The notes under the pieces: generated by a model | What the model was told of the DNA's origin: nothing | The model's database searches: none | Seen by the model: the letters and a program-made list of their open reading frames with translations, nothing else | Shown: positions 1-64,000 of the stretch, piece by piece | Position numbering within the stretch: the stretch's first letter is position 1 | How the letters are laid out: every line of letters begins with the position of its first letter | Made by a program: the position numbers and the translations under genes | Source: Rugalucina vietnamica | Taxonomy: Eukaryota > Mollusca > Bivalvia > Lucinida > Lucinidae | DNA length: 64,000 nt | Reading direction: 5' to 3' | Assembly (NCBI GenBank): GCA_964017185.1 | Contig: OZ024876.1 | Coordinates: 15,253,726-15,317,725 of the forward strand

Positions 1-9
1 TATGCAATT

Positions 10-233
10 AAGCCTTCGCATGACGAAACCAACAATTCAGGTATTCGATCAGGCCCGACACAAACCGGCCTGTACAGTCGCTGAAGCTGGCTAGAACATT
101 GAAATTTTGGATATAGGTAGAAGAGGAATTGTACTATCCGTGTAGCGAAAACAAAGGCGATGGTCAGCTGCACAGCTGATTTGCGTCTTTGGTTTTGCAT
201 ATGCAGATTGTTGGTTTTCTGGTGCAGCGGCTC
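10..233 (+). mobile_element. Family A MITE, copy 1
   Basis: Diverged copy of the family described at 56449. The conserved blocks appear in order: a tract near 49 (CAGGCCCGACACAAACCGGC), CTGTACAGTC, GAATTGTACTATCCGTGTAG, a short palindrome AGCTGCACAGCT, TTTGCATATGCAG, and the terminal GCGGCTC. The left end is degraded. Confidence 0.6.
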
Positions 234-369
234 ATATTGTTTTGTACCGTGGCTTATTGTAAGATTGAGATATCCAACTTTCTGAATATTGGTAGAGGAT
301 TTGCCAGTTCAGTTTATTTATCCTTTGGGGTAGTTTATTCCTGATAGCTGTGGAAAAGTTAATCGGATC

Positions 370-965
370 CAAAGTCCCACTCCAAAAACCGAGGCGGAGA
401 AAAAACCTAAATTGAACTCCAGGTACTTATTTTTGGCCGCACCTCCATCACCATCGAACACTAAATGCATATCTTGACTTTATTAATACGATAACTATAT
501 GCAGTGGCATAAACATCTTAACTTTAATATTTACACTTCAAATTTCTGTGCGTGCGTGCACGCGCGCGTGTGCGTGTGTGTGTAGGTTTTATGACTCTGC
601 AGGTATGAACAAGTGTGTGCATGCACGTATGTATGAATACATGCATATATGCATGTATGCATGCATGCACGCACGCGTGTATGTATGTATGTATGTATGT
701 ATGTATGTATGTATGTATGTATGTATGTATGTATGTATGTATGTATCGCAGACTGAAACAAGAATCGTCGTCATAAAATGCATAAAAACGTACGAAGGTA
801 CTAATACAAAGAAATCAAATCGTAAGTCGAGCGTGCAGCTATTTCCCGATAGGAAGTCACTCACTTACCCGGACTTAAACTTAATATATGAAAACATACA
901 CAAGGTGCAAACAGAACAAAAATTCAACACCAAAACATAAAACTATTAGAACCACAACAGTCGTA
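370..965 (+). repeat. Dispersed repeat arm interrupted by a (TATG)n tract
   Basis: The ends of this interval (about 370-435 and 780-965) match, in order, the repeat arm at 11556-11765: CACTCCAAAAACCGAGG, CAGGTACTTAT, GCAGCTATTTCCC, ATGAAAACATACA and ACCACAACAG. About 350 bp between the two matching blocks, including the simple repeat at 678-746, is absent from the other copy, so it looks like an insertion or expansion. No protein is supported. Confidence 0.55.
678..746. repeat. (TATG)n microsatellite
   Basis: About 17 near-perfect tetramers, preceded by related ATGC/GTGC-rich sequence from about 548. Open frames with Tyr-Val-Cys-Met or Thr-Tyr-Ile-His periods on both strands are products of the repeat. 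Confidence 0.95.
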
Positions 966-977
966 TACTATATTTAA

Positions 978-1145
978 GAAATAATTTTACTTTACGGTGA
1001 ATTATCGTGATTAACGCGGGATGTTAGAGGGCAGATTGCGATGTATTAATTCACGACGGCGCAGCCGGAGTGAATTAAATATCGCATCTGCCTGACAACA
1101 TCACGCGTTAATCAAAGATAATTCACCGTAAAGTAAAATTATTTC
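978..1145. mobile_element. Foldback (hairpin) element
   Basis: A long imperfect palindrome: the left arm starting GAAATAATTTTACTTTACGG is matched by the reverse complement ending at 1145, with arms of about 75 bp around a centre GACGGCGCAGCCGGAG. A further ATTCTAACACGAC at 1146-1158 is repeated inverted near 1303-1315, so the full element may reach about 1317. No coding capacity; probably a non-autonomous foldback transposon. Confidence 0.75.
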
Positions 1146-1324
1146 GATTCTAACACGACTAATAAATAAATTCTTACATTTCAAGACTCATTCTCGGCGG
1201 ACAAGAATGTTTGTGTGCGACGTCACAAAAACGCCACCTTACGCGCGTTATTTTGTTTACAGTGAACGTTTCCATTAGGTTCAATGGGAAAGACGATAAC
1301 GTCGTGTTAGAATAATACAGTGGA

Positions 1325-1680
1325 GATAGCTAACAAGTTGTCCGTGCATTCGCGCGCGCCGTGCGTTGCCCACGCACGCTATACGCGGTCGTAAGCCACG
1401 CACTACTTCGCGAAATATGCGCGAGGAATTTTCAGCCAATGAGAAAGTAGTCTGAACTCGCGCAACCTTCGCATTTTTCGCGATGGGTTTTCAACCAATA
1501 GAAACTGCGAATCACTAGCGCGAAATCTTCGCAATTTTCCAATATTTTCGCGTTGGTTTTTCAACCAATGAGAAACGCGATAATATCTGCGTGGGTACAT
1601 GTGACCAGCGCACGAAATCGGCCAGCCAATCAAAAGTGCGTTGGCATTTACGCACGATAGACCACGCCCTCTATCGACAG
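1325..1680. repeat. CpG-rich tandem repeat of about 65 bp
   Basis: Three diverged units share TTTTCAACCAATGAGAAA-like and CGCGAAAT/TTCGC blocks (about 1425, 1485 and 1550). CpG is far denser than in the flanks. It could be the subterminal region of a DNA transposon or a CCAAT-box-rich regulatory stretch; the sequence does not decide. The short reverse-strand frame here has no recognisable protein. Confidence 0.55.
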
Positions 1681-1721
1681 ACCCTCCATGTGACCCTTCC
1701 CACCATATTTCCTCGGATCAG

Positions 1722-1889
1722 TAAATATTTGCATTAAAAATATCATTAAATAGATCTATCTTGACAAAACAAGACACTTCTTTTTAATCGACACAGTATT
1801 TCAAATCAATAGTTCAGAAAAATGTGCCGGGTATTGTGTTGAAGAAAATACTGCAGAATCCGGACAATGCAGTTGTGCATGGTGCAGTT

Positions 1890-1923
<34 letters not shown>

Positions 1924-2240
1924 TGGGTAAAATGCTCACCATTTTTCCTCATTTGTCAACTTTTAAAATAATACTTTTTTTCACATAAATATTTGCATTA
2001 AAAATATTATTAAATATCTTGACAAAACAAGACACTTCTTTTTAATCGACACAGTATGTCAAATCAATAGTTCAGAAAAATGTGCCGGGTATTGTGTTGA
2101 AGAAAATACTGCAGAATCCGGACAATGCAGTTGTGCATGGTGCAGTTGCAAAAAAAAAAAAAAAAAAAAAAAATGCTCACCATTTTTCCTCATTTGTCAA
2201 CTTAATAATACTTTTCTTTTCTTTTCACATACATGTAAAT
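1722..2240. repeat. 258-bp tandem duplication containing poly-A
   Basis: Two nearly identical units: GACAAAACAAGACACTTC begins at 1763 and again at 2021. Each unit ends in a poly-A run (about 1891-1921 and 2151-2172) followed by ATGCTCACCATTTTTCCTC. Differences are few, so the duplication is recent. Confidence 0.9.
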
Positions 2241-2962
2241 GTACAATTTGCTAAGTGAAAGTTGCATTTTAAACAACTTAGCTTTTCTTTTATTTACCCC
2301 TTTGAAGATGAGCTTTGAAGATATGCATTTTGATGAAATTCTCCGTTTAATATCCGAAACACATGAAATATCACATGTTTAAAATAATGTTAAAATTCCG
2401 TCACCTTAAATTCATATTCTGCATGCACATGCCTTTACAATATTCAAGCTAATGAAACCCTGGGTAAGACATTGGCCCCGTCCAAAAATAAAAAACAAAA
2501 AAAAAAAACACACACACACCTTTGTGTGTGATTTTATTTTTCGTTATCTTGAAAGACATTGGGCGGCCATGGGCTTTTGAAAGTTATACAAGGCTTTGAT
2601 ATTTTGATTGACTTTACCGGGACAGCAATCGGTATGTGTCTGATTTTAGTACGTGTACATGTGCATCCTGGTCCAAGCAATGCTAGCTAAAACCATCAGC
2701 TCCTTTTGTCGTAAAGGGCATTTTGTCGTTAAGGGTCTCTTAAATCCGTCAATGATCACCATACCCCACGGGCATATGAGAGTAAAGTACGTTTTATTGT
2801 CAATACTGTCAAAACATTGGGGCTTTGAAGTTGCAGGGCACATCTTTTATTTTAGATCCGCGGTATTTGTTTGTTCTTCCATAAATCAAACAGATATAAT
2901 CGAACAAGAGCTCTATGAAAATAAAGCAAAAATGAACATTCCTTATTTATTCATTTCTTTCA
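2241..2962. other. No gene seen
   Basis: AT-rich sequence with a short (CA)n at about 2508-2518. An open frame starting at 2653 runs into the family A copy at 2963 and has no recognisable domain. Confidence 0.5.
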
Positions 2963-3166
2963 ACCGCATCATGAGAAAAACAACAATGTGGTTTCTGAAC
3001 AGGTCTTACACAAACCGAGTTGTAAAAGCACAGAAAATCCATAGAGGCTGCAAATTTTGGATTTTTAAGGAATTGTACTATTCGTGCAGCCAAAACAAAG
3101 GCGCCGATAAGCTTCGCGGTCACTTTGTTTTCGCGTATGTATGTTGTTTTTCTCATGATGTGGCTT
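2963..3166 (+). mobile_element. Family A MITE, copy 2
   Basis: Starts CCGCATCATGAGAAAAAC and ends TCTCATGATGTGGCT, giving visible terminal inverted repeats. Internally it carries GGAATTGTACTATTCGTG and CAAAACAAAGGCGCC. It is the source of most of an apparent 187-residue frame at 2653-3216. Confidence 0.7.
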
Positions 3167-3280
3167 ATTTATTTATTTATTTATTTTCGAAAAAAGAAGC
3201 CCCGATCAAATACTAATAACTGAGTTTGTTTGTGTGAAAATGATGTTAATGTTGCACTCATGTCAATGTCTTGCTCAATG

Positions 3281-3400
3281 ACCAAATACGGTGCCGGCAG
3301 TGGGGATCGAACCCAGGGGCTCTCGTTTCAGAGCCCTATGCTCCACCACAACCCCACCGTGCTCCACTGGCTTCCACTGGTACCGAATGCAGGCGAAAAA
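3281..3400 (-). mobile_element. tRNA-derived SINE fragment
   Basis: On the minus strand the sequence reads GGGTTCGATCCCCACTGCC, a good RNA polymerase III B box and T-arm, preceded by GGAGCATAGGGCTCTGA. An A-box half is weak, so this is a SINE head or a decayed tRNA-like fragment rather than a functional tRNA. Confidence 0.45.
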
Positions 3401-4042
3401 ATAAAATCTACACGGCTATATTTTTTCTTCATTTCTCTTCGCATTCTTCTTATAATTCTTCTTTACCACTTGATCCCTTTATTCGGCTAATGAAGGTTTT
3501 AAACAAAGCTTTATTAATTTATTAATTAGTATAATCAGGACAGAATGATCGCTATATAGCATATAACACGCCGGGTGGAGACTCGCTTTCGTTGAAAAAA
3601 AAAAAAATAAAAATAAAATAAAACAAAAAAATCGCTCGAATGGTGTTATTTTTACATTGTGAACAAAGCTGCTAGAAAGTTAACTGTGTACTTTCGTACT
3701 CGCTTGTACACTTACAGATGAAAATGATTTCACTAATTGAGGTGGTGATCTCGCGCGCACAAAACTGTCACCCATGGAAACAAGGAAGTCTTGTTGCTTA
3801 TTCTTTCACATTTTTAATTATAACGAGCATTTAATAAAAAGAATCAAACATTATTGCAAGATTTTTCCATATACGCACATCATAGCCGAACATGCAACAT
3901 AAGATAGATCTCACATACAATGTGGTTTCATTCTTGTAGAGTCCCAACAAATCGAACCAAGACCCACAACTTTTGCACATGGAAAATTTACTTTTGTATT
4001 TTTTCTATGAATTGTGTTTAAATCAAGTATCTTAAAATAATT
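3401..4042. other. No gene seen
   Basis: AT-rich with an A-rich tract at 3595-3632. Nothing coding recognised. Confidence 0.5.
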
Positions 4043-4277
4043 TAGCCGCGACACGAGAAAGCCGGTCTTCGGGGTCTCTGATAAGGTGCGACACAAACCG
4101 GCCTGTACGGGCATGGAAGCAGGCTAGAAGTTTGAAAGTTATGATTTACGTAGAGGAGGAATTATTCTATCTGTGAAGCAAAAACCAAAGGGACAGATCA
4201 GCTGTGCAGTAACTGCAGAGCTGACCTGCGGCTTTGTTTTCGCATATGCAAAATCCGGTTTTATATCGATGCGGCTC
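4043..4277 (+). mobile_element. Family A MITE, copy 3
   Basis: Well preserved: AGCCGCGACACGAGAAAGCC at the left, CGATGCGGCTC at the right, with the internal palindrome AGCTGTGCAGTAACTGCAGAGCT (4200-4222). Confidence 0.8.
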
Positions 4278-4934
4278 ATTAAAAACGTTGATTTTTCTGC
4301 TGAATTCAGCAACTGACTGATCAGCACGCTGAAATGCTGAACTGCTGACTTTTTTTATTGATTTTTTGTTGTTGTTGTTGTTCACCAGTTTTGATCGTTG
4401 TTAAACAAATGCAAATGGTGATTTTATGTATTTGATAACATCTTTCAGTGTCTTTGTCCGTGTACGACCATTTAGAAACTTGACAGTCGTTTGCTGATGT
4501 GCTGATTTGAATTAAATTAGCTATGATGTATTGAAATACTTCAAAAGTATTCAAGCTGTTATGTTTTTGGTATAGTTCCTGCAGTTTCATATATGTATGC
4601 ATGTGAACATTTTGATACGCTATCGCGCAGTCTGATCACATCACCGTAATTCGAGATAATTACGTTTTGCTTAGCTTAGTAAGAAATCAAAACTTTCCAC
4701 AGTGGATATGGTTTCATATGCTGTGTTGTGCTCTACTTGGTCAGAATTATCACAGAAAAATGTAGAATGAGCTGTCCGGTCTGGGTTCGATTAGAAATGC
4801 ATGAACCAATTGAAGAAATTGAAAAATACTGCAAGACGGGCTTTCCGGATATGTCAGTTCTAAAAAAAAAAAAAAACAAAAAAAAACAAAAACAAAAAAA
4901 AAAAAAAACGTTTTAACATAAAAACAAGAAACGG
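4278..4934. other. No gene seen; A-rich tract
   Basis: Contains a run of A with scattered C at 4862-4908. Small frames crossing it encode only Lys-rich or Phe-rich low complexity. Confidence 0.5.
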
Positions 4935-5030
4935 GTGCGGGTGTTTGTTTGATTGATTTGTGGTTTGGCGTCCCAGTCAACAGCTATGGCCATGTGGGAA
5001 TGTTGCCTCCATTGTCTGAAACTTTTACTC
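4935..5030 (-). mobile_element. SINE body fragment
   Basis: GGTTTGGCGTCCCAGTCAAC and AGCTATGGCCATGTGGGAATG match the body of the SINE-like pieces at 37541 and 39362. No tRNA-like head is present. Confidence 0.45.
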
Positions 5031-5544
5031 ATTATAAGAATTATAACGACCCGAGTACACAACTGATGCTTACATGTATATGTATAAATGGATTGGCCTG
5101 AACCACTTTTCCTGGGCAGGCTCAGACTTCTTGGTAATCAGATGGTCACCCTATCAATTTCTCACGACTGGAATTGGCGCGGACTCATATTTTCACAAAC
5201 CACTTATTGTTTTCTGAAGGACGGTTTTCCTATCACTCAGTCAACCAACTGCCATGCGGCGGTAACTTAATTTGTAATATGACGCGTGTTGATCATTAAT
5301 CGATTACCACACTTCTGTCGATAGCTGATTTTGTGAATGTGTGTAGTTGCGAAAAGGCGCGAATGTCATAATTTTTCATATTTTTTTCAACAATGACACA
5401 GGGGTAACGCTAGGGGGCCCGCTCTCCACAGTGCTGTCCATATGTTTCATTTATAACACCAACGATGATTATGGCGAACCATTGACAATCAATTTAATTG
5501 ATATATCTATAGCTGTATACTCATGTATGCAAACATGAATGATG

Positions 5545-5548
5545 TTGA

Positions 5549-5592
<44 letters not shown>

Positions 5593-5625
5593 ATGACTGA
5601 ATGAATGAATGAATAAATGAATGAA
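5545..5625. repeat. (GAAA)n then (AATG)n microsatellite
   Basis: About 12 GAAA units followed by several TGAA/AATG units to about 5625. Confidence 0.9.
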
Positions 5626-5997
5626 TACGATTGTTTCCAATTGTTTCAAACATACAAAAAGTAACGCTTTCTTTTCAAATGAATGAATGAAGTGGGAAGT
5701 TCTTTCTACATTTACCATTTTTTTCTGAAACACAATCATGTAGGTTTGTCATAGACTTTAATTTCTGAGAAAAAGGTAGCTGTTCATTGCGAAAATGCGT
5801 TTATTGCCCCTTAGGTAGTCGCTATAGCAATTAGATACATGTAGCTGTTTAGTGCAACCAGTTATATATATGATACACTTTTATTTTATGGCCTACAGTA
5901 GTCGCCTATTGTAAAGGTATGAAGCAGAGACCTCCATGCACCTCCATATATTTGTGTAAGGACAATATTAGCTAAATAACATTGGTGTCTTATTCAA

Positions 5998-6164
5998 GCA
6001 ATATACATGTACACGCGTGTCATTCATTGGCTACCGTGAAAATTTACACCTACATATTAAAGGTGCTCTGCCTTCGTACTATCAAAACATTTGGTAGTTG
6101 CACAGGTGTCATCTTGATGCAATATACATGTACACGCGTGTCATTCAATGGCTACCGTGAAAAT
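5998..6164. repeat. 47-bp direct repeat, 120 bp apart
   Basis: GCAATATACATGTACACGCG through GGCTACCGTGAAAATT occurs at about 5998 and again at about 6118 with a single difference, separated by unique sequence. Confidence 0.85.
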
Positions 6165-6395
6165 TCCTATGTGTGTAGACAGAACTCGCGGCTTTAAGTT
6201 TTATAAAAGTAATATATATATAATATATGGCGGCGCATCAAACATGATACAAGTCTTTGATACTTTGATAGTAAAAACTATGTCGCATATGATCTTTCAA
6301 GTTGTAAAATAAAGACGGCGCGTGTCAAAGCGCTGTTGAGTTATACTTGTGCGTGTCTCTCACACGGTTCTTTAAACTTTATTACCAAGGTGTTA

Positions 6396-6658
6396 TTTAT
6401 TTATTTATTTATTTATTTTGATTCAGTTTTACGTCCCTTTCAAGCTTTTTCACTCATATCGAGACGAATCAATCGGTAGGTGGGGCGAAAACCGGAGTGC
6501 CCGGGGGAAAACCACCTGGCACACCCGCAAGCAGAACATGGCTTGTCTCACATATGAATTCGTGCCCCGTGCGAGGCGCGAACCCACATCGGTGAGATGA
6601 TCGAATGATCAAGAGCACTGAAGTCAGCGACCTTAACCACTCGGCCACGGGGGCCGCC
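6396..6658 (-). mobile_element. tRNA-derived SINE, full or nearly full length
   Basis: Read on the minus strand, a tRNA-Ser/Leu-like head comes first, with A box GTGGCCGAGTGGTTAAGGTC near 6651-6632 and a B-box-like GGGTTCGCGCCTCGC near 6580. A body of about 150 bp follows and ends in an (AAAT)n tail, seen on the plus strand as (TTTA)n at 6394-6418. Head, body and simple tail in this order are diagnostic of a SINE. Bivalves carry several such families; I cannot name this one. Confidence 0.8.
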
Positions 6659-6770
6659 GTGTTATTTATTACCTTTTACACCTTTCAGTAGCAAAATGCC
6701 GCTGTCTTGCCAATTCAAGACTACAATAGTCTTTACGATGAAAGAAATTCCGGCAAGTTATTTCTTCTTC

Positions 6771-6773
<3 letters not shown>

Positions 6774-6833
<60 letters not shown>
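6774..6833. repeat. (TTA)n microsatellite
   Basis: About 20 perfect trinucleotides. The poly-isoleucine frame on the minus strand is an artefact of it. Confidence 0.97.
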
Positions 6834-6834
<1 letters not shown>

Positions 6835-6925
6835 TCATGTGACGGTAATATGGATAAAGCAATTAATGTAAAAGTTTGGTCAAAATCTTGAACATATGCA
6901 ATTGTCAAAAATTTGATCTTTCTTT

Positions 6926-6980
6926 TTTATTTCTTTTCTTTTCTTTTTTTTCCTTTTCTTTTTCTTTTCATTTATCTATT
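6926..6980. repeat. Pyrimidine-rich TTTTC tract
   Basis: Imperfect repeats of TTTTCT on the plus strand. No coding meaning. Confidence 0.7.
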
Positions 6981-7074
6981 TCATTTAAATGATTTTAGGA
7001 AGAAAATATTCTATATTGCAACTTATCTCGGATCCAATTTTGGATCCGATAACTTATCGATGCATTTATTTGAC

Positions 7075-7385
7075 CTAACGCGAAGGGAGCCACACTATTG
7101 GCCCAAATACCCACGCGGTTACTGCAGTGCCATTTGATTGGATAAAAGCTTTCCTGCGTGTACCTGCGTGTACCTGCGTTGGCTTCGCGGGTATAAACAG
7201 ATAATATGATTGGTGTTTGACTACCTGCGCAGACATTGCGAATTGATAATATGATTTGATTGGTTTATAATGATACTTTCGCGAAACTCGCGAAGCAACG
7301 CAGGTACTAATGCGATAATTCCCCACGCGCGGGTCTCGCACGTACAACGCAAGGCACCTGCGAAAGTGGTAAACTTTTAAGAAAT
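7075..7385. repeat. CpG-rich repeat-like segment
   Basis: Contains CCTGCGTGTA in tandem (about 7154-7178), duplicated AATATGATT blocks (about 7204 and 7247) and CGCGAAACTCGCGAAG. Composition is like 1325-1680. Probably transposon end sequence; no gene recognised. Confidence 0.4.
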
Positions 7386-8438
7386 CTCCACTGTATATAC
7401 AAAAAAACATCGATGGCTACATAATTATTGCTTGAAATGTTAGTCCGATTGTAATATATACAAAATGATAATGACATTGATATCACAAAAATATACACAA
7501 CGAACATTCAGACCATGTCAAAAGTCAGTAACAAACTAAAGGTACTCTCCCATTAACAATGGAATGGGAGGTAGTGTCGCGTGATCTAGTCTGGAAAGAC
7601 AGAAGAATCTTGATATGTTCACTAAATTAAAGTTATGCAAAAAGTTAATTGTATGCATTTTATCTATTTTCGTTGTAGTCACACTTTACACACAACGATT
7701 TCATTGTTTCACAAATATTGAGCTGCGTTCAGTTATTGATATACCCAAGTAATATTTAGAAATAAATTGACAGCTCTTCTTGTATTTGAACATTCGTCAC
7801 CGGCAAGAAATGGACAAATGGAGGAATTTGTTTTAAATGTATTTTGTTAAATATTATGGTAAACAGTTACTATGTATATAAAACATCCAAATCTTATGAT
7901 GCTTAATGCCTAATTTGATAACATAATTTATGAAGCCCAATTTTCATTTTTTTTCTCAGAAAAGTAGCCGATATTCAAGTTTCAAAGATTCCACAAAGAA
8001 ACATGGTATAAAACGGTTTGTAATTTGTAATTTTGTTTATAATTTTTGAAAGAATAACAATTTTTTATACCTTGAGATTTTTATACCTCTCAATTTACTT
8101 GAGAATACCCCAGTTTTACTATTATAAAAGTGAGGCCGCATATGTTTCATAGACATTACTATCCTGATGCTTGCAAACAATATTATCACAAAACACTTAA
8201 AACCAAGACAATAAAGTATTGGTTTATGAAATGACTTCACATAATTCCTTTATAATGAGACTGTTGTTTATCGTGCTGCCATAAAACCAAGAAATATTTC
8301 ACTGCAGTTTTATGGTATGGTATAAAACGCATTCGGAGTGTGATATGGAATAGCAGCAAGACTATTAAAATGAAACAAAGATTATATCGCTGCATAAGAT
8401 CTCAAGCCGTATGTTTATACCATAGTTATTGGGCAATA
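7386..8438. other. No gene seen
   Basis: AT-rich sequence with no recognisable protein or RNA gene on either strand. Confidence 0.5.
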
Positions 8439-8694
8439 CGAAAACTTGCCCATGCAATATACAGAGATTTTATAGCTGTAAAAAATGAAAATTTTCAGCA
8501 GAAAAAAAAAAATGATATTTTTCTTATTTTTGCTCAAAACATAAATTGCCGAGGCGGCTCTAACGAGTACCCACAATCAATATTTTGCAGCAAAAATAAG
8601 AAGAAAAAAAAGGTATACCCCTGCATGCCCAGTTTTTCTATATAAAAGTGGGATTTCAAAGATAAGGGGGTATACATATAACGGACATGTTTTC
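8439..8694 (+). mobile_element. Family B MITE, copy 1
   Basis: Family B is defined here by terminal inverted repeats: left CGAAAACTTGCCCATGCAAT and right ACGGACATGTTTTC, whose reverse complement GAAAACATGTCCGT matches the left end. Between them is an inner inverted repeat, TTATTTTTGCTCAAAACATA on one side and its complement on the other. In this copy the centre of the inner palindrome is deleted. After it come GGTATACCCCTGCATGCCC and TATATAAAAGTGGG. Length about 255 bp; no coding capacity. Confidence 0.8.
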
Positions 8695-8880
8695 CTGATG
8701 CTGATGAAAATGTCACGTCAGGGGATGAAATAAACCGGGGGAGTAGTCCCTAGCAATTGCGCAAACACGCTCGTGCAATATCAATATTTTTATAGCTGCA
8801 AATGCATTTTTTGATTTCATTAGAAATTGTTAATAACCAGATTTTTATTCACTTTGGCGAGACGGATTCATTTGTTTATG

Positions 8881-9989
8881 TCATGTTCTTAAGCGTCCAA
8901 TAAACGTTTTTTCTGGAATCCGCATAAGCTCACAATCTGATTTTGGCACTTGGAATTCTGAATTCCATTTTGATGCTTTGATTATCAACTTTTCAGTGTC
9001 TGTCCCTGTTTGGATGCAAAAAGCCCTTAGCTGTTGCAAAACACTTCGAAAATATCTTACTTCGTCTTGAAATCCAGGTCCCTCTGCTTGCACTTTCTGA
9101 TCAAGTACTTGGGAAAAGAAATTGTATATTGCATAATCCAAAAAGCAAGTATGTTTGTGTTTTATCTTTTGTTTCTCTGTTAAATTTACTGTTAGATGTT
9201 GACGAGTATTGGTCGGAATGTGCACAATATCTGCCATCTGCCAACCTAGATATCGCTTCATCAGAACTAAAGACTCTTCGAATCGCTCCAATACTAAAAC
9301 TAACCGAAACTCGTTGTCAAGAAATTCCAACCTTTCCTGAATTTTTTCGATGTCAGACTCACGAGTAGTCGTTTTAAATCCGAAATCTTTTCCCATGGCA
9401 TTTTTCGTTTGCGAAAAGAATTTTTTATCGTATTTCTCGGGGTGATCAATAAGGTTCTCTATTAAATGATTTTCTGAATTGACAGTAGATATCGAGTGTT
9501 CCCATTGCTACGATAATAATATGCGGCGGAAATCATGCGGTCAAGGGGTTCACGAACTATGTCAATATTGACTTTGTCGTGGGACAGTATTTCATCAAAT
9601 AAACCCTTGTAAAATGCCTTGATATGAACGGCAAGTATGTCATAATGACCGCCCCTTTTTACAGGCAGAGTATTAACAGAATTTCTGTACAAGTTTCTAG
9701 ATTTAGGAATCACGAACGTTAGATTTAGTTTCAAACCGAACCGGAAGAGCATGTTTTGCATCGTTGTACTCCGGCCTTATGTACTTTCAGAAATCCAATA
9801 TGGCTGACTTCGGCATTGGTTGTGTCAGTATTGTTCTCAATACCATTATATAAGGCTCCTAACTTAGAATCCAGTGAATAATTGGTGAAATCTTGTTCGG
9901 CGAAGCCCTTAATTAAGAGTAGTCCTTTTTCAGTGCCCTGTAAGTCATGCGACAAAAGAAGGACTAAACCCATGGATACAACAATTGTT
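8881..9989 (-). pseudogene. Galactose-3-O-sulfotransferase-like gene body with two frameshifts
   Basis: The encoded protein resembles Golgi enzymes that move sulfate from PAPS to the 3-OH of galactose on glycolipids and glycans (Gal3ST/cerebroside sulfotransferase family). Reading down from a splice acceptor TTTCTCTTTCAG (exon begins at 9989): a hydrophobic type II anchor TIVVSMGLVLLLSH; a stem; the 5'-phosphosulfate loop GFLKVHKAG; then, in a second frame, QNMLFRFGLKLNLTFVIP, KRGGHYDILAVH, the 3'-phosphate-binding IDIVREPLDRMISAAYYY; then, in a third frame, FRLVLVLERFEESLVLMKRY and the C-terminus ending GRLRT at 8881. A one-base loss near 9757 breaks the frame just after HKAG, and another near 9475 breaks it after the NGNTRYLLS segment. 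No stop lies elsewhere in the joined path. About 370 codons are present, with an upstream exon outside this block. Either a recent pseudogene or two assembly errors in one gene; identity is secure, brokenness less so. Confidence 0.8.
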
Positions 9990-10191
9990 CTGAAAGAGAA
10001 AAATAAATAATGTTGCAACATTGAGATTACAAATAGTTACGGGAAACACTTAAATAAATAAATCTTACAGATGGTCACTCAAAAGACATCGCTGTATTGA
10101 AGTTCACTGAAGATGACTATGTATATATGTCCACTAGTTTTGTAGTGAGGAACGCGGCTTTGCGCACAACTGGGGCATAAGACAAAAGAAA

Positions 10192-10325
10192 CATTCGACG
10201 GCAATATCAATAATTCTGGAAGAGTGTGTCTCGCTAACCGAGGCGGTTCAAACGTGTACCCACAATCTATGTTTTGAGCAAAAGTAAGAAAAATAAAATT
10301 AATTTTATTTTTGCATATTGTTTCA
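10192..10325 (+). mobile_element. Family B fragment, copy 2
   Basis: Only the middle survives: CGAGGCGGTTCAAACGTG, TACCCACAATCTATGTTTTG and AGCAAAAGTAAGAAAAAT. Both termini are missing. Confidence 0.65.
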
Positions 10326-10478
10326 TGTAAAAACAAAATGGCTGCCTAAACAGCCCTTGTAGCCTTTTCAGAGACAAAATGCTTTAAGTGATGGATGAGA
10401 AAAATAATCAATGATGGTGTTGAGGCCTCAAAACGGAAATCTCAGGCTCGTTTTCAGATTATTCGAGTCTCATCCTCT

Positions 10479-10733
10479 GCAGGGCCTCGATAATATAATC
10501 ATTTTGATTCCAAAAATGAAATGAAAGCATGTTGTGGTAGCTAATTTTATGTGTACAGTCATTTTCAAGAAAATCGGCCGCCATCTTGGCGGCCATCTTG
10601 GATTTCTCGGACCGCACCATGATTTCAGCCAATCACCCTCGATTTTCTTGCACCTCAGATATGTCTCTAACCATTTATGGAAAAATTTTCTCTGGACCTC
10701 TCGTGCACACGAATGACCCCTCACTGCTGACGT
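10479..10733 (+). repeat. About 255-bp direct repeat, left copy
   Basis: Nearly identical to 16216-16452 in the same orientation: ATAATCATTTTGA, GCATGTTGTGGTAGCTAATT, GGCCGCCATCTTGGCGGCCA, TTTCTCGGACCGCACCATGA and CTCTCGTGCACACGAATGAC. A shorter, more diverged third copy is at 15690-15800. The frames on both strands are conserved between copies only because the DNA is. Probably part of a larger transposon; no known protein. Confidence 0.85.
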
Positions 10734-10802
10734 AAGAAACAAACTGAACTCATTTGGTGATCCATACCAGTCTGAATACATAATTAACCATAATGTTAAA
10801 TT

Positions 10803-10925
10803 CTTAATTAGGTGGCAGTCCCCAGGGCCAAGTGGTCAAGAGCATTGATATTTCATTACCGCGTTTGATCATATTCCATTACCGCGTTTGATCATTCAAT
10901 CATCTCGCCGCTGTGCAAGACTAAA
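10803..10925 (+). mobile_element. SINE head fragment with 18-bp duplication
   Basis: CCAGGGCCAAGTGGTCAAGA resembles the tRNA-Ser/Leu-like A-box region of the SINE at 6396, and GATCATTCAATCATCTCGCC matches its next segment. ATTACCGCGTTTGATCAT occurs twice (about 10855 and 10879). Confidence 0.5.
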
Positions 10926-10974
10926 AGAATCTATGATGGGATTGAAATCTCAGGCAAGTTTTCAGATTATTCAT

Positions 10975-11235
10975 TTATTTATATTCGGGGTGCAACTGTT
11001 TCCTTCACTGTCATTCATTATTGATATAATGCTTAGAAAACACTATTTAAACTTTAATTAGTCGTTAGGCTAAATCACTAAGTTCTTTTAAAGGCTTTAT
11101 TCTGACCCTGATGTCTGATAAAAGTGCCTCAAAAGTGGGTGGGGTAAACAGACCCTTTCGACAAAAATAACCATTTAGCTTGATTAAGTTGTCACAACTT
11201 GCTTCTAATTAGTTATTCTGACATAAAATATTTAG
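10975..11235 (+). repeat. Inverted repeat arm (partner 15840-16110)
   Basis: Contains GTTTCCTTCACTGTCATTCA, TGCTTAGAAAACACTATTTA, CTGATGTCTGATAAAAGTGC, GTGGGTGGGGTAAACAGACC and CAACTTGCTTCTAATTAG. All occur as reverse complements at 15840-16110 and, more diverged, at 15300-15560. The arm is about 250 bp and 4.6-5 kb from its partners. Confidence 0.85.
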
Positions 11236-11811
11236 AATATATGAAAAGTGATTCAAATACATGCGTTCATCAATTTTACCCGAACTTAACGCCAAACATC
11301 TTAGACCAGAATCAGAATAATGTCCAAAATTTGTCACATTTTAATGAAAATATGTCAATGTGTGCAACATTTTCCTTTAATTTCATCTTTTGCTTGATCA
11401 TAGCTTTCTCAAAATTAAATGGTAAAGATGCCTTAATAATTAAGGTCTTTGAATGCATTTATTCTGGTTTTGCTTTGCCTTAAAGTGGGTGGGGTAAGCA
11501 CACCTTTTTACAAAAAGGTACAAGTAGGCAAAGATCAGGAAAAGGCGCAATCAGAAAAAGATTCCCACTCCAAAAACCGAGGTGGGAAAAAACTAAATTA
11601 ACAATCAGGTACTTATACCATGAAAACATATCGTAAGCCGAATGAGCAGCTATTTCCCAATAGGTTACCTAAATTTAACTAAAATATGAAAACATACATA
11701 AGGAGCCAACAGCACAAAAATTTTAAACACCAAGGCATAAAACAAAAAGAACCACCACAGAAGTATGACAATTTTTAAAATGACTATTAACCACCACAGA
11801 ACAATGACTTA

Positions 11812-12165
11812 CCGTATTCGTTCTAATTAGCGCACATGCTCCAATAAGCGCACACCCTGGTCATTTCTGAAAAGCATGTGCTTAAGCGCACACTGCTCGA
11901 CTAACATATTGGTATTTTATACCATTTTTACACATAAAACTCATATTTACCGCATTAAAACTTAATCTTAAACGATCAAACACTATTTTGCTACGATAGG
12001 AACACTTACATGACATTATTGTTGGTATTTTTGACATTGTAATTTCAAAATTTTGTGTGTTGTTTTCATTCCTAGTGTGCGCTTATTAGAACGATATTTT
12101 GTTACCTTAACTTTGAGTTCTTCTGAAAAGTTAAGCGCACTGTGCGCTAATTAGAACGAATACGG
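11812..12165. mobile_element. 354-bp MITE with TA target duplication
   Basis: Perfect terminal inverted repeats of 24 bp, starting CCGTATTCGTTCTAATTAGC on the left and ending GCTAATTAGAACGAATACGG on the right. The element is flanked by TA on both sides (11810-11811 and 12166-12167), the Tc1/mariner signature. Subterminal AATAAGCGCACAC and GTGTGCGCTTATT are also inverted. No ORF; it needs a transposase in trans. Confidence 0.92.
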
Positions 12166-12167
12166 TA

Positions 12168-13126
12168 TCTCAGCTAGCTATTACAACTTGCGTCTGCTTA
12201 GTATTTTGGATGCTATATTCTTAGTAGTAAGGAAGAGATAAAAATACATGGCTAAGTACAATTTTTGCCTGATGTAACACCAGTGGGATAAATGCATGCT
12301 ATGTCATCTTTGCCTGACATAACACCAAACTATGATACAGGCCAGAACAATGTCAGGAAACTGTCAAATTGTGATTACATAATACAAAACAATGAGCAGG
12401 GCCTTTTACTTTACTGTCACCCACTATTCTAGATCAGCAGGCTAACCTGCATTTCGATACATTTGTGACCTCGATCCACTTCCGTGTGGAGAGGTCTAAC
12501 GGAGCACCGATGGACATGGAAATATTCCGTCTACCACTAATCATGAATGACCAAGACCAGAAGAGTTTCACCTGATCTTGACAGTTTTCAGTTCAGAAAA
12601 ATCATTACGCGTTACACACGTAAAGGTTATAACTTAAATGTTATGTGACAGTCTGCATGCTAAGCTTTTAACCCAATCATGGTTTGATAACTATGCTGCC
12701 TTCTTTATTTTCACGCAGGTGGGTCAGGCGTCAGATTCTGATGACTAATGATGGCCCCGACATAAAGCTATTCATTTGTTGGTTAGGGCCAGAGCTTCTT
12801 GTCTGTTGCTTGGCCCACAGGGGTTTGACTGGTGTTTTTCTTTTGCTCCAGATTTCAGTAAGTTATATGGCGACTAGGGATCTCCATCTTCTGACAGCTA
12901 ACTGAATATATGAGTCCTGGTTTTTAATTCATCACGGTGGTTATCATGATTTATTTGTTTGTCCTTGATGATTCATTTACTAGTTACAGATTCACCATGG
13001 GGGCCGAACAACTAACTAAATGTTGTGAACTACTGCAGAATATGAGGGTGAGGTTAGAGCTCTGTAAAATCGATTTAACCCCCCCCCCTCCCAGTAATTT
13101 TATATATCTGATCTTTCCAAGGCGAT
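12168..13126. other. No gene seen
   Basis: Interior of the inverted-repeat element. Two small plus-strand frames (12684-12905 and 12937-13212) show no recognisable domain. A C-run lies at 13079-13087. Confidence 0.45.
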
Positions 13127-13325
13127 ACTTCTGTCGTGGTTCTATTTGTTTTGGGTTTTGGAGTCGAATTTCTGTGCTGTTTGAATCTTACGTACGTTTT
13201 CATTCGTTTTAGTTAAGTTCGGTTAACTGGGAAATAGCTGCTCACTCAGTTAAGGATATGTTCTCTATGTATTCGTACCTTATTGTCAATTTAGATTTTT
13301 TAGATTTTTCCCGCCTCGGTATTGT

Positions 13326-14325
13326 TGCTACACACAATATACAAGCTCTAAGGCTCATGGTTTTAGAAGAAGTTTTTTGTATACTTTATCCGTTGTAGGA
13401 ATATGGGAACTATTGTCCCCTCGGGGTGGGGCCATTTTCAACCCCAGTGGCAACATTTGCTGGATCTATGTATCGTAAAGCACAATACAAGATCGTTGCA
13501 TACCTAATATAATAGCTTTGAGCCTTGCAGATCTAGAGAAGAAGATTTGTTCCTATAATAAGCATATGAATGACAGATAATGAGGCCCCTGTGGCATAGT
13601 CTGAATGGAATGCAGGGGCATGGTTAGCAGGGCTTATAAATATGATTCTTTAACATTGCCTCACACAATGTATAAAAGCTCTAGGCGTCCTGGTTTCTGA
13701 GAAGGTTTTTGTGTGTTTTACCATTGTAAGAATATGGGAGTATATATAACCTCAGGATGGGGCTATATTTGACCCCATGGGCTGGATTGTCTCTCATTTT
13801 TGCTGCATACTTGATATCCCTGCTTTGGGTATTGTGGTTTCAGAGAAGAAGATTTTTTCATGTTTTTTCTTATCATAAGCCTATTGCAGACCAAAGGGGC
13901 ATGGCTGGCAGGATTTACAAAGGGAACTACTATCCACTGCTATACACAAAATATAAAAGCCCGGGACTTTGTGATTTCAGAGAGAAAAATTTTAATGGCT
14001 TTCCTATTGTAAGTCTATGGGGGCTGATGACCCTCAGTGCTTAGTCAGTTTGGACCCAGGGGCATGATTGGCAAGATTTATGTAGGGTACCACTAAACAT
14101 TGTAACATACTGATTATACAAGCTCTAGCTTCAGTGGTTTTAAAGAAGACTTTTGCCATTATAAGCCTATATGGCAGATATTTATTTGTTTGGACTACCA
14201 AACATTGCTACATACACTATAAAGAAGCTCTGGGTCTTGTGTTTTCCCAATGTAAGTCTATGACAGACGACAATGGATAGTCTTGCTATCTTATAAGCTC
14301 ACTTGATAAGCCTTTGGCTCAGGTA
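13326..14325 (-). mobile_element. Diverged copy of the Helitron-like tandem-repeat element
   Basis: Old copy, reversed relative to 22250-24916. Units about 160-170 bp apart carry the complement of its repeat: CCCAGGGGCATGATTGGCAA, GGTTTCAGAGAAGAAGATTT and TACAAGCTCTA-like blocks. Its hairpin end appears at 14298-14326 as CTCACTTGATAAGCCTTTGG followed by CTCAGGTAAGCT. The other end is not recognisable. Confidence 0.65.
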
Positions 14326-14509
14326 AGCTATAAAGGCTTTATAGTTTTGAAGAGGAGCATGATAAACAAATGATTTTTTTTTTTCTTTTTTTATTTTGAT
14401 TTCAATTCAACTGTCTTACATGGGTGGGGTAAATAAACACCATAAATGGAAAATAGCCATATTTCTTTTACTCAGGTGGTCATTACTTGTAAAAATAAAT
14501 GAGATATAA

Positions 14510-15135
14510 AAGTTTGATCCTTTGGAGGCAATGAAAACGTTCAAAGGGAGGAAGTATGGGCCATATTGCGAAATTTCGGGTACTGAACCGTCATCAGTGA
14601 CCCTTTCTAAAACCGGCGACGATATAAGACTTGTAAAGCACTTATATTAATCCTACTTCCGATTTAACTTTAAGAATAACATAGAATGATTAGATCCTTT
14701 AGAAGCAGTAAACCATTTAAACGGTTAAGTACAATGTTTGGTAATGAAACCTCATCAATTCATCTTTGACCCTCAAAAAACTGCAACGAAAGCCAGGATT
14801 TCAAGATGTTTACATCATCAAAGACTCATATTCCCAAAGGGGCCAGATTATATAAATAGTGTTAAGAAGATGTAACTTAACATATCTGTTGGAAATAATT
14901 CAAATACTCTTATCGATCCCAAATGATCTAAAGAAAAATATAATCTGCACTATAGATGAAATACGGGGCGACTTTTAGAGGCGCCACATGGCACGACACC
15001 AGTTGCAGTAATACCAAAGAAAATGCAATCATTTGATCTTTTGGAAGCAGTAAAACATTTAAAGGGTGAAGGTGGGCATGGGCCAAATTGTACAATTTGG
15101 GGTAACAAACCTTCATATGACCCTTTACAAGCATT
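14510..15135 (+). repeat. Three diverged tandem units
   Basis: A block beginning GATCCTTTGGAGGCAATGAA recurs as TAGATCCTTTAGAAGCAGTA near 14692 and GATCTTTTGGAAGCAGTAAA near 15034, each followed by a GGCCAAATTG-like stretch and a CCTTCAT..TGACCCTTT ending. Spacing of about 177 and 340 bp suggests a period near 170 bp. No gene. Confidence 0.6.
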
Positions 15136-15269
15136 CTTCAAGCAAAATATCAAATTGAATACTGAGTGAATTTTACATTAAATAGGACAAATCACATACG
15201 TTTTTCTGATACAAATTTAAGATATTTAGTGTTAAGGATGGGTAAAGTGGCTTGAAAGCATGCATTGAT

Positions 15270-16455
15270 AATACATTTTATCCATTTTAAATATTTCGCG
15301 TAAAAATAGCTAAGTAGAAGCAAGTTGTGATAGCTTAATTAAGTTCAAAATTTATTTTTGATGAAAGGGTTTGTTTACCCCACCCACTATTAAGGCACTT
15401 TTATCTGAATTCAAGATCAGAATAAACCCATTCAAAGAAATTAATCAAATAGGCTAAGTACTGTCTAATCAAAGTTTAAAAGGTGTTTTCTAAGCATAAT
15501 AAAGCATTATATCATTAATGAGTGATAGTGAAGGTAACAGTTGTACAACGTCTTCAAATTTTCATCAAAATTTGACAAATGTTGTGTACCGGTAGTGTTC
15601 AGGCCCCTGAGAATATTTTTGATGTTTAGTCATGATAAAATGACATGAAACCTTTTGTTTGTATCACTTCTCTTCTTATATAATTATGTTAAGTCCAAAA
15701 AACAAGTAAAATCATGTTGTGGTTGCTAATTTGATGTATACAGCCATTTTCAAGAAAATCGGCCGCCATCTTGGTGGCCATCTTGGATTTCTCTTACCAA
15801 AATTGTGTTAAATTGCAAAGAGCATGTATTTGTATCACTTTTTACCAATTATAAACATTTTATGTCAAAATAACTAATTAGAAGCAAGTTGTGACAACTT
15901 AGTTTAGTTAAATGGATTTTTTTTGTCGAAAGGGTCTGTTTACCCCACCCACTTTTGAGGCACTTTTATCAGACATCAGGGTCAGAATAAAGCCTTTTAA
16001 AGAACTTAGTCATTTAGCATAATGACTAATTTATGTTTAAATGGTGTTTTCTAAGCATTCTATCAATAATGAGTGACAGTGAAGGAAACAGTTGTACCCC
16101 ATCCTCATATTTTCATCAAAATTTGACCAATTTTGTATGGTTTTCAGGCCCCTGAAAAATATTTTTGATGTTTAGCGATTATAAAATGACATGAAACATT
16201 CTATTTGTATCCATTCTCTTCTAATATAATCATTTTGAGTCCAAAAACCAAGTAAAAGCATGTTGTGGTAGCTAATTTTATGTATACAGTCATTTTCAAA
16301 AAAATCGGCCGCCATCTTGGCGGCCATCTTGGATTTCTCGGACCGCACCATGATTTCAGCCGATCACCCTCGATTTTCTTGCACCTCAGACATGTCTCTA
16401 AACATTTATGGAAAAATTTTCTCTGGACCTCTCGTGCACACGAATGACCCCTCAG
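15270..16455 (-). repeat. Two tandem copies of a 550-600-bp unit
   Basis: The unit runs from AAGCAAGTTGTGA through AAAGGGT.TGTTTACCCCAC, AGGTGTTTTCTAAGCAT, AGTGATAGTGAAGG and AGGCCCCTGA to the GGCCGCCATCTTGG block. First copy about 15270-15805, second about 15840-16455. Their first halves are inverted relative to 10975-11235 while the GGCCGCC block is direct with 10479-10733, so the region is a rearranged composite. Confidence 0.75.
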
Positions 16456-16551
16456 GGACTGTATTAGAATGCACATAAGTCTCGTGTAAAAAGTAAACTT
16501 TAAAACATTAAGCGACGTTTTTTTAAAAGAAACAAAACAAAGCAAATAAAA

Positions 16552-16880
16552 AAAAAAAACCAATGAATCCAACATACTTGACTGTTATATGTGATACTGG
16601 GCGGCTGCATAAATCTAATAGTGCTTATAGTGCTAATAGATGATTTAACAGTTCAAAAAATCTATTCGTTGTTAAAGTAACTTGTGTACAGCAGTAGCAT
16701 TGCCAGTTGCACAACTAATTGCACAACTTATTGTCGTCAATGCCCCCCATCCTATCGTCATTACTTATGCATAGAAAAAAGTAAATTGCATGAACATTAT
16801 ATCCCTTTTAATGCATATTTAGATTATTTCGATACGCAAGTTTCTTCTTCTTCTTCTTCTTCTTCTTCTTCTTCTTCTTC
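16552..16880. repeat. Simple (TTC)n tract in non-coding DNA
   Basis: A (TTC)n run of about 14 units lies at 16842-16884. The rest shows no gene. Confidence 0.85.
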
Positions 16881-16929
16881 TTCTAACAATAGGTCAACCG
16901 GATTCCAATGTCATTGTTTATGCAAACTT

Positions 16930-16958
16930 TGGCCCTGGGTTCGAATCCCAGTAGGTAA
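16930..16958 (+). repeat. Isolated tRNA T-arm-like hairpin
   Basis: CTGGGTTCGAATCCCAG forms a perfect T-arm with a B box. I could not find a matching acceptor stem, D-arm and anticodon in the 60 bp upstream, so this is most likely SINE debris. Confidence 0.45.
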
Positions 16959-17324
16959 ACAAAACCTTTTATGCATTGAACTGTACTGAACATAAAAATT
17001 CTCTTTCAAAAAAATATGATAAAAAGATCATGATATGGCAAAATTTTTTATATCATACCCTGTATCACCCTCAACTCCAGTATCAGCCCTCGACTCCCAT
17101 ATCAGCCCGAGGGCCGATAATCTCTAAATGTATATCTACCTCATTGAAGTCAATAATAATTGTATAATATTACCAAAAAGATAATATTTAAACATCCTCT
17201 CCTCTGAAACTGCTAGCACAATTTTATATGAAGCCTCTTAAGGAAGATGGATGAGTGTGTATACCAGAGAGTCATTAGCCCTGTGAACACTCACCTGAGA
17301 TCTGGTATCGCCATTTCAAACAAT

Positions 17325-17380
17325 GGGAGCGTGGTGGCCTAGTGGTACAGTGAACGCGACAATAGAGAATTGTCGACAAT
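17325..17380 (+). mobile_element. SINE 5' end fragment
   Basis: GCGTGGTGGCCTAGTGGTAC is a tRNA-like start with an A box. It breaks off after GAGAATTGTCGAC into unrelated sequence. Confidence 0.4.
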
Positions 17381-17424
17381 GGCTCATCACATTTAACGAT
17401 ATTGCAGAATTTCTTGAAACTTAG

Positions 17425-17600
17425 ACATTAGCAATATAAGTCGATTATCCGTCTCCTTTTCTTGAGAAATTTCCACTTGAGTTGTTCAAGAATGCCAGAC
17501 TTCCTCGAAATTACAAACCTAGCCGCACGATTCTGTACCTTCTCCTCATCAGGCCCTAAAGCGACCTTTAAGGAGTTTTATTACTCCTTCCTTTGTAACA
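17425..17600 (-). pseudogene. Retrotransposon reverse-transcriptase fragment
   Basis: Nucleotide match to the 21380-21540 part of the second LINE: ATAAGTCGATTATCCGTCTC, TTCTTGAGAAATTTCCACTT and AGCCGCACGATTCTGTACCT have counterparts there in the same order. It corresponds to the region C-terminal to the polymerase domain, on the minus strand, and is heavily mutated. Confidence 0.75.
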
Positions 17601-17925
17601 ACAATTTCATCCATTAATGGAGCCGACCTATCAAGAAGTGGGACTTAGTTGTGTACCGTTTTGGTGAATACATCTGTGAACTTCTGCTTTTTCGAAATCT
17701 GATATCTGATTTAGACCATTCCATATCTTCAATAAAATAGAAGACTATCACAAACTGTTGACCTTTGCTTAACCTGCCAGGTCTAGATTTTTACTGGTTG
17801 GTTGTAGTGGTAAACACAACGTCATATCTGAGCGTCTGCAAGGTTCCTGTTCTGTTTATGGAGCAGCTGAAGAGTCAGTTCAAATATTTCACTTTCTTGT
17901 TAACATCACAGTGAAACGGTAACTG
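17601..17925. other. No gene seen
   Basis: May hold further decayed LINE sequence, but nothing readable. Confidence 0.4.
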
Positions 17926-17927
17926 GT

Positions 17928-18006
17928 CATTTCGGCCCATAACCATTTCGGCCCATGACAATATCGGCCCATAGCCATTTCGGCCCATAACCATTTCGGC
18001 CCATAA
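17928..18006. repeat. Minisatellite CCATTTCGGCCCATAA
   Basis: Five units of 16-17 bp, four reading CATTTCGGCCCATA with small changes and one CAATATCGGCCCATA. No matching inverted copy was seen nearby. Confidence 0.9.
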
Positions 18007-18238
18007 ATTATTACCATTGCCCTAAATGGAATGTTTTACTCAATAACTTATTCTAAATAAGTTTAGATATAAACATGGCTTACAAAGCATGTTTCTTGAA
18101 TTAGAAAATAAAAAAATATCATTATTAATAATTCTTAAGTTTAAAATCGCCATACCATTTCGTTGTTTTACGATGCACATGTCACGGATAATTAATGTTG
18201 AAATTAGCAAAAAGAAACACACTTTCAAATTTTATTTT

Positions 18239-18290
18239 ATCTATTTATTTTTTTTTTATTTTTATTTTTATTTTTTTTTTCAAAGTAAGT
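18239..18290. repeat. T-rich low-complexity tract
   Basis: (TTTTTA)n-like run. The Phe/Tyr-rich frame over it is not a gene. Confidence 0.8.
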
Positions 18291-18665
18291 TTTCTTAAAT
18301 TTGATTTTTAACAAATATAAGACAATATAATTTCAATTAATTAATTAATGGTTCCACAAGCTTGACACCCGGCTTGGCATTACGCAAGTGCCACAGTCTG
18401 GTTCAAATCAAATGTCAACTGCAATCAAAGCTGATGTGAACAGTGCCAGCAACTGTCAAAAATCACTCACATAAGAGTGACATATTCTTCGAAAGAAGAG
18501 AAAATGGTATGTGAGGTAAGGTCTTATTTTGTTTTATTTTCGTTCGTTTTTGCTACATGCTCTTTCATACCTTAATAGTCATCCGGCACGTGCCAGATAA
18601 AGAAGCTAATCATTGAGCAGTTACGGTTCATTTATCGGAGCAGTTACGAATCATTAAGCACGCTA

Positions 18666-18728
<63 letters not shown>
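18666..18728. repeat. (CTAT)n microsatellite
   Basis: About 15 perfect tetramers. Confidence 0.97.
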
Positions 18729-18729
18729 A

Positions 18730-20160
18730 TGTTTATTTGTGTTATTATTTAAGAATTGGTCCCGATCTTCCTTGGAGTCGACCAGATTTGGCAAGCTGTC
18801 ACATGCTACTGAAATTTTACTTTTAAAAATTGCTTTCATTTACGTTTAAGTATTTATAAAGTACTAAATACCAACATAACAAAAACACACCCCAACACAA
18901 GTTTGAATCATTATCTGGAATTGACATTGTTGCGAAACCCACAAAATAAAATTTAACATAAGTGCAAGCGTGGACCAATATAGATAAAGATAAGCCTCAT
19001 GAGAGTATTTGTCTTTGTTTGGCTCCATGCAGAGTTGCAGACAGCATCCCCAGCATCTAGACAGTTTAAATGTAAGATAGCCAAGCTAATCTGAAATGCA
19101 TTATGTACACATTTTAATTCTGGTGGCACTGCAGTGCGTTGGCTCAATAGATTTATTACTAGCCCTCCAAAGAAATGCCGATTTTTATCTAGGTTATCGA
19201 CAGTTCAGCAGCTACTATAGGTTACAATAATATGTTATACAACTGGTAAAGAAATCTAATGACTTTTTTCAATTCTCCCTTCTCCACCTTTGTTCCTAAC
19301 AGTAAAATCTGTTTTCAAAGGATGTGTAAACCCTTTGTAGTATAATATGACCTAAGTAACCCCAGGAAAACAGCAGTATACTAGTACAGAGTTGTGTCAC
19401 GTAAAAAGACAAAATAGCCAATAACCATTTTTGACTGGACAGTTTATTTCATTTAATACCTGCAATGCTCCATTATAAATCTAGATGATAATCCGTCTTC
19501 TTCGAAATTGAATGACTCTAGTACAGCTTATGGTAATGGTGTTTATAAAGATAAAACATTAAAATATTCATTATGGCATACTCTTCCTTTTCTCTGGACA
19601 TGGGCATTTAGTGCACCATAGTACCAAAATAGAAAAGAAAACATCAATCAATAGAATTTTTTTTATGTAACAGATTTCAAGGACATTTAGTGATCAAAAG
19701 AAAAATGTCACAGCTGTTTCTTTTGAAATTCAAGCGGCTTGTCAAACTTTGACAATGTGACCGTTATCTAATTGTGAATGACCACAGCAGGAAAAATCAT
19801 TAGATTATGGAATCGGTTGTATTTAGATTCTCTAGCAGACACTTCTCTGAGAAAATACTCATGCTAAAGCTGACCCACTTACAGGTTTTCCACAAGTAAA
19901 ATTTACTTAGTTACTGCTGTTGTCTTCTGACTATGCAGTGGAGCAGCTTAATAGCTGATTGAGCAATGCCACTTCCGTTTTTCTTTTTCAAATGGGAATG
20001 CATTGGGTATCTTTCATTTGACTATAAACATTGATTAATATACCTATAAAAATCCCTGATCCCCAACATACAGGTCATGCGCTGTGCTTCTTTATATCAG
20101 CTTTGATTTTCCCTTTTTAAGTTCTCAAATTTAGATATAATTTTTGCCAAAACTACCATG
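18730..20160. other. No gene seen
   Basis: AT-rich, with no recognisable coding, RNA or transposon sequence on either strand. Confidence 0.5.
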
Positions 20161-20166
20161 AAAGGA

Positions 20167-20955
20167 ACTCCTACCTACCTACCTACCCCTACCTACCTAC
20201 CTACCTACCTCCACCCAAATACCCATCCACCTACCTACCTCCATCCATCCAACTCCAGCCACTCACCCACATACATACCTACTTATCAACAAACCCAACC
20301 CGCCTTTCTCCACCCACATACCACCTACCACCTACCTAAATACCAATACATCTTCATTTCTACTTACCTACCTACCTACCAACCAACCTACCGACCTAAC
20401 CACCTTCCTACCTACCTACATCCACTCACCCAACTACTTGCCTACCTACCATCACCTACCTATCTACCTACCTACCTACCTACCTACCTACCCACCCCCA
20501 CCACCCATTCATCACATCCAGCTACCTATCTTCCGACCTACCTACCTACCTCCACCCACACACCCACCTACCTACCTATCTATCTACCTACCTACCTACC
20601 TACGTAGCTACCTACTTACCTACCCCCAACCATCCACCTACCTATATAACTTCATACCTACCCCCACCCACCTACCTACCTATCTCAACCCATTCACCTA
20701 ACTACATAGCTACTTATCTACCTACCTCCACCCACCCACCTACCTACCTACTTCCACCCCACTACATAGCTACCTACCACCTACTTACCTACCTCCACTC
20801 ATTCACCTACCTCCCCCATCCAACCACCTAACTGCCTTCCTCCACCCTCCGACCTACCACCTACCAACCTGCCTACATCAACCAACCCACCTACATCACC
20901 CCACCCACCCACCTACCAACCTACCTACATGCCTCCAACCTCCACCCACCTAAAT
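20167..20955. repeat. Degenerate (ACCT)n array, about 790 bp
   Basis: CCTACCTACCTACC blocks broken by CCACCCA and CATCCA variants. All three plus frames stay open for long stretches (Thr-Tyr-Leu-Pro periods), an artefact. The array ends about 190 bp beyond the stop codon of the decayed LINE on the minus strand, so it may have grown from that element's simple tail. Confidence 0.95.
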
Positions 20956-21143
20956 GGTGAATCAGGGAGCAGGGAGCTGAGAACTCACTCCTTCAAATCA
21001 AATCAAAATAGTCTGGTATTCTCCCACTGGACAGCTGGATAGACACTGAATCTGAATGGTTTACTGGTGTCACACCATCTGAATAGTTTACTGGTGACAC
21101 GCCAAATGACATTATTTCACCAGGGGGTTGGATGGGGGAGAAA

Positions 21144-22258
21144 TTAGTCCCTTGAACGCACGAGTGAAGCGAACTTGGACACACAGTCATCAGACATTTC
21201 AGCAGAGGAGACAAGTGAATCAGGGAGGTCATTCCAGTCCCTGATAGTCTGTGGAAAGAAACTACTTTTGTACGCTTCTTTGCTAGCTGAAGGTATCTGA
21301 AAAGCCAAAGAGTGTTGATTTCTACAACGCCTATTCTTTGGGATAAGGTCATCTGTGGGTATTCTGGCTTTACCCTTTAGACCTTTGTATAGCAATATAA
21401 GTCTACTATCCTTCCTCCTTTTCTTAAGAGATTCCCATTTCAGTTGACCTAAAATGCCAGTTAGCTCCCAGTTTCAAAAACATAATTTCCCGTCACAAAC
21501 CTTGCCGCACGATTTTGGACCTTTTCCAGTTCTTCCTGGAGGCCGTGAGTGTGAGGGTCCCAAACTGAGCTTCCATATTCCAAGACTGGCCGCACCAGTC
21601 CTTTATAAGCTGCTTCTTTCACATCTGGGGGACAAGAATACAAATTTCTCCTCAAGAATCCGAGAGTTCTGTTAGCTTTTGTACAAACATTGGAAATATG
21701 AGTATTCCATTTCAAATCATTTGTGATAGTTACACCCAGGTATTTTATGCTTTCAACGTTTTCCAGTAAAGTGCCCTCAAGGGTGTAGTTAGCCTGTATC
21801 TTACTAGACCCTTTATTTGTCAGCTGCATCATGTTGCATTTGACGGGTTGAAATCTCATTCCCCATTTTCTAGCCCAACTGCCTAAGCGATCAATGTCTC
21901 TTTGAAGTTTCAATGTATCCTCTTCATTCTTGATTTCACGATAGCAAACACAATCATCAGCAAAGAGTCTTATTTCAGACTCGATGTCTGCTGAGATGTC
22001 ATTTATATACAAGGAAAACAGCAAGGGGCCGAGAACGGTGCCCTGAGGGACACCCGACACAACTGGAGCCCAATCCGATTTAATACCATTAACCACTACC
22101 CTTTGTTGTCTGAAACAAAGGAAAGCATTTATCCAATTCAGTGTTGTTCCACCTATTCCATAGCTGAACAATTTACTTTTAAGGAGTTCATGGGGAGGAG
22201 TATCGAAAGCCTTTTCAAAATCGAATATAAAAGTGTCGACCTGGCCTTTTTAGCTCAC
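21144..22258 (-). pseudogene. Decayed LINE, C-terminal half of reverse transcriptase
   Basis: Read on the minus strand from the insertion junction: VDTFIFDFEKAFDTPPHELL (reverse-transcriptase motif A, with the catalytic Asp in FDFEKAFD), RQQRVVVNGIKSDWAPVVSG, VPQGTVLGPLLFSLYINDI and IRLFADDCVCY (catalytic DD), then the thumb and C-terminal KYLGVTI, HISNVCTKANRTLGFLRRN and EYGSSVWDPH segments. A one-base deletion near 21455 shifts the frame after VFETGS; reading resumes with TGILGQLKWESLKKRRKDSR and ends FASLVRSRD at 21144. CR1/Jockey-like non-LTR element, closely similar to the 17425 fragment. Its N-terminal half lies beyond the nested insertion at 22250-24916. Not functional. Confidence 0.9.
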
Positions 22259-24916
22259 CTGAGCCGAAGGCTCACAGGTGAGCTTATAGGATAGGCAGGC
22301 ATCCGTCGTCCGTCGTCGTCCGTCGTCGTCCGTCGTCCGTCGTCCGTCGTCCGTCCACAATTTCAAAGAAGAATATTTCTGAAGCTAGTAGGCCGATCTT
22401 GATCAAATTTAATGTGAACCATAATTGGCTTGGGGGATTGATGGCATTAGGTTTTGGAGCAGATTGTATCAAAATTGTGGTTTCCATGGCAACAGATAGG
22501 TCCCATAGACTTACAATGGGAAAAACTAAAAAAATCTTCTTCTCTGAAACCACTAGGCCCACAGCTTTGATATTTGGTATGTAGCAATGGCTAATGGTCC
22601 TCTACATAAATTGTGCCATTCATGCCCCTGGGGTCAAATTTGGCCACGCCCCGGGGGTCGATAGTCTCCATAGACTTACTATGGGAAAAAAATTCAAACA
22701 TCTTCTTCTCTGAAACCACAGGGCCCACAGCTTTGATATTTGGTATGTGGCAATGGCTAATGGTCCTCTACATAAATTGTGCCAGCCATGCCCCTGGGGT
22801 CAAATTTGGCCACGCCCCGGGGGTGGATAGTTTCCATAGACTTACAATTGGAAAAACTAAAAAAATCTTCTTCTCTGAAACCACAAGGCCCACAGCTTTG
22901 ATATTTGGTATGTAGCAATGGCTAATGGTCCTCTACATAAATTGTGCCATTCATGCCCCTGGGGTAAAATTTGGCCACGCCCCGGGGGTTGATAGTCTCC
23001 ATAGACTTACTATGGGAAAAAAATTAAAAAATCTTCTTCTCTGAAACCACAGGGCCCACAGCTTTGATATTTTGTATGTGGCAATGGCTATTGGTCCTCT
23101 ACATAAATTGTGCCAATCATGCCCCTGGGGTCAAATTTGTCCACGCCCCGGGGGTCGATAGTCTCCATAGACCTACAATAGGAAAAATTAAAAAAATCTT
23201 CTTCTCTGAAACCACTAGGCCAACAGCTTTGATATTTGGTATGTAGCAATGGCTAATAGTCCTCTACATAAATTGTGCCATTCATGCCCCTGGGGTCAAA
23301 TTTGGCCATGCCCCGGGGGTTGATAGTCTCCATAGACTTACTATGGGAAAAAAATTAAAACATCTTCTTCTCTGAAACCACAGGGCCCACAGCTTTGATA
23401 TTTTGTATGTGGCAATGGCTAATGGTCCTCTACATAAATTGTACCAATCATGTCCCCGGGGTCAAAATTGGCCACGCCCCGGGGGTCGATAGTCTCCATA
23501 GACCTACAATAGGAAAAACTAAAAAAATCTTCTTCTCTGAAACCACTAGGCCCACAGCTTTGATATTTGGTATGTAGCAATGGCTAATGGTCCTCTACAT
23601 AAATTGTGCCATTCATGCCCCTGGGGTCAAATTTGGCCAGGCCCCGTAGGTTGATAGTCTCAATAGACTTGCTATGGGAAAAAAAATCAAAAATCTTCTT
23701 CTCTGAAACCACAGGGCACACAGCTTTGATATTTGGTATGTAGCAATGGCTAATGGTCCTCTACATAAATTGTGCCATTCATGCCCCTGGGGTCAAATTT
23801 GGCCACGCCCCAGGGGTTGATAGTCTCCATAGACTTACTATGGGAAAAAAATTAAAAAATTTTTTTCTCTGAAACCACAGGGCCCACAGCTTTGATATTT
23901 TGTATGTGGCAATGGCTAATGGTCCTATACATAAATTGTGCCAATCATGCCCCTGGGGTCAAATTTGGCCACGCCCCGGGGCTCGATAGTCTCTATAGAC
24001 CTACAATAGGAAAAAACTAAAAAAATCTTCTTCTCTGAAACCACTAGGCCAACAGCTTTGATATTTGGTATGTAGCAATGGCTAATAGTCCTCTACATAA
24101 ATTGTGCCATTCATGCCCCTGGGGTCAAATTTGGCGATGCCCCAGGGGTTGATAGTCTCCATAGACTTACTATGGGAAAAAAATTAAAAAAATCTTCTTC
24201 TCTGAAACCACAGGGCCCACAGCTTTGATATTTTGTATGTGGCAATGGCTTATGGTCCTCTACATAAATTGTGCCAATCATGTCCCCGGGGTCAAAATTG
24301 GCCACGCCCCGGGGGTCGATAGTCTCCATAGACCTACAATAGGAAAAACTAAAAAAATCTTCTTCTCTGAAACCACTAGGCCCACAGCTTTGTTATTTGG
24401 TATGTAGCAATGGCTAATGGTCCTCTACATAAATTGTGCCATTCATGCCCCTGGGGTCAAATTTGGCCAGGCCCCGGAGGTTGATAGTCTCAATAGACTT
24501 GCTATGGAAAAAAAATTCAAAAATCTTCTTCTCTGAAACCACAGGGCCCACAGCTTTGATATTTTGTATGTGGCAATGGCTAATGGTCCTCTACATAAAT
24601 TGTGCCAGCCATGCCCCTGGGGTCAAATTTGGCCACGCCCCGGGGGTAGATAGTCTCCATAGACTTACAATGGGAAAAACTAAAAAAATCTCTGAAACCA
24701 AAAGGCCCAGAGCTTCTATATTTTGTATGTAGCAATGTTTGGTAGTCCCCATTATAAATTGTGCCAGTCATGCCCCTGGGTCAAATTTGGCCATGCCTTG
24801 GGGGTCAATAGTGTCCATGCATAGACTTTCATTGGTCGATTCTCAATTAATTTAAATCTCATGAGCTTACAATGTGATAATCTCTCAGGTGAGCTACAGG
24901 ACCAATGGTCCTCTAG
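22250..24916 (+). mobile_element. Helitron-like non-autonomous element with tandem-repeat core
   Basis: Left end: a hairpin AGCTCACCTGAGCC-GAA-GGCTC..AGGTGAGCT (22252-22284), then (CGTCGTC)n to about 22355. Core: about 13 tandem units of 166 bp (22530-24770). Right end: CTCAGGTGAGCTACAGG, the small palindrome GGACCAATGGTCC and CTCTAG, followed by host T. The same two ends frame 48349-50047. It interrupts a LINE open frame: removing it rejoins DKGQVDTF in frame, with no target duplication beyond a few T residues. A 3' hairpin followed by CTRR, no target duplication and a tandem core fit Helitron or Helentron derivatives (HINEs) such as bivalve pearl elements. No Rep/helicase ORF, so mobilised in trans. 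Family assignment is inference. Confidence 0.7.
22530..24770 (+). repeat. 166-bp tandem array with higher-order structure
   Basis: Each unit contains CTTCTTCTCTGAAACCAC, GGCCCACAGCTTTGATATTT, TGTAGCAATGGCTAATGGTC, CTACATAAATTGTGCCA, ATGCCCCTGGGGTCAAATTT and CATAGACTTACTATGGG. Units broadly alternate between CACTAGGCC and CACAGGGCC types (dimer of about 331 bp). A five-unit block is itself repeated with a period of 830 bp: the rare GGCCAGGCCCCG..GGTTGATAGTCTCAATAGAC variant occurs at about 23633 and 24464. Short frames with PTALIFGM repeats are artefacts. Confidence 0.92.
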
Positions 24917-25220
24917 TTTTGTCTAAGATTTTGGCCCAGTCATTTATCACTGTAGTCAACTGAGTTTCACAGCTATGCCATTTCCTAAATGCGTGTTGCC
25001 TGTCCGACAGGAGTTCATGTTCATCCAGATGGGCCATAATATTAGAGCATACAATATGTTCAAGAAGCTTACAAGGAATGCATGTCAAAGAAACAGGGCG
25101 GTAATTGCGGGCAAGTGACCTGTCGCCCTTCTTAAACAGGGGGCAAATATTAGCAATAGACCATTCTTTAGGAATTTCACCTGTATCAATTGACAATACT
25201 TCACTTGACGATGACGGTAA
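24894..25220 (-). pseudogene. Decayed LINE, N-terminal part of reverse transcriptase
   Basis: Minus strand: SIDTGEIPKEWSIANICPLF, KKGDRSLARNYRPVSLTCIP (the RPVSLT motif), CKLLEHIVCSNIMAHLDEHE, QHAFRKWHSCETQLTTVIND and WAKILDK, after which the nested element begins. Continues at 22258. No endonuclease domain is found upstream; the element is 5' truncated near 25220. Confidence 0.9.
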
Positions 25221-25269
25221 CGATTAAATTAAGTTAATCAACAAACATTTCTAGCAAAGGTTTAGCGTG

Positions 25270-25475
25270 TGTGTTTGCGGCTAGACATAGCCCTAGACAT
25301 AGACATAGACATAGAAACTTTATTTTACGTCGAATATGATTAACAGTACTTCATACTCCCGGTCCCGAAATGTATCAAGGCATATGCACATACTGTTTTA
25401 CTCTGAAGAAAGCACATCTGATTATTTGTCCTGTGTTTATAAGAGCGTCTAATTTCGGGACACGGAGTATGAAGT
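25270..25475. repeat. Inverted repeat and (TAGACA)n tract
   Basis: TAGACATAGACATAGACATA at about 25293-25313 precedes AAACTTTATTTTACGTCG. ACTTCATACTCCCGGTCCCG (25348) is matched inverted by CGGGACACGGAGTATGAAGT (25456-25475). The same GGGACCGGGAGTATGAAGTA recurs on the plus strand at about 48179. Confidence 0.8.
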
Positions 25476-26070
25476 ACGAAGCCAAATAGCAAACATGTAT
25501 TTTGTATGGGCCAAAAATTTCGGGACAATCATAGCTATATAGGGCAGGTATTTAGGGATTGTGTCACACATTTGTACATTTGATGCTGGTGTCTACGTAG
25601 CTATCTGGCAGTTAAGTTGCGTGAGTTGTGTAAGTTATAATAGTTACCTTTGTTAGGACGACATAAACGAAATGTAGATGGAAAAAGCTATAAATAACAG
25701 AAATTTTTGCGTATTGTCATCATGTTTTAAGGGCTTACGATAGTCCTGAAGCTCTAACTATTCCTTTCCAAGGAAACGGCCGTCAATCATACGTATGATA
25801 GACCACTATTGTAAGTTAAGTTCTGTAAGTTGGTTTAAACATATTTATTTCCAAATTTTGTACAGAAACAATACAAAAACATGCAATCAACGACAGGATC
25901 AGAACGAAAGCGTAAACGCTTATTTAGTTCTTTTCCTAAGCATTGTAAACAATGAAGGTTGCAATTTGTTTTGGACAGTCTACAAGTATTACTGATAAAG
26001 TTTTGAAATTAAGAAAATAAATATTATGTACGTAGACTCTTTAAGAAAATAACTTCCAAAAATTTACATA
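25476..26070. other. No gene seen
   Basis: Contains weak AAGTTGCGTGAGTTGTGTAA-like sequence (about 25612) reminiscent of the 30-bp satellite. No coding feature recognised. Confidence 0.4.
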
Positions 26071-26072
26071 AT

Positions 26073-26105
26073 GGAAAATAGCATCAAGATTTATGAGTGA
26101 AGTAA

Positions 26106-26158
<53 letters not shown>

Positions 26159-26184
26159 AGCATCAAGATTTATGAGTGAAGTAA

Positions 26185-26238
<54 letters not shown>
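26073..26238. repeat. Duplicated unit with (GA)n tracts
   Basis: GGAAAATAGCATCAAGATTT followed by ATGAGTGAAGTAAATA and a (GA)n run occurs twice, at about 26073-26151 and 26152-26237. Confidence 0.95.
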
Positions 26239-26243
<5 letters not shown>

Positions 26244-26328
26244 CCCGGAGCAGCAGCAAAGAAGACTGTATGTAATGGGTTGGAACTCTTAATTGAAAAT
26301 ATTCATGGTGAATTTGGTACACACACCA

Positions 26329-26348
26329 TCAAATGCAATCAAATGCAC
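26329..26348 (-). repeat. Possible 3' terminal repeat of the intact LINE
   Basis: Two copies of ATCAAATGCA lie about 45 bp past the LINE stop codon. CR1/L2 elements end in short tandem repeats of this kind, but no target duplication was identified, so this is only a candidate end. Confidence 0.3.
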
Positions 26349-26393
26349 TAATTCAAGTATGACAAACGCGCTTTTTAAGCTGAATGAACTAAT

Positions 26394-29300
26394 CTAAAAA
26401 CGGTTTGTGTTTTGTATATATTTATGTACGGATTCAAAAATTGATACGTTGGTTTCATAACTAAGATTTTCATCTCCCTTGAGTATAACGTTTAAATTGA
26501 AGACACTATATTGTAGAATCGAGTTTTGCAACGCCACTCTGTGTTCACGATATAAATGACATCGGAGAAAGAAATGATCGGCATTTTCAATTGCTCCACA
26601 TCGACAATCGCATAAAGGGGAATTCACGATGTTTTTGGCGCAAAGATCGTATTTAAGAGAACTGCAACCAGTTCGAAGTCGTGTGTGTAAAACTTGCAAG
26701 CGTCTACTGCCACTGTAATAATATTTTGGTACATTTGCCCTGCCCTGACTAAGATGTCGTTTAAAAGAATCAACTGTATCTACATCTCTGACATTGCGGG
26801 GTAAATTATTCCAATCACGAATGGTTGAAGGAAGAAAGGAATTGGAATACAGCCTAGTTCTTGCATATATTGTCCTAATATCATCTGCGTTTCTCAAATT
26901 GTAATTAGATACATTTTGTACTAGTTGGGGAACAAGAGACGAGAGATAAGTAGGAGAAATATTGTTGAACATTTTGTAAAATAGCGTTAATTTATGATTT
27001 TTCCTTCTTGTTTCAAGTTTTTCCCAGCCTGTTTCGTCATACAAATTCTCAATTGATACCAATTTAGTTGCGCCTGTGGCTATTCTAGCAGCCTCTAACT
27101 GAATTTTTTCGAGATCATTTTTTTCTTGTTGAGTACAATTATCCCAAATTATGTCAGCATATTCGAGAATAGGGCGTATAAAAGTAATATAAATTGTTTC
27201 AAGTGATTTTCTATCAAGTGTATATTTAAATTTTCGCATTACATTTATCCTTGCCCATGCCTTTTCCTTAATATACTCAATATGTTTATGCCAAGAGCAG
27301 TCTGTTGACAAATAAATTCCTAGATGTTTATGACATTGTACCTCCTTGATTTGTTCGTTTAGCATGAAAAGTGGTGGATGAACAGGCTTATCAGTTTTCA
27401 GAGATACTACAAATGATTCATTTTTACCAGGATTAAATTTGACTAACCATTTTCCAGCCCAAGTTGATATTTTACCCATGTCTGTATTAATAAGTTCAGC
27501 TGCAGAGTCAGGATTTTCAACAATGACAAAAAGACTTGTGTCGTCCGCAAAAAGACGTATGTTGCAACCAATATCATTAACAATATCATTTATGTAAAGT
27601 AAAAATAAAAGAGGACCAAGGATTGAGCCTTGCGGCACCCCAGCTGATATATAAGCCCAGTCAGATTGTACACCAGAAATAACGACTCTCTGTCTCCTAT
27701 TTTCGAGATAGCTAACAAACCAATCTAATAACTGACCAGTAATACCAGCAGCTTTAAGTTTATGAATAAGACCAGCATGCCATACGCGGTCGAATGCTTT
27801 ACTCACGTCACAGAAGACTACTCTGACCTCTTTTTCATCATCTATAGCCTGACAGAAAGTATCGTATAGGAAAGCTAATTGGTTGACAGTTGAGTCACCT
27901 GGTATGAATCCAGACTGAAAAGATGTAAGAATGTCGTTATCACGGAAGTGGTTGTAAAGGTACTTGAAAACGGCTCTCTCAAGACACTTTTCCATATTGC
28001 TTAGCAGGGATATAGGTCGGTAATTAGAAGGCAAAGATTGGTCGCCTCCTTTAGGTACAGGACTCACATGCGATTCCTTGAAACTGTCAGGGACGTCACC
28101 TTGGTACAGGGACTGATTAAAGAAATCACAGAGAGGAGAGGAGAGTTCATTTGCTAATGCAGCTAGAATACGGTTACTCAAGCCATCAGGCCCTGTAGCT
28201 TTTCCAATAGGGAGAGCTTTAAGAATGTTTTTTACTTCATCAGGAGTAAGTATTATAGAGTCCAGATTATGGTGCAAAGGGTAAGAAGTAACTTCTGGCA
28301 TTTCTGCACTACTGTCATCTAAAAGTGTTTGATCTTTGAAAAAGTCATTGAGAATATTTGCTTTATCTTTTTCATCGGAGTATACCAGGCCATCTTTTAC
28401 TAATGGGGGACAGGAGGATTTCGATGTAGGTGAAATGAATGATTTAAGAAGAGACCACCATTGTTTTGAAGATAATGAGTCAGATTTAAGTTTGTTGGCA
28501 AGTGAATCAGTCAATGCATTTTTTGAGTCTCTTATCAAAGATGTGGTTTCATTTCGAAGATGTTTAAAGCGGACCCAGTCGATCTGTAAATTTGTTCTTT
28601 TTGCTTTTCTGTATGCTCTTTTACGTTTTCGGATGTGTTTACGAATATTTGAATTCATCCATGTAGGTTCAGATGGGCGTATCGTTACTACTTTATTTGG
28701 AATACTTTGCTTCGAAAATTCAAGGATTTTGTCAACTAAAGCTTTTGCATATACATTAATATCTTGATGTTTGAGAGTGTTCCAGTTGAATGAAGCTGCT
28801 TTTTGGCGAAGGAGATTGTAATTACCTTGTTCGTACCGCCAAACAAAACGCTGAAAAGATTGTCTTTTAGGCTTAGAGAACTTGAAAATTCCATAAACAG
28901 GACAGTGATATTTAATTGGTTGATTGAGAAAAGGATCGCCTACGCCGCTTAATAAGACCGAATTGTTATTGCCTACCAGCAGTAGGTCGATTAAGGATGA
29001 AGAGTTCTTATCAAAATGTGTGGGTTCGTTAATCATTTGTGTAAGTGAATATTCTGCACATAAGTCATATACTTTCTTTGCAGTGGGTGTCTTCAGCATA
29101 TCAAAATTGAAGTCGCCTGTTATTATAATATCTTTAATACCTGAATCAACTGCAAGATGGATAGAGTTTTCAATTGTCGCTAAGTAATTGAAGTTAGAGT
29201 CGGGTGGTCTATAAAATAATCCAAATAAAATATGTTTATGTCTCAAAACCATTTCAATCCATATACATTCGATACCTATGGGTTCCAAATCAGGACGGCG

Positions 29301-29930
29301 TTTATAGTGAATTGAATCTTTAATGTATATCATGACACCACCACCATGGGTGTCACTCTGGCGATCTTTCCTTACAGGTTCTCCATAAGAGTCAATTAAC
29401 AGTCTATCATTTTTTATAGAAGGATTCAGCCATGTTTCCGAAAACGCTAGAATGTCAAATTCGCTCAGTTCAGCGCTGAGTATATCGATCTTATTTACTA
29501 TACTATGGACATTATAATGAACGATGGAGAGATGGTTAGCCAATGCTGTGATACTCATCAACGAGGAGTCTGGGCTGGAACTACGGGAGATACTACTATC
29601 AGCGTCTGAGAACGGACCTGGATTAAGTTCTATGTCCCCTGATTGAAGAATCAATATGAAAAACCAAAAACCTGATATCACTGCAAAAAGCAACTTCAAG
29701 CAATTTGAAATAAAAGTACAATTTTCTTCATAGTGTTTTCCAGGAACGATTCGTTTGAGCATATTATTGTAGACGAATCCTCGAGCCTTAATTTTCTGTT
29801 TAAGGCTAAGAAGCAATGTAAACGAGTCTGGCCTGTTCCAAATGCTAATAATCAGTAGTGTAAATAAAAATAAAGATGCATGAGTACCATTGTATTTACA
29901 AGCACGTGTTGCAACAACAAATTTCCTCAA
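26394..29930 (-). CDS. Intact non-LTR retrotransposon ORF2: endonuclease-reverse transcriptase with 2A motif
   Basis: An uninterrupted 1178-residue polyprotein that nicks DNA and copies its own RNA into the nick (target-primed reverse transcription). Order: two hydrophobic segments (about 18-30 and 78-96); a 2A-like GDIELNPGP (98-106); apurinic-type endonuclease (about 133-348) with HYN140, SETW (E165) and GDFN (D273, N275); a basic linker (430-445); reverse transcriptase (about 615-860) with FCDVSKAFDRVWH (D708), VPQGSILGPL and FADD (D796, D797); thumb; and a C-terminal Cys/His cluster C1107-C1109-C1111-H1119-C1124. The residue before H342 of the endonuclease is Tyr where most relatives have Asp (SDH). 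No stops or frameshifts, so the copy is young and possibly active. CR1/L2/Jockey-like; the exact clade needs a tree. An ORF1 was not found upstream. The start at 29930 is the first Met of the frame; a later Met cannot be excluded, but 2A lies downstream of it. Confidence 0.95.
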   Translation of the reverse strand: MRKFVVATRACKYNGTHASLFLFTLLIISIWNRPDSFTLLLSLKQKIKARGFVYNNMLKRIVPGKHYEENCTFISNCLKLLFAVISGFWFFILILQSGDIELNPGPFSDADSSISRSSSPDSSLMSITALANHLSIVHYNVHSIVNKIDILSAELSEFDILAFSETWLNPSIKNDRLLIDSYGEPVRKDRQSDTHGGGVMIYIKDSIHYKRRPDLEPIGIECIWIEMVLRHKHILFGLFYRPPDSNFNYLATIENSIHLAVDSGIKDIIITGDFNFDMLKTPTAKKVYDLCAEYSLTQMINEPTHFDKNSSSLIDLLLVGNNNSVLLSGVGDPFLNQPIKYHCPVYGIFKFSKPKRQSFQRFVWRYEQGNYNLLRQKAASFNWNTLKHQDINVYAKALVDKILEFSKQSIPNKVVTIRPSEPTWMNSNIRKHIRKRKRAYRKAKRTNLQIDWVRFKHLRNETTSLIRDSKNALTDSLANKLKSDSLSSKQWWSLLKSFISPTSKSSCPPLVKDGLVYSDEKDKANILNDFFKDQTLLDDSSAEMPEVTSYPLHHNLDSIILTPDEVKNILKALPIGKATGPDGLSNRILAALANELSSPLCDFFNQSLYQGDVPDSFKESHVSPVPKGGDQSLPSNYRPISLLSNMEKCLERAVFKYLYNHFRDNDILTSFQSGFIPGDSTVNQLAFLYDTFCQAIDDEKEVRVVFCDVSKAFDRVWHAGLIHKLKAAGITGQLLDWFVSYLENRRQRVVISGVQSDWAYISAGVPQGSILGPLLFLLYINDIVNDIGCNIRLFADDTSLFVIVENPDSAAELINTDMGKISTWAGKWLVKFNPGKNESFVVSLKTDKPVHPPLFMLNEQIKEVQCHKHLGIYLSTDCSWHKHIEYIKEKAWARINVMRKFKYTLDRKSLETIYITFIRPILEYADIIWDNCTQQEKNDLEKIQLEAARIATGATKLVSIENLYDETGWEKLETRRKNHKLTLFYKMFNNISPTYLSSLVPQLVQNVSNYNLRNADDIRTIYARTRLYSNSFLPSTIRDWNNLPRNVRDVDTVDSFKRHLSQGRANVPKYYYSGSRRLQVLHTRLRTGCSSLKYDLCAKNIVNSPLCDCRCGAIENADHFFLRCHLYREHRVALQNSILQYSVFNLNVILKGDENLSYETNVSIFESVHKYIQNTNRF
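29613..29639 (-). other. 2A-like ribosome-skipping motif in LINE ORF
   Basis: Codons GGG GAC ATA GAA CTT AAT CCA GGT CCG give GDIELNPGP, matching the D-x-E-x-N-P-G-P consensus. Such motifs make ribosomes skip the Gly-Pro bond; here that would release a hydrophobic leader of about 105 residues from the enzyme. 2A-like motifs at this place are reported for other non-LTR elements. Confidence 0.85.
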
Positions 29931-30311
29931 TTTATTGTCACGAAACTTGGTAGATCAGGTAAAGGAAAAGTGTTGTTGCAATCACGCACAGGTAATGTGT
30001 ATTGTACGCAACAGGCGTATTGTATACTTCAGCAAAACTACCCCATACAGTCCGCTCCGATGCTGCACCAGGATCCCCAAGAATGAAAGACAGAGAATGA
30101 ACAAAGAGAAACATTAAGAAAAACATTATGATAACAAGCGGAGGAAATGCATTGCTCTGTCGTAACTTATAGAAGGATTAACATTTTTTTATAATTTGAC
30201 TGTTATGTTATGTTATATGATATATGCAATATTACGTTATGTTATGTATGCAATGTTATTTTATGTTATGCAAACAAGTTATGTGTTAAGCATGCAATAT
30301 TATTATTATAC

Positions 30312-30383
30312 TATGTATGTATGTATGTATGTATGTATGTATGTATGTATGTATGTATGTATGTATGTATGTATGTATGTATG

Positions 30384-30416
<33 letters not shown>

Positions 30417-30652
30417 TAGTGTAATGTTATGTTATGTAATGTTTGCAAAATTCTATGTTATGTTAGGCGTGTATGTACGTATGAATGTATGTTATGTTGT
30501 TATGTATGTATGTATGTATGTATGTATGTATGTATGTATGTATGTATGTATGTATGTATGTATGTATGTATGTTATGCTTTGTTATGTATGTGTGTATGT
30601 ATGTATGTATGTATGTATGTATGTATGTATGTATGTATGTATGTATGTATGT
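30312..30652. repeat. Three (TATG)n arrays
   Basis: Perfect or nearly perfect TATG runs at 30312-30412, 30501-30572 and 30592-30652, separated by TTATG-rich sequence, with related sequence from about 30195. The Tyr-Val-Cys-Met frames in all phases are artefacts. Confidence 0.97.
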
Positions 30653-30659
30653 CAGACAT

Positions 30660-31480
30660 TTCAGACTATGATACATATCAACTAATTACAAGTAGTTCTA
30701 ATGCGTTGATAATCAGTAACAAAACTAACATATTAAACATATCAATATACAACAGATTTGTTATTTATCAGAATGTTGATGACAAATTGATGACATGCCT
30801 ATATATAAAGACATTTGATGATAGATATCATAACAAACTTTTTTGAAAATCAACCAAATACAAGAAAGTATAATGTATTGGTGACTAGTGACAAAGTATC
30901 ATATCAAATCGTATAAGTTAACATCTATGTACAGATACATGGAGCGTGTAAATGACACAGTAGAGTAAACAATCGCTCAAAAATCACATACAGATAGACA
31001 AAGACTATATATCGAGAAAATTAGTTATCAGACTTGTAATTTACCAGAATGTGTATGACATATTGATGACATGACTATAATAAAGACATATTAGATATCA
31101 GACTTGTAATTTACCTTTTTTGAACAGTATACTTCGAAGATTTTTGAAATGGAATGTCCTATGAGTAGTATTCACAGTTCATTCATACTTAGCTATATTA
31201 ATAGAATCATAGATTTTCAGCAAAATATGAAATTTGAGCAGATTTTTAAAAACGACTGTCACCTTTTATGTGAAGTTCATCCTTTTTATCCAATTATTAA
31301 TTTAGAATTCCTCCAAACGTGAAAGAAATCAGTTCATTTCAATTTTCGAAATCACTCCGAAACAAAAACACAACCGTCAACCATATTGATCACGTGACCT
31401 CCCTTCTGTAAGTTGTCATAGCTGACAGTGATAAAAGATAAGTTCATTAAGTTGGACTTAAGAACATTAGATCAAAACAA
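30660..31480. other. No gene seen
   Basis: AT-rich. TTAGATATCAGACTTGTAAT-like blocks repeat at about 31021 and 31090 with ATGACATATTGATGACATG between. No protein recognised. Confidence 0.45.
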
Positions 31481-31489
31481 CATGGCAAG

Positions 31490-31759
31490 ACAGTTATACA
31501 GTTGCATCCAGGGCTGAGCTAAGTTCGATAAGTTACAATAGTTGCACACAATAGCAAAGCTAAATGCACGTACATGTCTGCATCTAAGTTAAGTTTGATG
31601 AGTTGTATAAGTTAAGCAAGCTGAGTTATATAGGTTTTAGATTAATAACTTGGATGAGTTAAGTTAAGCAAGTCGAAGTCTGGGTTTAATTAGCTATGTG
31701 AGTAAGATATGTTATATGTATCACAGGACAAGCTAAGTTTGTTAAGTAGAGTAAGTTAA
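31490..31759 (+). repeat. Decayed edge of satellite array
   Basis: GTTAAGCAAGCTGAGTT, AAGTTTGATGAGTTGTATAA and related pieces show the same motif as the array but without fixed 30-bp spacing. This gradual decay at one edge is typical of tandem arrays. Confidence 0.7.
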
Positions 31760-34700
31760 GCAAGCTAAGTTGAAGAATAAGTTTGATGAGCTGATGAGCG
31801 ATGAGTTGGATAAGTTGAACAGTAAGTTTGATGAGTTGGATAAGTTCAGCGATGAGTTAGATGAGTTGGAAAAGTTGAGCGTTGAGTTAGATAAGTTGGA
31901 TAAGTTGAACATCAAGCTCGATGAGTTGCATGAGTTATACGCTGAGTCAGGTAAGTAGAGCGATGAGTTGGGTTAGTTGCAAAAGTTTAATAGTAAGTTG
32001 GATGAGTTGGATAAGTAATACGTTGAGTTCGATGAGTTGGATAAGTTGAACAGTAAGTTGGATGAGTTGGATAAGTTGTAAGCTGAGTTCGATGAGTTGG
32101 ATAAGTTTCATGTTGATGTGGATGAGTTCGATAAGTTGAACAGTAAGTTGGATAAGTTATACGCTGAATTCGATGAGTTGGATGTTGTATGCTGAGTTCG
32201 ATGAGTTGCATAAGATGAACTATAAGTTCGTTAAGTTAGTTAAGTTGAACAATAAGTTGGATGAGTTGGATAAGTTGTAAGCTGAGTTCGATGAGTTGGA
32301 TAAGTTGTCAGCTGAGTTGGATGAATTGGATAAGTTGTAAGCTGAGTTGGGTAAGTTGCATAAGTTGAACAGTAAGTTCGATGAGTTCGATAAGTTAAAC
32401 AGTAAGTTGGATGAGTTGGATAAGTTGTAAGCTGAGTTGGGTAAGTTGCATAAGTTGAACAGTAAGTTGGATGAGTTGGATAAGTTGTAAGCTGAGTTGG
32501 GTAAGTTACGTAAGTTGAACAGTAAGTTCGATGAGTTCGATAAGTTGAACAGTGGGTTGGATGAATGGATAAGTTGTAAGCTGATTTCGATGAGTTGCAT
32601 AAGTTGAACAGTAAGTTGGATAAGTTGGATAAGTTGTAAGCTGTGTTGGGTAAGTTGCATAAGTTGAACAGTAAGTTTGATGAGTTCGATAAGTTGCACA
32701 GTAAGTTGGATGAGTTGGATAAGTTGTAAGCTGAGTTGGATGAGTTGGATAAGTGCATGTTGAGTTGGATGAGTTGGATAAGTTATAAATAGAGTTCGAT
32801 GAGTTGGATTAGTTGCATGCTGAGTTGGATGAGTTGCATAAGTTGAACTATAAGTTCGTTAAGTTCGATAAGTTGAACAGTAAGTTGGATGAGTTGGATA
32901 AGTTGTAAGCTAAGTTGGATAAGTTGCATAAGTTGAACAGTAAGTTCGAAGAGTTCGATAAGTTGAACAGTAAGTTGGATGAGTTGGATAAGTTGTAAGC
33001 TGAGTTGGGTAAGTTGCATAAGTTGAACAGTAAGTTCGATGAGTTCGATAAATTGAACAGTAAGTTGGATGAGTTGGATAAGTTGTAAGCCGAGTTCGAT
33101 GAGTTGGATAAGTTGCATGTTGAGTTGGATGAGTTTGGATAATTTATACGAAGAGTTCGATGAGTTGGATAAGTTGCATGCTGAGTTCAATGAAGTGCAT
33201 ATGTTGAACTGTAAGTTCGTTAAGTTCGATAAGTTGAACAGTATTCAAGTAAGTTCGATGAGTTCGATAAGTTGAACAGTGAGTTTGATGAATGGATAAG
33301 TTGTAAGCTGAGTTCGATGAGTTGCATAAGTTGAACAGTAAGTTGGATGAGTTGGATAAGTTGTAAGCTGAGTTGGGTAAGTTGCATAAGTTGAACAGTA
33401 AGTTGGATGAGTTGGATAAGTTGCACAGTAAGTTGGATGAGTTGGATAAGTTGTAAGCTGAGTTGATGAGTTGGATAAGTGCATGTTGAGTTGGATGAGT
33501 TGGATAAGTTATACAAAGTGTTCGATGAGTTGGATAAGTTGCATGCTGAGTTGGATGAGTTGCATAATTTGAACTATAAGTTCGTTAAGTTCGATAAGTT
33601 GAACAGTAAGTTGGATGAGTTGGATAAGTTGTAAGCTTTGTTGGGTGAGTTGCATAAGTTTAACAGTAAGTTTGATGAGTTGGATAAGTTGTAAGCTGAG
33701 TTGGTTAAGTTGCATAAGTTGAACAGTAAGTTCGATGAGTTCGATAAGTTGAACAGTAAGTTGGATGAGTTGAATAAGTTGTAAGCTGAGTTGGGTAAGT
33801 TGCATAAGTTGAACAGTATGTTGGATGAGTTGGATAAGTTGTAAGCTGAGTTGGGTAAGTTGCATAAGTTGAACAGTAAGTTCGATGAGTTCAATAAGTT
33901 AAACAGTAAGTTGGATGAGTTGGATAAGTTGCATGTTGAGTTGGATGAGTTGGATAAGTTATACAAAGAGTTCGATGAGTTGGATAAATTGCATGCTGAG
34001 TTGGATGAGTTGCATAAATAGAACTATAAGTTCGTTAAGTTCGATAAGTTGAACAGTAAGTTGGATGAGTTGGATAAGTTGTAAGCTGAGTTGGGTGAGT
34101 TGCATAAGTTAAACAGTAAGTTGGATGAGTTGGATAAGTTGTAAGCTGAGTTGGGTAAGTTGCATAAGTTGAACAGTAAGTTCGATGAGTTCGATAAGTT
34201 GAACAGTAAGTTGGATGAGTTGGATAAGTTGTAAGCTGAGTTCTATGAGTTGGATAAGTTGCATAAGTTGAACAGTAAGTTGGATGAGTTGGATAAGTTG
34301 TCAGCTGAGTTGGGAAGTTGCATAAGTTGAACAGTAAGTTCGATTAGTTCAATAAGTTAAACAGTACGTTGGATGAGTTGGATAAGTTGCATGTGGAGTT
34401 GGATGATTTGGATAAGTTGCACAGTAAGTTCGATGAGTTGGATAAGTTGCATGCTGAGTTGGATGAGTTGCATAAGTTGAACTATAAGTTTGTTAAGTTC
34501 GATAAATTTAACAGTAAGTTGGATGAGTTGGATAAGTTGTAAGCTGAGTTGGGTGAGTTGCATAAGTTGAACAGTAAGTTGGATGAGTTGGATAAGTTGT
34601 AAGCTGAGTTGGGTAAGTTGCATAAGTTGAACAGTAAGTTCGATGAGTTCGATAAGTTGAACAGTAAGTTGGATGAGTTGGATAAGTTGTAAGCTGAGTT

Positions 34701-37295
34701 GGATGAGTTGGATAAGTTGCATGTTGAGTTCGATGAGTTGGATAAGTTATACGAAGAGTTCGATGAGTTGGATAAGTTGCATGCTGAGCTGGATGAGTTG
34801 CATAAGTTGAACTATAAGTTCGTTAAGTTCGATAAGTTGAACAGTAAGTTGGATAAGTTGGATAAGTTGTAAGCCGAGTTGGGTAAGTTGCACAAGTTGA
34901 ACAGTATGTTGGATGAGTTCGATAAGTTAAACAGTAAGTTGGATGAGTTGGATAAGTTGTAAGCTGAGTTGAGTAAGTTGCATAAGTTGAACAGCAAGTT
35001 CGATTAGTTCGATAAGTTGAACAGTAAGTTGGATGAGTTGGGTAAGTTATAAGCTGAGTTCGATGAGTTGGATAAGTTGTAAGCTGAGTTGGAAGAGTTT
35101 GATAAGTTATACGAAATGTTCGATGAGTTGGATAAGTTGCATGCTGAGTTGGATAAGTTGCATAAGTTGAACTATAAGTTCGTTAAGTTCGATAAGTTGA
35201 ACAGTAAGTTGGATGAGTTGGATAAGTTGTAAGCTGAGTTGGGTAAGTTGCATAAGTTGAACAGTAAGTTGGATGAGTTGGATAAGTTGTAAGCTGAGTT
35301 GGATACGTTGCATAAGTTGAAAAGTAAGTTCGAAGAGTTCGATAAGTTGAACAGTAATTTGGATGAGTTGGATAAGTTGTAAGCTGAGTTGGGTAAGTTG
35401 CATAAGTTGAACAGTAAGTTGGATGAGTTGGATAAGTTGTAAGCTGAGTTGGATAAGTTGCATAAGTTGAACAGTACGTTCGATGAGTTTGATAAGTTGA
35501 ACAGTAAGTTGGATGAGTTGGATAAGTTGTAAGCTGACTTGGATGAGTTGGATTAGTTGCATGTTGAGTTGGATGAGTTGGATAAGTTATACGAAGAGTT
35601 CAATGAGTTGGATAAGTTGCATGCTGAGTTGGATGAGTTGCATAAGTTGAACAGTAAGTTGGATGAGTTGGATAAGTTGTAAGCTGAGTTGGGTAAGTTG
35701 CATAAGTTGAACAGTAAGTTCGATGAGTTCGATAAGTTGAACAGTAAGTTGGATGAGTTGGATAAGTTGTAAGCTGTGTTGGATGAGTTGGATAAGTTGC
35801 ATGTTGAGTTGGATGAGTTGGATAAGTTATACGAAGAGTTCAATGAGTTGGATAAGTTGCATGCTGAGTTGGATGAGTTGCATAAGTTGAACTATAAGTT
35901 CGATAAGTTCGTTAAGTTGAACAGTAAGTTGGATGAGTTGGATAAGTTGTAAGCTGAGTTGGGTAAGTTGCATAAGTTGAACAGTAAGTTCGATGAGTTT
36001 GATAAGTTGAACAGTAAGTTGGATGAGTTGGATAAGTTGTAAGCTGAGTTGGATGAGTTGGATAAGTTGAACAGTAAGTTGGATGAGTTGGATAAGTTGT
36101 AAGCTGAGTTCGATGAGTTGGATAAGTTGCATGATGAGTTGGATGAGTTGGATAAGTTGTAAGCCGAGTTGGGTAAGTTGCACAAGTTGAACAGTATGTT
36201 GGATGAGTTCGATAAGTTGAACAGTAAGTTGGATGAGTTGGATAAGTTGTAAGCTGAGTTGGATGAGTTGGATAAGTTGCATGTTGAGTTGGATGAGTTG
36301 GATAAGTTATACGAAGAGTTCAATGAGTTGCATAAGTTGAACTATAAGTTCGTTAAGTTCGATAAGTTGAACAGTAAGTTGGATGAGTTGGATAAGTTGT
36401 AAGCCGAGTTGGGTAAGTTGCACAAGTTGAACAGTATGTTGGATGAGTTGAACAGTAAGTTGGATGAGTTGGATAAGTTGTAAGCTGAGTTGGGTAAGTT
36501 GCATAAGTTGAACAGTATGTTGGATGAGTTGGATAAGTTGTAAGCTGAGTTGGGTAAGTTGCATAAGTTGAACAGTAAGTTCGATGAGTTCAATAAGTTA
36601 AACAGTAAGTTGGATGAGTTGGATAAGTTGCATGTGGAGTTGGATGAGTTGGATAAGTTATACAAAGAGTTCGATGAGTTGGATAAATTGCATGCTGAGT
36701 TTGATGAGTTGCATAAATTGAACTATAAGTTCGTTAAGTTCGATAAGTTGAACAGTTAGTTGGGTGAGTTGGATAAGTTGTAAGCTGAGTTGGGTGAGTT
36801 GCATAAGTTAAACAGTAAGTTGGATGAGTTGGATAAGTTGTAAGCTGAGTTGGGTAAGTTGCATAAGTTGAACACTAAGTTCGATGAGTTCGATAAGTTG
36901 AACAGTAAGTTGGATGAGTTGGATAAGTTGTAAGCTGAGTTCTATGAGTTGGATAAGTTGCATAAGTTGAACAGTATGTTGGATGGGTTGGATAAGTTGT
37001 AAGCTGAGTTGGGTAAGTTGCATAAGTTGAACAGTAAGTTGGATGAGTTGGATAAGTTGTTAGCTGAGTTGGGAAGTTGCATAAGTTGAACAGTAAGTTC
37101 GATGAGTTCAATAAGTTAAACAGTACGTTGGATGAGTTGGATAAGTTGCATGTGGAGTTGGATGAGTTGGATAAGTTGCACAGTAAGTTCGAAGAGTTGG
37201 ATAAGTTGCATGCTGAGTTGGATTAGTTGCATAAGTTGAACTATAAGTTTGTTAAGTTCGATAAGTTTAACAGTAAGTTGGATGAGTTGGATAAG
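31760..37295 (+). repeat. Satellite array A, 30-bp monomers, plus orientation
   Basis: About 5.5 kb (by length, some 180 monomers) of a 30-bp unit, typical forms AAGTTGGATGAGTTGGATAA+GTTGTAAGCT, GAGTTGGGTAAGTTGCATAA+GTTGAACAGT and AAGTTCGATGAGTTCGATAA+GTTGAACAGT. Inside each monomer GTTGGATGA/GTTGGATAA are near-repeats of 9 bp. Monomer types are arranged in blocks marked by AACTATAAGTTCGTTAAG, which recurs about every 330-520 bp, mostly 360 or 450. The plus strand is rich in G and T and poor in C. Because 30 is divisible by 3, the three minus frames stay open (QLIQLIQLT, NLSNSSNLLF, TYPTHPTYCS); the plus frames hit TAA in GTTGTAAGC. I regard these frames as artefacts. The right edge is sharp (37295). 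Confidence 0.97.
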
Positions 37296-37540
37296 GCTGC
37301 AGAAATGAGATATTTTTATCTTTCAAACATATGCAAACATGTGGCAAATACAAAAATGAGACCACGTTTGCAGGTGTCAAATATAAATATAATATTCATG
37401 TTTGCTAACGTATGTGCAGACTGCATACAAATATATTTACGTAGTATATTTGCTGTTGTATGATAGGGTAATATTTGCAATATATTTGCATAGGTTGGTA
37501 TGCATATTGGGCTTATTGTGATTTGATCTGGTAGTGGGGT

Positions 37541-37685
37541 ATGCTTTCTGGTAGGTTTGGTTGTTTGATTGGGGTTAAACGTCCCACCAACAGCTAAGGT
37601 CATATGGAGACGGGACCTCGGTTTATAGTCCGATCCAACGGACTGGAGAATCCATGGGTCGAACCTGCGATTGATTTTGGTCAAA
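37541..37685 (-). mobile_element. SINE-like fragment
   Basis: GGGTTAAACGTCCCACCAAC, AGCTAAGGTCATATGGAGAC and GGGTCGAACCTGCG in this order match the body and B-box-like part of the element at 39362. Head on the minus strand. Confidence 0.5.
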
Positions 37686-37689
37686 TTAC

Positions 37690-38694
37690 ATCTTTTCTCT
37701 CCTTAGATCAATTAACTGTCATGATTGTCGATCCAGTGCTTCAAACCGCAGAACACATTGTCGCCACCAAAGTCCTTGACTAGTTAATATCCTTTTGGCG
37801 CACAGTTAACTAAATATGCACATGATATAATATGTGAATCATTGAGCATGTAGCCTCTTCAAGCCATAAATTAGAAATGGTATTTTTTTACGCAAATCCT
37901 TATCAATACATGCATTTCGGTTTATTAAAGAAAACCGTTCCTGTGCGCTTTATTTTGTTGAAACATTTGAACTTACAGCTCTCGAATTTCATATGTAACT
38001 GACTTATAGTTATGAAATTATTATTTTTAATCAAAAAAGGAGCCTATTGGAGTGCAATTGCCCACATATTAACTTGAAATATTACACGTAGTTGCAATTA
38101 AACTAAATTGTATTTCGTTAGCATGTTGGATATAAAATTTAGAAAATTGCGAGTTTTGTGGAAAATAAAATGTAACAAAAATCATTGAAGAATCGTACAT
38201 ATATAATGTCAATAACTATCCTGTCGACGCAAAATTTTGCTAGACATTTATGTTAAATACTAAATAACGCTTTTGTTTCATATCCCAGCTAACTGATCGT
38301 TATACAGACAACACTATGAAAACGAAAACGTGTTACACTTAAAAGATGCTCGACAGTTTGAACTAAACGGTGGTTAAATTTTGTTCACTAATGTCAATGT
38401 CATTACCCCGAGATGCAGAGTCATAATGTTAATTCTACATAATAATGAATAAATGTTCTACACCGAATTTGGCACCGATGTTACAATAGGTTTTTTGCAT
38501 ACGATAAGATAAGGGGCGGGCGTGTTTAGGCACATGTGTTCCGCGCACATCAAAAGAATGATTCCAGACGCATAGGTTATTGCATAGCTAATTGGTTAAT
38601 TAGCGCCTACATCAATCAAATGAAACTGGAATGTATTTTATCTTAAAAGACGGTCTTTCGAGACGCTATACATACAATCCTCTTAGTTATATTT
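37690..38694. other. No gene seen
   Basis: AT-rich spacer sequence between the satellite arrays; no coding or repeat feature recognised. Confidence 0.5.
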
Positions 38695-38784
38695 AGAGAA
38701 TTGTTTCTACGAGTAATTGATATAAACCACGAGGGGGCGGAGCCCCCGAGAAGTTTATATCAATTACGAGTAGAACAATTTTCT
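38695..38784. mobile_element. Short foldback element
   Basis: CGAGTAATTGATATAAAC (left) and GTTTATATCAATTACGAG (right) pair with one slipped base further out. The loop contains GGGGGCGGAGCCCCC. Total 90 bp, no coding capacity. Confidence 0.8.
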
Positions 38785-38992
38785 GTATCATGGTCCAACC
38801 AGAATCAAGCATTCAATTTTCCCATGACTTCATTGTTTTAGATTGTCAGTTAATTACCAAGAATGACAGGTATAATGGCTGATAAGCTGATTTATTGTTT
38901 GACCTAAAACACAGCAACTTTTGAATTTGAAATTCTGGTATGTCACGTGGCATAATTTGAAAACCACGAAGGTGCTTTTAGTTGTTCATTTA

Positions 38993-39039
<47 letters not shown>

Positions 39040-39361
39040 ATGTGCTGAATTTTCATATCTTATATAGTGAGTTTTCAATATAATGTAGATTAATCTATCT
39101 ACATTTCAATTTTATAGAGTGCGCATGATTTATTGCAGGTTCAAAACCGCTGTGACAAGTGCGCATCTGTCCCTTTGATTTCCCGTAATAAAACAATAAT
39201 CGCAGTTTTATCAATTTTTGACGATATCGGCGGTAACAGACATGGTGTTCAAAGGAATAAATAATTAGGTGATAATGACCCTCAAGATACTGCAGTCTCC
39301 CGTTTACTTGCATTGTGCTCTCAGCATGTAATTAAAGGTGCTAAGTAGGTCACTAATTGAG
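38785..39361. other. No gene seen; poly-A tract
   Basis: A poly-A run of about 43 bases lies at 38993-39036. The rest is unassigned. Confidence 0.6.
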
Positions 39362-39565
39362 TTCTTAGTCCATCCGTAGAAAGTCCTTGGTTTAATGTCC
39401 CAGTCAACAATTTTCAGTCATTTCGGGACGGAGTCACCGCTTTTTGTGTATAAACCAGTGCTGTGGGGGTCAGTCAACAGGGTGCCGCCACGGTGGGAAT
39501 CGAACGCAGGACCTCTTGAATCGGAGTCCGAGTGTTCTCACGGTTATCACAGGAACTGTAGTATT
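39362..39565 (-). mobile_element. tRNA-derived SINE
   Basis: On the minus strand a B-box-like GCGTTCGATTCCCACCG near 39514 is followed by a body with the complement of GTTTAATGTCCCAGTCAACA (about 39391). Similar bodies lie at 4935 and 37541. The A box is weak. Confidence 0.55.
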
Positions 39566-39777
39566 GCACCTTAAGCTGGTTTAACAGCATGTTTGCCGAC
39601 CTAGCATCCAGTTCCCCACAGTTAGCCAGTCGGCTTTTACATATACAGCTTAGTCTGTCAGCTTTAAAGGATCAATGGCCAATTGTGCAATATTTCAGCG
39701 ACCAATATTGTATTTCAGTACATTTTAGTTGTGCATAATTGGTTATTAATATTTGTGTTACGTGTTTGTAGCAATTA

Positions 39778-40036
39778 CGAAAACTTCGCGTCCATGCAAT
39801 ATACAGATTTTTTTTCAGCTGTAAAAATTGAAAATAGCATCAGAAAAACTTATATTATTAATATTATTGCTCAAATCATAGATCATGGGTACACTTTAAA
39901 ACCGCCTCGCCTAGGCGGCTCCACAATCTATGATTTGGACCAAAGATAAGAAAAAATATGTATACCCCTGCATACCTCAGTTTTACTGTATAAAAGCGGG
40001 GTTTAATTGGGTATTCATTGCACGGACATATTATCC
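39778..40036 (+). mobile_element. Family B MITE, copy 3
   Basis: CGAAAACTTCGCGTCCATGC start, inner palindrome around CGCCTCGCCTAGGCGG, GTATACCCCTGCATACC and TATAAAAGCGGGG. The right end is degraded (CACGGACATATTATCC). Confidence 0.75.
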
Positions 40037-40039
40037 GAA

Positions 40040-40800
40040 CCGAACACCACCTAAATGAAAATGAAGTAATTATATCAGCTATATGTATACACGATTTTTG
40101 GTTTGTACATTTAAAAGCCACTGCATTACCAATACGTGCTAAACAAAAGCAAAACTGACACTGTATATGTGACAACAATAGCAAGAAAAATACGTATTCG
40201 ATCAATTTATGTTTAATTATACCGGCCTTTCTTTAGGGTAGTTTAAGAATATTCAGTAACAGGCATGCAATCTGATGTCGGTGTGTCACCTGGCCTAGCA
40301 TGAGTATTATTTTTGTATATTAATTCCCCGCATACCCCTCATACTACGCTTATGTAATTTACGTATTACACGTTCTTTCACATGCTGAAAACACACCCTG
40401 AACCGATTAAAATGTTTTTCGAACGATATCGCAAAGTTAAACAGTTAGTGGCTTAGATTTGATTCTGTAAAACGCGCTGTATGTTGAAGATATATCTTCA
40501 CAATGTGATCAAGGCGTAACCGATGTATTGTTATTTCAAAATATCATTTCTGTACATGTTTTATATCAATCTGTGGTGTAGTGCGATTACTAGTTATCAA
40601 AAATTATACATGTACCATTGTAAATGCAGCAGTATATATGTATACGTAAGGGTGCAAAAAGATTGCAAATGCCGGTCTTTGAACATGCACATGTACAACA
40701 ACGCAACCAAACGAAACAAACATTCACGTTTTCAGAAGATACGTGAATCAGTAAATACTGGCTTACTCAGTAATACACATATCATTGTAAATGCGGTAAC
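40040..40800. other. No gene seen
   Basis: No coding or repeat feature recognised. Confidence 0.5.
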
Positions 40801-40802
40801 CC

Positions 40803-40998
40803 GCACCTCAAATCTCCGCATCGACCATGCGGAACTCCGCACAACATCTGCGGAATTCCGCATCAACTATGCGGAATTCCGCAAAAACATACGGAATATC
40901 AGCATTCCGCATAAGCATGCGGAACTCCGCAGAGGTTTCACAATATGCAGAATTTCTTCCGCATCTCTCATCAGAAACTTTTCCGCACCAGCAGCGGA
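40803..40998. repeat. Cluster of ATGCGGAATTCCGCAT palindromes
   Basis: At least ten half-sites GCGGAA or TTCCGC, many paired as GCGGAATTCCGC or GCGGAACTCCGC, spaced 6-12 bp apart. Related clusters are at 41931-42012 and 43592-43632. A frame rich in RNSAE periods over it is an artefact. Confidence 0.85.
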
Positions 40999-41011
40999 AA
41001 AATCGGACTGA

Positions 41012-41930
41012 ATACTTTTTTTAGTGTGAAAAATGTAGACTCAGACAATTTTTGAAGCGGAAAATATCTTAGATTATTTTACATGCGGAAAATAACTTAG
41101 AAAAATTTTACTTGGACAATTTTTGTATATTGGACTTTTCTTAGTGTCAGTGTCCCAGTGTATCTTAGGAAAATTATAGTGCAGAAATTTTGACTTTTTA
41201 CAAACAAAAAATTTCATGAAAAAATACCAAATTATCGCTGCCATGTATTTCTGGAGTCAAACTGTCAAATGTTAGAGACCATGCGCAAAATATATCATTA
41301 TCGGGGAAATTTGAAATTATATCCGGGAATAGTCAGGGAAATGTCAGGTAATTTCGCTTCCGCCTGAGCGTGGCAACCCTTTCCTGGAGTTCCATTCAAA
41401 TACTCCATAGACTCTACTCTTTTAGTTATTTAATCTGACATAGATGAATAATACAGATGTAGACGATTTCATGGAAACAATTTAGTTTATTGAAATTTTA
41501 TAACTTATGCAATTCGTTTTGGCAAACTTTATAATGTTAGGAATTATGTATGTGTACCAGAAGATGGCTCAAAAGTTAGCATGTTTGATTCCACACATGA
41601 AAATATTTCTAATCCCATTTTCGCTTCCGGCACTGATTCAAGAGCACTTGTTAGTTTCAACTGACAAAAGAAATGTGCCCTAAGTACTAGAGAGTTTCAA
41701 CTGACAAAAGAAATGTGCCCTAAGTACTAGTTATCTGCCCCAAACATGCTTGTCTAGGAATAGTGTGGTTAGGATAGCTGACTGTCCAGATATGACCTTA
41801 GCTGTTGACTACATGTGGACATAAAGCAATGAAACAAACAAACACAACCATATTGAGATAATGTAATAATATACATTTCTTTTGTCTCTCTTGACTTTAA
41901 ACCAGCACCTCAAACCCCTGTATCACACAG
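41012..41930. other. Non-coding, with a 40-bp tandem duplication
   Basis: AGTTTCAACTGACAAAAGAA and the next 18 bases occur twice, at 41653 and 41693, perfectly. No gene seen. Confidence 0.8.
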
Positions 41931-42012
41931 AGCGGAACTCCGCATCACATGCGGAATTTTTTCCGCACCTCATGCGGAATTTTTTCCGCACCTCATGCGG
42001 AATTCCGCATCA
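41931..42012. repeat. Second GCGGAA palindrome cluster
   Basis: Contains two copies of ATGCGGAATTTTTTCCGCAC followed by CTC, with a T6 loop between half-sites, and a final ATGCGGAATTCCGCAT. Confidence 0.9.
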
Positions 42013-42487
42013 GACCATTTTGAATATATTGTTGCTGACCAATAGGAAATCAGAATTTCAAGTACTGACTTACTTCCTGTTTTCAAATATTAGAGGGAGA
42101 ATTGTTTGAAAGGAAGTGTTCTAACATGTGCCATTTTTAAAATTGTGTTATTATGAAAATGCTGTTAAGGAGTTTAGTTCTTTAGCATTGTAAGTAGCCA
42201 GTATTTATATGAATTGTATTTTTATGTTGCTCTATGCCTTCTTTGTGTTGAAATTTCGGCTACTGCACAGCAGATTGCTTCAATAAATTTTGTCTCAGTC
42301 GACGAATTTAGTTCAACAAAACAATGATTCAGGAACATTAGAATCTCTAGAGTGAGATGTTAAACCACAATACAAAATTACAGGTCTTCATATACAATAG
42401 TTATTTCTCAAAGCAATTCAGACATAACTTTCTCCAGATTAAAATGTGTTTCCTTTGCATTCTCTGAAACAGCTTGACCTTTAGCCT
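42013..42487. other. No gene seen
   Basis: No coding feature recognised. Confidence 0.5.
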
Positions 42488-43142
42488 TGTTCTCACTGTC
42501 CCAGTTCTACCCCGGTGAAGACAAGCCAGTATACTGTGATAAACCTAGTAACTGTTTCTACCAAAATTGATCGTGTTCTCAGTCACGGTGTTACCATGTA
42601 GCCCTTACCATGTAGCCCCGGTCTTGTTCCTAGTTCTACCATGGTATTGTCATGGTGCAGGCCGGTGTGCCTCGGTTTTACTACAGTAAAGCCTGGTAGC
42701 GTCCCCACCTGTCACCTGTGTAAACCGGGAAGCCACCGAGGCAAACCGGGGTACCCCATGGCCAAATTATTTAAGCCTGTTTGCCCCTGTGGCATCTTGG
42801 TTCACCCTGGTAGAGTCCCGGTGAAGCCCCTGTTTGTGCCGGAATAGCCCGGTGTTGTCCCTGTTACCCACGGTTTGCACCCGATCATCTTGGTTTATCA
42901 GGGTTGAGTCCCGTGCCATCAAGGTTTGTCACTGTGTCCAGTTTTTGACATCTCTCACGGTTCACCTGGGATTTCCCCGGTTGTATTAAACATTTTTATA
43001 CAACCATGAAGGCTCCCCGGTTTATCCCGGTTCTTCCCAGTTTGCCACGGTAGCACTAAGGTTCTATCACGGTTCGTCCCGGTTTACCCCGGTTTGATTT
43101 ACCCCGGGCGAACTGGGGAGCTAAACCGGGACAGCGAGAACA
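42488..43142. mobile_element. 655-bp TIR element with CCCCGGTTTA-type core
   Basis: Ends are inverted: left TGTTCTCACTGTCCCAGTT, right AACCGGGACAGCGAGAACA reversed against it with two mismatches. Flanks TAGCCT (42482) and TAGCTT (43143) may be a 6-bp target duplication with one change. The interior is dense in short CCCGGT, ACCCCGGTTT and CCTGGT motifs, on one strand for most of the length and complementary near the right end. No protein. Likely a non-autonomous DNA transposon. Confidence 0.75.
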
Positions 43143-43148
43143 TAGCTT

Positions 43149-43647
43149 AAGTAAGAATGGAGATTGTACAATCAAATTCATAATCCCACACCGGATACCG
43201 GGCGAGTGATTAAGTACAGCACAATACAACATGAAAATGTTACAACACCCATGAAGAGCAAAATGATAACTTCTGTCTCAACAAAGATAGCCATCTGGCT
43301 TCCATCAACCAAATATAAAAGTGACAAGTACAACAGAAAAGCATCTACATAGTAAACAGAAAACATAAAGAAAAATCACATCAAAACCGCCTTGGAACTG
43401 TCAGTGAAGAAATTACTGGAGGGCCACAATCCTCACCATTCGACCCTTAAAAGCCAAACAAGAGTCATATGAAGCCTAGGGAATGCTGAGTCAAACATTT
43501 GTATAAATTTAGAAAAATGTTCAGGTCACATGACCAAGGTGGTCACCACACCCATATATGGTAAAAACTTTCTGGAACAGAAAGTCCAATATAGAATTCC
43601 GCAGGATGCGGAGCTCAGCATCATGCGGAATATGTTCCCGAATATAT
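43149..43647. repeat. Fragment related to the Helitron-like element and GCGGAA cluster
   Basis: CAGGTCACATGACCAAGGTG and CCCATATATGGTAAAAAC (43523-43568) match 49524-49568 in the element at 48349. The short GCGGAA palindrome set follows at 43592-43632. The rest is unassigned. Confidence 0.6.
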
Positions 43648-46600
43648 TATCCAACTCTGTTCCTTACTGTTCAATTTATGCAACTTACCAAACTCAGCTT
43701 ACAACTTATCCAACTCATCCAACTTACTGTTCAACTTATCGAACTTAACGAAATTATAGTTCAACTTATGGAACTCATCCAACTCAGCATGCAACTTATC
43801 CAACTCATCGAACACATCGTATAACTTATCGAACTCATCGGACTCAACATACAACTTATCCAACTCATTGAACTCAGCTTACAACTTAAACAACTCATCC
43901 AATTAACTGTTCAACTTATCCAACTCAGCGAACTCAACTTACAACTTATCCAACTCATCCAACTTACTGTTCAACTTATCGAACTCATCGAACTTACTGT
44001 TCAACTTATCGATCTCATCAAACTTACTGTTCAACTTATGCAACTGACCCAACTCAGCTTACAACTTATCCAACTCATCCAACTTACTGTTCAACTTATC
44101 GAACTTAACGAACTTATAGTTCAACTTATGCAACTCATCAAACTCAGCATGCAACTTATCCAACTCATCGAACTCTTTGTATAACTTATCCAACTCATCC
44201 AACTCAACATGCCACTTATCCAACTCATCCAACTTACTGTTTAACTTATTGAACTCATCGCACTTACTGTTCAACTTATGCAACTTACCCAACTCAGCTT
44301 ACAACTTATCCAACTCATCCAACATACTGCTCAACTTATGCAACTTACCAAACTCAGCTTACAACTTATCCAACTCATCCAACTTACTGTTCAACTTATC
44401 GAACTCATCGAACTTGCTGTTCAACTTATGCAACTTACCCAACTCAGCTTACAACTTATCCAACTCATCCAACTTACTGTTCAACTTATCGAACTTAACG
44501 AGCTTATAGTTCAACTTATGTAACTCATTGTGCTTAGCATGCAACTTATCCAACTCATCGAACACATCGTATAACTTATCAAACTCATCGGACTCAACAT
44601 GCAACATATCCAACTCATCGAACTCATCTTACAACTTATGCAACTCATCCAACTTACTGTTCAACTCATCCAACTCATCGAACTCAGCTTACACCTTATT
44701 CAACTCATTCAACTTACTATCCAACTTATCGAACTCATCGAACTTACTGTTCAACTTATCGAACTTACTGTTCAACTTATGCAACTTACCCAACTCAGCT
44801 TACAACTTATCCAACTCATCCAACTTACTGTTCAACTTATGCAACTTACTCAACTCAGCTTACAACTTATCCTACTCATCCAACTTACTGTTCAACGTAT
44901 CGAACTTAACGAACTTATAGTTCAAGTTATGCAACTCATCCAACTTAGCATGCAACTTATCCAACTCATAGAACTCAGCGTATAACTTATCCAACTATTC
45001 CAACTCAACATGCAACTTATCCAACTCATCGAACTCAGCTTACAACTTATCCAACTCATCCAACTTACTGTTCAACTTATCCAACTCATCGAACTCAGCT
45101 TACAACTTATCAAACTCATCAAACTTACTGTTCAACTTATCGAACTCATTAAACTTACTGTTCAACTTATCGAACTCATTGAACTTACTGTTCAACTTAT
45201 GCAACTTACCCAACCCAGCTTACAACTTATCCAACTCATCCAACTTACTGTTCAACTTATGCAACTCACCCAACTCAGCTTACAACTTATCCAACTCATC
45301 CAACTTACTGTTCAACTTATACAACTCATCGAACATTTCGTATAAACTTAACGAACTTATAGTTCAACTTATGCAACTCATCCAACTCAGCATGCAACTT
45401 ATCCAACTCATCGAACTCAACTTACAACTTATACAACTCATCGAACATTTCGTATAACTTATCCAACTCATCCAACTCATCGAACTTACTGTTCAACTTA
45501 TGCAGCTTACCCAACTCAGCGTATAACTTATGTAAGTCATCGAACTCAGCAAGCAACTTATCCAACTCATCAAACTCAGCGTATAACTTATCCAACTCAT
45601 CTAACTCAACATGCAGCTTATCAAACTCATGGAACTCAGCGTATAACTTATACAACTCATCGAACTTACTGTTCAACTTATGCAACTCATCGAACTCAGC
45701 TTACAACTTATCGAACTCATCAAACTTACTGTTCAACTTATCGAACTCATCGAACTTACTGTTCAACTTATGCAACTTACCCAACTCAGCTTACAACTTA
45801 TCCAACTCATACAACTTACTGTTCATCTTATCGAACTTAACGAACTGGTAGTTCAACTTATGCAACTCATCCAACTCGGCATGCAACTTATCCAACTCAT
45901 CGAACACATTGTATAACTTATCAAACTCATCGGACTCAACATGCAATTTATCCAACTCATCGAACTCAGCTTACAACTTATCCAACTCATCCAACTTACT
46001 GTTCAACTTATCCAACTCATCGAACCCAGCTTACAACTTATCCAACTCATCCAACTTACTGTTAAACTTATCCAACTCATCGAACTTACTGTTCAACTTA
46101 TCGAACTCATCGAACTTACTGTTCAACTTATGCAACTTACCCAACCCAGCTTACAACTTATCCAACTCATCGAACTTACTGTTCAACTTATCGAACTTGA
46201 CGAACTTATAGTTCAACTTATGCAACTCATCCAACTCAGCATGCAACTTATCCAACTCATCGAACACATCGTATATTTATCAAACTCATCGGACTCAACA
46301 TGCAACTTATCCAACTCATCGAACTCAGCTTACAACTTATCCAACTCATCCAACTTACTGTTCAACTTATCCAACTCATCCAACTCAGCTTACAACATAT
46401 ACAACTCATCCAACTTACTGTTCAACTTATCGAACTCATCGAACTTACCGTCAACTTATCGAACTCATCGAACTTACTGTTCAACTCATGCAACTTACCC
46501 AACTCAGCTTACAACTTATCCAACTCATCCAACTTACTGTTCAACTTATGCAACTCATCGAACTCAGCTTATAACTTATCCAACTCATCCAACTCACTGT

Positions 46601-47760
46601 TCAACTTATCAAACTCATCCAACTTACTGTTCAACATATGCAACTTACCCAACTCAGCTTACAACTTATCCAACTCATCCAACTTACTGATCAACTTATG
46701 CAACTTACCCAACTCAGCTTACAACTTATCCAACTCATCCAACTTACTGTTCAACGTATCGAACTTAACGAACTTATAGTTCAACTTATGCAACTCATCC
46801 AACTCAGCATGCAACTTATCCAACTCATCGAACATTTCGTATAACTTATCCAACTCTTCCAACTCAGCTTACAACTTATCTAACTCATAGAACTCAGCTT
46901 ACAACTTATCCAACTCATCCAACTTACTGTTCAACTTATCGAACTTAACGAACTTATAGTTCAACTTGTGCAACTCATCCAACTCAGTATGCAACTTATC
47001 CAACTCATCGAACATTTCGTATAACTTATCCAACTCTTCCAACTCAGCTTACAACTTATCCAACTCATCGAACTCAGCTTACAACTTACCCAACTAATCC
47101 AACTTACTGTTCAACTTTTCGAACTCATCGAACTTGCTGTTAAACTTATGCAACTTACCCAACTCAGCTTACAACTTATCCAACTCATCCAACTTACTGT
47201 TCAACTTATGCAACTTACTCAACTCAGCTTACAACTTATCCAACTCATCCAACTTACTGTTCAACTTACCGAACTTAACGAACTTATAGTTCAACTTATG
47301 CAACTCATCCAACTTAGCATGCAACTTATCCAACTCATAGAACTCAGCGTATAACTTATCCAACTCATCCAACTCAACATGCAACTTATCCAACTCATCG
47401 AACTCAGCTTACAACTTATCCAACTCATCCAACTTACTGTTCAACTTATCCAACTCATCGAACTCAGCTTACAACTTATCAAACTCATCGAACTTACTGT
47501 TCAACTTATCGAACTCATCAAACTTACTGTACAACTTATCGAACTCATGGAACTTACTGTTCAACTTATGCAACTTACCCAACCCAGCTTACAACTTATC
47601 CAACTCATCCAACTTACTGTTCAACGTATGCAACTTACCCAACTCATCGAACTTGTTCTTTAACTTATCCAACTCAGCGAACTCAACATGCAACTTACCC
47701 TACTTATCGAACTTAACATTCAACTTCGGTTACTCAACTTACTGAACTCTTCGAACTTAA
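43648..47760 (-). repeat. Satellite array B, 30-bp monomers, minus orientation
   Basis: About 4.1 kb of the same monomer as 31760-37295 but inverted: plus-strand forms AACTTATCCAACTCATCCAA+CTTACTGTTC, ATCCAACTCATCGAACTCAG and similar. The block marker appears as CGAACTTATAGTTCAAC about every 330-490 bp, with outliers at 180 and 570. Monomer types, junctions and block order match array A closely, so the arrays share one origin. The left edge is abrupt, just after the GCGGAA cluster. Confidence 0.97.
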
Positions 47761-48172
47761 CTTAAATATTAAGACTTATTATAATGTATGATATCCTATG
47801 TTCCCCAACCTATATGCTAACTATTATAACTCATCCAACTCAACTTACATTGTTTAGTATCCATGAATAGTTCGTTCTACACATCAGCTACTATTTGTTA
47901 TATTAAATGCAACTATAACAACTTATCCTACTCAACTTACATCTTTGATCATCCCGTATGGTATAAGTATCTTCAATATATAAGGAATATAACGGTCCAC
48001 AGAATAAATACGGTAAGCTGTAAGCTGAGCTAGATGAGTTAAGCTAAGTTGAGAATTCTTTGCGTTTTCGCCTCAAGAAAGACAAGAACTATCAGCCAAA
48101 ATATGTGTATACTTTTTGTCCCTATGTGCTGAGCATGATGAGCTGAGTAAGTTGAGCTTCCATTGTGTAGAT
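47761..48172. repeat. Decayed satellite edge, mixed orientation
   Basis: Scattered CATCCAACTCAACTTACA pieces (47831-47850, 47930) continue array B. At 48012-48053 and 48127-48155 the motif flips to the plus orientation (GTAAGCTGTAAGCTGAGC). Confidence 0.65.
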
Positions 48173-48348
48173 ATTCGGGACCGGGAGTATGAAGTATAAG
48201 CCTTTTATTTCGACAAACATATATAAAATAATTAAAAGTAACAGAGTATATCACAGCATGCACATGTATATAAACACGATTAGTTACGAGATGAATCACA
48301 GATAATAGGAAGTACTTTTATATCACGGCAAGCAAATTGTTGTATTTT

Positions 48349-50047
48349 TAGCTCACCTGAGCCGAAGGCTCATAGGTGAGCTTATAGTATACCCATGCTC
48401 CGGCGTCCGTCCGTCGTCCGTCCGTCCGTCCGTCGTCCGTCGTCCACAATTTCAAAGATCTTCTTCTCTGAAACCGCTGGGCCGATTGTTCTCATATTAC
48501 ACATACACCATCTACAGGTAGGGGGAAATAATAATTGTGTTTTTTGTTTTGATCGGATAAGGACTCTGGTTGCTATGGCAACTTATGCTTCCCATAGACT
48601 TATAATGGAAAAAAAGTGAAAATTGCCAGTTTTGGCTGTCTTGTTGGAGATATTTGAATTTTGTTTTTGCAGAAATGTTTATTGAGTAGTCCTTTACGTT
48701 TCATGTGACTTTTGTCCTAATCCTTCATTTTGATTGGTTGCAGGGGCCCCATATAGGGCAAAATTTCGAAAAACATTCAAAAATCTTCTTCTCAGAAACT
48801 GTCAAGGGGATGAAGCCTATACTTTGTATACATGTTCCTGACAGTGACCTCTACATAATTTGTGTTTTTTTATTCCAGGCGGATAAGAATTCTGGTTGCC
48901 CTGGCAACTTAAAGTTTCCATAGACTTATAATGGGAAAAGTGGAAATCGGCTATTTTTCCGCTAAAATTGCAGAGATTTAAATTTTGTTTTTGCAGAAAT
49001 GTTTATTGAGTAGTGTTTAACGTTTCTTGCGAGTTTTGTCCTAATCCTTTATTTTGATTGGTTGCTGGGGCCCCATAAAGGGCAAAATTTTGAAAAAAAA
49101 AAAAAAAAAACATTCAAAAATCTTCTCCTCAAAAACTGTCAAGTGGATGAATCCTGTACTTTGTATACATGTTTCTGACAGTAGCCTCTACATAATTTGT
49201 GTTTTTTATTCCAGTCGGATAAGAACTCTGGTTGCTATTGTAACTTTAAGTTTCCATAGACTTATAATGGGAAAAGTGGAAATTAGCTATTTTTTGAAAA
49301 CTATTGCAGCCTGAGATCTGAAAAGTGGTAGATGCAAACAACTAATGGATTAGATGAAGGTAAATGATTAATTTAGGTCAAGGTCATCTCTTGACCTTGG
49401 CCGGTCTGTCGTCCATACACACTTTTCAAAGATTTTTGTCTCTGAAACCACTAGGCCAATCAAAGCCAAATTTTATATGAAGCATCTATAGGAAGTGGGA
49501 ACCAATGTGTATATAAATAATCCAGGTCACATGACCAAGATGGCCGCCATGCCCATATATGGTAAAAACCCTTAAAATATCTTCTTCTCCAGAACCAGTG
49601 AACCGATTTCAACGAAACTTTGCATGAAGTATGGGTGACTCAAGTACTACAATGTATATATAAAACATGACCCTGTGGTGACCTTGACCTATTTTATGGC
49701 AAGGTCAACATAGTCAACATAGGTCGTCAATGCATTTGAATGGGGAAAACTTTTAAAATGTCATTTTAAGTGAAAGTCTTGCAGGAAATGGGCAGTAGGA
49801 CTGAAATTTAATGATTCTGAAAAAAAAATGGACCCCAGGGGCTCATCTGCTTTTAAAATGTTATTTGAAGGGGAAAATCAGCAGGAAATTGGCAAATGGA
49901 CAAAATATTGATTATTCTGAAAAAAGAAAATGGCCCAAGGGCTTCATCTGCCCCTGCACTGGGGTTAAATACCATTATATTCAAATATGTTTATTGGTAT
50001 ATGAAGCAGATCTCAGGTGAGCGTTTACAGGACCATTGGTCCTCTGG
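48349..50047 (+). mobile_element. Helitron-like tandem-repeat element, second copy
   Basis: Same left hairpin (AGCTCACCTGAGCCGAAGGC..AGGTGAGCT), (CGTCCGTC)n, and right end CTCAGGTGAGCG..GGACCATTGGTCC-CTCTGG before host TTTT. The core differs: two units of about 325 bp (CAGAAATGTTTATTGAGTAG at 48671 and 48996) plus a single-copy part with CATGACCAAGATGGCCGCCA. Closely related ends with different cores suggest core exchange within the family. Confidence 0.75.
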
Positions 50048-50469
50048 TTTTAAAATTGATATAGTAATAACACATATAGTTATTTGAAATGTTTATAGAG
50101 ACATAGATGCCTGGATCCCAATGGTTACCTTTGCTCGAAAACGAAAACTTAAAATAAGTGCAAGTCAAAATAAAATTAAATTTGGGGTCAGCAAGGAGAC
50201 CACAAAGGGTAGGCTCCCACAGTAGCTCCTTACAGACAAGGACCAAAAACGGCCAAAAAGGGGAGGAGGGAGAAATCTGAAAAAAATTAATCAAAGGAAA
50301 CTGTGGGACAAAGCATCCCAGGTCTCAGCAACCAGTAAAATAAGAAAATGATACATAAAAAATTTAGGGTTTTAGACATAACTGAATGAAAATGGAAAGA
50401 ACATAACACAAGTAAAAAAATGAACAAAGAATAAAACAAAACTGAACAAAGAATTTTCAAAATAAGAAA
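50048..50469. other. No gene seen
   Basis: A-rich on the plus strand; could be the 3' end of the LINE fragment to its right. Confidence 0.4.
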
Positions 50470-50915
50470 TCAGGCAGAACAAGAAGGACACTTACAGTTG
50501 AGTCCGTACCAGGCCCGGAGCAGCCTCCGGAACTGAGGATAAGATTCTGCCAATCTCAAAACATTTGGGAGGCTGTTCCAGATCCGGGCCGCCTCATACC
50601 GGAAGCTCCTTAAGCTGTACCTGGTACTGTTTACACGAGGGATCTGTGCCTGCTTCTCAGATCTGAAATCATAGGGAGAGGACTTAAGACTTATCAAGTC
50701 ATGCAAATAGGATGGAGCTATGTTGTTAACAATTTTAAAAAATTCCCCAGCCATAAGTTTCATTCTGCTGATATGCAGAGGTAGTACTCCATTTTGTTGT
50801 AGAAGATCCGGCAGAGGAGACTCAAAATCATCACAGATGAATCTGAGGGCCCTCCCCTGGATCTTCTCCATCTTATTTGCACTTGACTGATTGCAAAAAT
50901 GCTTGGCGCCAGTGT
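50470..50915 (-). pseudogene. LINE fragment, C-terminus of reverse-transcriptase ORF
   Basis: Minus strand, in one frame: KHFCNQSSANKMEKIQGRAL, RFICDDFESPLPDLLQQNGV, LPLHISRMKLMAGEFFKIVN, SPYDFRSEKQAQIPRVNSTR, YEAARIWNSLPNVLRLAESY and the ending CKCPSCSA. These are the usual C-terminal landmarks of CR1/Jockey-like ORF2 after the polymerase domain. The upstream part is missing (5' truncation near 50915). A third element family, different from those at 26394 and 21144. Confidence 0.88.
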
Positions 50916-52430
50916 GCCTTTATTTCATATTATCGATATAATTTTGTACGATTTTTTACGGGACTAGCGCAACCAAAGAGGTGTTCCTTTAATGGCGGAA
51001 TATCCTCAAATAAAAAGCACGAACATCATACCAATAGATTCTAGATGTGTTTACGCTGACAACGCACCTTGTTGAGCTCAGTAAATAACAAAAATGGAAC
51101 TTTTATAAACTTGTAGATATGACAAATATGGTAGGGAGGTAGACATGATGATAACAGTCCTGTTTGTAATAAAGGCCTGTGTCCAAGTTGTTAACTGCGA
51201 ACATGAATCTCAATGTCATATGTTTCCGTGGTTCCTTTTTCTTTATTGCCACACGGATCCAAAGTAATCCGGATATGGCGCCAAGCAAATGTCAATCTAT
51301 GTTGTCTTGATTTTAAGTATCACAAAATGCATAAAAATCATCTGAAATGAGTTAGATGACAATTAAGGTTGTAATTATCGTTGAATATCTTAAGTCAACG
51401 AAACTGTGAATATTCCAAGTTCGTGGGGTCAATGTTTGTGCGCCTCTCTGGCAGACGTCTGCTTGTGCAATGGTTGGAAAGGTGCCAAAATGTTTCAAAG
51501 GGTCAACTACCTTCATTCATTTATAAATAAATTGTTGTAATTCTGATATAAATAAGACCAGTGTGTGCAGTTATTTTGCAAAGGTCACAAAATATTGAAT
51601 TTTTCTTATTTCCAAATTTTGTACCTCTTAAAATGCCATAAAAGCTACTAAATAAGAACTGTCAAAAACCAGCATGTGTCTGAAGTTTGTTTACAATAAG
51701 GCAGTCAAGGTCATGTGATTTCCAGGAAGAGCAATGCCAAAAACATTTTTTATTATTTGGTTTTGCAACCTAGGGGTGCTTACCCTTTACCTAAGAATGT
51801 GTAGGTTTTTAAAATAAAAACTAATGTATTTTAATTGCATACAAAATAAATGTGATGGATTGATTTTGCATTATCTGACTTGTCAAAGTCTAAATTTTCA
51901 TTATTAGTCATATTTAGTTTGAAAATATTGCTATTTCTTGGTATTCTTGAAAAGAAATGCCCCTAAGGGTATAAGCTCATAAATGACTGCTGAGGTACAG
52001 TTGGAGATGAAATCATCATCACATTTGCCAAATTTTGTTTGAATTTCAGGGCTTTTTCTCATTGGAATCATTTCAATGTGCCTTAAGAATTTTCAGCAAC
52101 CCAATAATTGATTTTTGTGGCCTATTTTTATGGCGGGAATTTCCAAACAAGTGACGTCACGGACTTAGGATATACAAAAATGGCTGCCCAATGAAGCAGA
52201 CAATGTTTGTAAAAAGAGTATTTTAATGAAAAGTTTGGTGTTTGAAACTTCAAATTTGCTTTAGAAACAGAGGTTAGGAATAAATTACTCTTGATAAGGT
52301 AGAAATTAGACTCTTTTTTCTCTGAAGATTGTGCAAGCTGTCTTTGACTTCTTAGCCCCACGAACTTAGCATACTCAAGGATACTAGGTAGAGGTTTTAT
52401 AATGTTTTATAAAATACCATAAAATAGCTT
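50916..52430. other. No gene confirmed
   Basis: An 11-bp GCTTGGCGCCA at 50903 recurs inverted at about 51277. A CRE-like GTGACGTCAC is at 52151-52160 near AAATGGCTGCC. No exon could be supported. Confidence 0.4.
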
Positions 52431-52612
52431 ACCTGTTTTGGTATTCTCTTGTACACTCTCAGTGCTCTAGGGTCCAGATAGACCAAAGTCACTGGTTTCT
52501 CTGTTTGGTCATCCATGTAACTTGGGATATTCCATTGTAGGTCTGTATAAATAATATTGCCAGAATTGAGCAACATTACCAATAAGGGGAGAAGTGCTAT
52601 CACAACACATGT
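52431..52612 (-). CDS. Possible exon of an unidentified gene
   Basis: The minus strand encodes TCVVIALLPLLVMLLNSGNI then YTDLQWNIPSYMDDQTEKPV and TLVYLDPRALRVYKRIPKQ, ending exactly at a strong donor CAG|GTAAGC (donor at 52430). The first part is hydrophobic and could be a signal peptide or a membrane segment. The second has ordinary, non-repetitive composition, unlike the surrounding DNA. No family recognised. The 5' border is uncertain (an AG lies near 52613); a Met is available at LLVMLL. The foldback element at 52638 begins just upstream. No following exon was found downstream. Confidence 0.4.
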
Positions 52613-52637
52613 TTCACTTGGCTCAAAATAAATAAAC

Positions 52638-53538
52638 TACTGTCTGTGCACCATCTTTCAGTTACTATATTTTTCAAAATCTCACTTTTCTGAAACACCA
52701 CAAGAAAAATATGACCATGTCATCGTTTTGCAACCCAAAAGTCGTAAAAAGTGCCGCAAACATTTTGAAAATTGGTTCACTAATAAAATAATTACGCCAA
52801 AAGTTATTTTGAATAGGCATATTGTCCGGTGCGTTCCTTTACCGGAATGGACCGTAACGGGCCTGATTACCAGAATGGACTACCGGAATGGACATTTATA
52901 TGTGTCCTTTAGTACTTTTCATTTGGTTTTTGAGGACAGATTGGCCTAGAATATACACATGCCATGATTAATTCGAGAATCACATGGTTTAAGTATACAG
53001 TTAAATTGTGTTCCGTACTTATATAGGTCCCAGTCACAGTGGCAGCACATTTTACTCATTTCTACTTCTATTCATCCCTGTGTTTGCTATAGAACAACCA
53101 CTGGTGATCTCTATACATTTCAATCAAAGAAACTTCTGAACAGTGACCCTACCCTGGACCCCACCACTGAGTTACCCTAACGACCTAGCCACCCTGGGAA
53201 GTCAATTTTGCTATACTGGGATGAATTTTATCTTATGCAAACTATTCATATGACTACAGATGTACATTTTATTCAGATAAAATACATTTAAAGCACCCAA
53301 AGCCGTAGCATAATGTCCATTCCGGTAGTCAAATCCGGTAATTATGTCCATCCCGGTCCATTCCGGTAAAGGAACGCACCCGCATTTTGCATGTACAAGA
53401 GAGGTAATCCAAACACCTTTAGTGGCCCACCATTTTAAGACTTTTGGAATGCAAAATGGTCAAATGGTAATATTTTTCTTGAGGTCTTTCAGAAAAGTGA
53501 GAGTTTGAAAGATTCTGGAAGATGGTGAAAAGACAGTA
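52638..53538. mobile_element. Foldback element with two-part inverted arms
   Basis: Outer arms: TACTGTCTGTGCACCATCTT (52638) against AAGATGGTGAAAAGACAGTA (53519-53538), with CTCACTTTTCTGAAA and CAAGAAAAATATGACC also mirrored. Inner arms: GGTGCGTTCCTTTACCGGAA (52830) against TTCCGGTAAAGGAACGCACC (53362), extending about 65 bp with GACTACCGGAATGGAC. The spacers between inner and outer arms differ in length. The loop of about 410 bp has no ORF of note. Either one large foldback transposon or a MITE inserted into another symmetric element. Confidence 0.85.
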
Positions 53539-53544
53539 ATGTGA

Positions 53545-54035
53545 ATTATAATTGAGTTTTTCCCAAATCTGGCTGAAGAAAGTGAAACTTCATACCTAAC
53601 TATCTAGATGATTTGTAAAAAAACATGCTAATTTTTCCAGAAATAAAATGATACTGTCATGAAGATATGATAAGCTATTGCTTTATGAAAGATTATGTTG
53701 GATATTTGCTCAAATAATCAAATTATAATCTTATAAACTTTAACAATTACAGCATTGACGACCTAGCAGAGACAACATATTTCTAAGAAATACCATACAT
53801 ATACCGTAGTTACCTATCATTTCTTTATTGGATCCGAGACTCCCATAACATGAGAGGTTGTTTATTTCTAATATTTTCTATTATGATGTTCCTGTTGAAA
53901 TACCCTACTCTCATCTAACAGCCCCTATTTTGATTTGTGACTTTAGCTATCAAGTGAATGCGCAAATCAAACTCAACGTCTACGCAGAATTAGTCAGAAA
54001 TGTTGGCATTGCTAAAGTGTGATAATGGTTTTTTA
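53545..54035. other. No gene seen
   Basis: No coding feature recognised. Confidence 0.5.
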
Positions 54036-54096
54036 GGGGTGTGTTCTTTTACCAGAATGACCCAAATTACCGGAATGGACTACCGGAATGGACAGG
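54036..54096 (+). mobile_element. Solo inner arm of the 52638 element
   Basis: GGTGTGTTCTTTTACCAGAA and TTACCGGAATGGACTACCGG match the inner arm at 52830. The partner arm is absent. Confidence 0.8.
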
Positions 54097-54299
54097 AAAG
54101 CTTTTATTGCATAAATTCTGCACAAACGAAAGAAATAATGGTGCACTATCTTTTTACAGCCTCATAACATTTTCATACGCGTGAAAACTTTCATTCTTTA
54201 ATATAATTCTAGAACTTTAGTAACTCATTATTAGCACATGCTTTGGGTAGCTCCCAGAAACGAGCATAAATAAATGTTGTGTATTAACAGCACATAAAG

Positions 54300-54518
54300 T
54301 TGTAAAAATGAAAATTTTCAGCAGAAAATGTTAATGTTTTTCTTATTTTTGCTCAAAACATAAATTGTGGGTACACGTTAGAACCGCTTTGCTGAGGCGG
54401 TTCTAACGAGTACCCACAATTTATGTTTTGGAGCAAAAATAAGAAAATAGGTATACCCCTGCATACCCCAGTTTTGCTATATAAAAGTGGGGTGTTTACA
54501 TTTCACGGACATGATTTC
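54300..54518 (+). mobile_element. Family B MITE, copy 4
   Basis: The inner palindrome is best preserved here: TTATTTTTGCTCAAAACATA, ATTGTGGGTACACGTTAGAA and CCGCTTTGCTGAGGCGG, then the mirrored half. The left terminus is missing; the right reads CACGGACATGATTTC. Confidence 0.85.
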
Positions 54519-54787
54519 CTGATGATAGTTAGTTTTTAACCATTGGCATCTGACCATCAATTGATGCACTATGTGTTAGTGTATTAGCAAACTTTTTTGA
54601 CAGATTTTGTCAAAAAATGTTACCCTAGATAAAATAAGTTTGTTGTTTTCTTGTCATGAATGTATCTTCCACAACCTGCCAGTTTGCTGTTTCATTGTGC
54701 TATTATAATTTTTAGTACACCATTGTTTTGAACCATGTCCAATATTATGCACAATTTCTTTACACATGACTCCAATGTTTCTTTCAG

Positions 54788-55378
54788 TTAAAACAATTGT
54801 GAACATAGCAGGCAAAGACTAAAGTGAGAAAACAATGAATCTTGACAAGGTCGAGGAAGAAAATGAAGAGAATGAAAATGATATTCTTAATCAGTCCTTC
54901 GAGAGTATGTACTCCTTCCAACTGCCATCTACTTCACTGAAGGAGTCATTGCCAGAGAAAGAAAACAAAGAAAATGCAAGCAACAATGAAAGCGACATCC
55001 TTAATCGCTCCATGGAAAGTCCAGATTTTTCAGTGCGAGAGTCATTGCCAGATGATGGAAAAAGACCAGGTTCAGCCTCGCTCAAAGATTCTGGGCTGCA
55101 CTCTGATAAGAAGAAAGAAACATCTAAGGGCAAGGTGAAATCAGCTGAAAAATCCTCAAGAAAGCAAACAGTTGGTCATAGTTTGAAGGATGCTGCCCCG
55201 CCTCCTCCACCAGGCCCTCCACCACCCCCAGACCCAAAGAAGCGCGGAGGAGCCCCACCCCCTCCCCCAGCTCCAGATGTTAAGAATGTCCCAACATTAC
55301 CAGCAATTAAGTTCAATGCCAAGGATTTAAAGCTCTCCAAGAAAAAGTTGAGAAATGCAAAGGAAATTCTGAAAATGG
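54788..55378 (+). CDS. Proline-rich leucine-rich-repeat protein, first coding exon
   Basis: The exon starts after an acceptor TTTCTTTCAG (54787), has 47 bp of 5' UTR and opens with the ATG at 54835. It ends at ATGG|GTAAGC (55378), leaving phase 1. Its 181 residues are acidic at the start and contain an internal duplication: NDILNQSFES (about 20-29) and SDILNRSMES (about 54-63), each followed by a SLKESLP/SVRESLP motif. A Lys/Ser-rich stretch follows, then the proline tract APPPPPGPPPPPDPKKRGG and APPPPPAPD (about 121-149), and a basic KLSKKKLRNAKEILKM. Polyproline of this type binds profilin, EVH1 or SH3 domains. The following exons give leucine-rich repeats. I do not recognise the family; FH1-like proline alone does not make it a formin, since no FH2 is seen. 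An upstream non-coding exon must exist. Confidence 0.85.
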
Positions 55379-55875
55379 GTAAGCTTTTTATTCTTCATTT
55401 GAAAATCAAAACACTTAAATGAAAATTTTGTATTTAACTACAGTTTTCTTGGAAACTTAAACAGGAACTTTCCTAGAAACTAAGGGACAAGAAGAACACA
55501 CAATAACCCTTTACCTGGGGAACAGCACTTAGCCAAAAGGTAGCTTTCACACAGCTGCCTTTACTGAATCATAAGGTTAGCAGCATATATAATATTTGAC
55601 AAAGAGTGACATCAAAATAAGTAATATAACAAGCAACTGCAGAAAGTACAGTACTAGAAAAGTAAGAAATAAACAGTTGTCTTAAACTGGTATTATGGCT
55701 TGCCAACTTCGCCCTCAGAATGTATCTGGATACAATGGAAGGAAAATGAGTTTTCTAAGAATTTCACTGCAATGCCGATTTTTTATTTTATATTCTAAGT
55801 ATTCTTTTGACATTGTGACGTGACACATATTTGCAGATTCTCCTATTTTCATATGAGCAATAATGTCTAAGATAA

Positions 55876-56034
55876 ATAGAATCCATCATGGGTGCCCAGT
55901 GGAGATAGGAAAATCCCAACCCGAGGGTCTACCGGTTCCAGTGGGAAACGAGGCTTGCCGAGTTTCCCACTGGAACGGGTGGACCCGAGGGTTGGGATTT
56001 TCCTTTCTTCACTGTGCACCCATGATCGATTCTT
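55876..56034. mobile_element. Foldback element in intron
   Basis: AGAATCCATCATGGGTGC at the left mirrors GCACCCATGATCGATTCT at the right. Inner arms GGAAAATCCCAACCCGAGGG and CCCTCGGGTTGGGATTTTCC, and CCAGTGGGAAAC with GTTTCCCACTGG, pair almost fully around GAGGCTTGCCGA. About 159 bp. Confidence 0.9.
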
Positions 56035-56448
56035 TTTCTTACAAACTCCGTTTAAATTTCCTTTACCGTTTACATCACCTGGTACCCTGCTTTACCACTA
56101 GTGAGTAGTGACATTTTGTATATTGCGGAAATGACGTCAAATGTAAATAAATCGTTGTCACAGTCGATAGAGATGTAATTTTGATTTTATTTTTATCTTA
56201 AAACGAGCGTGAATCAAGAATATTCGCTGTGAATTCACGCTAGTTTTGTCTGGTTTTGTTGAACACCATTGCTGAAAGCAGTTGCTTTGGCTAGAAACGA
56301 TCGAATTTAGCCTCATGTTTTTCTTATCTTTTATTAGAACATGACAGCGCTCATGAGCGGTGTAAGATAGATTTTGCTACTTGTCAGAAAATCACTGAAA
56401 ATCAGGGAATAAATCGATCTTTTCACAAGGGGTATGTAAGAAAAATCT

Positions 56449-56672
56449 GAGCCGCGATGCAAGAAAACTAGTCTTTGGGGTTTCCGATCAGGTCCCAAAC
56501 AAACCGACCTGTACAGTCATAGGAGCAGGCTAGAAGTTTGAAATTTCGGATTTAAGAAGAAGAGAAATTGTACTATCTGTGTAGTGAAAACAAAGGCATG
56601 ATCAGCTTCGCAGTAAGATCTGTGACTTTGTTTTCGCATAGGCAAAAATCCGGTTTTCTCACGATGCGGCTC
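56449..56672 (+). mobile_element. Family A MITE, copy 4 (reference copy)
   Basis: Family A: terminal inverted repeats GAGCCGCATC(A/G)TGAGAAAAC. Inside, in order: TTCGGGGTTTCCGA, CAGGCCCAAACAAACCGGCC-like, CTGTACAGTCAC, GGCTAGAAGTTTGAAATTTC, GAAATTGTACTATCTGTGTA, GCGAAAACAAAGGCGCTGAT, a small palindrome AGCTGTGCAGTTACTGCACA, TTTGTTTTCGCATA and the right terminus. About 225-235 bp, no ORF. The flanking target duplication is unclear. Five of the eight copies lie in introns of the leucine-rich-repeat gene. Confidence 0.88.
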
Positions 56673-56800
56673 CAGTCCCTTTACTTTCAATAATCTGTCT
56701 TGATTATCCCATGATGTGTAACCCAAAGAACATTTTTTTAAAAAGTGGCCATTTCGTGTTGAAAAATGATAATAATAATAATTCTATACTTTTCTTACAG

Positions 56801-56871
56801 TTGACGTGGAGAGAGCAGATATGTTTGACAAATACAAAAAGTATAAATACATGCCGATGGTGGATTCACGT
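56801..56871 (+). CDS. Leucine-rich-repeat gene, exon 2
   Basis: With the G carried over from exon 1 it reads VDVERADMFDKYKKYKYMPM then VDSR, ending at CGT|GTAAGT in phase 0. It contributes 24 charged residues, likely helical, linking the basic end of exon 1 to the repeats. Confidence 0.88.
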
Positions 56872-57258
56872 GTAAGTATGTTTATGCAACATGTTTATGA
56901 GAAACATTTCTTTAAGCAATGCATCATATCAGCTTCACAATCATATAATTTTTGACAAAATAAATTGTGCATTTCTCCAGAAAAATGTTCTGAAAGATTG
57001 TTTGTGAATATGGACAGTATTAAGACCAAACAGACATATTTAAAGCTATAATGCTATTATTATGTAGACTGGATAAGCCAACCTGCTCTGATATAGAAAA
57101 TGTGAAAGATTTAATAAAATGATTGCATAAAATTGGCATTAATGATGAATGTACCGGTATGCCTTGTTGGTGGAATCTGTCATAGAAGAATTTTGACTAA
57201 ATGGTAAAGTTTCTTGACCCTGTTTATAGAGAGACCTTGGTTTATGGTACTGATAAAT

Positions 57259-57491
57259 GGGCCACATGAAAAAACAGGATTTTTGCATATAAAGACGCAG
57301 ATCAGCTGTGCAGTAACTGCACAGCTGATCAGCATCTTTGTGTTGGCATCACACATTGTACTATCCCTCTTCTTCTTAAAGTTCGAAATTTCAACCTTCT
57401 ATCCTACTTTTGTGACTGTACAGGCTCATTTATGTCAGACCTGGTCAGAAAGACAGAAAGTCTGAGGAACATTTTTCTCATGTTGCGGCTC
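57259..57491 (-). mobile_element. Family A MITE, copy 5, reversed
   Basis: Reverse orientation: GCATATAAAGACGCAGATCA, the palindrome AGCTGTGCAGTAACTGCACA, the complement of GAAATTGTACTAT at 57357, and TTGCGGCTC at the right end. Confidence 0.85.
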
Positions 57492-57859
57492 AAACAATAA
57501 CAACCTCTGTCCATATTGTCCTTAACCCATATATGACGAATGGATTTTCCCATCATTATCAATTGGGTGAGTCAACTTTCATTTTTAGGGGTATTAAGAG
57601 TGATTTTAAGTTTTATCTCATTTTTCGATGAAATTCCTCCAAGCAAACAGAATAGCCCCAGATGGGACGCCGCGTTCTGCGGCGTCACATCTGGGGCTAT
57701 GCTGTTTGCCTATGTCCCATAAAAGGGACGCCAGGCTTAAATGAGTTAAGCAGGACACATTTACCCCCATAGTACTGGTTGAGGGCTCAAGAAGGCATTA
57801 ATTGCAGCCTGCATGACTGAAAAGATGTTGACTGTGGGATCATAAGGGTTACTACACTA

Positions 57860-58100
57860 CGAAAACTTGCCCATGCAATATACAGAAAAAAATTTCATAT
57901 GTAAAAATGAAAATGTTCAGTAGAAAATGTTTGATATTTTTCTTATTTTTGCTCAAAACATAGATTGTTTGTACACATTAGAACCGCCTCGAAGAGTACC
58001 CACAATCTATGTTTTGAAGCAAACAAATAGCTATACCCCTGCAAACCCCAGTTTTAGTATATAAAAGTGGGGTTTAAGGGGTTATACTTTTCATGTTTTC
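57860..58100 (+). mobile_element. Family B MITE, copy 5
   Basis: CGAAAACTTGCCCATGCAAT start, shortened inner palindrome, GCTATACCCCTGCAAACCCC, TATATAAAAGTGGGG and a TCATGTTTTC end. Confidence 0.88.
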
Positions 58101-58190
58101 CTGATGATCTTTGCTGTAGTCCGAGTCATTTGTATACCATCACATGCAAAAACTTGTTGTCCTCAGAGAGTATCAACAGTAAGATAAATT

Positions 58191-58418
58191 GAGCCTGTAC
58201 ATGAGATAACCAACAATTTGGGTTCCGACCAGGTCCTAATCAGGCTGTTCAGTCACAGACGATGGTTTGAGGCTGGACATTTTGGATTTAGAAAGTAAAG
58301 TAATTCTACTATCCGTGTAGCAAAAACAAAAGCACTGATCAGCTTCGCAGTTACTGCAAACCTGATCTGCGCCTTTGTTTTCGCCTATGCAGATTGTTGG
58401 TTTCCCATACAGTGGCTC
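58191..58418 (+). mobile_element. Family A MITE, copy 6
   Basis: GAGCCTGTACATGAGATAAC start and CAGTGGCTC end, ATTCTACTATCCGTGTAG and CGCCTTTGTTTTCGCCTATG inside. More diverged than copy 4. Confidence 0.8.
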
Positions 58419-58508
58419 AATTAATCTCTTGATCTGGCAGTCAGTCCACCAAGACACAATATGGCTGTCAATATACTCGGTTTTCTGCAGCTTTTTTAAT
58501 GTTTCCAG

Positions 58509-58644
58509 GAATATTTACGGACTCTGAGAGCAGAGATCGTCTCCATAAGTTTTGACGGTATAGAACAACTCACAGATGCCTTCCTCTTCAGTCTTCATCA
58601 TTGTAAGCTGTCACTGAACAGCCTTAGATGGATCTCCATGTCAG
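58509..58644 (+). CDS. Leucine-rich-repeat gene, exon 3
   Basis: Phase 0 start after TTTCCAG: EYLRTLRAEIVSISFDGIEQ, LTDAFLFSLHHCKLSLNSLR and WISMSG, ending TCAG|GTGAGC in phase 1. The spacing LTDAFLFSL..C..LNSLRWISMSG is that of the cysteine-containing leucine-rich repeats of F-box/AMN1 proteins. The repeat continues across the intron. Confidence 0.88.
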
Positions 58645-58664
58645 GTGAGCTCTATAAAACATTA

Positions 58665-58870
58665 CGAAAACTTGCCCATGCAATATACAGATTTCTTTTC
58701 GGTTGTAAAAATGAAAATTTTGTCAGAAAAATCCTGATTGCCTAGTCGGTACTAATGAGTACCCACAATCTATGTTTTGGAGCAAAAATAAAAAAAAATA
58801 GGTATACCCCTACATACCCCAGTTTTGCTATATAAAAGTGGGTTTCAAAGGGTTACACGGACATGTTTTC
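58665..58870 (+). mobile_element. Family B MITE, copy 6, 20 bp from a splice donor
   Basis: CGAAAACTTGCCCATGCAAT start, ACGGACATGTTTTC end. The left half of the inner palindrome is deleted. It begins 20 bp after the GT of exon 3. Confidence 0.88.
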
Positions 58871-58911
58871 CTGATGTAAGGATTTTTGAGGTCACAATAG
58901 ATTTCATGATG

Positions 58912-59095
58912 TCTGGGCTGGATAGCATAGTAGGTAACACATTCACTTGTTACCTCTGCAGTTAGTGTTCAAATCATGGTCATAGCATGTGTTAGGGTAT
59001 TGGTCGCCTGTCCATGGTCTGTGGTTTTCCGCAGGTTCTCCAGTTTCCTCCACCACGTTTGACCATACAGCGTCAGCATCTGCACCTTCAAGAAC
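58912..59095 (+). mobile_element. tRNA-derived SINE
   Basis: GCTGGATAGCATAGTAGGTA is a tRNA-like head with an A box and GTGTTCAAATCATGG a B box 45-50 bp later. The body ends GGTTTTCCGCAGGTTCTCCA then GTTTCCTCCACCAC, typical of invertebrate tRNA SINEs. No clear poly-A or simple tail. Confidence 0.6.
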
Positions 59096-59254
59096 AGGCG
59101 CATAAGTTCCCTTAGCTTTCTGTGTATTAGAAGTAAAATAAGTAGAGTTGAAAGTGGTTTTTTTTAATTGAACAAGGGGAAGTATATAAGAAATAAGAAC
59201 AGAGCTCTGTTTAGATCATGAATATTTCTGAGCTCTCAGAATATACTCACATAT

Positions 59255-59489
59255 GATCCGCGACGTGAGAAAACTGGTCTTCTGGGTTTCCGACCAGGCC
59301 CGAACCAAACAGGCCTGTACAGTCACTGAAGATGGCTAGACGCTTGAAATTTCAGATTTAAGAAGAGAAATTGTACTATCTGTGTAGCGAAAACAAAGGT
59401 GCTGATCAGCTTCACAGTTAATGGGAAGCTTAATCTGTGCCTTTGTTTTTGCATAGGCGAAAATCCCATTATCTCGCGAATGCGGCTTA
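59255..59489 (+). mobile_element. Family A MITE, copy 7
   Basis: CCGCGACGTGAGAAAACTGG start, GCGAATGCGGCTT end. Internal blocks are all present. Confidence 0.88.
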
Positions 59490-59672
59490 TATTTTAAAAG
59501 ACATAAAGATTATAACTATGGATTGATGCACAATAGTTGCTTGATCTCACCTCCATCTAACCTACTCCCGCTCTTTTCATATCAATGGAAGGAGCTGATA
59601 ACATGCAGAAAACTCTTAAGAACATCATACCTTTTAGAAAATAAGGTTTATAACTTACCTTCAATATTTCAG

Positions 59673-59737
59673 GATGCTATAACATCACAGACGAAGGAGT
59701 GTACTGGATAACACAGGCTTTTCCTACTCTGAGAGAG
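59673..59737 (+). CDS. Leucine-rich-repeat gene, exon 4
   Basis: With the G from exon 3: GCYNITDEGVYWITQAFPTL then RE, ending GAG|GTAAAA in phase 0. SG-C-YNITDEGV is the classic start of an AMN1-type repeat (C..ITD.GV). The donor is weaker than the others (GTAAAATG), and family A copy 8 begins 7 bp after it. Confidence 0.88.
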
Positions 59738-59744
59738 GTAAAAT

Positions 59745-59978
59745 GAGTCCCGTCATGAGGAAACCAGTCTTCGGGGTTTCCAACCAGCTCCCACACAAAC
59801 CGGCCTGTACAGTCACAGAAGAAAGCTTGAACCTTGAAAGTTTGGATCTAGGTAGAGGAGGAATTGTACTATTCCTGTAGCGAAAACAAAGGCGCTGATC
59901 ACCTGTGCAGTTACTGCACAGCTGATCTACGTCTTTGTTTTTGCATAGGCAAATATACAGATTCTCATGATGGAGCTC
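59745..59978 (+). mobile_element. Family A MITE, copy 8, 7 bp from a splice donor
   Basis: GAGTCCCGTCATGAGGAAAC start, TCATGATGGAGCTC end. The inner palindrome AGCTG..CAGTTACTGCACAGCT is intact. Confidence 0.88.
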
Positions 59979-60420
59979 AAATAATCTCTTCATTATGTGA
60001 CTACATCCATGTAGTGTAATACATGTATGAGGGATGATCAACAAATATGGAGAAAATGTTGGAAAATAAGTTTGCATTGATTAATTGCAATTTAATTTTA
60101 AAGCAAATTCTTTTGGTTGGAATGAAAGTGTATGTTCTAGTGGCTGATAATGGTTTTTCAGTCATTTTCCATTTGTTTAAGTGTAGTTGAAATATTTTCT
60201 TGGCACATTTGAGCACTTAATTAGTTTTTTGCAATAGGGCTGTGGCAAGATAAAATGGACAAAAAGTGTTTCCTGGGTGTCAATTTTTCAACTTGTTCAA
60301 ATCATCACCTCTTTAGCACTATGTTATAGCCTAATCACTGCCATAACCAGAGATGGTAATGAGAAGATAACTTTTTGCAATATTTGCTGACAGTGTCTTT
60401 TTTTCGAGATGAACCCCTGA
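59979..60420. other. Intron 4 sequence, nothing recognised
   Basis: AT-rich intronic sequence with no identifiable repeat or exon. Confidence 0.5.
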
Positions 60421-60423
60421 AAA

Positions 60424-61576
60424 CTCTTCGGACGCTACAACCACCTTTTAAAGCCAATAACTGAAAGAATGAAAACTGTGTTGTTTGTCTTTTCATGTTT
60501 TATTATAAGTTTAGTCCTTCATCCAAAAAACAAACATGGACCAAAGTTGCTTTGAATTTGCTTATGTATTTAATTTCCACATCTTTTGAAGTACTGTATC
60601 AAAGTAACATTTTTTATAGTTTTTTTTTAGGTTAGTTCTGAGAGAAGTGAATGCAAACATCTGTCTTACTCAAGGATGCGTTGTTGGTATTGTTTTCTCT
60701 GACATACAACCCAAACCTTTCCAAAAGATATTGGGAAATTTTTTTTGTAAAGCATTACAGTCAGCTCTTCGGATGATACAAATGCTCTTCGGACAATACA
60801 CAATGCTCTTCGGATGATACACAATGCTCTTCGGATAATACACAATGCTCTTCGGATGATACAGCTTTTGAATCAATTTCATGATTTTTTCATAATTTAC
60901 ACCATAAAGCTACTTGATAGATATCTTACATTATTATAAAAGCTTCTTTTTTCCATTTTAATCTTTTTAAAAATTGTAAGTGAACTCTTCGGACGATACA
61001 TAGAACTCTTCGGATGATACAATTCAAGAGCTGTATCGTCCGAAGAGTACTATGTATCGTCCGAAGAGCTCTTCGGATGATACAAACCCAAGAATGATAT
61101 AGATTTTAATACATGCATCTATTATTTAAATAAAACCAAAGCATAACAGTGATCACTCATATGTTTCCTAATTCATCACTGCATATTAATTTTATATGAT
61201 TTTTATATGTGTGTCCTAAGAATGAACTTAGGAGGCCGAATTTCTAAAAATCATTTTTTCAAAGTTCAGCATACTATGATAGAAGATTTTTGGCTTACAA
61301 ATCATCACATCTTAATTTGTGAAAAGCTTAGGTAAAAAAACAAAATAGAGAAACAGAGAACAAAATCACAGACCAACATTTTGTGAAAAGCACTCTTCGG
61401 ATGATACAAAAATTTGTTTCGGACACATATCGGCAACAATGTTTTCCGAAGGTTTACACAGAGCAAAAAAATTCCTTGTGTTCTTATACTGTTTTTCATC
61501 TACCATTAAAAAAAGGTAAAATGAACTGTTTATAACTTTGTGCGTAAGAGAAAACAGCCACTCTTCGAATGATACA
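60424..61576. repeat. Intronic cluster of CTCTTCGGATGATACA motifs
   Basis: Thirteen copies of CTCTTCGGA(T/C)GATACA with small changes begin at 60424, 60765, 60785, 60806, 60827, 60848, 60985, 61006, 61032 (reverse), 61053 (reverse), 61069, 61393 and 61561. Five form a regular array with a period of 20-21 bp. The set at 60985-61084 has two forward and two reversed copies and can fold. The others are isolated in unrelated sequence. All are inside intron 4 of the leucine-rich-repeat gene. Confidence 0.92.
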
Positions 61577-61579
61577 TGC

Positions 61580-62317
61580 CGTTTTGGACACCCTAAAAAT
61601 AGCATATAAAAAGTGATATCAATTTTCCTCTTAGTAGTCAGCTTTCCAAAGCCTGAAGTATAAAAAAAGACATGTCATGACTATTACATACCACAGTTTC
61701 AATTACACAATTCATATATTTGGTATTTTTATAATGGTTTATAAAAAGCTATCAAATTTTGAAAATCTTTTTGTAACATCTGACCACAAATGTTCAAACG
61801 TTTGTCATATGAGCATCAGTTGCCATAAAATTATGAACAATATATCAAAACAAACATCAGTAATATCTCCAGGTTATAAAGCTATATATGTGCTGCTTTG
61901 GAGCTAGATAAGGGTTAAAAAATGCAAATGAAATTTGTTAAAAATATACAGGAAACATTGTACACTCAAAATTTAGCCATTTTAAGGCATTTGTTTTGAT
62001 ATTTCATCGCAGGCACTAAATCAAAATTATTGGATTTGTCTTTCCAGTTTGCTACCACCATGTACCACTATCTGAGGCATAAACTGTCTCTATATCTCAA
62101 AGCATTGTTTTTGTACATATGAAAAGGTTGAAATGACCATTTCATCTTGCCACAGCCCAATAATCTGCTGCAAAAATTTTGATCATTGGTTGACAAAAAT
62201 AAAATTCTGGCCGAAAACATTTTTGATTAGGGGTTTTCTGTACAAAAATCTCATGGAATGGAAGTAATTTCCTATAAAAAATGAAATTCCTGGTAATTTG
62301 TAATGATTGCTTCATCA
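61580..62317. other. Intron 4 sequence, nothing recognised
   Basis: AT-rich; no exon fits the reading phase. Confidence 0.5.
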
Positions 62318-62532
62318 CGAAAACATGTCCGTGTAATGTATACCCCCTTAAACCCCACTTTTATATAGTAAAACTGGGGTTTGCAGGGGTATACCTATTT
62401 TTCTTATTTTTGCTCCAAAACATAGATTGTGGGTACATGTTAGAACCGCCTCAAATACCAAAAATTTTCTACTTAAATTTTTCATTTTTTACAACTTTAA
62501 AAACCTCTGTATATTGCATGGGCAAGTTTTCG
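62318..62532 (-). mobile_element. Family B MITE, copy 7, reversed
   Basis: CGAAAACATGTCCGTGTAAT at the left (normally the right end), GGGGTATACC, one half of the inner palindrome, then GTATATTGCATGGGCAAGTT and TTCG at the right. Confidence 0.88.
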
Positions 62533-62942
62533 TAATGTTGAAATGATTATAATGTGGCACAAAAGGCTTACCGGAGACCAAATCTTCAGGATCAAGGAAA
62601 CATTTTCAAAAAAAACAACAACAACAAAAAAAAACATTTTGATCATCATCCATTATCTCCTTTGCCAATGAAAAATCCCTATTCAAAATTCATTTCTGGC
62701 TAAAAAAGTACTTTATCTGCGGACAGATTTGCAAAATGTTTGCAGGCTCTGTTTGGACAAGCTAACATCAATATACTCCTACCGTCCTAGAGATAAAAAA
62801 TATTGACAAAAATTTTCACTATAATTTTATAGTTGAGAAAAGAAATAATAATCATGTGTACATGTGTAAGGCTTCACCAGAGTATCATCACTTTGTGTTA
62901 CCATTAAAACACTTCTATGTACTTTTTGTTTATTTGTTGTAG

Positions 62943-63066
62943 ATCTTTCTGATGGGTTGCAGAAAAGTGACCGAAAAGGCTGTGTACTATCTTAAGTCCT
63001 TGAATGAACTAAGGACAATAGATGTACGAGGGACTGATGTTGGGATTGTACCCACTGACCTAAAAG
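62943..63066 (+). CDS. Leucine-rich-repeat gene, exon 5
   Basis: After acceptor TTGTTGTAG: IFLMGCRKVTEKAVYYLKSL, NELRTIDVRGTDVGIVPTDL and KG, ending at G|GTAACC in phase 1. Joined to exon 4, LREIFLMGCRKVTEKAVYYL is a textbook repeat, so no exon is missing between them. The last repeat is shorter (VRGTDVGIVPTDL), like those that cap a leucine-rich-repeat block. The five exons give 313 residues in one frame. The gene continues beyond 64000. Confidence 0.88.
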
Positions 63067-64000
63067 GTAACCTGAAAGCCATTGTACTTTAGGCCATAAT
63101 AAATTAATTCCCAGATTTTCATCCCCCACCCTATCCAGGGTTGCCAAGGTCAGGGTAAAAAGTCTGGGAAACACTCCTGTATCCATCGCCAAAATATAGC
63201 TCCAATGGAGCTGGCACAATTGGGCAATAAATCTCAGAAAATATCTTGTAGCTTTCAGCTTTTATCATCATTATCAGTAAACTGTGAAAATAACAAGAGC
63301 AAGAGTCTGCAGGTGTACGATATCAGATTTCTTGAGGTTTCAGATTTTTTTCTTCTCTCTTGGACCATTTTGTGTTAGAAATTTCATATTTCAAGTCTGT
63401 GGGTACTTATTTATATGGTTACTCACAATTGTGGGTATTTAAAATTTGGGAGCACTTTTAAATTTCTTTAAGCTTTTTATACTTATTTTCTCAAGTTTTG
63501 GGCAGGTAAATTTTGTGGTCTTCAACTTTGTTGCATTTGGTACTAAAATATGTGGGTATTCAAAAGTGTGGATGATCAAATTTTGTAGGCCCTGAAAATT
63601 GGTGGCAATTAGAAGATATAGATATTTTAGCAAGATGTTATTACATAAAGTTGAGGCACTCGAAATATTTATGAGTCTTCAAATTTGCGTGTATTCAATA
63701 TAAGTGGGTATTCAAAAGTGCATGTAAATATTTTGGGGTATTGAAAATGTTAGAACTATATTGTCTTGTTACAAAAAGCATGGGCAAGTTATGTTGGTCT
63801 TCACTGTAAGAATGTTCACAAAATTCAATCCCACAAAATTGTGGGTATACAAAATAAGCTGGGTCCTAAAATTATGAGTCAAGACTTAAACTGTTCGTAT
63901 GAAACTGGTGTGGTCTTGGGGTTCTCATGGAATCGTTGGTGTTCAAGTTATTTGTATGTACAAAGTGTATTCATAAATTAAAGAATTTCACACTCTGTGT
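63067..64000. other. Intron 5 (partial), with GTGGGTATT-like repeats
   Basis: TGTGGGTATT, GTGGGTATTCAAAAGTG and similar short motifs recur between about 63398 and 63850 with no fixed period. No exon recognised before the window ends. Confidence 0.5.

Follow-up and report, generated by a model that had tools for sequence, protein, structure and literature searches.

The 64,000-nucleotide stretch of DNA analysed here (the window; C8:15253726−15317725 of its own assembly) carries two long tandem arrays of one 30-bp monomer, A and B, which are mirrored around a spacer and are enclosed by two end domains that share a terminal motif. The features of the region, in window positions, were as follows.

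25346−25832, plus strand: left end domain, 92.6−99.6% identical to 14 other copies
25347−25369, plus strand: left terminal 23-mer TACTTCATACTCCCGGTCCCGAA, in the window copy without the preceding GGCAGG
25454−25476, minus strand: second, inverted copy of the terminal motif with 2 mismatches, found in other copies too
25833−31415, minus strand: LINE insertion, with an RT/endonuclease ORF at 26394−29930 on the minus strand
31416−31799, plus strand: remainder of the left end domain, with degenerate monomers
31800−37295, plus strand: array A (left arm), 30-bp period and 182.5 copies (~183) by TRF
37296−43646, plus strand: spacer, without a transposase domain in the profile/ORF search
43647−47726, minus strand: array B (right arm), ~136 copies of the 30-bp monomer of array A, inverted
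47961−48173, plus strand: right end domain, with monomer-like units in plus orientation
48174−48202, minus strand: right terminus, consisting of the inverted 23-mer plus TAAGCC

TRF placed array B at 43663−47644 (133.1 copies), and self-alignments widened it to the limits listed. The 12-mer positions of A were present in the reverse complement of B in 78.7% of cases and in same-strand B in 0%, and array words (12-mers seen at least three times) gave more than two matches per 250-bp bin only in bins 31501−37251 on the plus strand and 43501−47751 on the minus strand. These inverted-sense matches, together with the TRF copies, bear out the initial annotation of this DNA, which had described two arrays of one 30-bp monomer in opposite orientation with a GC skew that flips between them; the skew was indeed ~+0.65 in A and ~−0.6 in B. 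The limits needed slight refinement, with array A proper starting at 31800 and a spacer of 6.35 kb, and the containing unit is larger than the annotated pair (25347−48202). Both arrays ended in degenerate monomers at their outer edges (31432−31799 for A, and as far as ~47954 for B) and were sharp at their inner edges. In the window alone, a comparison of the flanks of the A and B edges revealed no homology above shuffles except for the degenerate monomers, and no shared subtypes were found between the outer edges, where edge-edge scores were not above edge-array scores.

Similarity between A and B was ~79−83% in long alignments and ~90% in the best 360-bp windows, with blocks of up to 97% over 376 bp, and 13 monomer types, comprising 71 of 183 A monomers and 47 of 135 B monomers, were identical between the arms. 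Exact matches between A and B reached at most 98 bp, showing that B is not A duplicated by the assembly; the window contains 0 N bases. The 30-bp unit showed WW autocorrelation at lag 9 of 0.29 in A and 0.28 in B, with 0.06 in the spacer. A coding origin of the arrays was considered and rejected, because stop codons were much more frequent in the sense frames than in the antisense frames, all three of which were almost equally open, and because single-base indels were present; the long ORFs in the arrays look like an effect of composition. No Rfam match at the gathering score and no tRNA was found, and one viral contig was discarded, since its only exact match was 20 bases long and it contains no tandem array.

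The 23-mer at 25347−25369 recurred exactly, in inverted orientation, at 48174−48196, and no such match appeared in 100 shuffles. In 15 other left ends listed the 23-mer was preceded by GGCAGG, giving a general element layout that starts with GGCAGG-TACTTCATACTCCCGGTCCCGAA and ends with the inverted 23-mer followed by TAAGCC. The second motif copy turns the left end into a 132-bp palindrome. The left end domain was matched over its full 487 bp in 11 of the 14 other copies and partially in 3, and the right end domain was matched at 89.9−99.0% in three larger copies (C9, C11a and C3a) and in parts in 9 of the 10 small copies listed. Two segments, 25609−25833 and 48012−48155, had been taken for stray remnants and proved to be parts of these end domains. 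Array A very probably forms the left arm, and array B the right arm, of a single element copy at 25347−48202.

The ends of this copy had appeared far from the arrays because of the nested LINE, whose 1178-aa ORF contains RT and endonuclease domains. The LINE is flanked by a 12-bp target duplication, TTCTGTAAGTTG, at 25821−25832 and 31404−31415, which is single in C9, and the C9 and C11a copies both represent the empty site, window positions 25832 and 31404 mapping there to overlapping bases. Without the LINE, the window copy is ~17.3 kb long. Its spacer is nearly whole in the C9 copy (98.0−98.8% identity, with two extra segments in C9), and pieces of it are present in the C4b, C3b and C11b copies; no window spacer sequence was found in the spacer of C11a.

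We searched the window's own assembly (1.09 Gb, 47 contigs) for further copies. A 600-bp piece of array A matched at many loci, including adjoining plus and minus clusters at C11 6.43−6.45 Mb and C3 5.35 Mb, with 26 of 153 candidates scored in this search. Among six fetched regions, in which some element ends fell beyond the fetched stretch, plus and minus arrays were found in 5, the left end domain, whole or in part, in 5, and the right end domain (window 47961−48158, whole or in part) in 3. The 23-mer carried by both end domains occurred 376 times at no more than 2 mismatches (180+196; reversed control 0+0), a count that exceeds the number of ends because of the second motif copy two mismatches away in left ends. 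The right-type end, represented by a 33-mer at no more than 2 mismatches, occurred 165 times (76+89; reversed control 0). Among the first 100 exact ends listed there were 19 convergent end pairs within 35 kb, spaced from 180 bp to 29.5 kb, and 4 neighbour pairs in other orientations.

A perfect target-site duplication (TSD) was present in 14 of the 19 convergent pairs. Taking together all copies that have both a left and a right end, the 8 bp immediately outside GGCAGG and TAAGCC were identical (8/8) in 18 of 21 (sets of 11/13, 6/7 and 1/1); the exceptions were C4c (5/8), L041 (4/8), which has another terminus 15 bp past its right end, and C2a (2/8). L039, with two right-type ends, falls outside this tally. 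A 9-bp TSD was considered and rejected, since the ninth left base was G in each copy of two sets examined and so belongs to the element, leaving a TSD of 8 bp; C2a has T at this position. No TSD is recognisable at the window copy; with GGCAGG lost from its left end, none can be read there.

The array clusters listed on C1−C8 all (15/15) lay within 25 kb of a listed terminus, against an average of 0.09, and never more than 2, in 1000 trials of random placement, which used a guessed length for contig C5. On C9−C17, 7 of 9 clusters had a listed right end within ~31 kb as read by eye, and those at C11:5.89 Mb and C13:39.23 Mb had no right end nearby among the ends listed. The arrays occur in dispersed elements, of 180 bp to about 30 kb, on many chromosome-size contigs. 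The full-length left end domains of 12 copies differed by a median of 3.3% (0.4% between the window and C9), indicating that the family is fairly young. With a TSD of fixed length, long inverted arms of tandem repeats set between short unique end domains, and dispersed shared termini, the family is a foldback element by architecture.

To follow the arms across the family, we used 18 copies read inward from an end, some whole and some in part. Both arms were present in 11 (window, C9, C11a, C3a, C3b, C4b, C4c, L032, L033, L035 and L036), and these always had a plus array on the left and a minus array on the right; in five of them (C3a, L032, L033, L035 and L036) the arms met head to head without a spacer. 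Arrays in one orientation were found in four copies (C11b, fetched in part, L034, L037 and L039), and three copies (L038, L040 and L041) had no array, although monomer-like units were detected in L040 at 19.5 bits and weakly in L041 and L038 at 8.9 and 6.1. Two further copies, of 29.5 kb on C6 and 25.1 kb on C2 (C2a), were read at their ends and over 9.5−10 kb of their centres, and no array was found in the 10-kb centre of the 29.5-kb copy; a 27.2-kb copy on C11 was read near its ends. The arms measured about 0.1−0.8 kb in the smallest copies that have both, and up to about 8 kb in others.

In the C9 copy, two arms, the two end domains and the spacer were all present, and most of this sequence was 98−99.6% identical to the window copy. 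The values were 99.6% for the left domain and 99.0% for the right one, 99.3−99.4% over 3.2 kb at the right end and 98.6% over 4.8 kb of the left arm, with 93.9% and 96.3% in other arm stretches. The inner junction of A was identical base for base in the two copies over the 180 bp compared. At the inner edge of B, C9 had ~850 bp between spacer and array and an array longer than that of the window copy, so that this edge differs by a deletion or an insertion.

In a comparison of 16 arms from eight copies (with the C3a left arm in part, one C4c left-arm segment omitted and ~1.8 kb before the C3b right end unfetched), the closest relative of every arm was the same-side arm of another copy (16/16), and an arm's own partner never came first, ranking from 3 to 15 among 15. 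The closest relative of array B was the right arm of C9, not A. The same-side result held when window-C9 matches were barred, with the same-side C4b arms next best. The mirrored arrangement is thus ancestral, and the two arms travel together: the pair was inherited through transposition and was not created at the window locus. The recurrence of the same ends, often with the same mirrored arms, at many loci likewise indicated that the repeats spread by transposition. Shared ends, 8-bp TSDs, dispersal and the joint inheritance of the mirrored arms are established, and A and B very probably represent the two arms of a single foldback-type DNA transposon copy, apparently non-autonomous.

An alternative explanation is that the arms are kept for a hairpin or dsRNA function, as a small-RNA source or a replication barrier. 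The initial annotation had suggested a giant hairpin or cruciform and, upon transcription, long double-stranded RNA. An RNA pairing prediction, made for a 1-kb piece from each arm, agreed that the strands could pair along kilobases, giving −1458.6 kcal/mol with 900 of 1020 A bases paired to B, compared to −418.8 for a control consisting of one mononucleotide shuffle of B. Formation of a hairpin or dsRNA by the arms is, on this prediction, possible. Arm lengths also co-varied, with a Spearman coefficient of 0.94 (n=11), or 0.86 among the large copies (n=7), in a set of related and hence not independent copies with one arm cut at the end of the fetched stretch. However, array-less and one-armed copies also bear the termini and TSDs, showing that both arms are not needed for mobility, and we consider it improbable that such a function accounts for the arms.

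An inversion of part of one ancestral array, also raised by the initial annotation, would have split a single satellite array at the window locus, which would agree with the sharp inner array edges and with the plus monomer remnants right of B. A model of this kind based on these remnants (48012−48155) was rejected, because they belong to the right end domain common to other copies. At other loci, flanked by perfect 8-bp TSDs, the same end domains enclose the same mirrored pair, each of the 16 arms compared has its nearest relative on the same side of another copy and not in its own partner, and the inner junction of A is common to C9, making a local inversion very improbable.

Dispersal of the arrays by Helitron/Helentron (HINE) elements, as for oyster satellites, was considered as well, given that HINE-like elements with GTCC-type microsatellites and 166/324-bp arrays adjoin the 25347−48202 unit on both sides (~22247−24918 and from 48345). 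The likeness of these flanking elements to the oyster ones suggests, without proving it, that the host is a bivalve. Oyster HINEs carry satellite arrays, and in those studied all repeats have one orientation relative to the flanks, according to the portions of PMC7492417 available. The 30-bp arrays, in contrast, sit between inverted termini starting with GGC and flanked by 8-bp TSDs, and the arms were inverted in 11 of 11 two-armed copies, unlike the one-orientation repeats between HINE left and right modules, so that this origin is hardly credible. Mis-assembly of one array, to which long inverted repeats are prone in general, can be dismissed as next to impossible given the exact A-B matches of at most 98 bp, the same layout with perfect TSDs in other copies and the affinity of B to the C9 right arm, not to A.

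No transposase domain was found in 30 interior ORFs from nine copies (10 from the window spacer and 20 from eight other copies, with overlapping, low-complexity and array-derived ORFs excluded); the domains over the cut-off were RT domains, which belong to a LINE inserted in C3a, and a single weak DUF7625 match in the 29.5-kb copy on C6. The MULE domain PF10551 had 59 genome matches, one of them within 50 kb of the 142 listed ends; it lay 36.9 kb from the right end at C11:34561649, which is 9.7 kb outside the left end of that element, the 27.2-kb copy with a perfect TSD. The hAT domain PF05699 had 116 matches (150 of 199 candidates scored), none of them lying inward of a listed end at a distance of 40 kb or less. 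None of the 59 MULE and 116 hAT matches was inside an element, judged by the 142 listed ends. The element appears non-autonomous, and an autonomous copy with a MULE transposase is possible beyond the 142 listed ends. Target-site duplications of 8 bp are made by other superfamilies as well as Mutator. The 8-bp TSD of the family falls within the Mutator (MULE/Phantom) range of 8−10 bp, as given for MULEs in the available part of PMC5225508, and membership in the Mutator-like group is a guess.

We propose that a transposase made elsewhere in the genome would recognise the terminal GGC...TACTTCATACTCCCGGTCCCGAA repeats and move everything between them. Kilobase arms may have grown by slippage or unequal exchange from monomer-like units of the end domains, many large copies would have acquired a spacer and nested retroelements, and hairpin or dsRNA pairing between the arms would be a by-product with possible effects on excision or silencing. 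This converts a puzzling satellite pair into a testable mechanism, in which a DNA transposon with mirrored multi-kilobase satellite arms seeds the genome. As copies with perfect TSDs span from a 180-bp MITE to 29.5 kb, a single family allows one to study how the length of the arms affects mobility, hairpin formation and silencing. A stronger version, which we regard as doubtful, is an extreme foldback family whose transposon builds, mirrors and distributes satellite arrays, with arms that lengthen together while staying two lineages. If true, this would suggest that some mechanism couples the growth of the two arms during transposition or repair; examples are gap repair that uses the hairpin and selection favouring arms as extended tracts of transposase-binding sites. 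Such a family would also offer a general route to macro-dyad satellites outside Tribolium.

Drosophila FB and FB-NOF elements have foldback arms of short tandem repeats (~31 bp) around a central loop, a general build that the window family resembles. No description of a foldback element in a mollusc was found among the titles and abstract openings of a largely non-subscription literature, and the accessible text of two bivalve satellite papers (PMC7492417, PMC11136912) uses the word foldback solely in connection with Tetris. The Tm1 Mutator/Foldback elements of root-knot nematodes, as far as the available sections of PMC3169594 describe them, have ends built in a similar way: the inverted repeats are composite and hold short tandem repeats in varying number, and short asymmetric motifs, comparable to GGCAGG and GGCTTA here, lie beyond them at the termini. 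Their TSDs of 8−10 bp, mostly 9 bp, are a further point in common, as are MITE-like members. They differ in a repeat unit of 13−15 bp versus 30 bp, in size (1080 and 2593 bp for two Tm1 copies versus up to ~30 kb) and in having a member with a Phantom-like transposase, none being found in the window family.

Tetris of Drosophila virilis, in the part of PMC4079207 available, is also non-autonomous with 8−10 bp TSDs, has arms with an outer unique domain followed by tandem repeats, and contributes repeats to satellite-like arrays; its TIRs reach 1.7 kb with 220-bp repeats, versus arms of up to ~8 kb with 30-bp repeats in the window family. Galileo, of the P superfamily, shares long, internally repetitive TIRs of variable length and differs in TIRs of up to ~1.26 kb, tandem repeats of ~210 bp, 7-bp TSDs and a P-type transposase (PMC3573991, available sections). 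The longest arms here are several-fold longer than the Tetris and Galileo arms as described in these excerpts (PMC4079207, PMC3573991). Satellite macro-dyads are documented only in Tribolium according to the accessible portion of a 2026 paper (PMC13081366), in which kilobase mirrored satellite arrays, able to form hairpins and in this respect similar to the window arms, occupy megabase putative pericentromeres. The window arrays are not mirrored subarrays inside megabase satellite regions of this kind; the macro-dyad geometry reported for Tribolium arises here in dispersed transposon copies with TSDs.

The G-rich strand was found to be open in portions of the right arm in three other copies of the foldback transposon, and these frames translate as a coiled-coil repeat of the DELDKL type:

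L033, 557-1099: open right-arm stretch
L035, 903-1694: open right-arm stretch, extending into the opposite arm
L043, G000:C4:22302953-22303390 (contig 4 of the same genome): open right-arm stretch

The occurrence of such frames in three copies probably reflects shared descent and, less probably, a coding origin.

The left end of the window copy is formed by a 132-bp palindrome at 25346-25477, which carries the terminal motif twice in inverted orientation and is common to other copies. The GGCAGG motif was missing from this terminus (25300-25346), where the preceding sequence resembles the tail of another repeat, a TAGACA microsatellite; because of this loss and this resemblance, the target-site duplication of the window copy was unreadable. 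The LINE nested in the transposon retains an unbroken 1178-aa ORF (26394-29930) with reverse-transcriptase and endonuclease domains. Palindromes resembling TGCGGAATTCCGCA clustered in the spacer at 40800-40930, 41935-42010 and 43597-43633, and CCCGGTTTACCCCGG-like words were numerous at 42500-43130.

A 27.2-kb copy at C11:34561655-34588852 is bounded by the target-site duplication TATTTTTT. A MULE domain (G000:C11:34598509-34598799) within a 1757-aa open frame lies outside this copy, 9.7 kb beyond its left end, and the two probably adjoin by chance. No 30-bp array is present in L045 (G000:C6:41092001-41102000), which covers the middle of a 29.5-kb copy with paired ends and a perfect target-site duplication; the ORFs of this central stretch are built from a different repeated sequence, and one matched DUF7625 barely above the cut-off. 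The array of the C11b region is flanked by a right and a left end 36.7 kb apart (G000:C11:56349066-56385797), a candidate copy that, judged from this end pairing, would exceed all other copies seen in size.

Elsewhere in the window, two gene-like features and two HINE-like elements were identified:

8881-10021, minus strand: galactose-3-O-sulfotransferase-like exons (PF06990)
54835-55422: proline-rich ORF
22247-24918: HINE/pearl-like element, TCCGTCG microsatellite and 166-bp x 14 array
48345-49600: a second element, HINE-like and similar in kind to the preceding one, with a CGTC microsatellite and a 324-bp x 2.2 array

PF06990 was detected in two of the three ORFs at 8881-10021, in one of them slightly under its cut-off, and these exons look like a galactose-3-O-sulfotransferase gene. 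The proline-rich ORF had no Pfam match and looks like an exon of a cytoskeletal protein, presumably formin-like. The HINE/pearl-like element interrupts a reverse-transcriptase gene, with RVT_1 portions on either side (21461-22171 and 24894-25196, the latter under the curated cut-off), and the initial 100 bp of the second element showed 90% identity to it.
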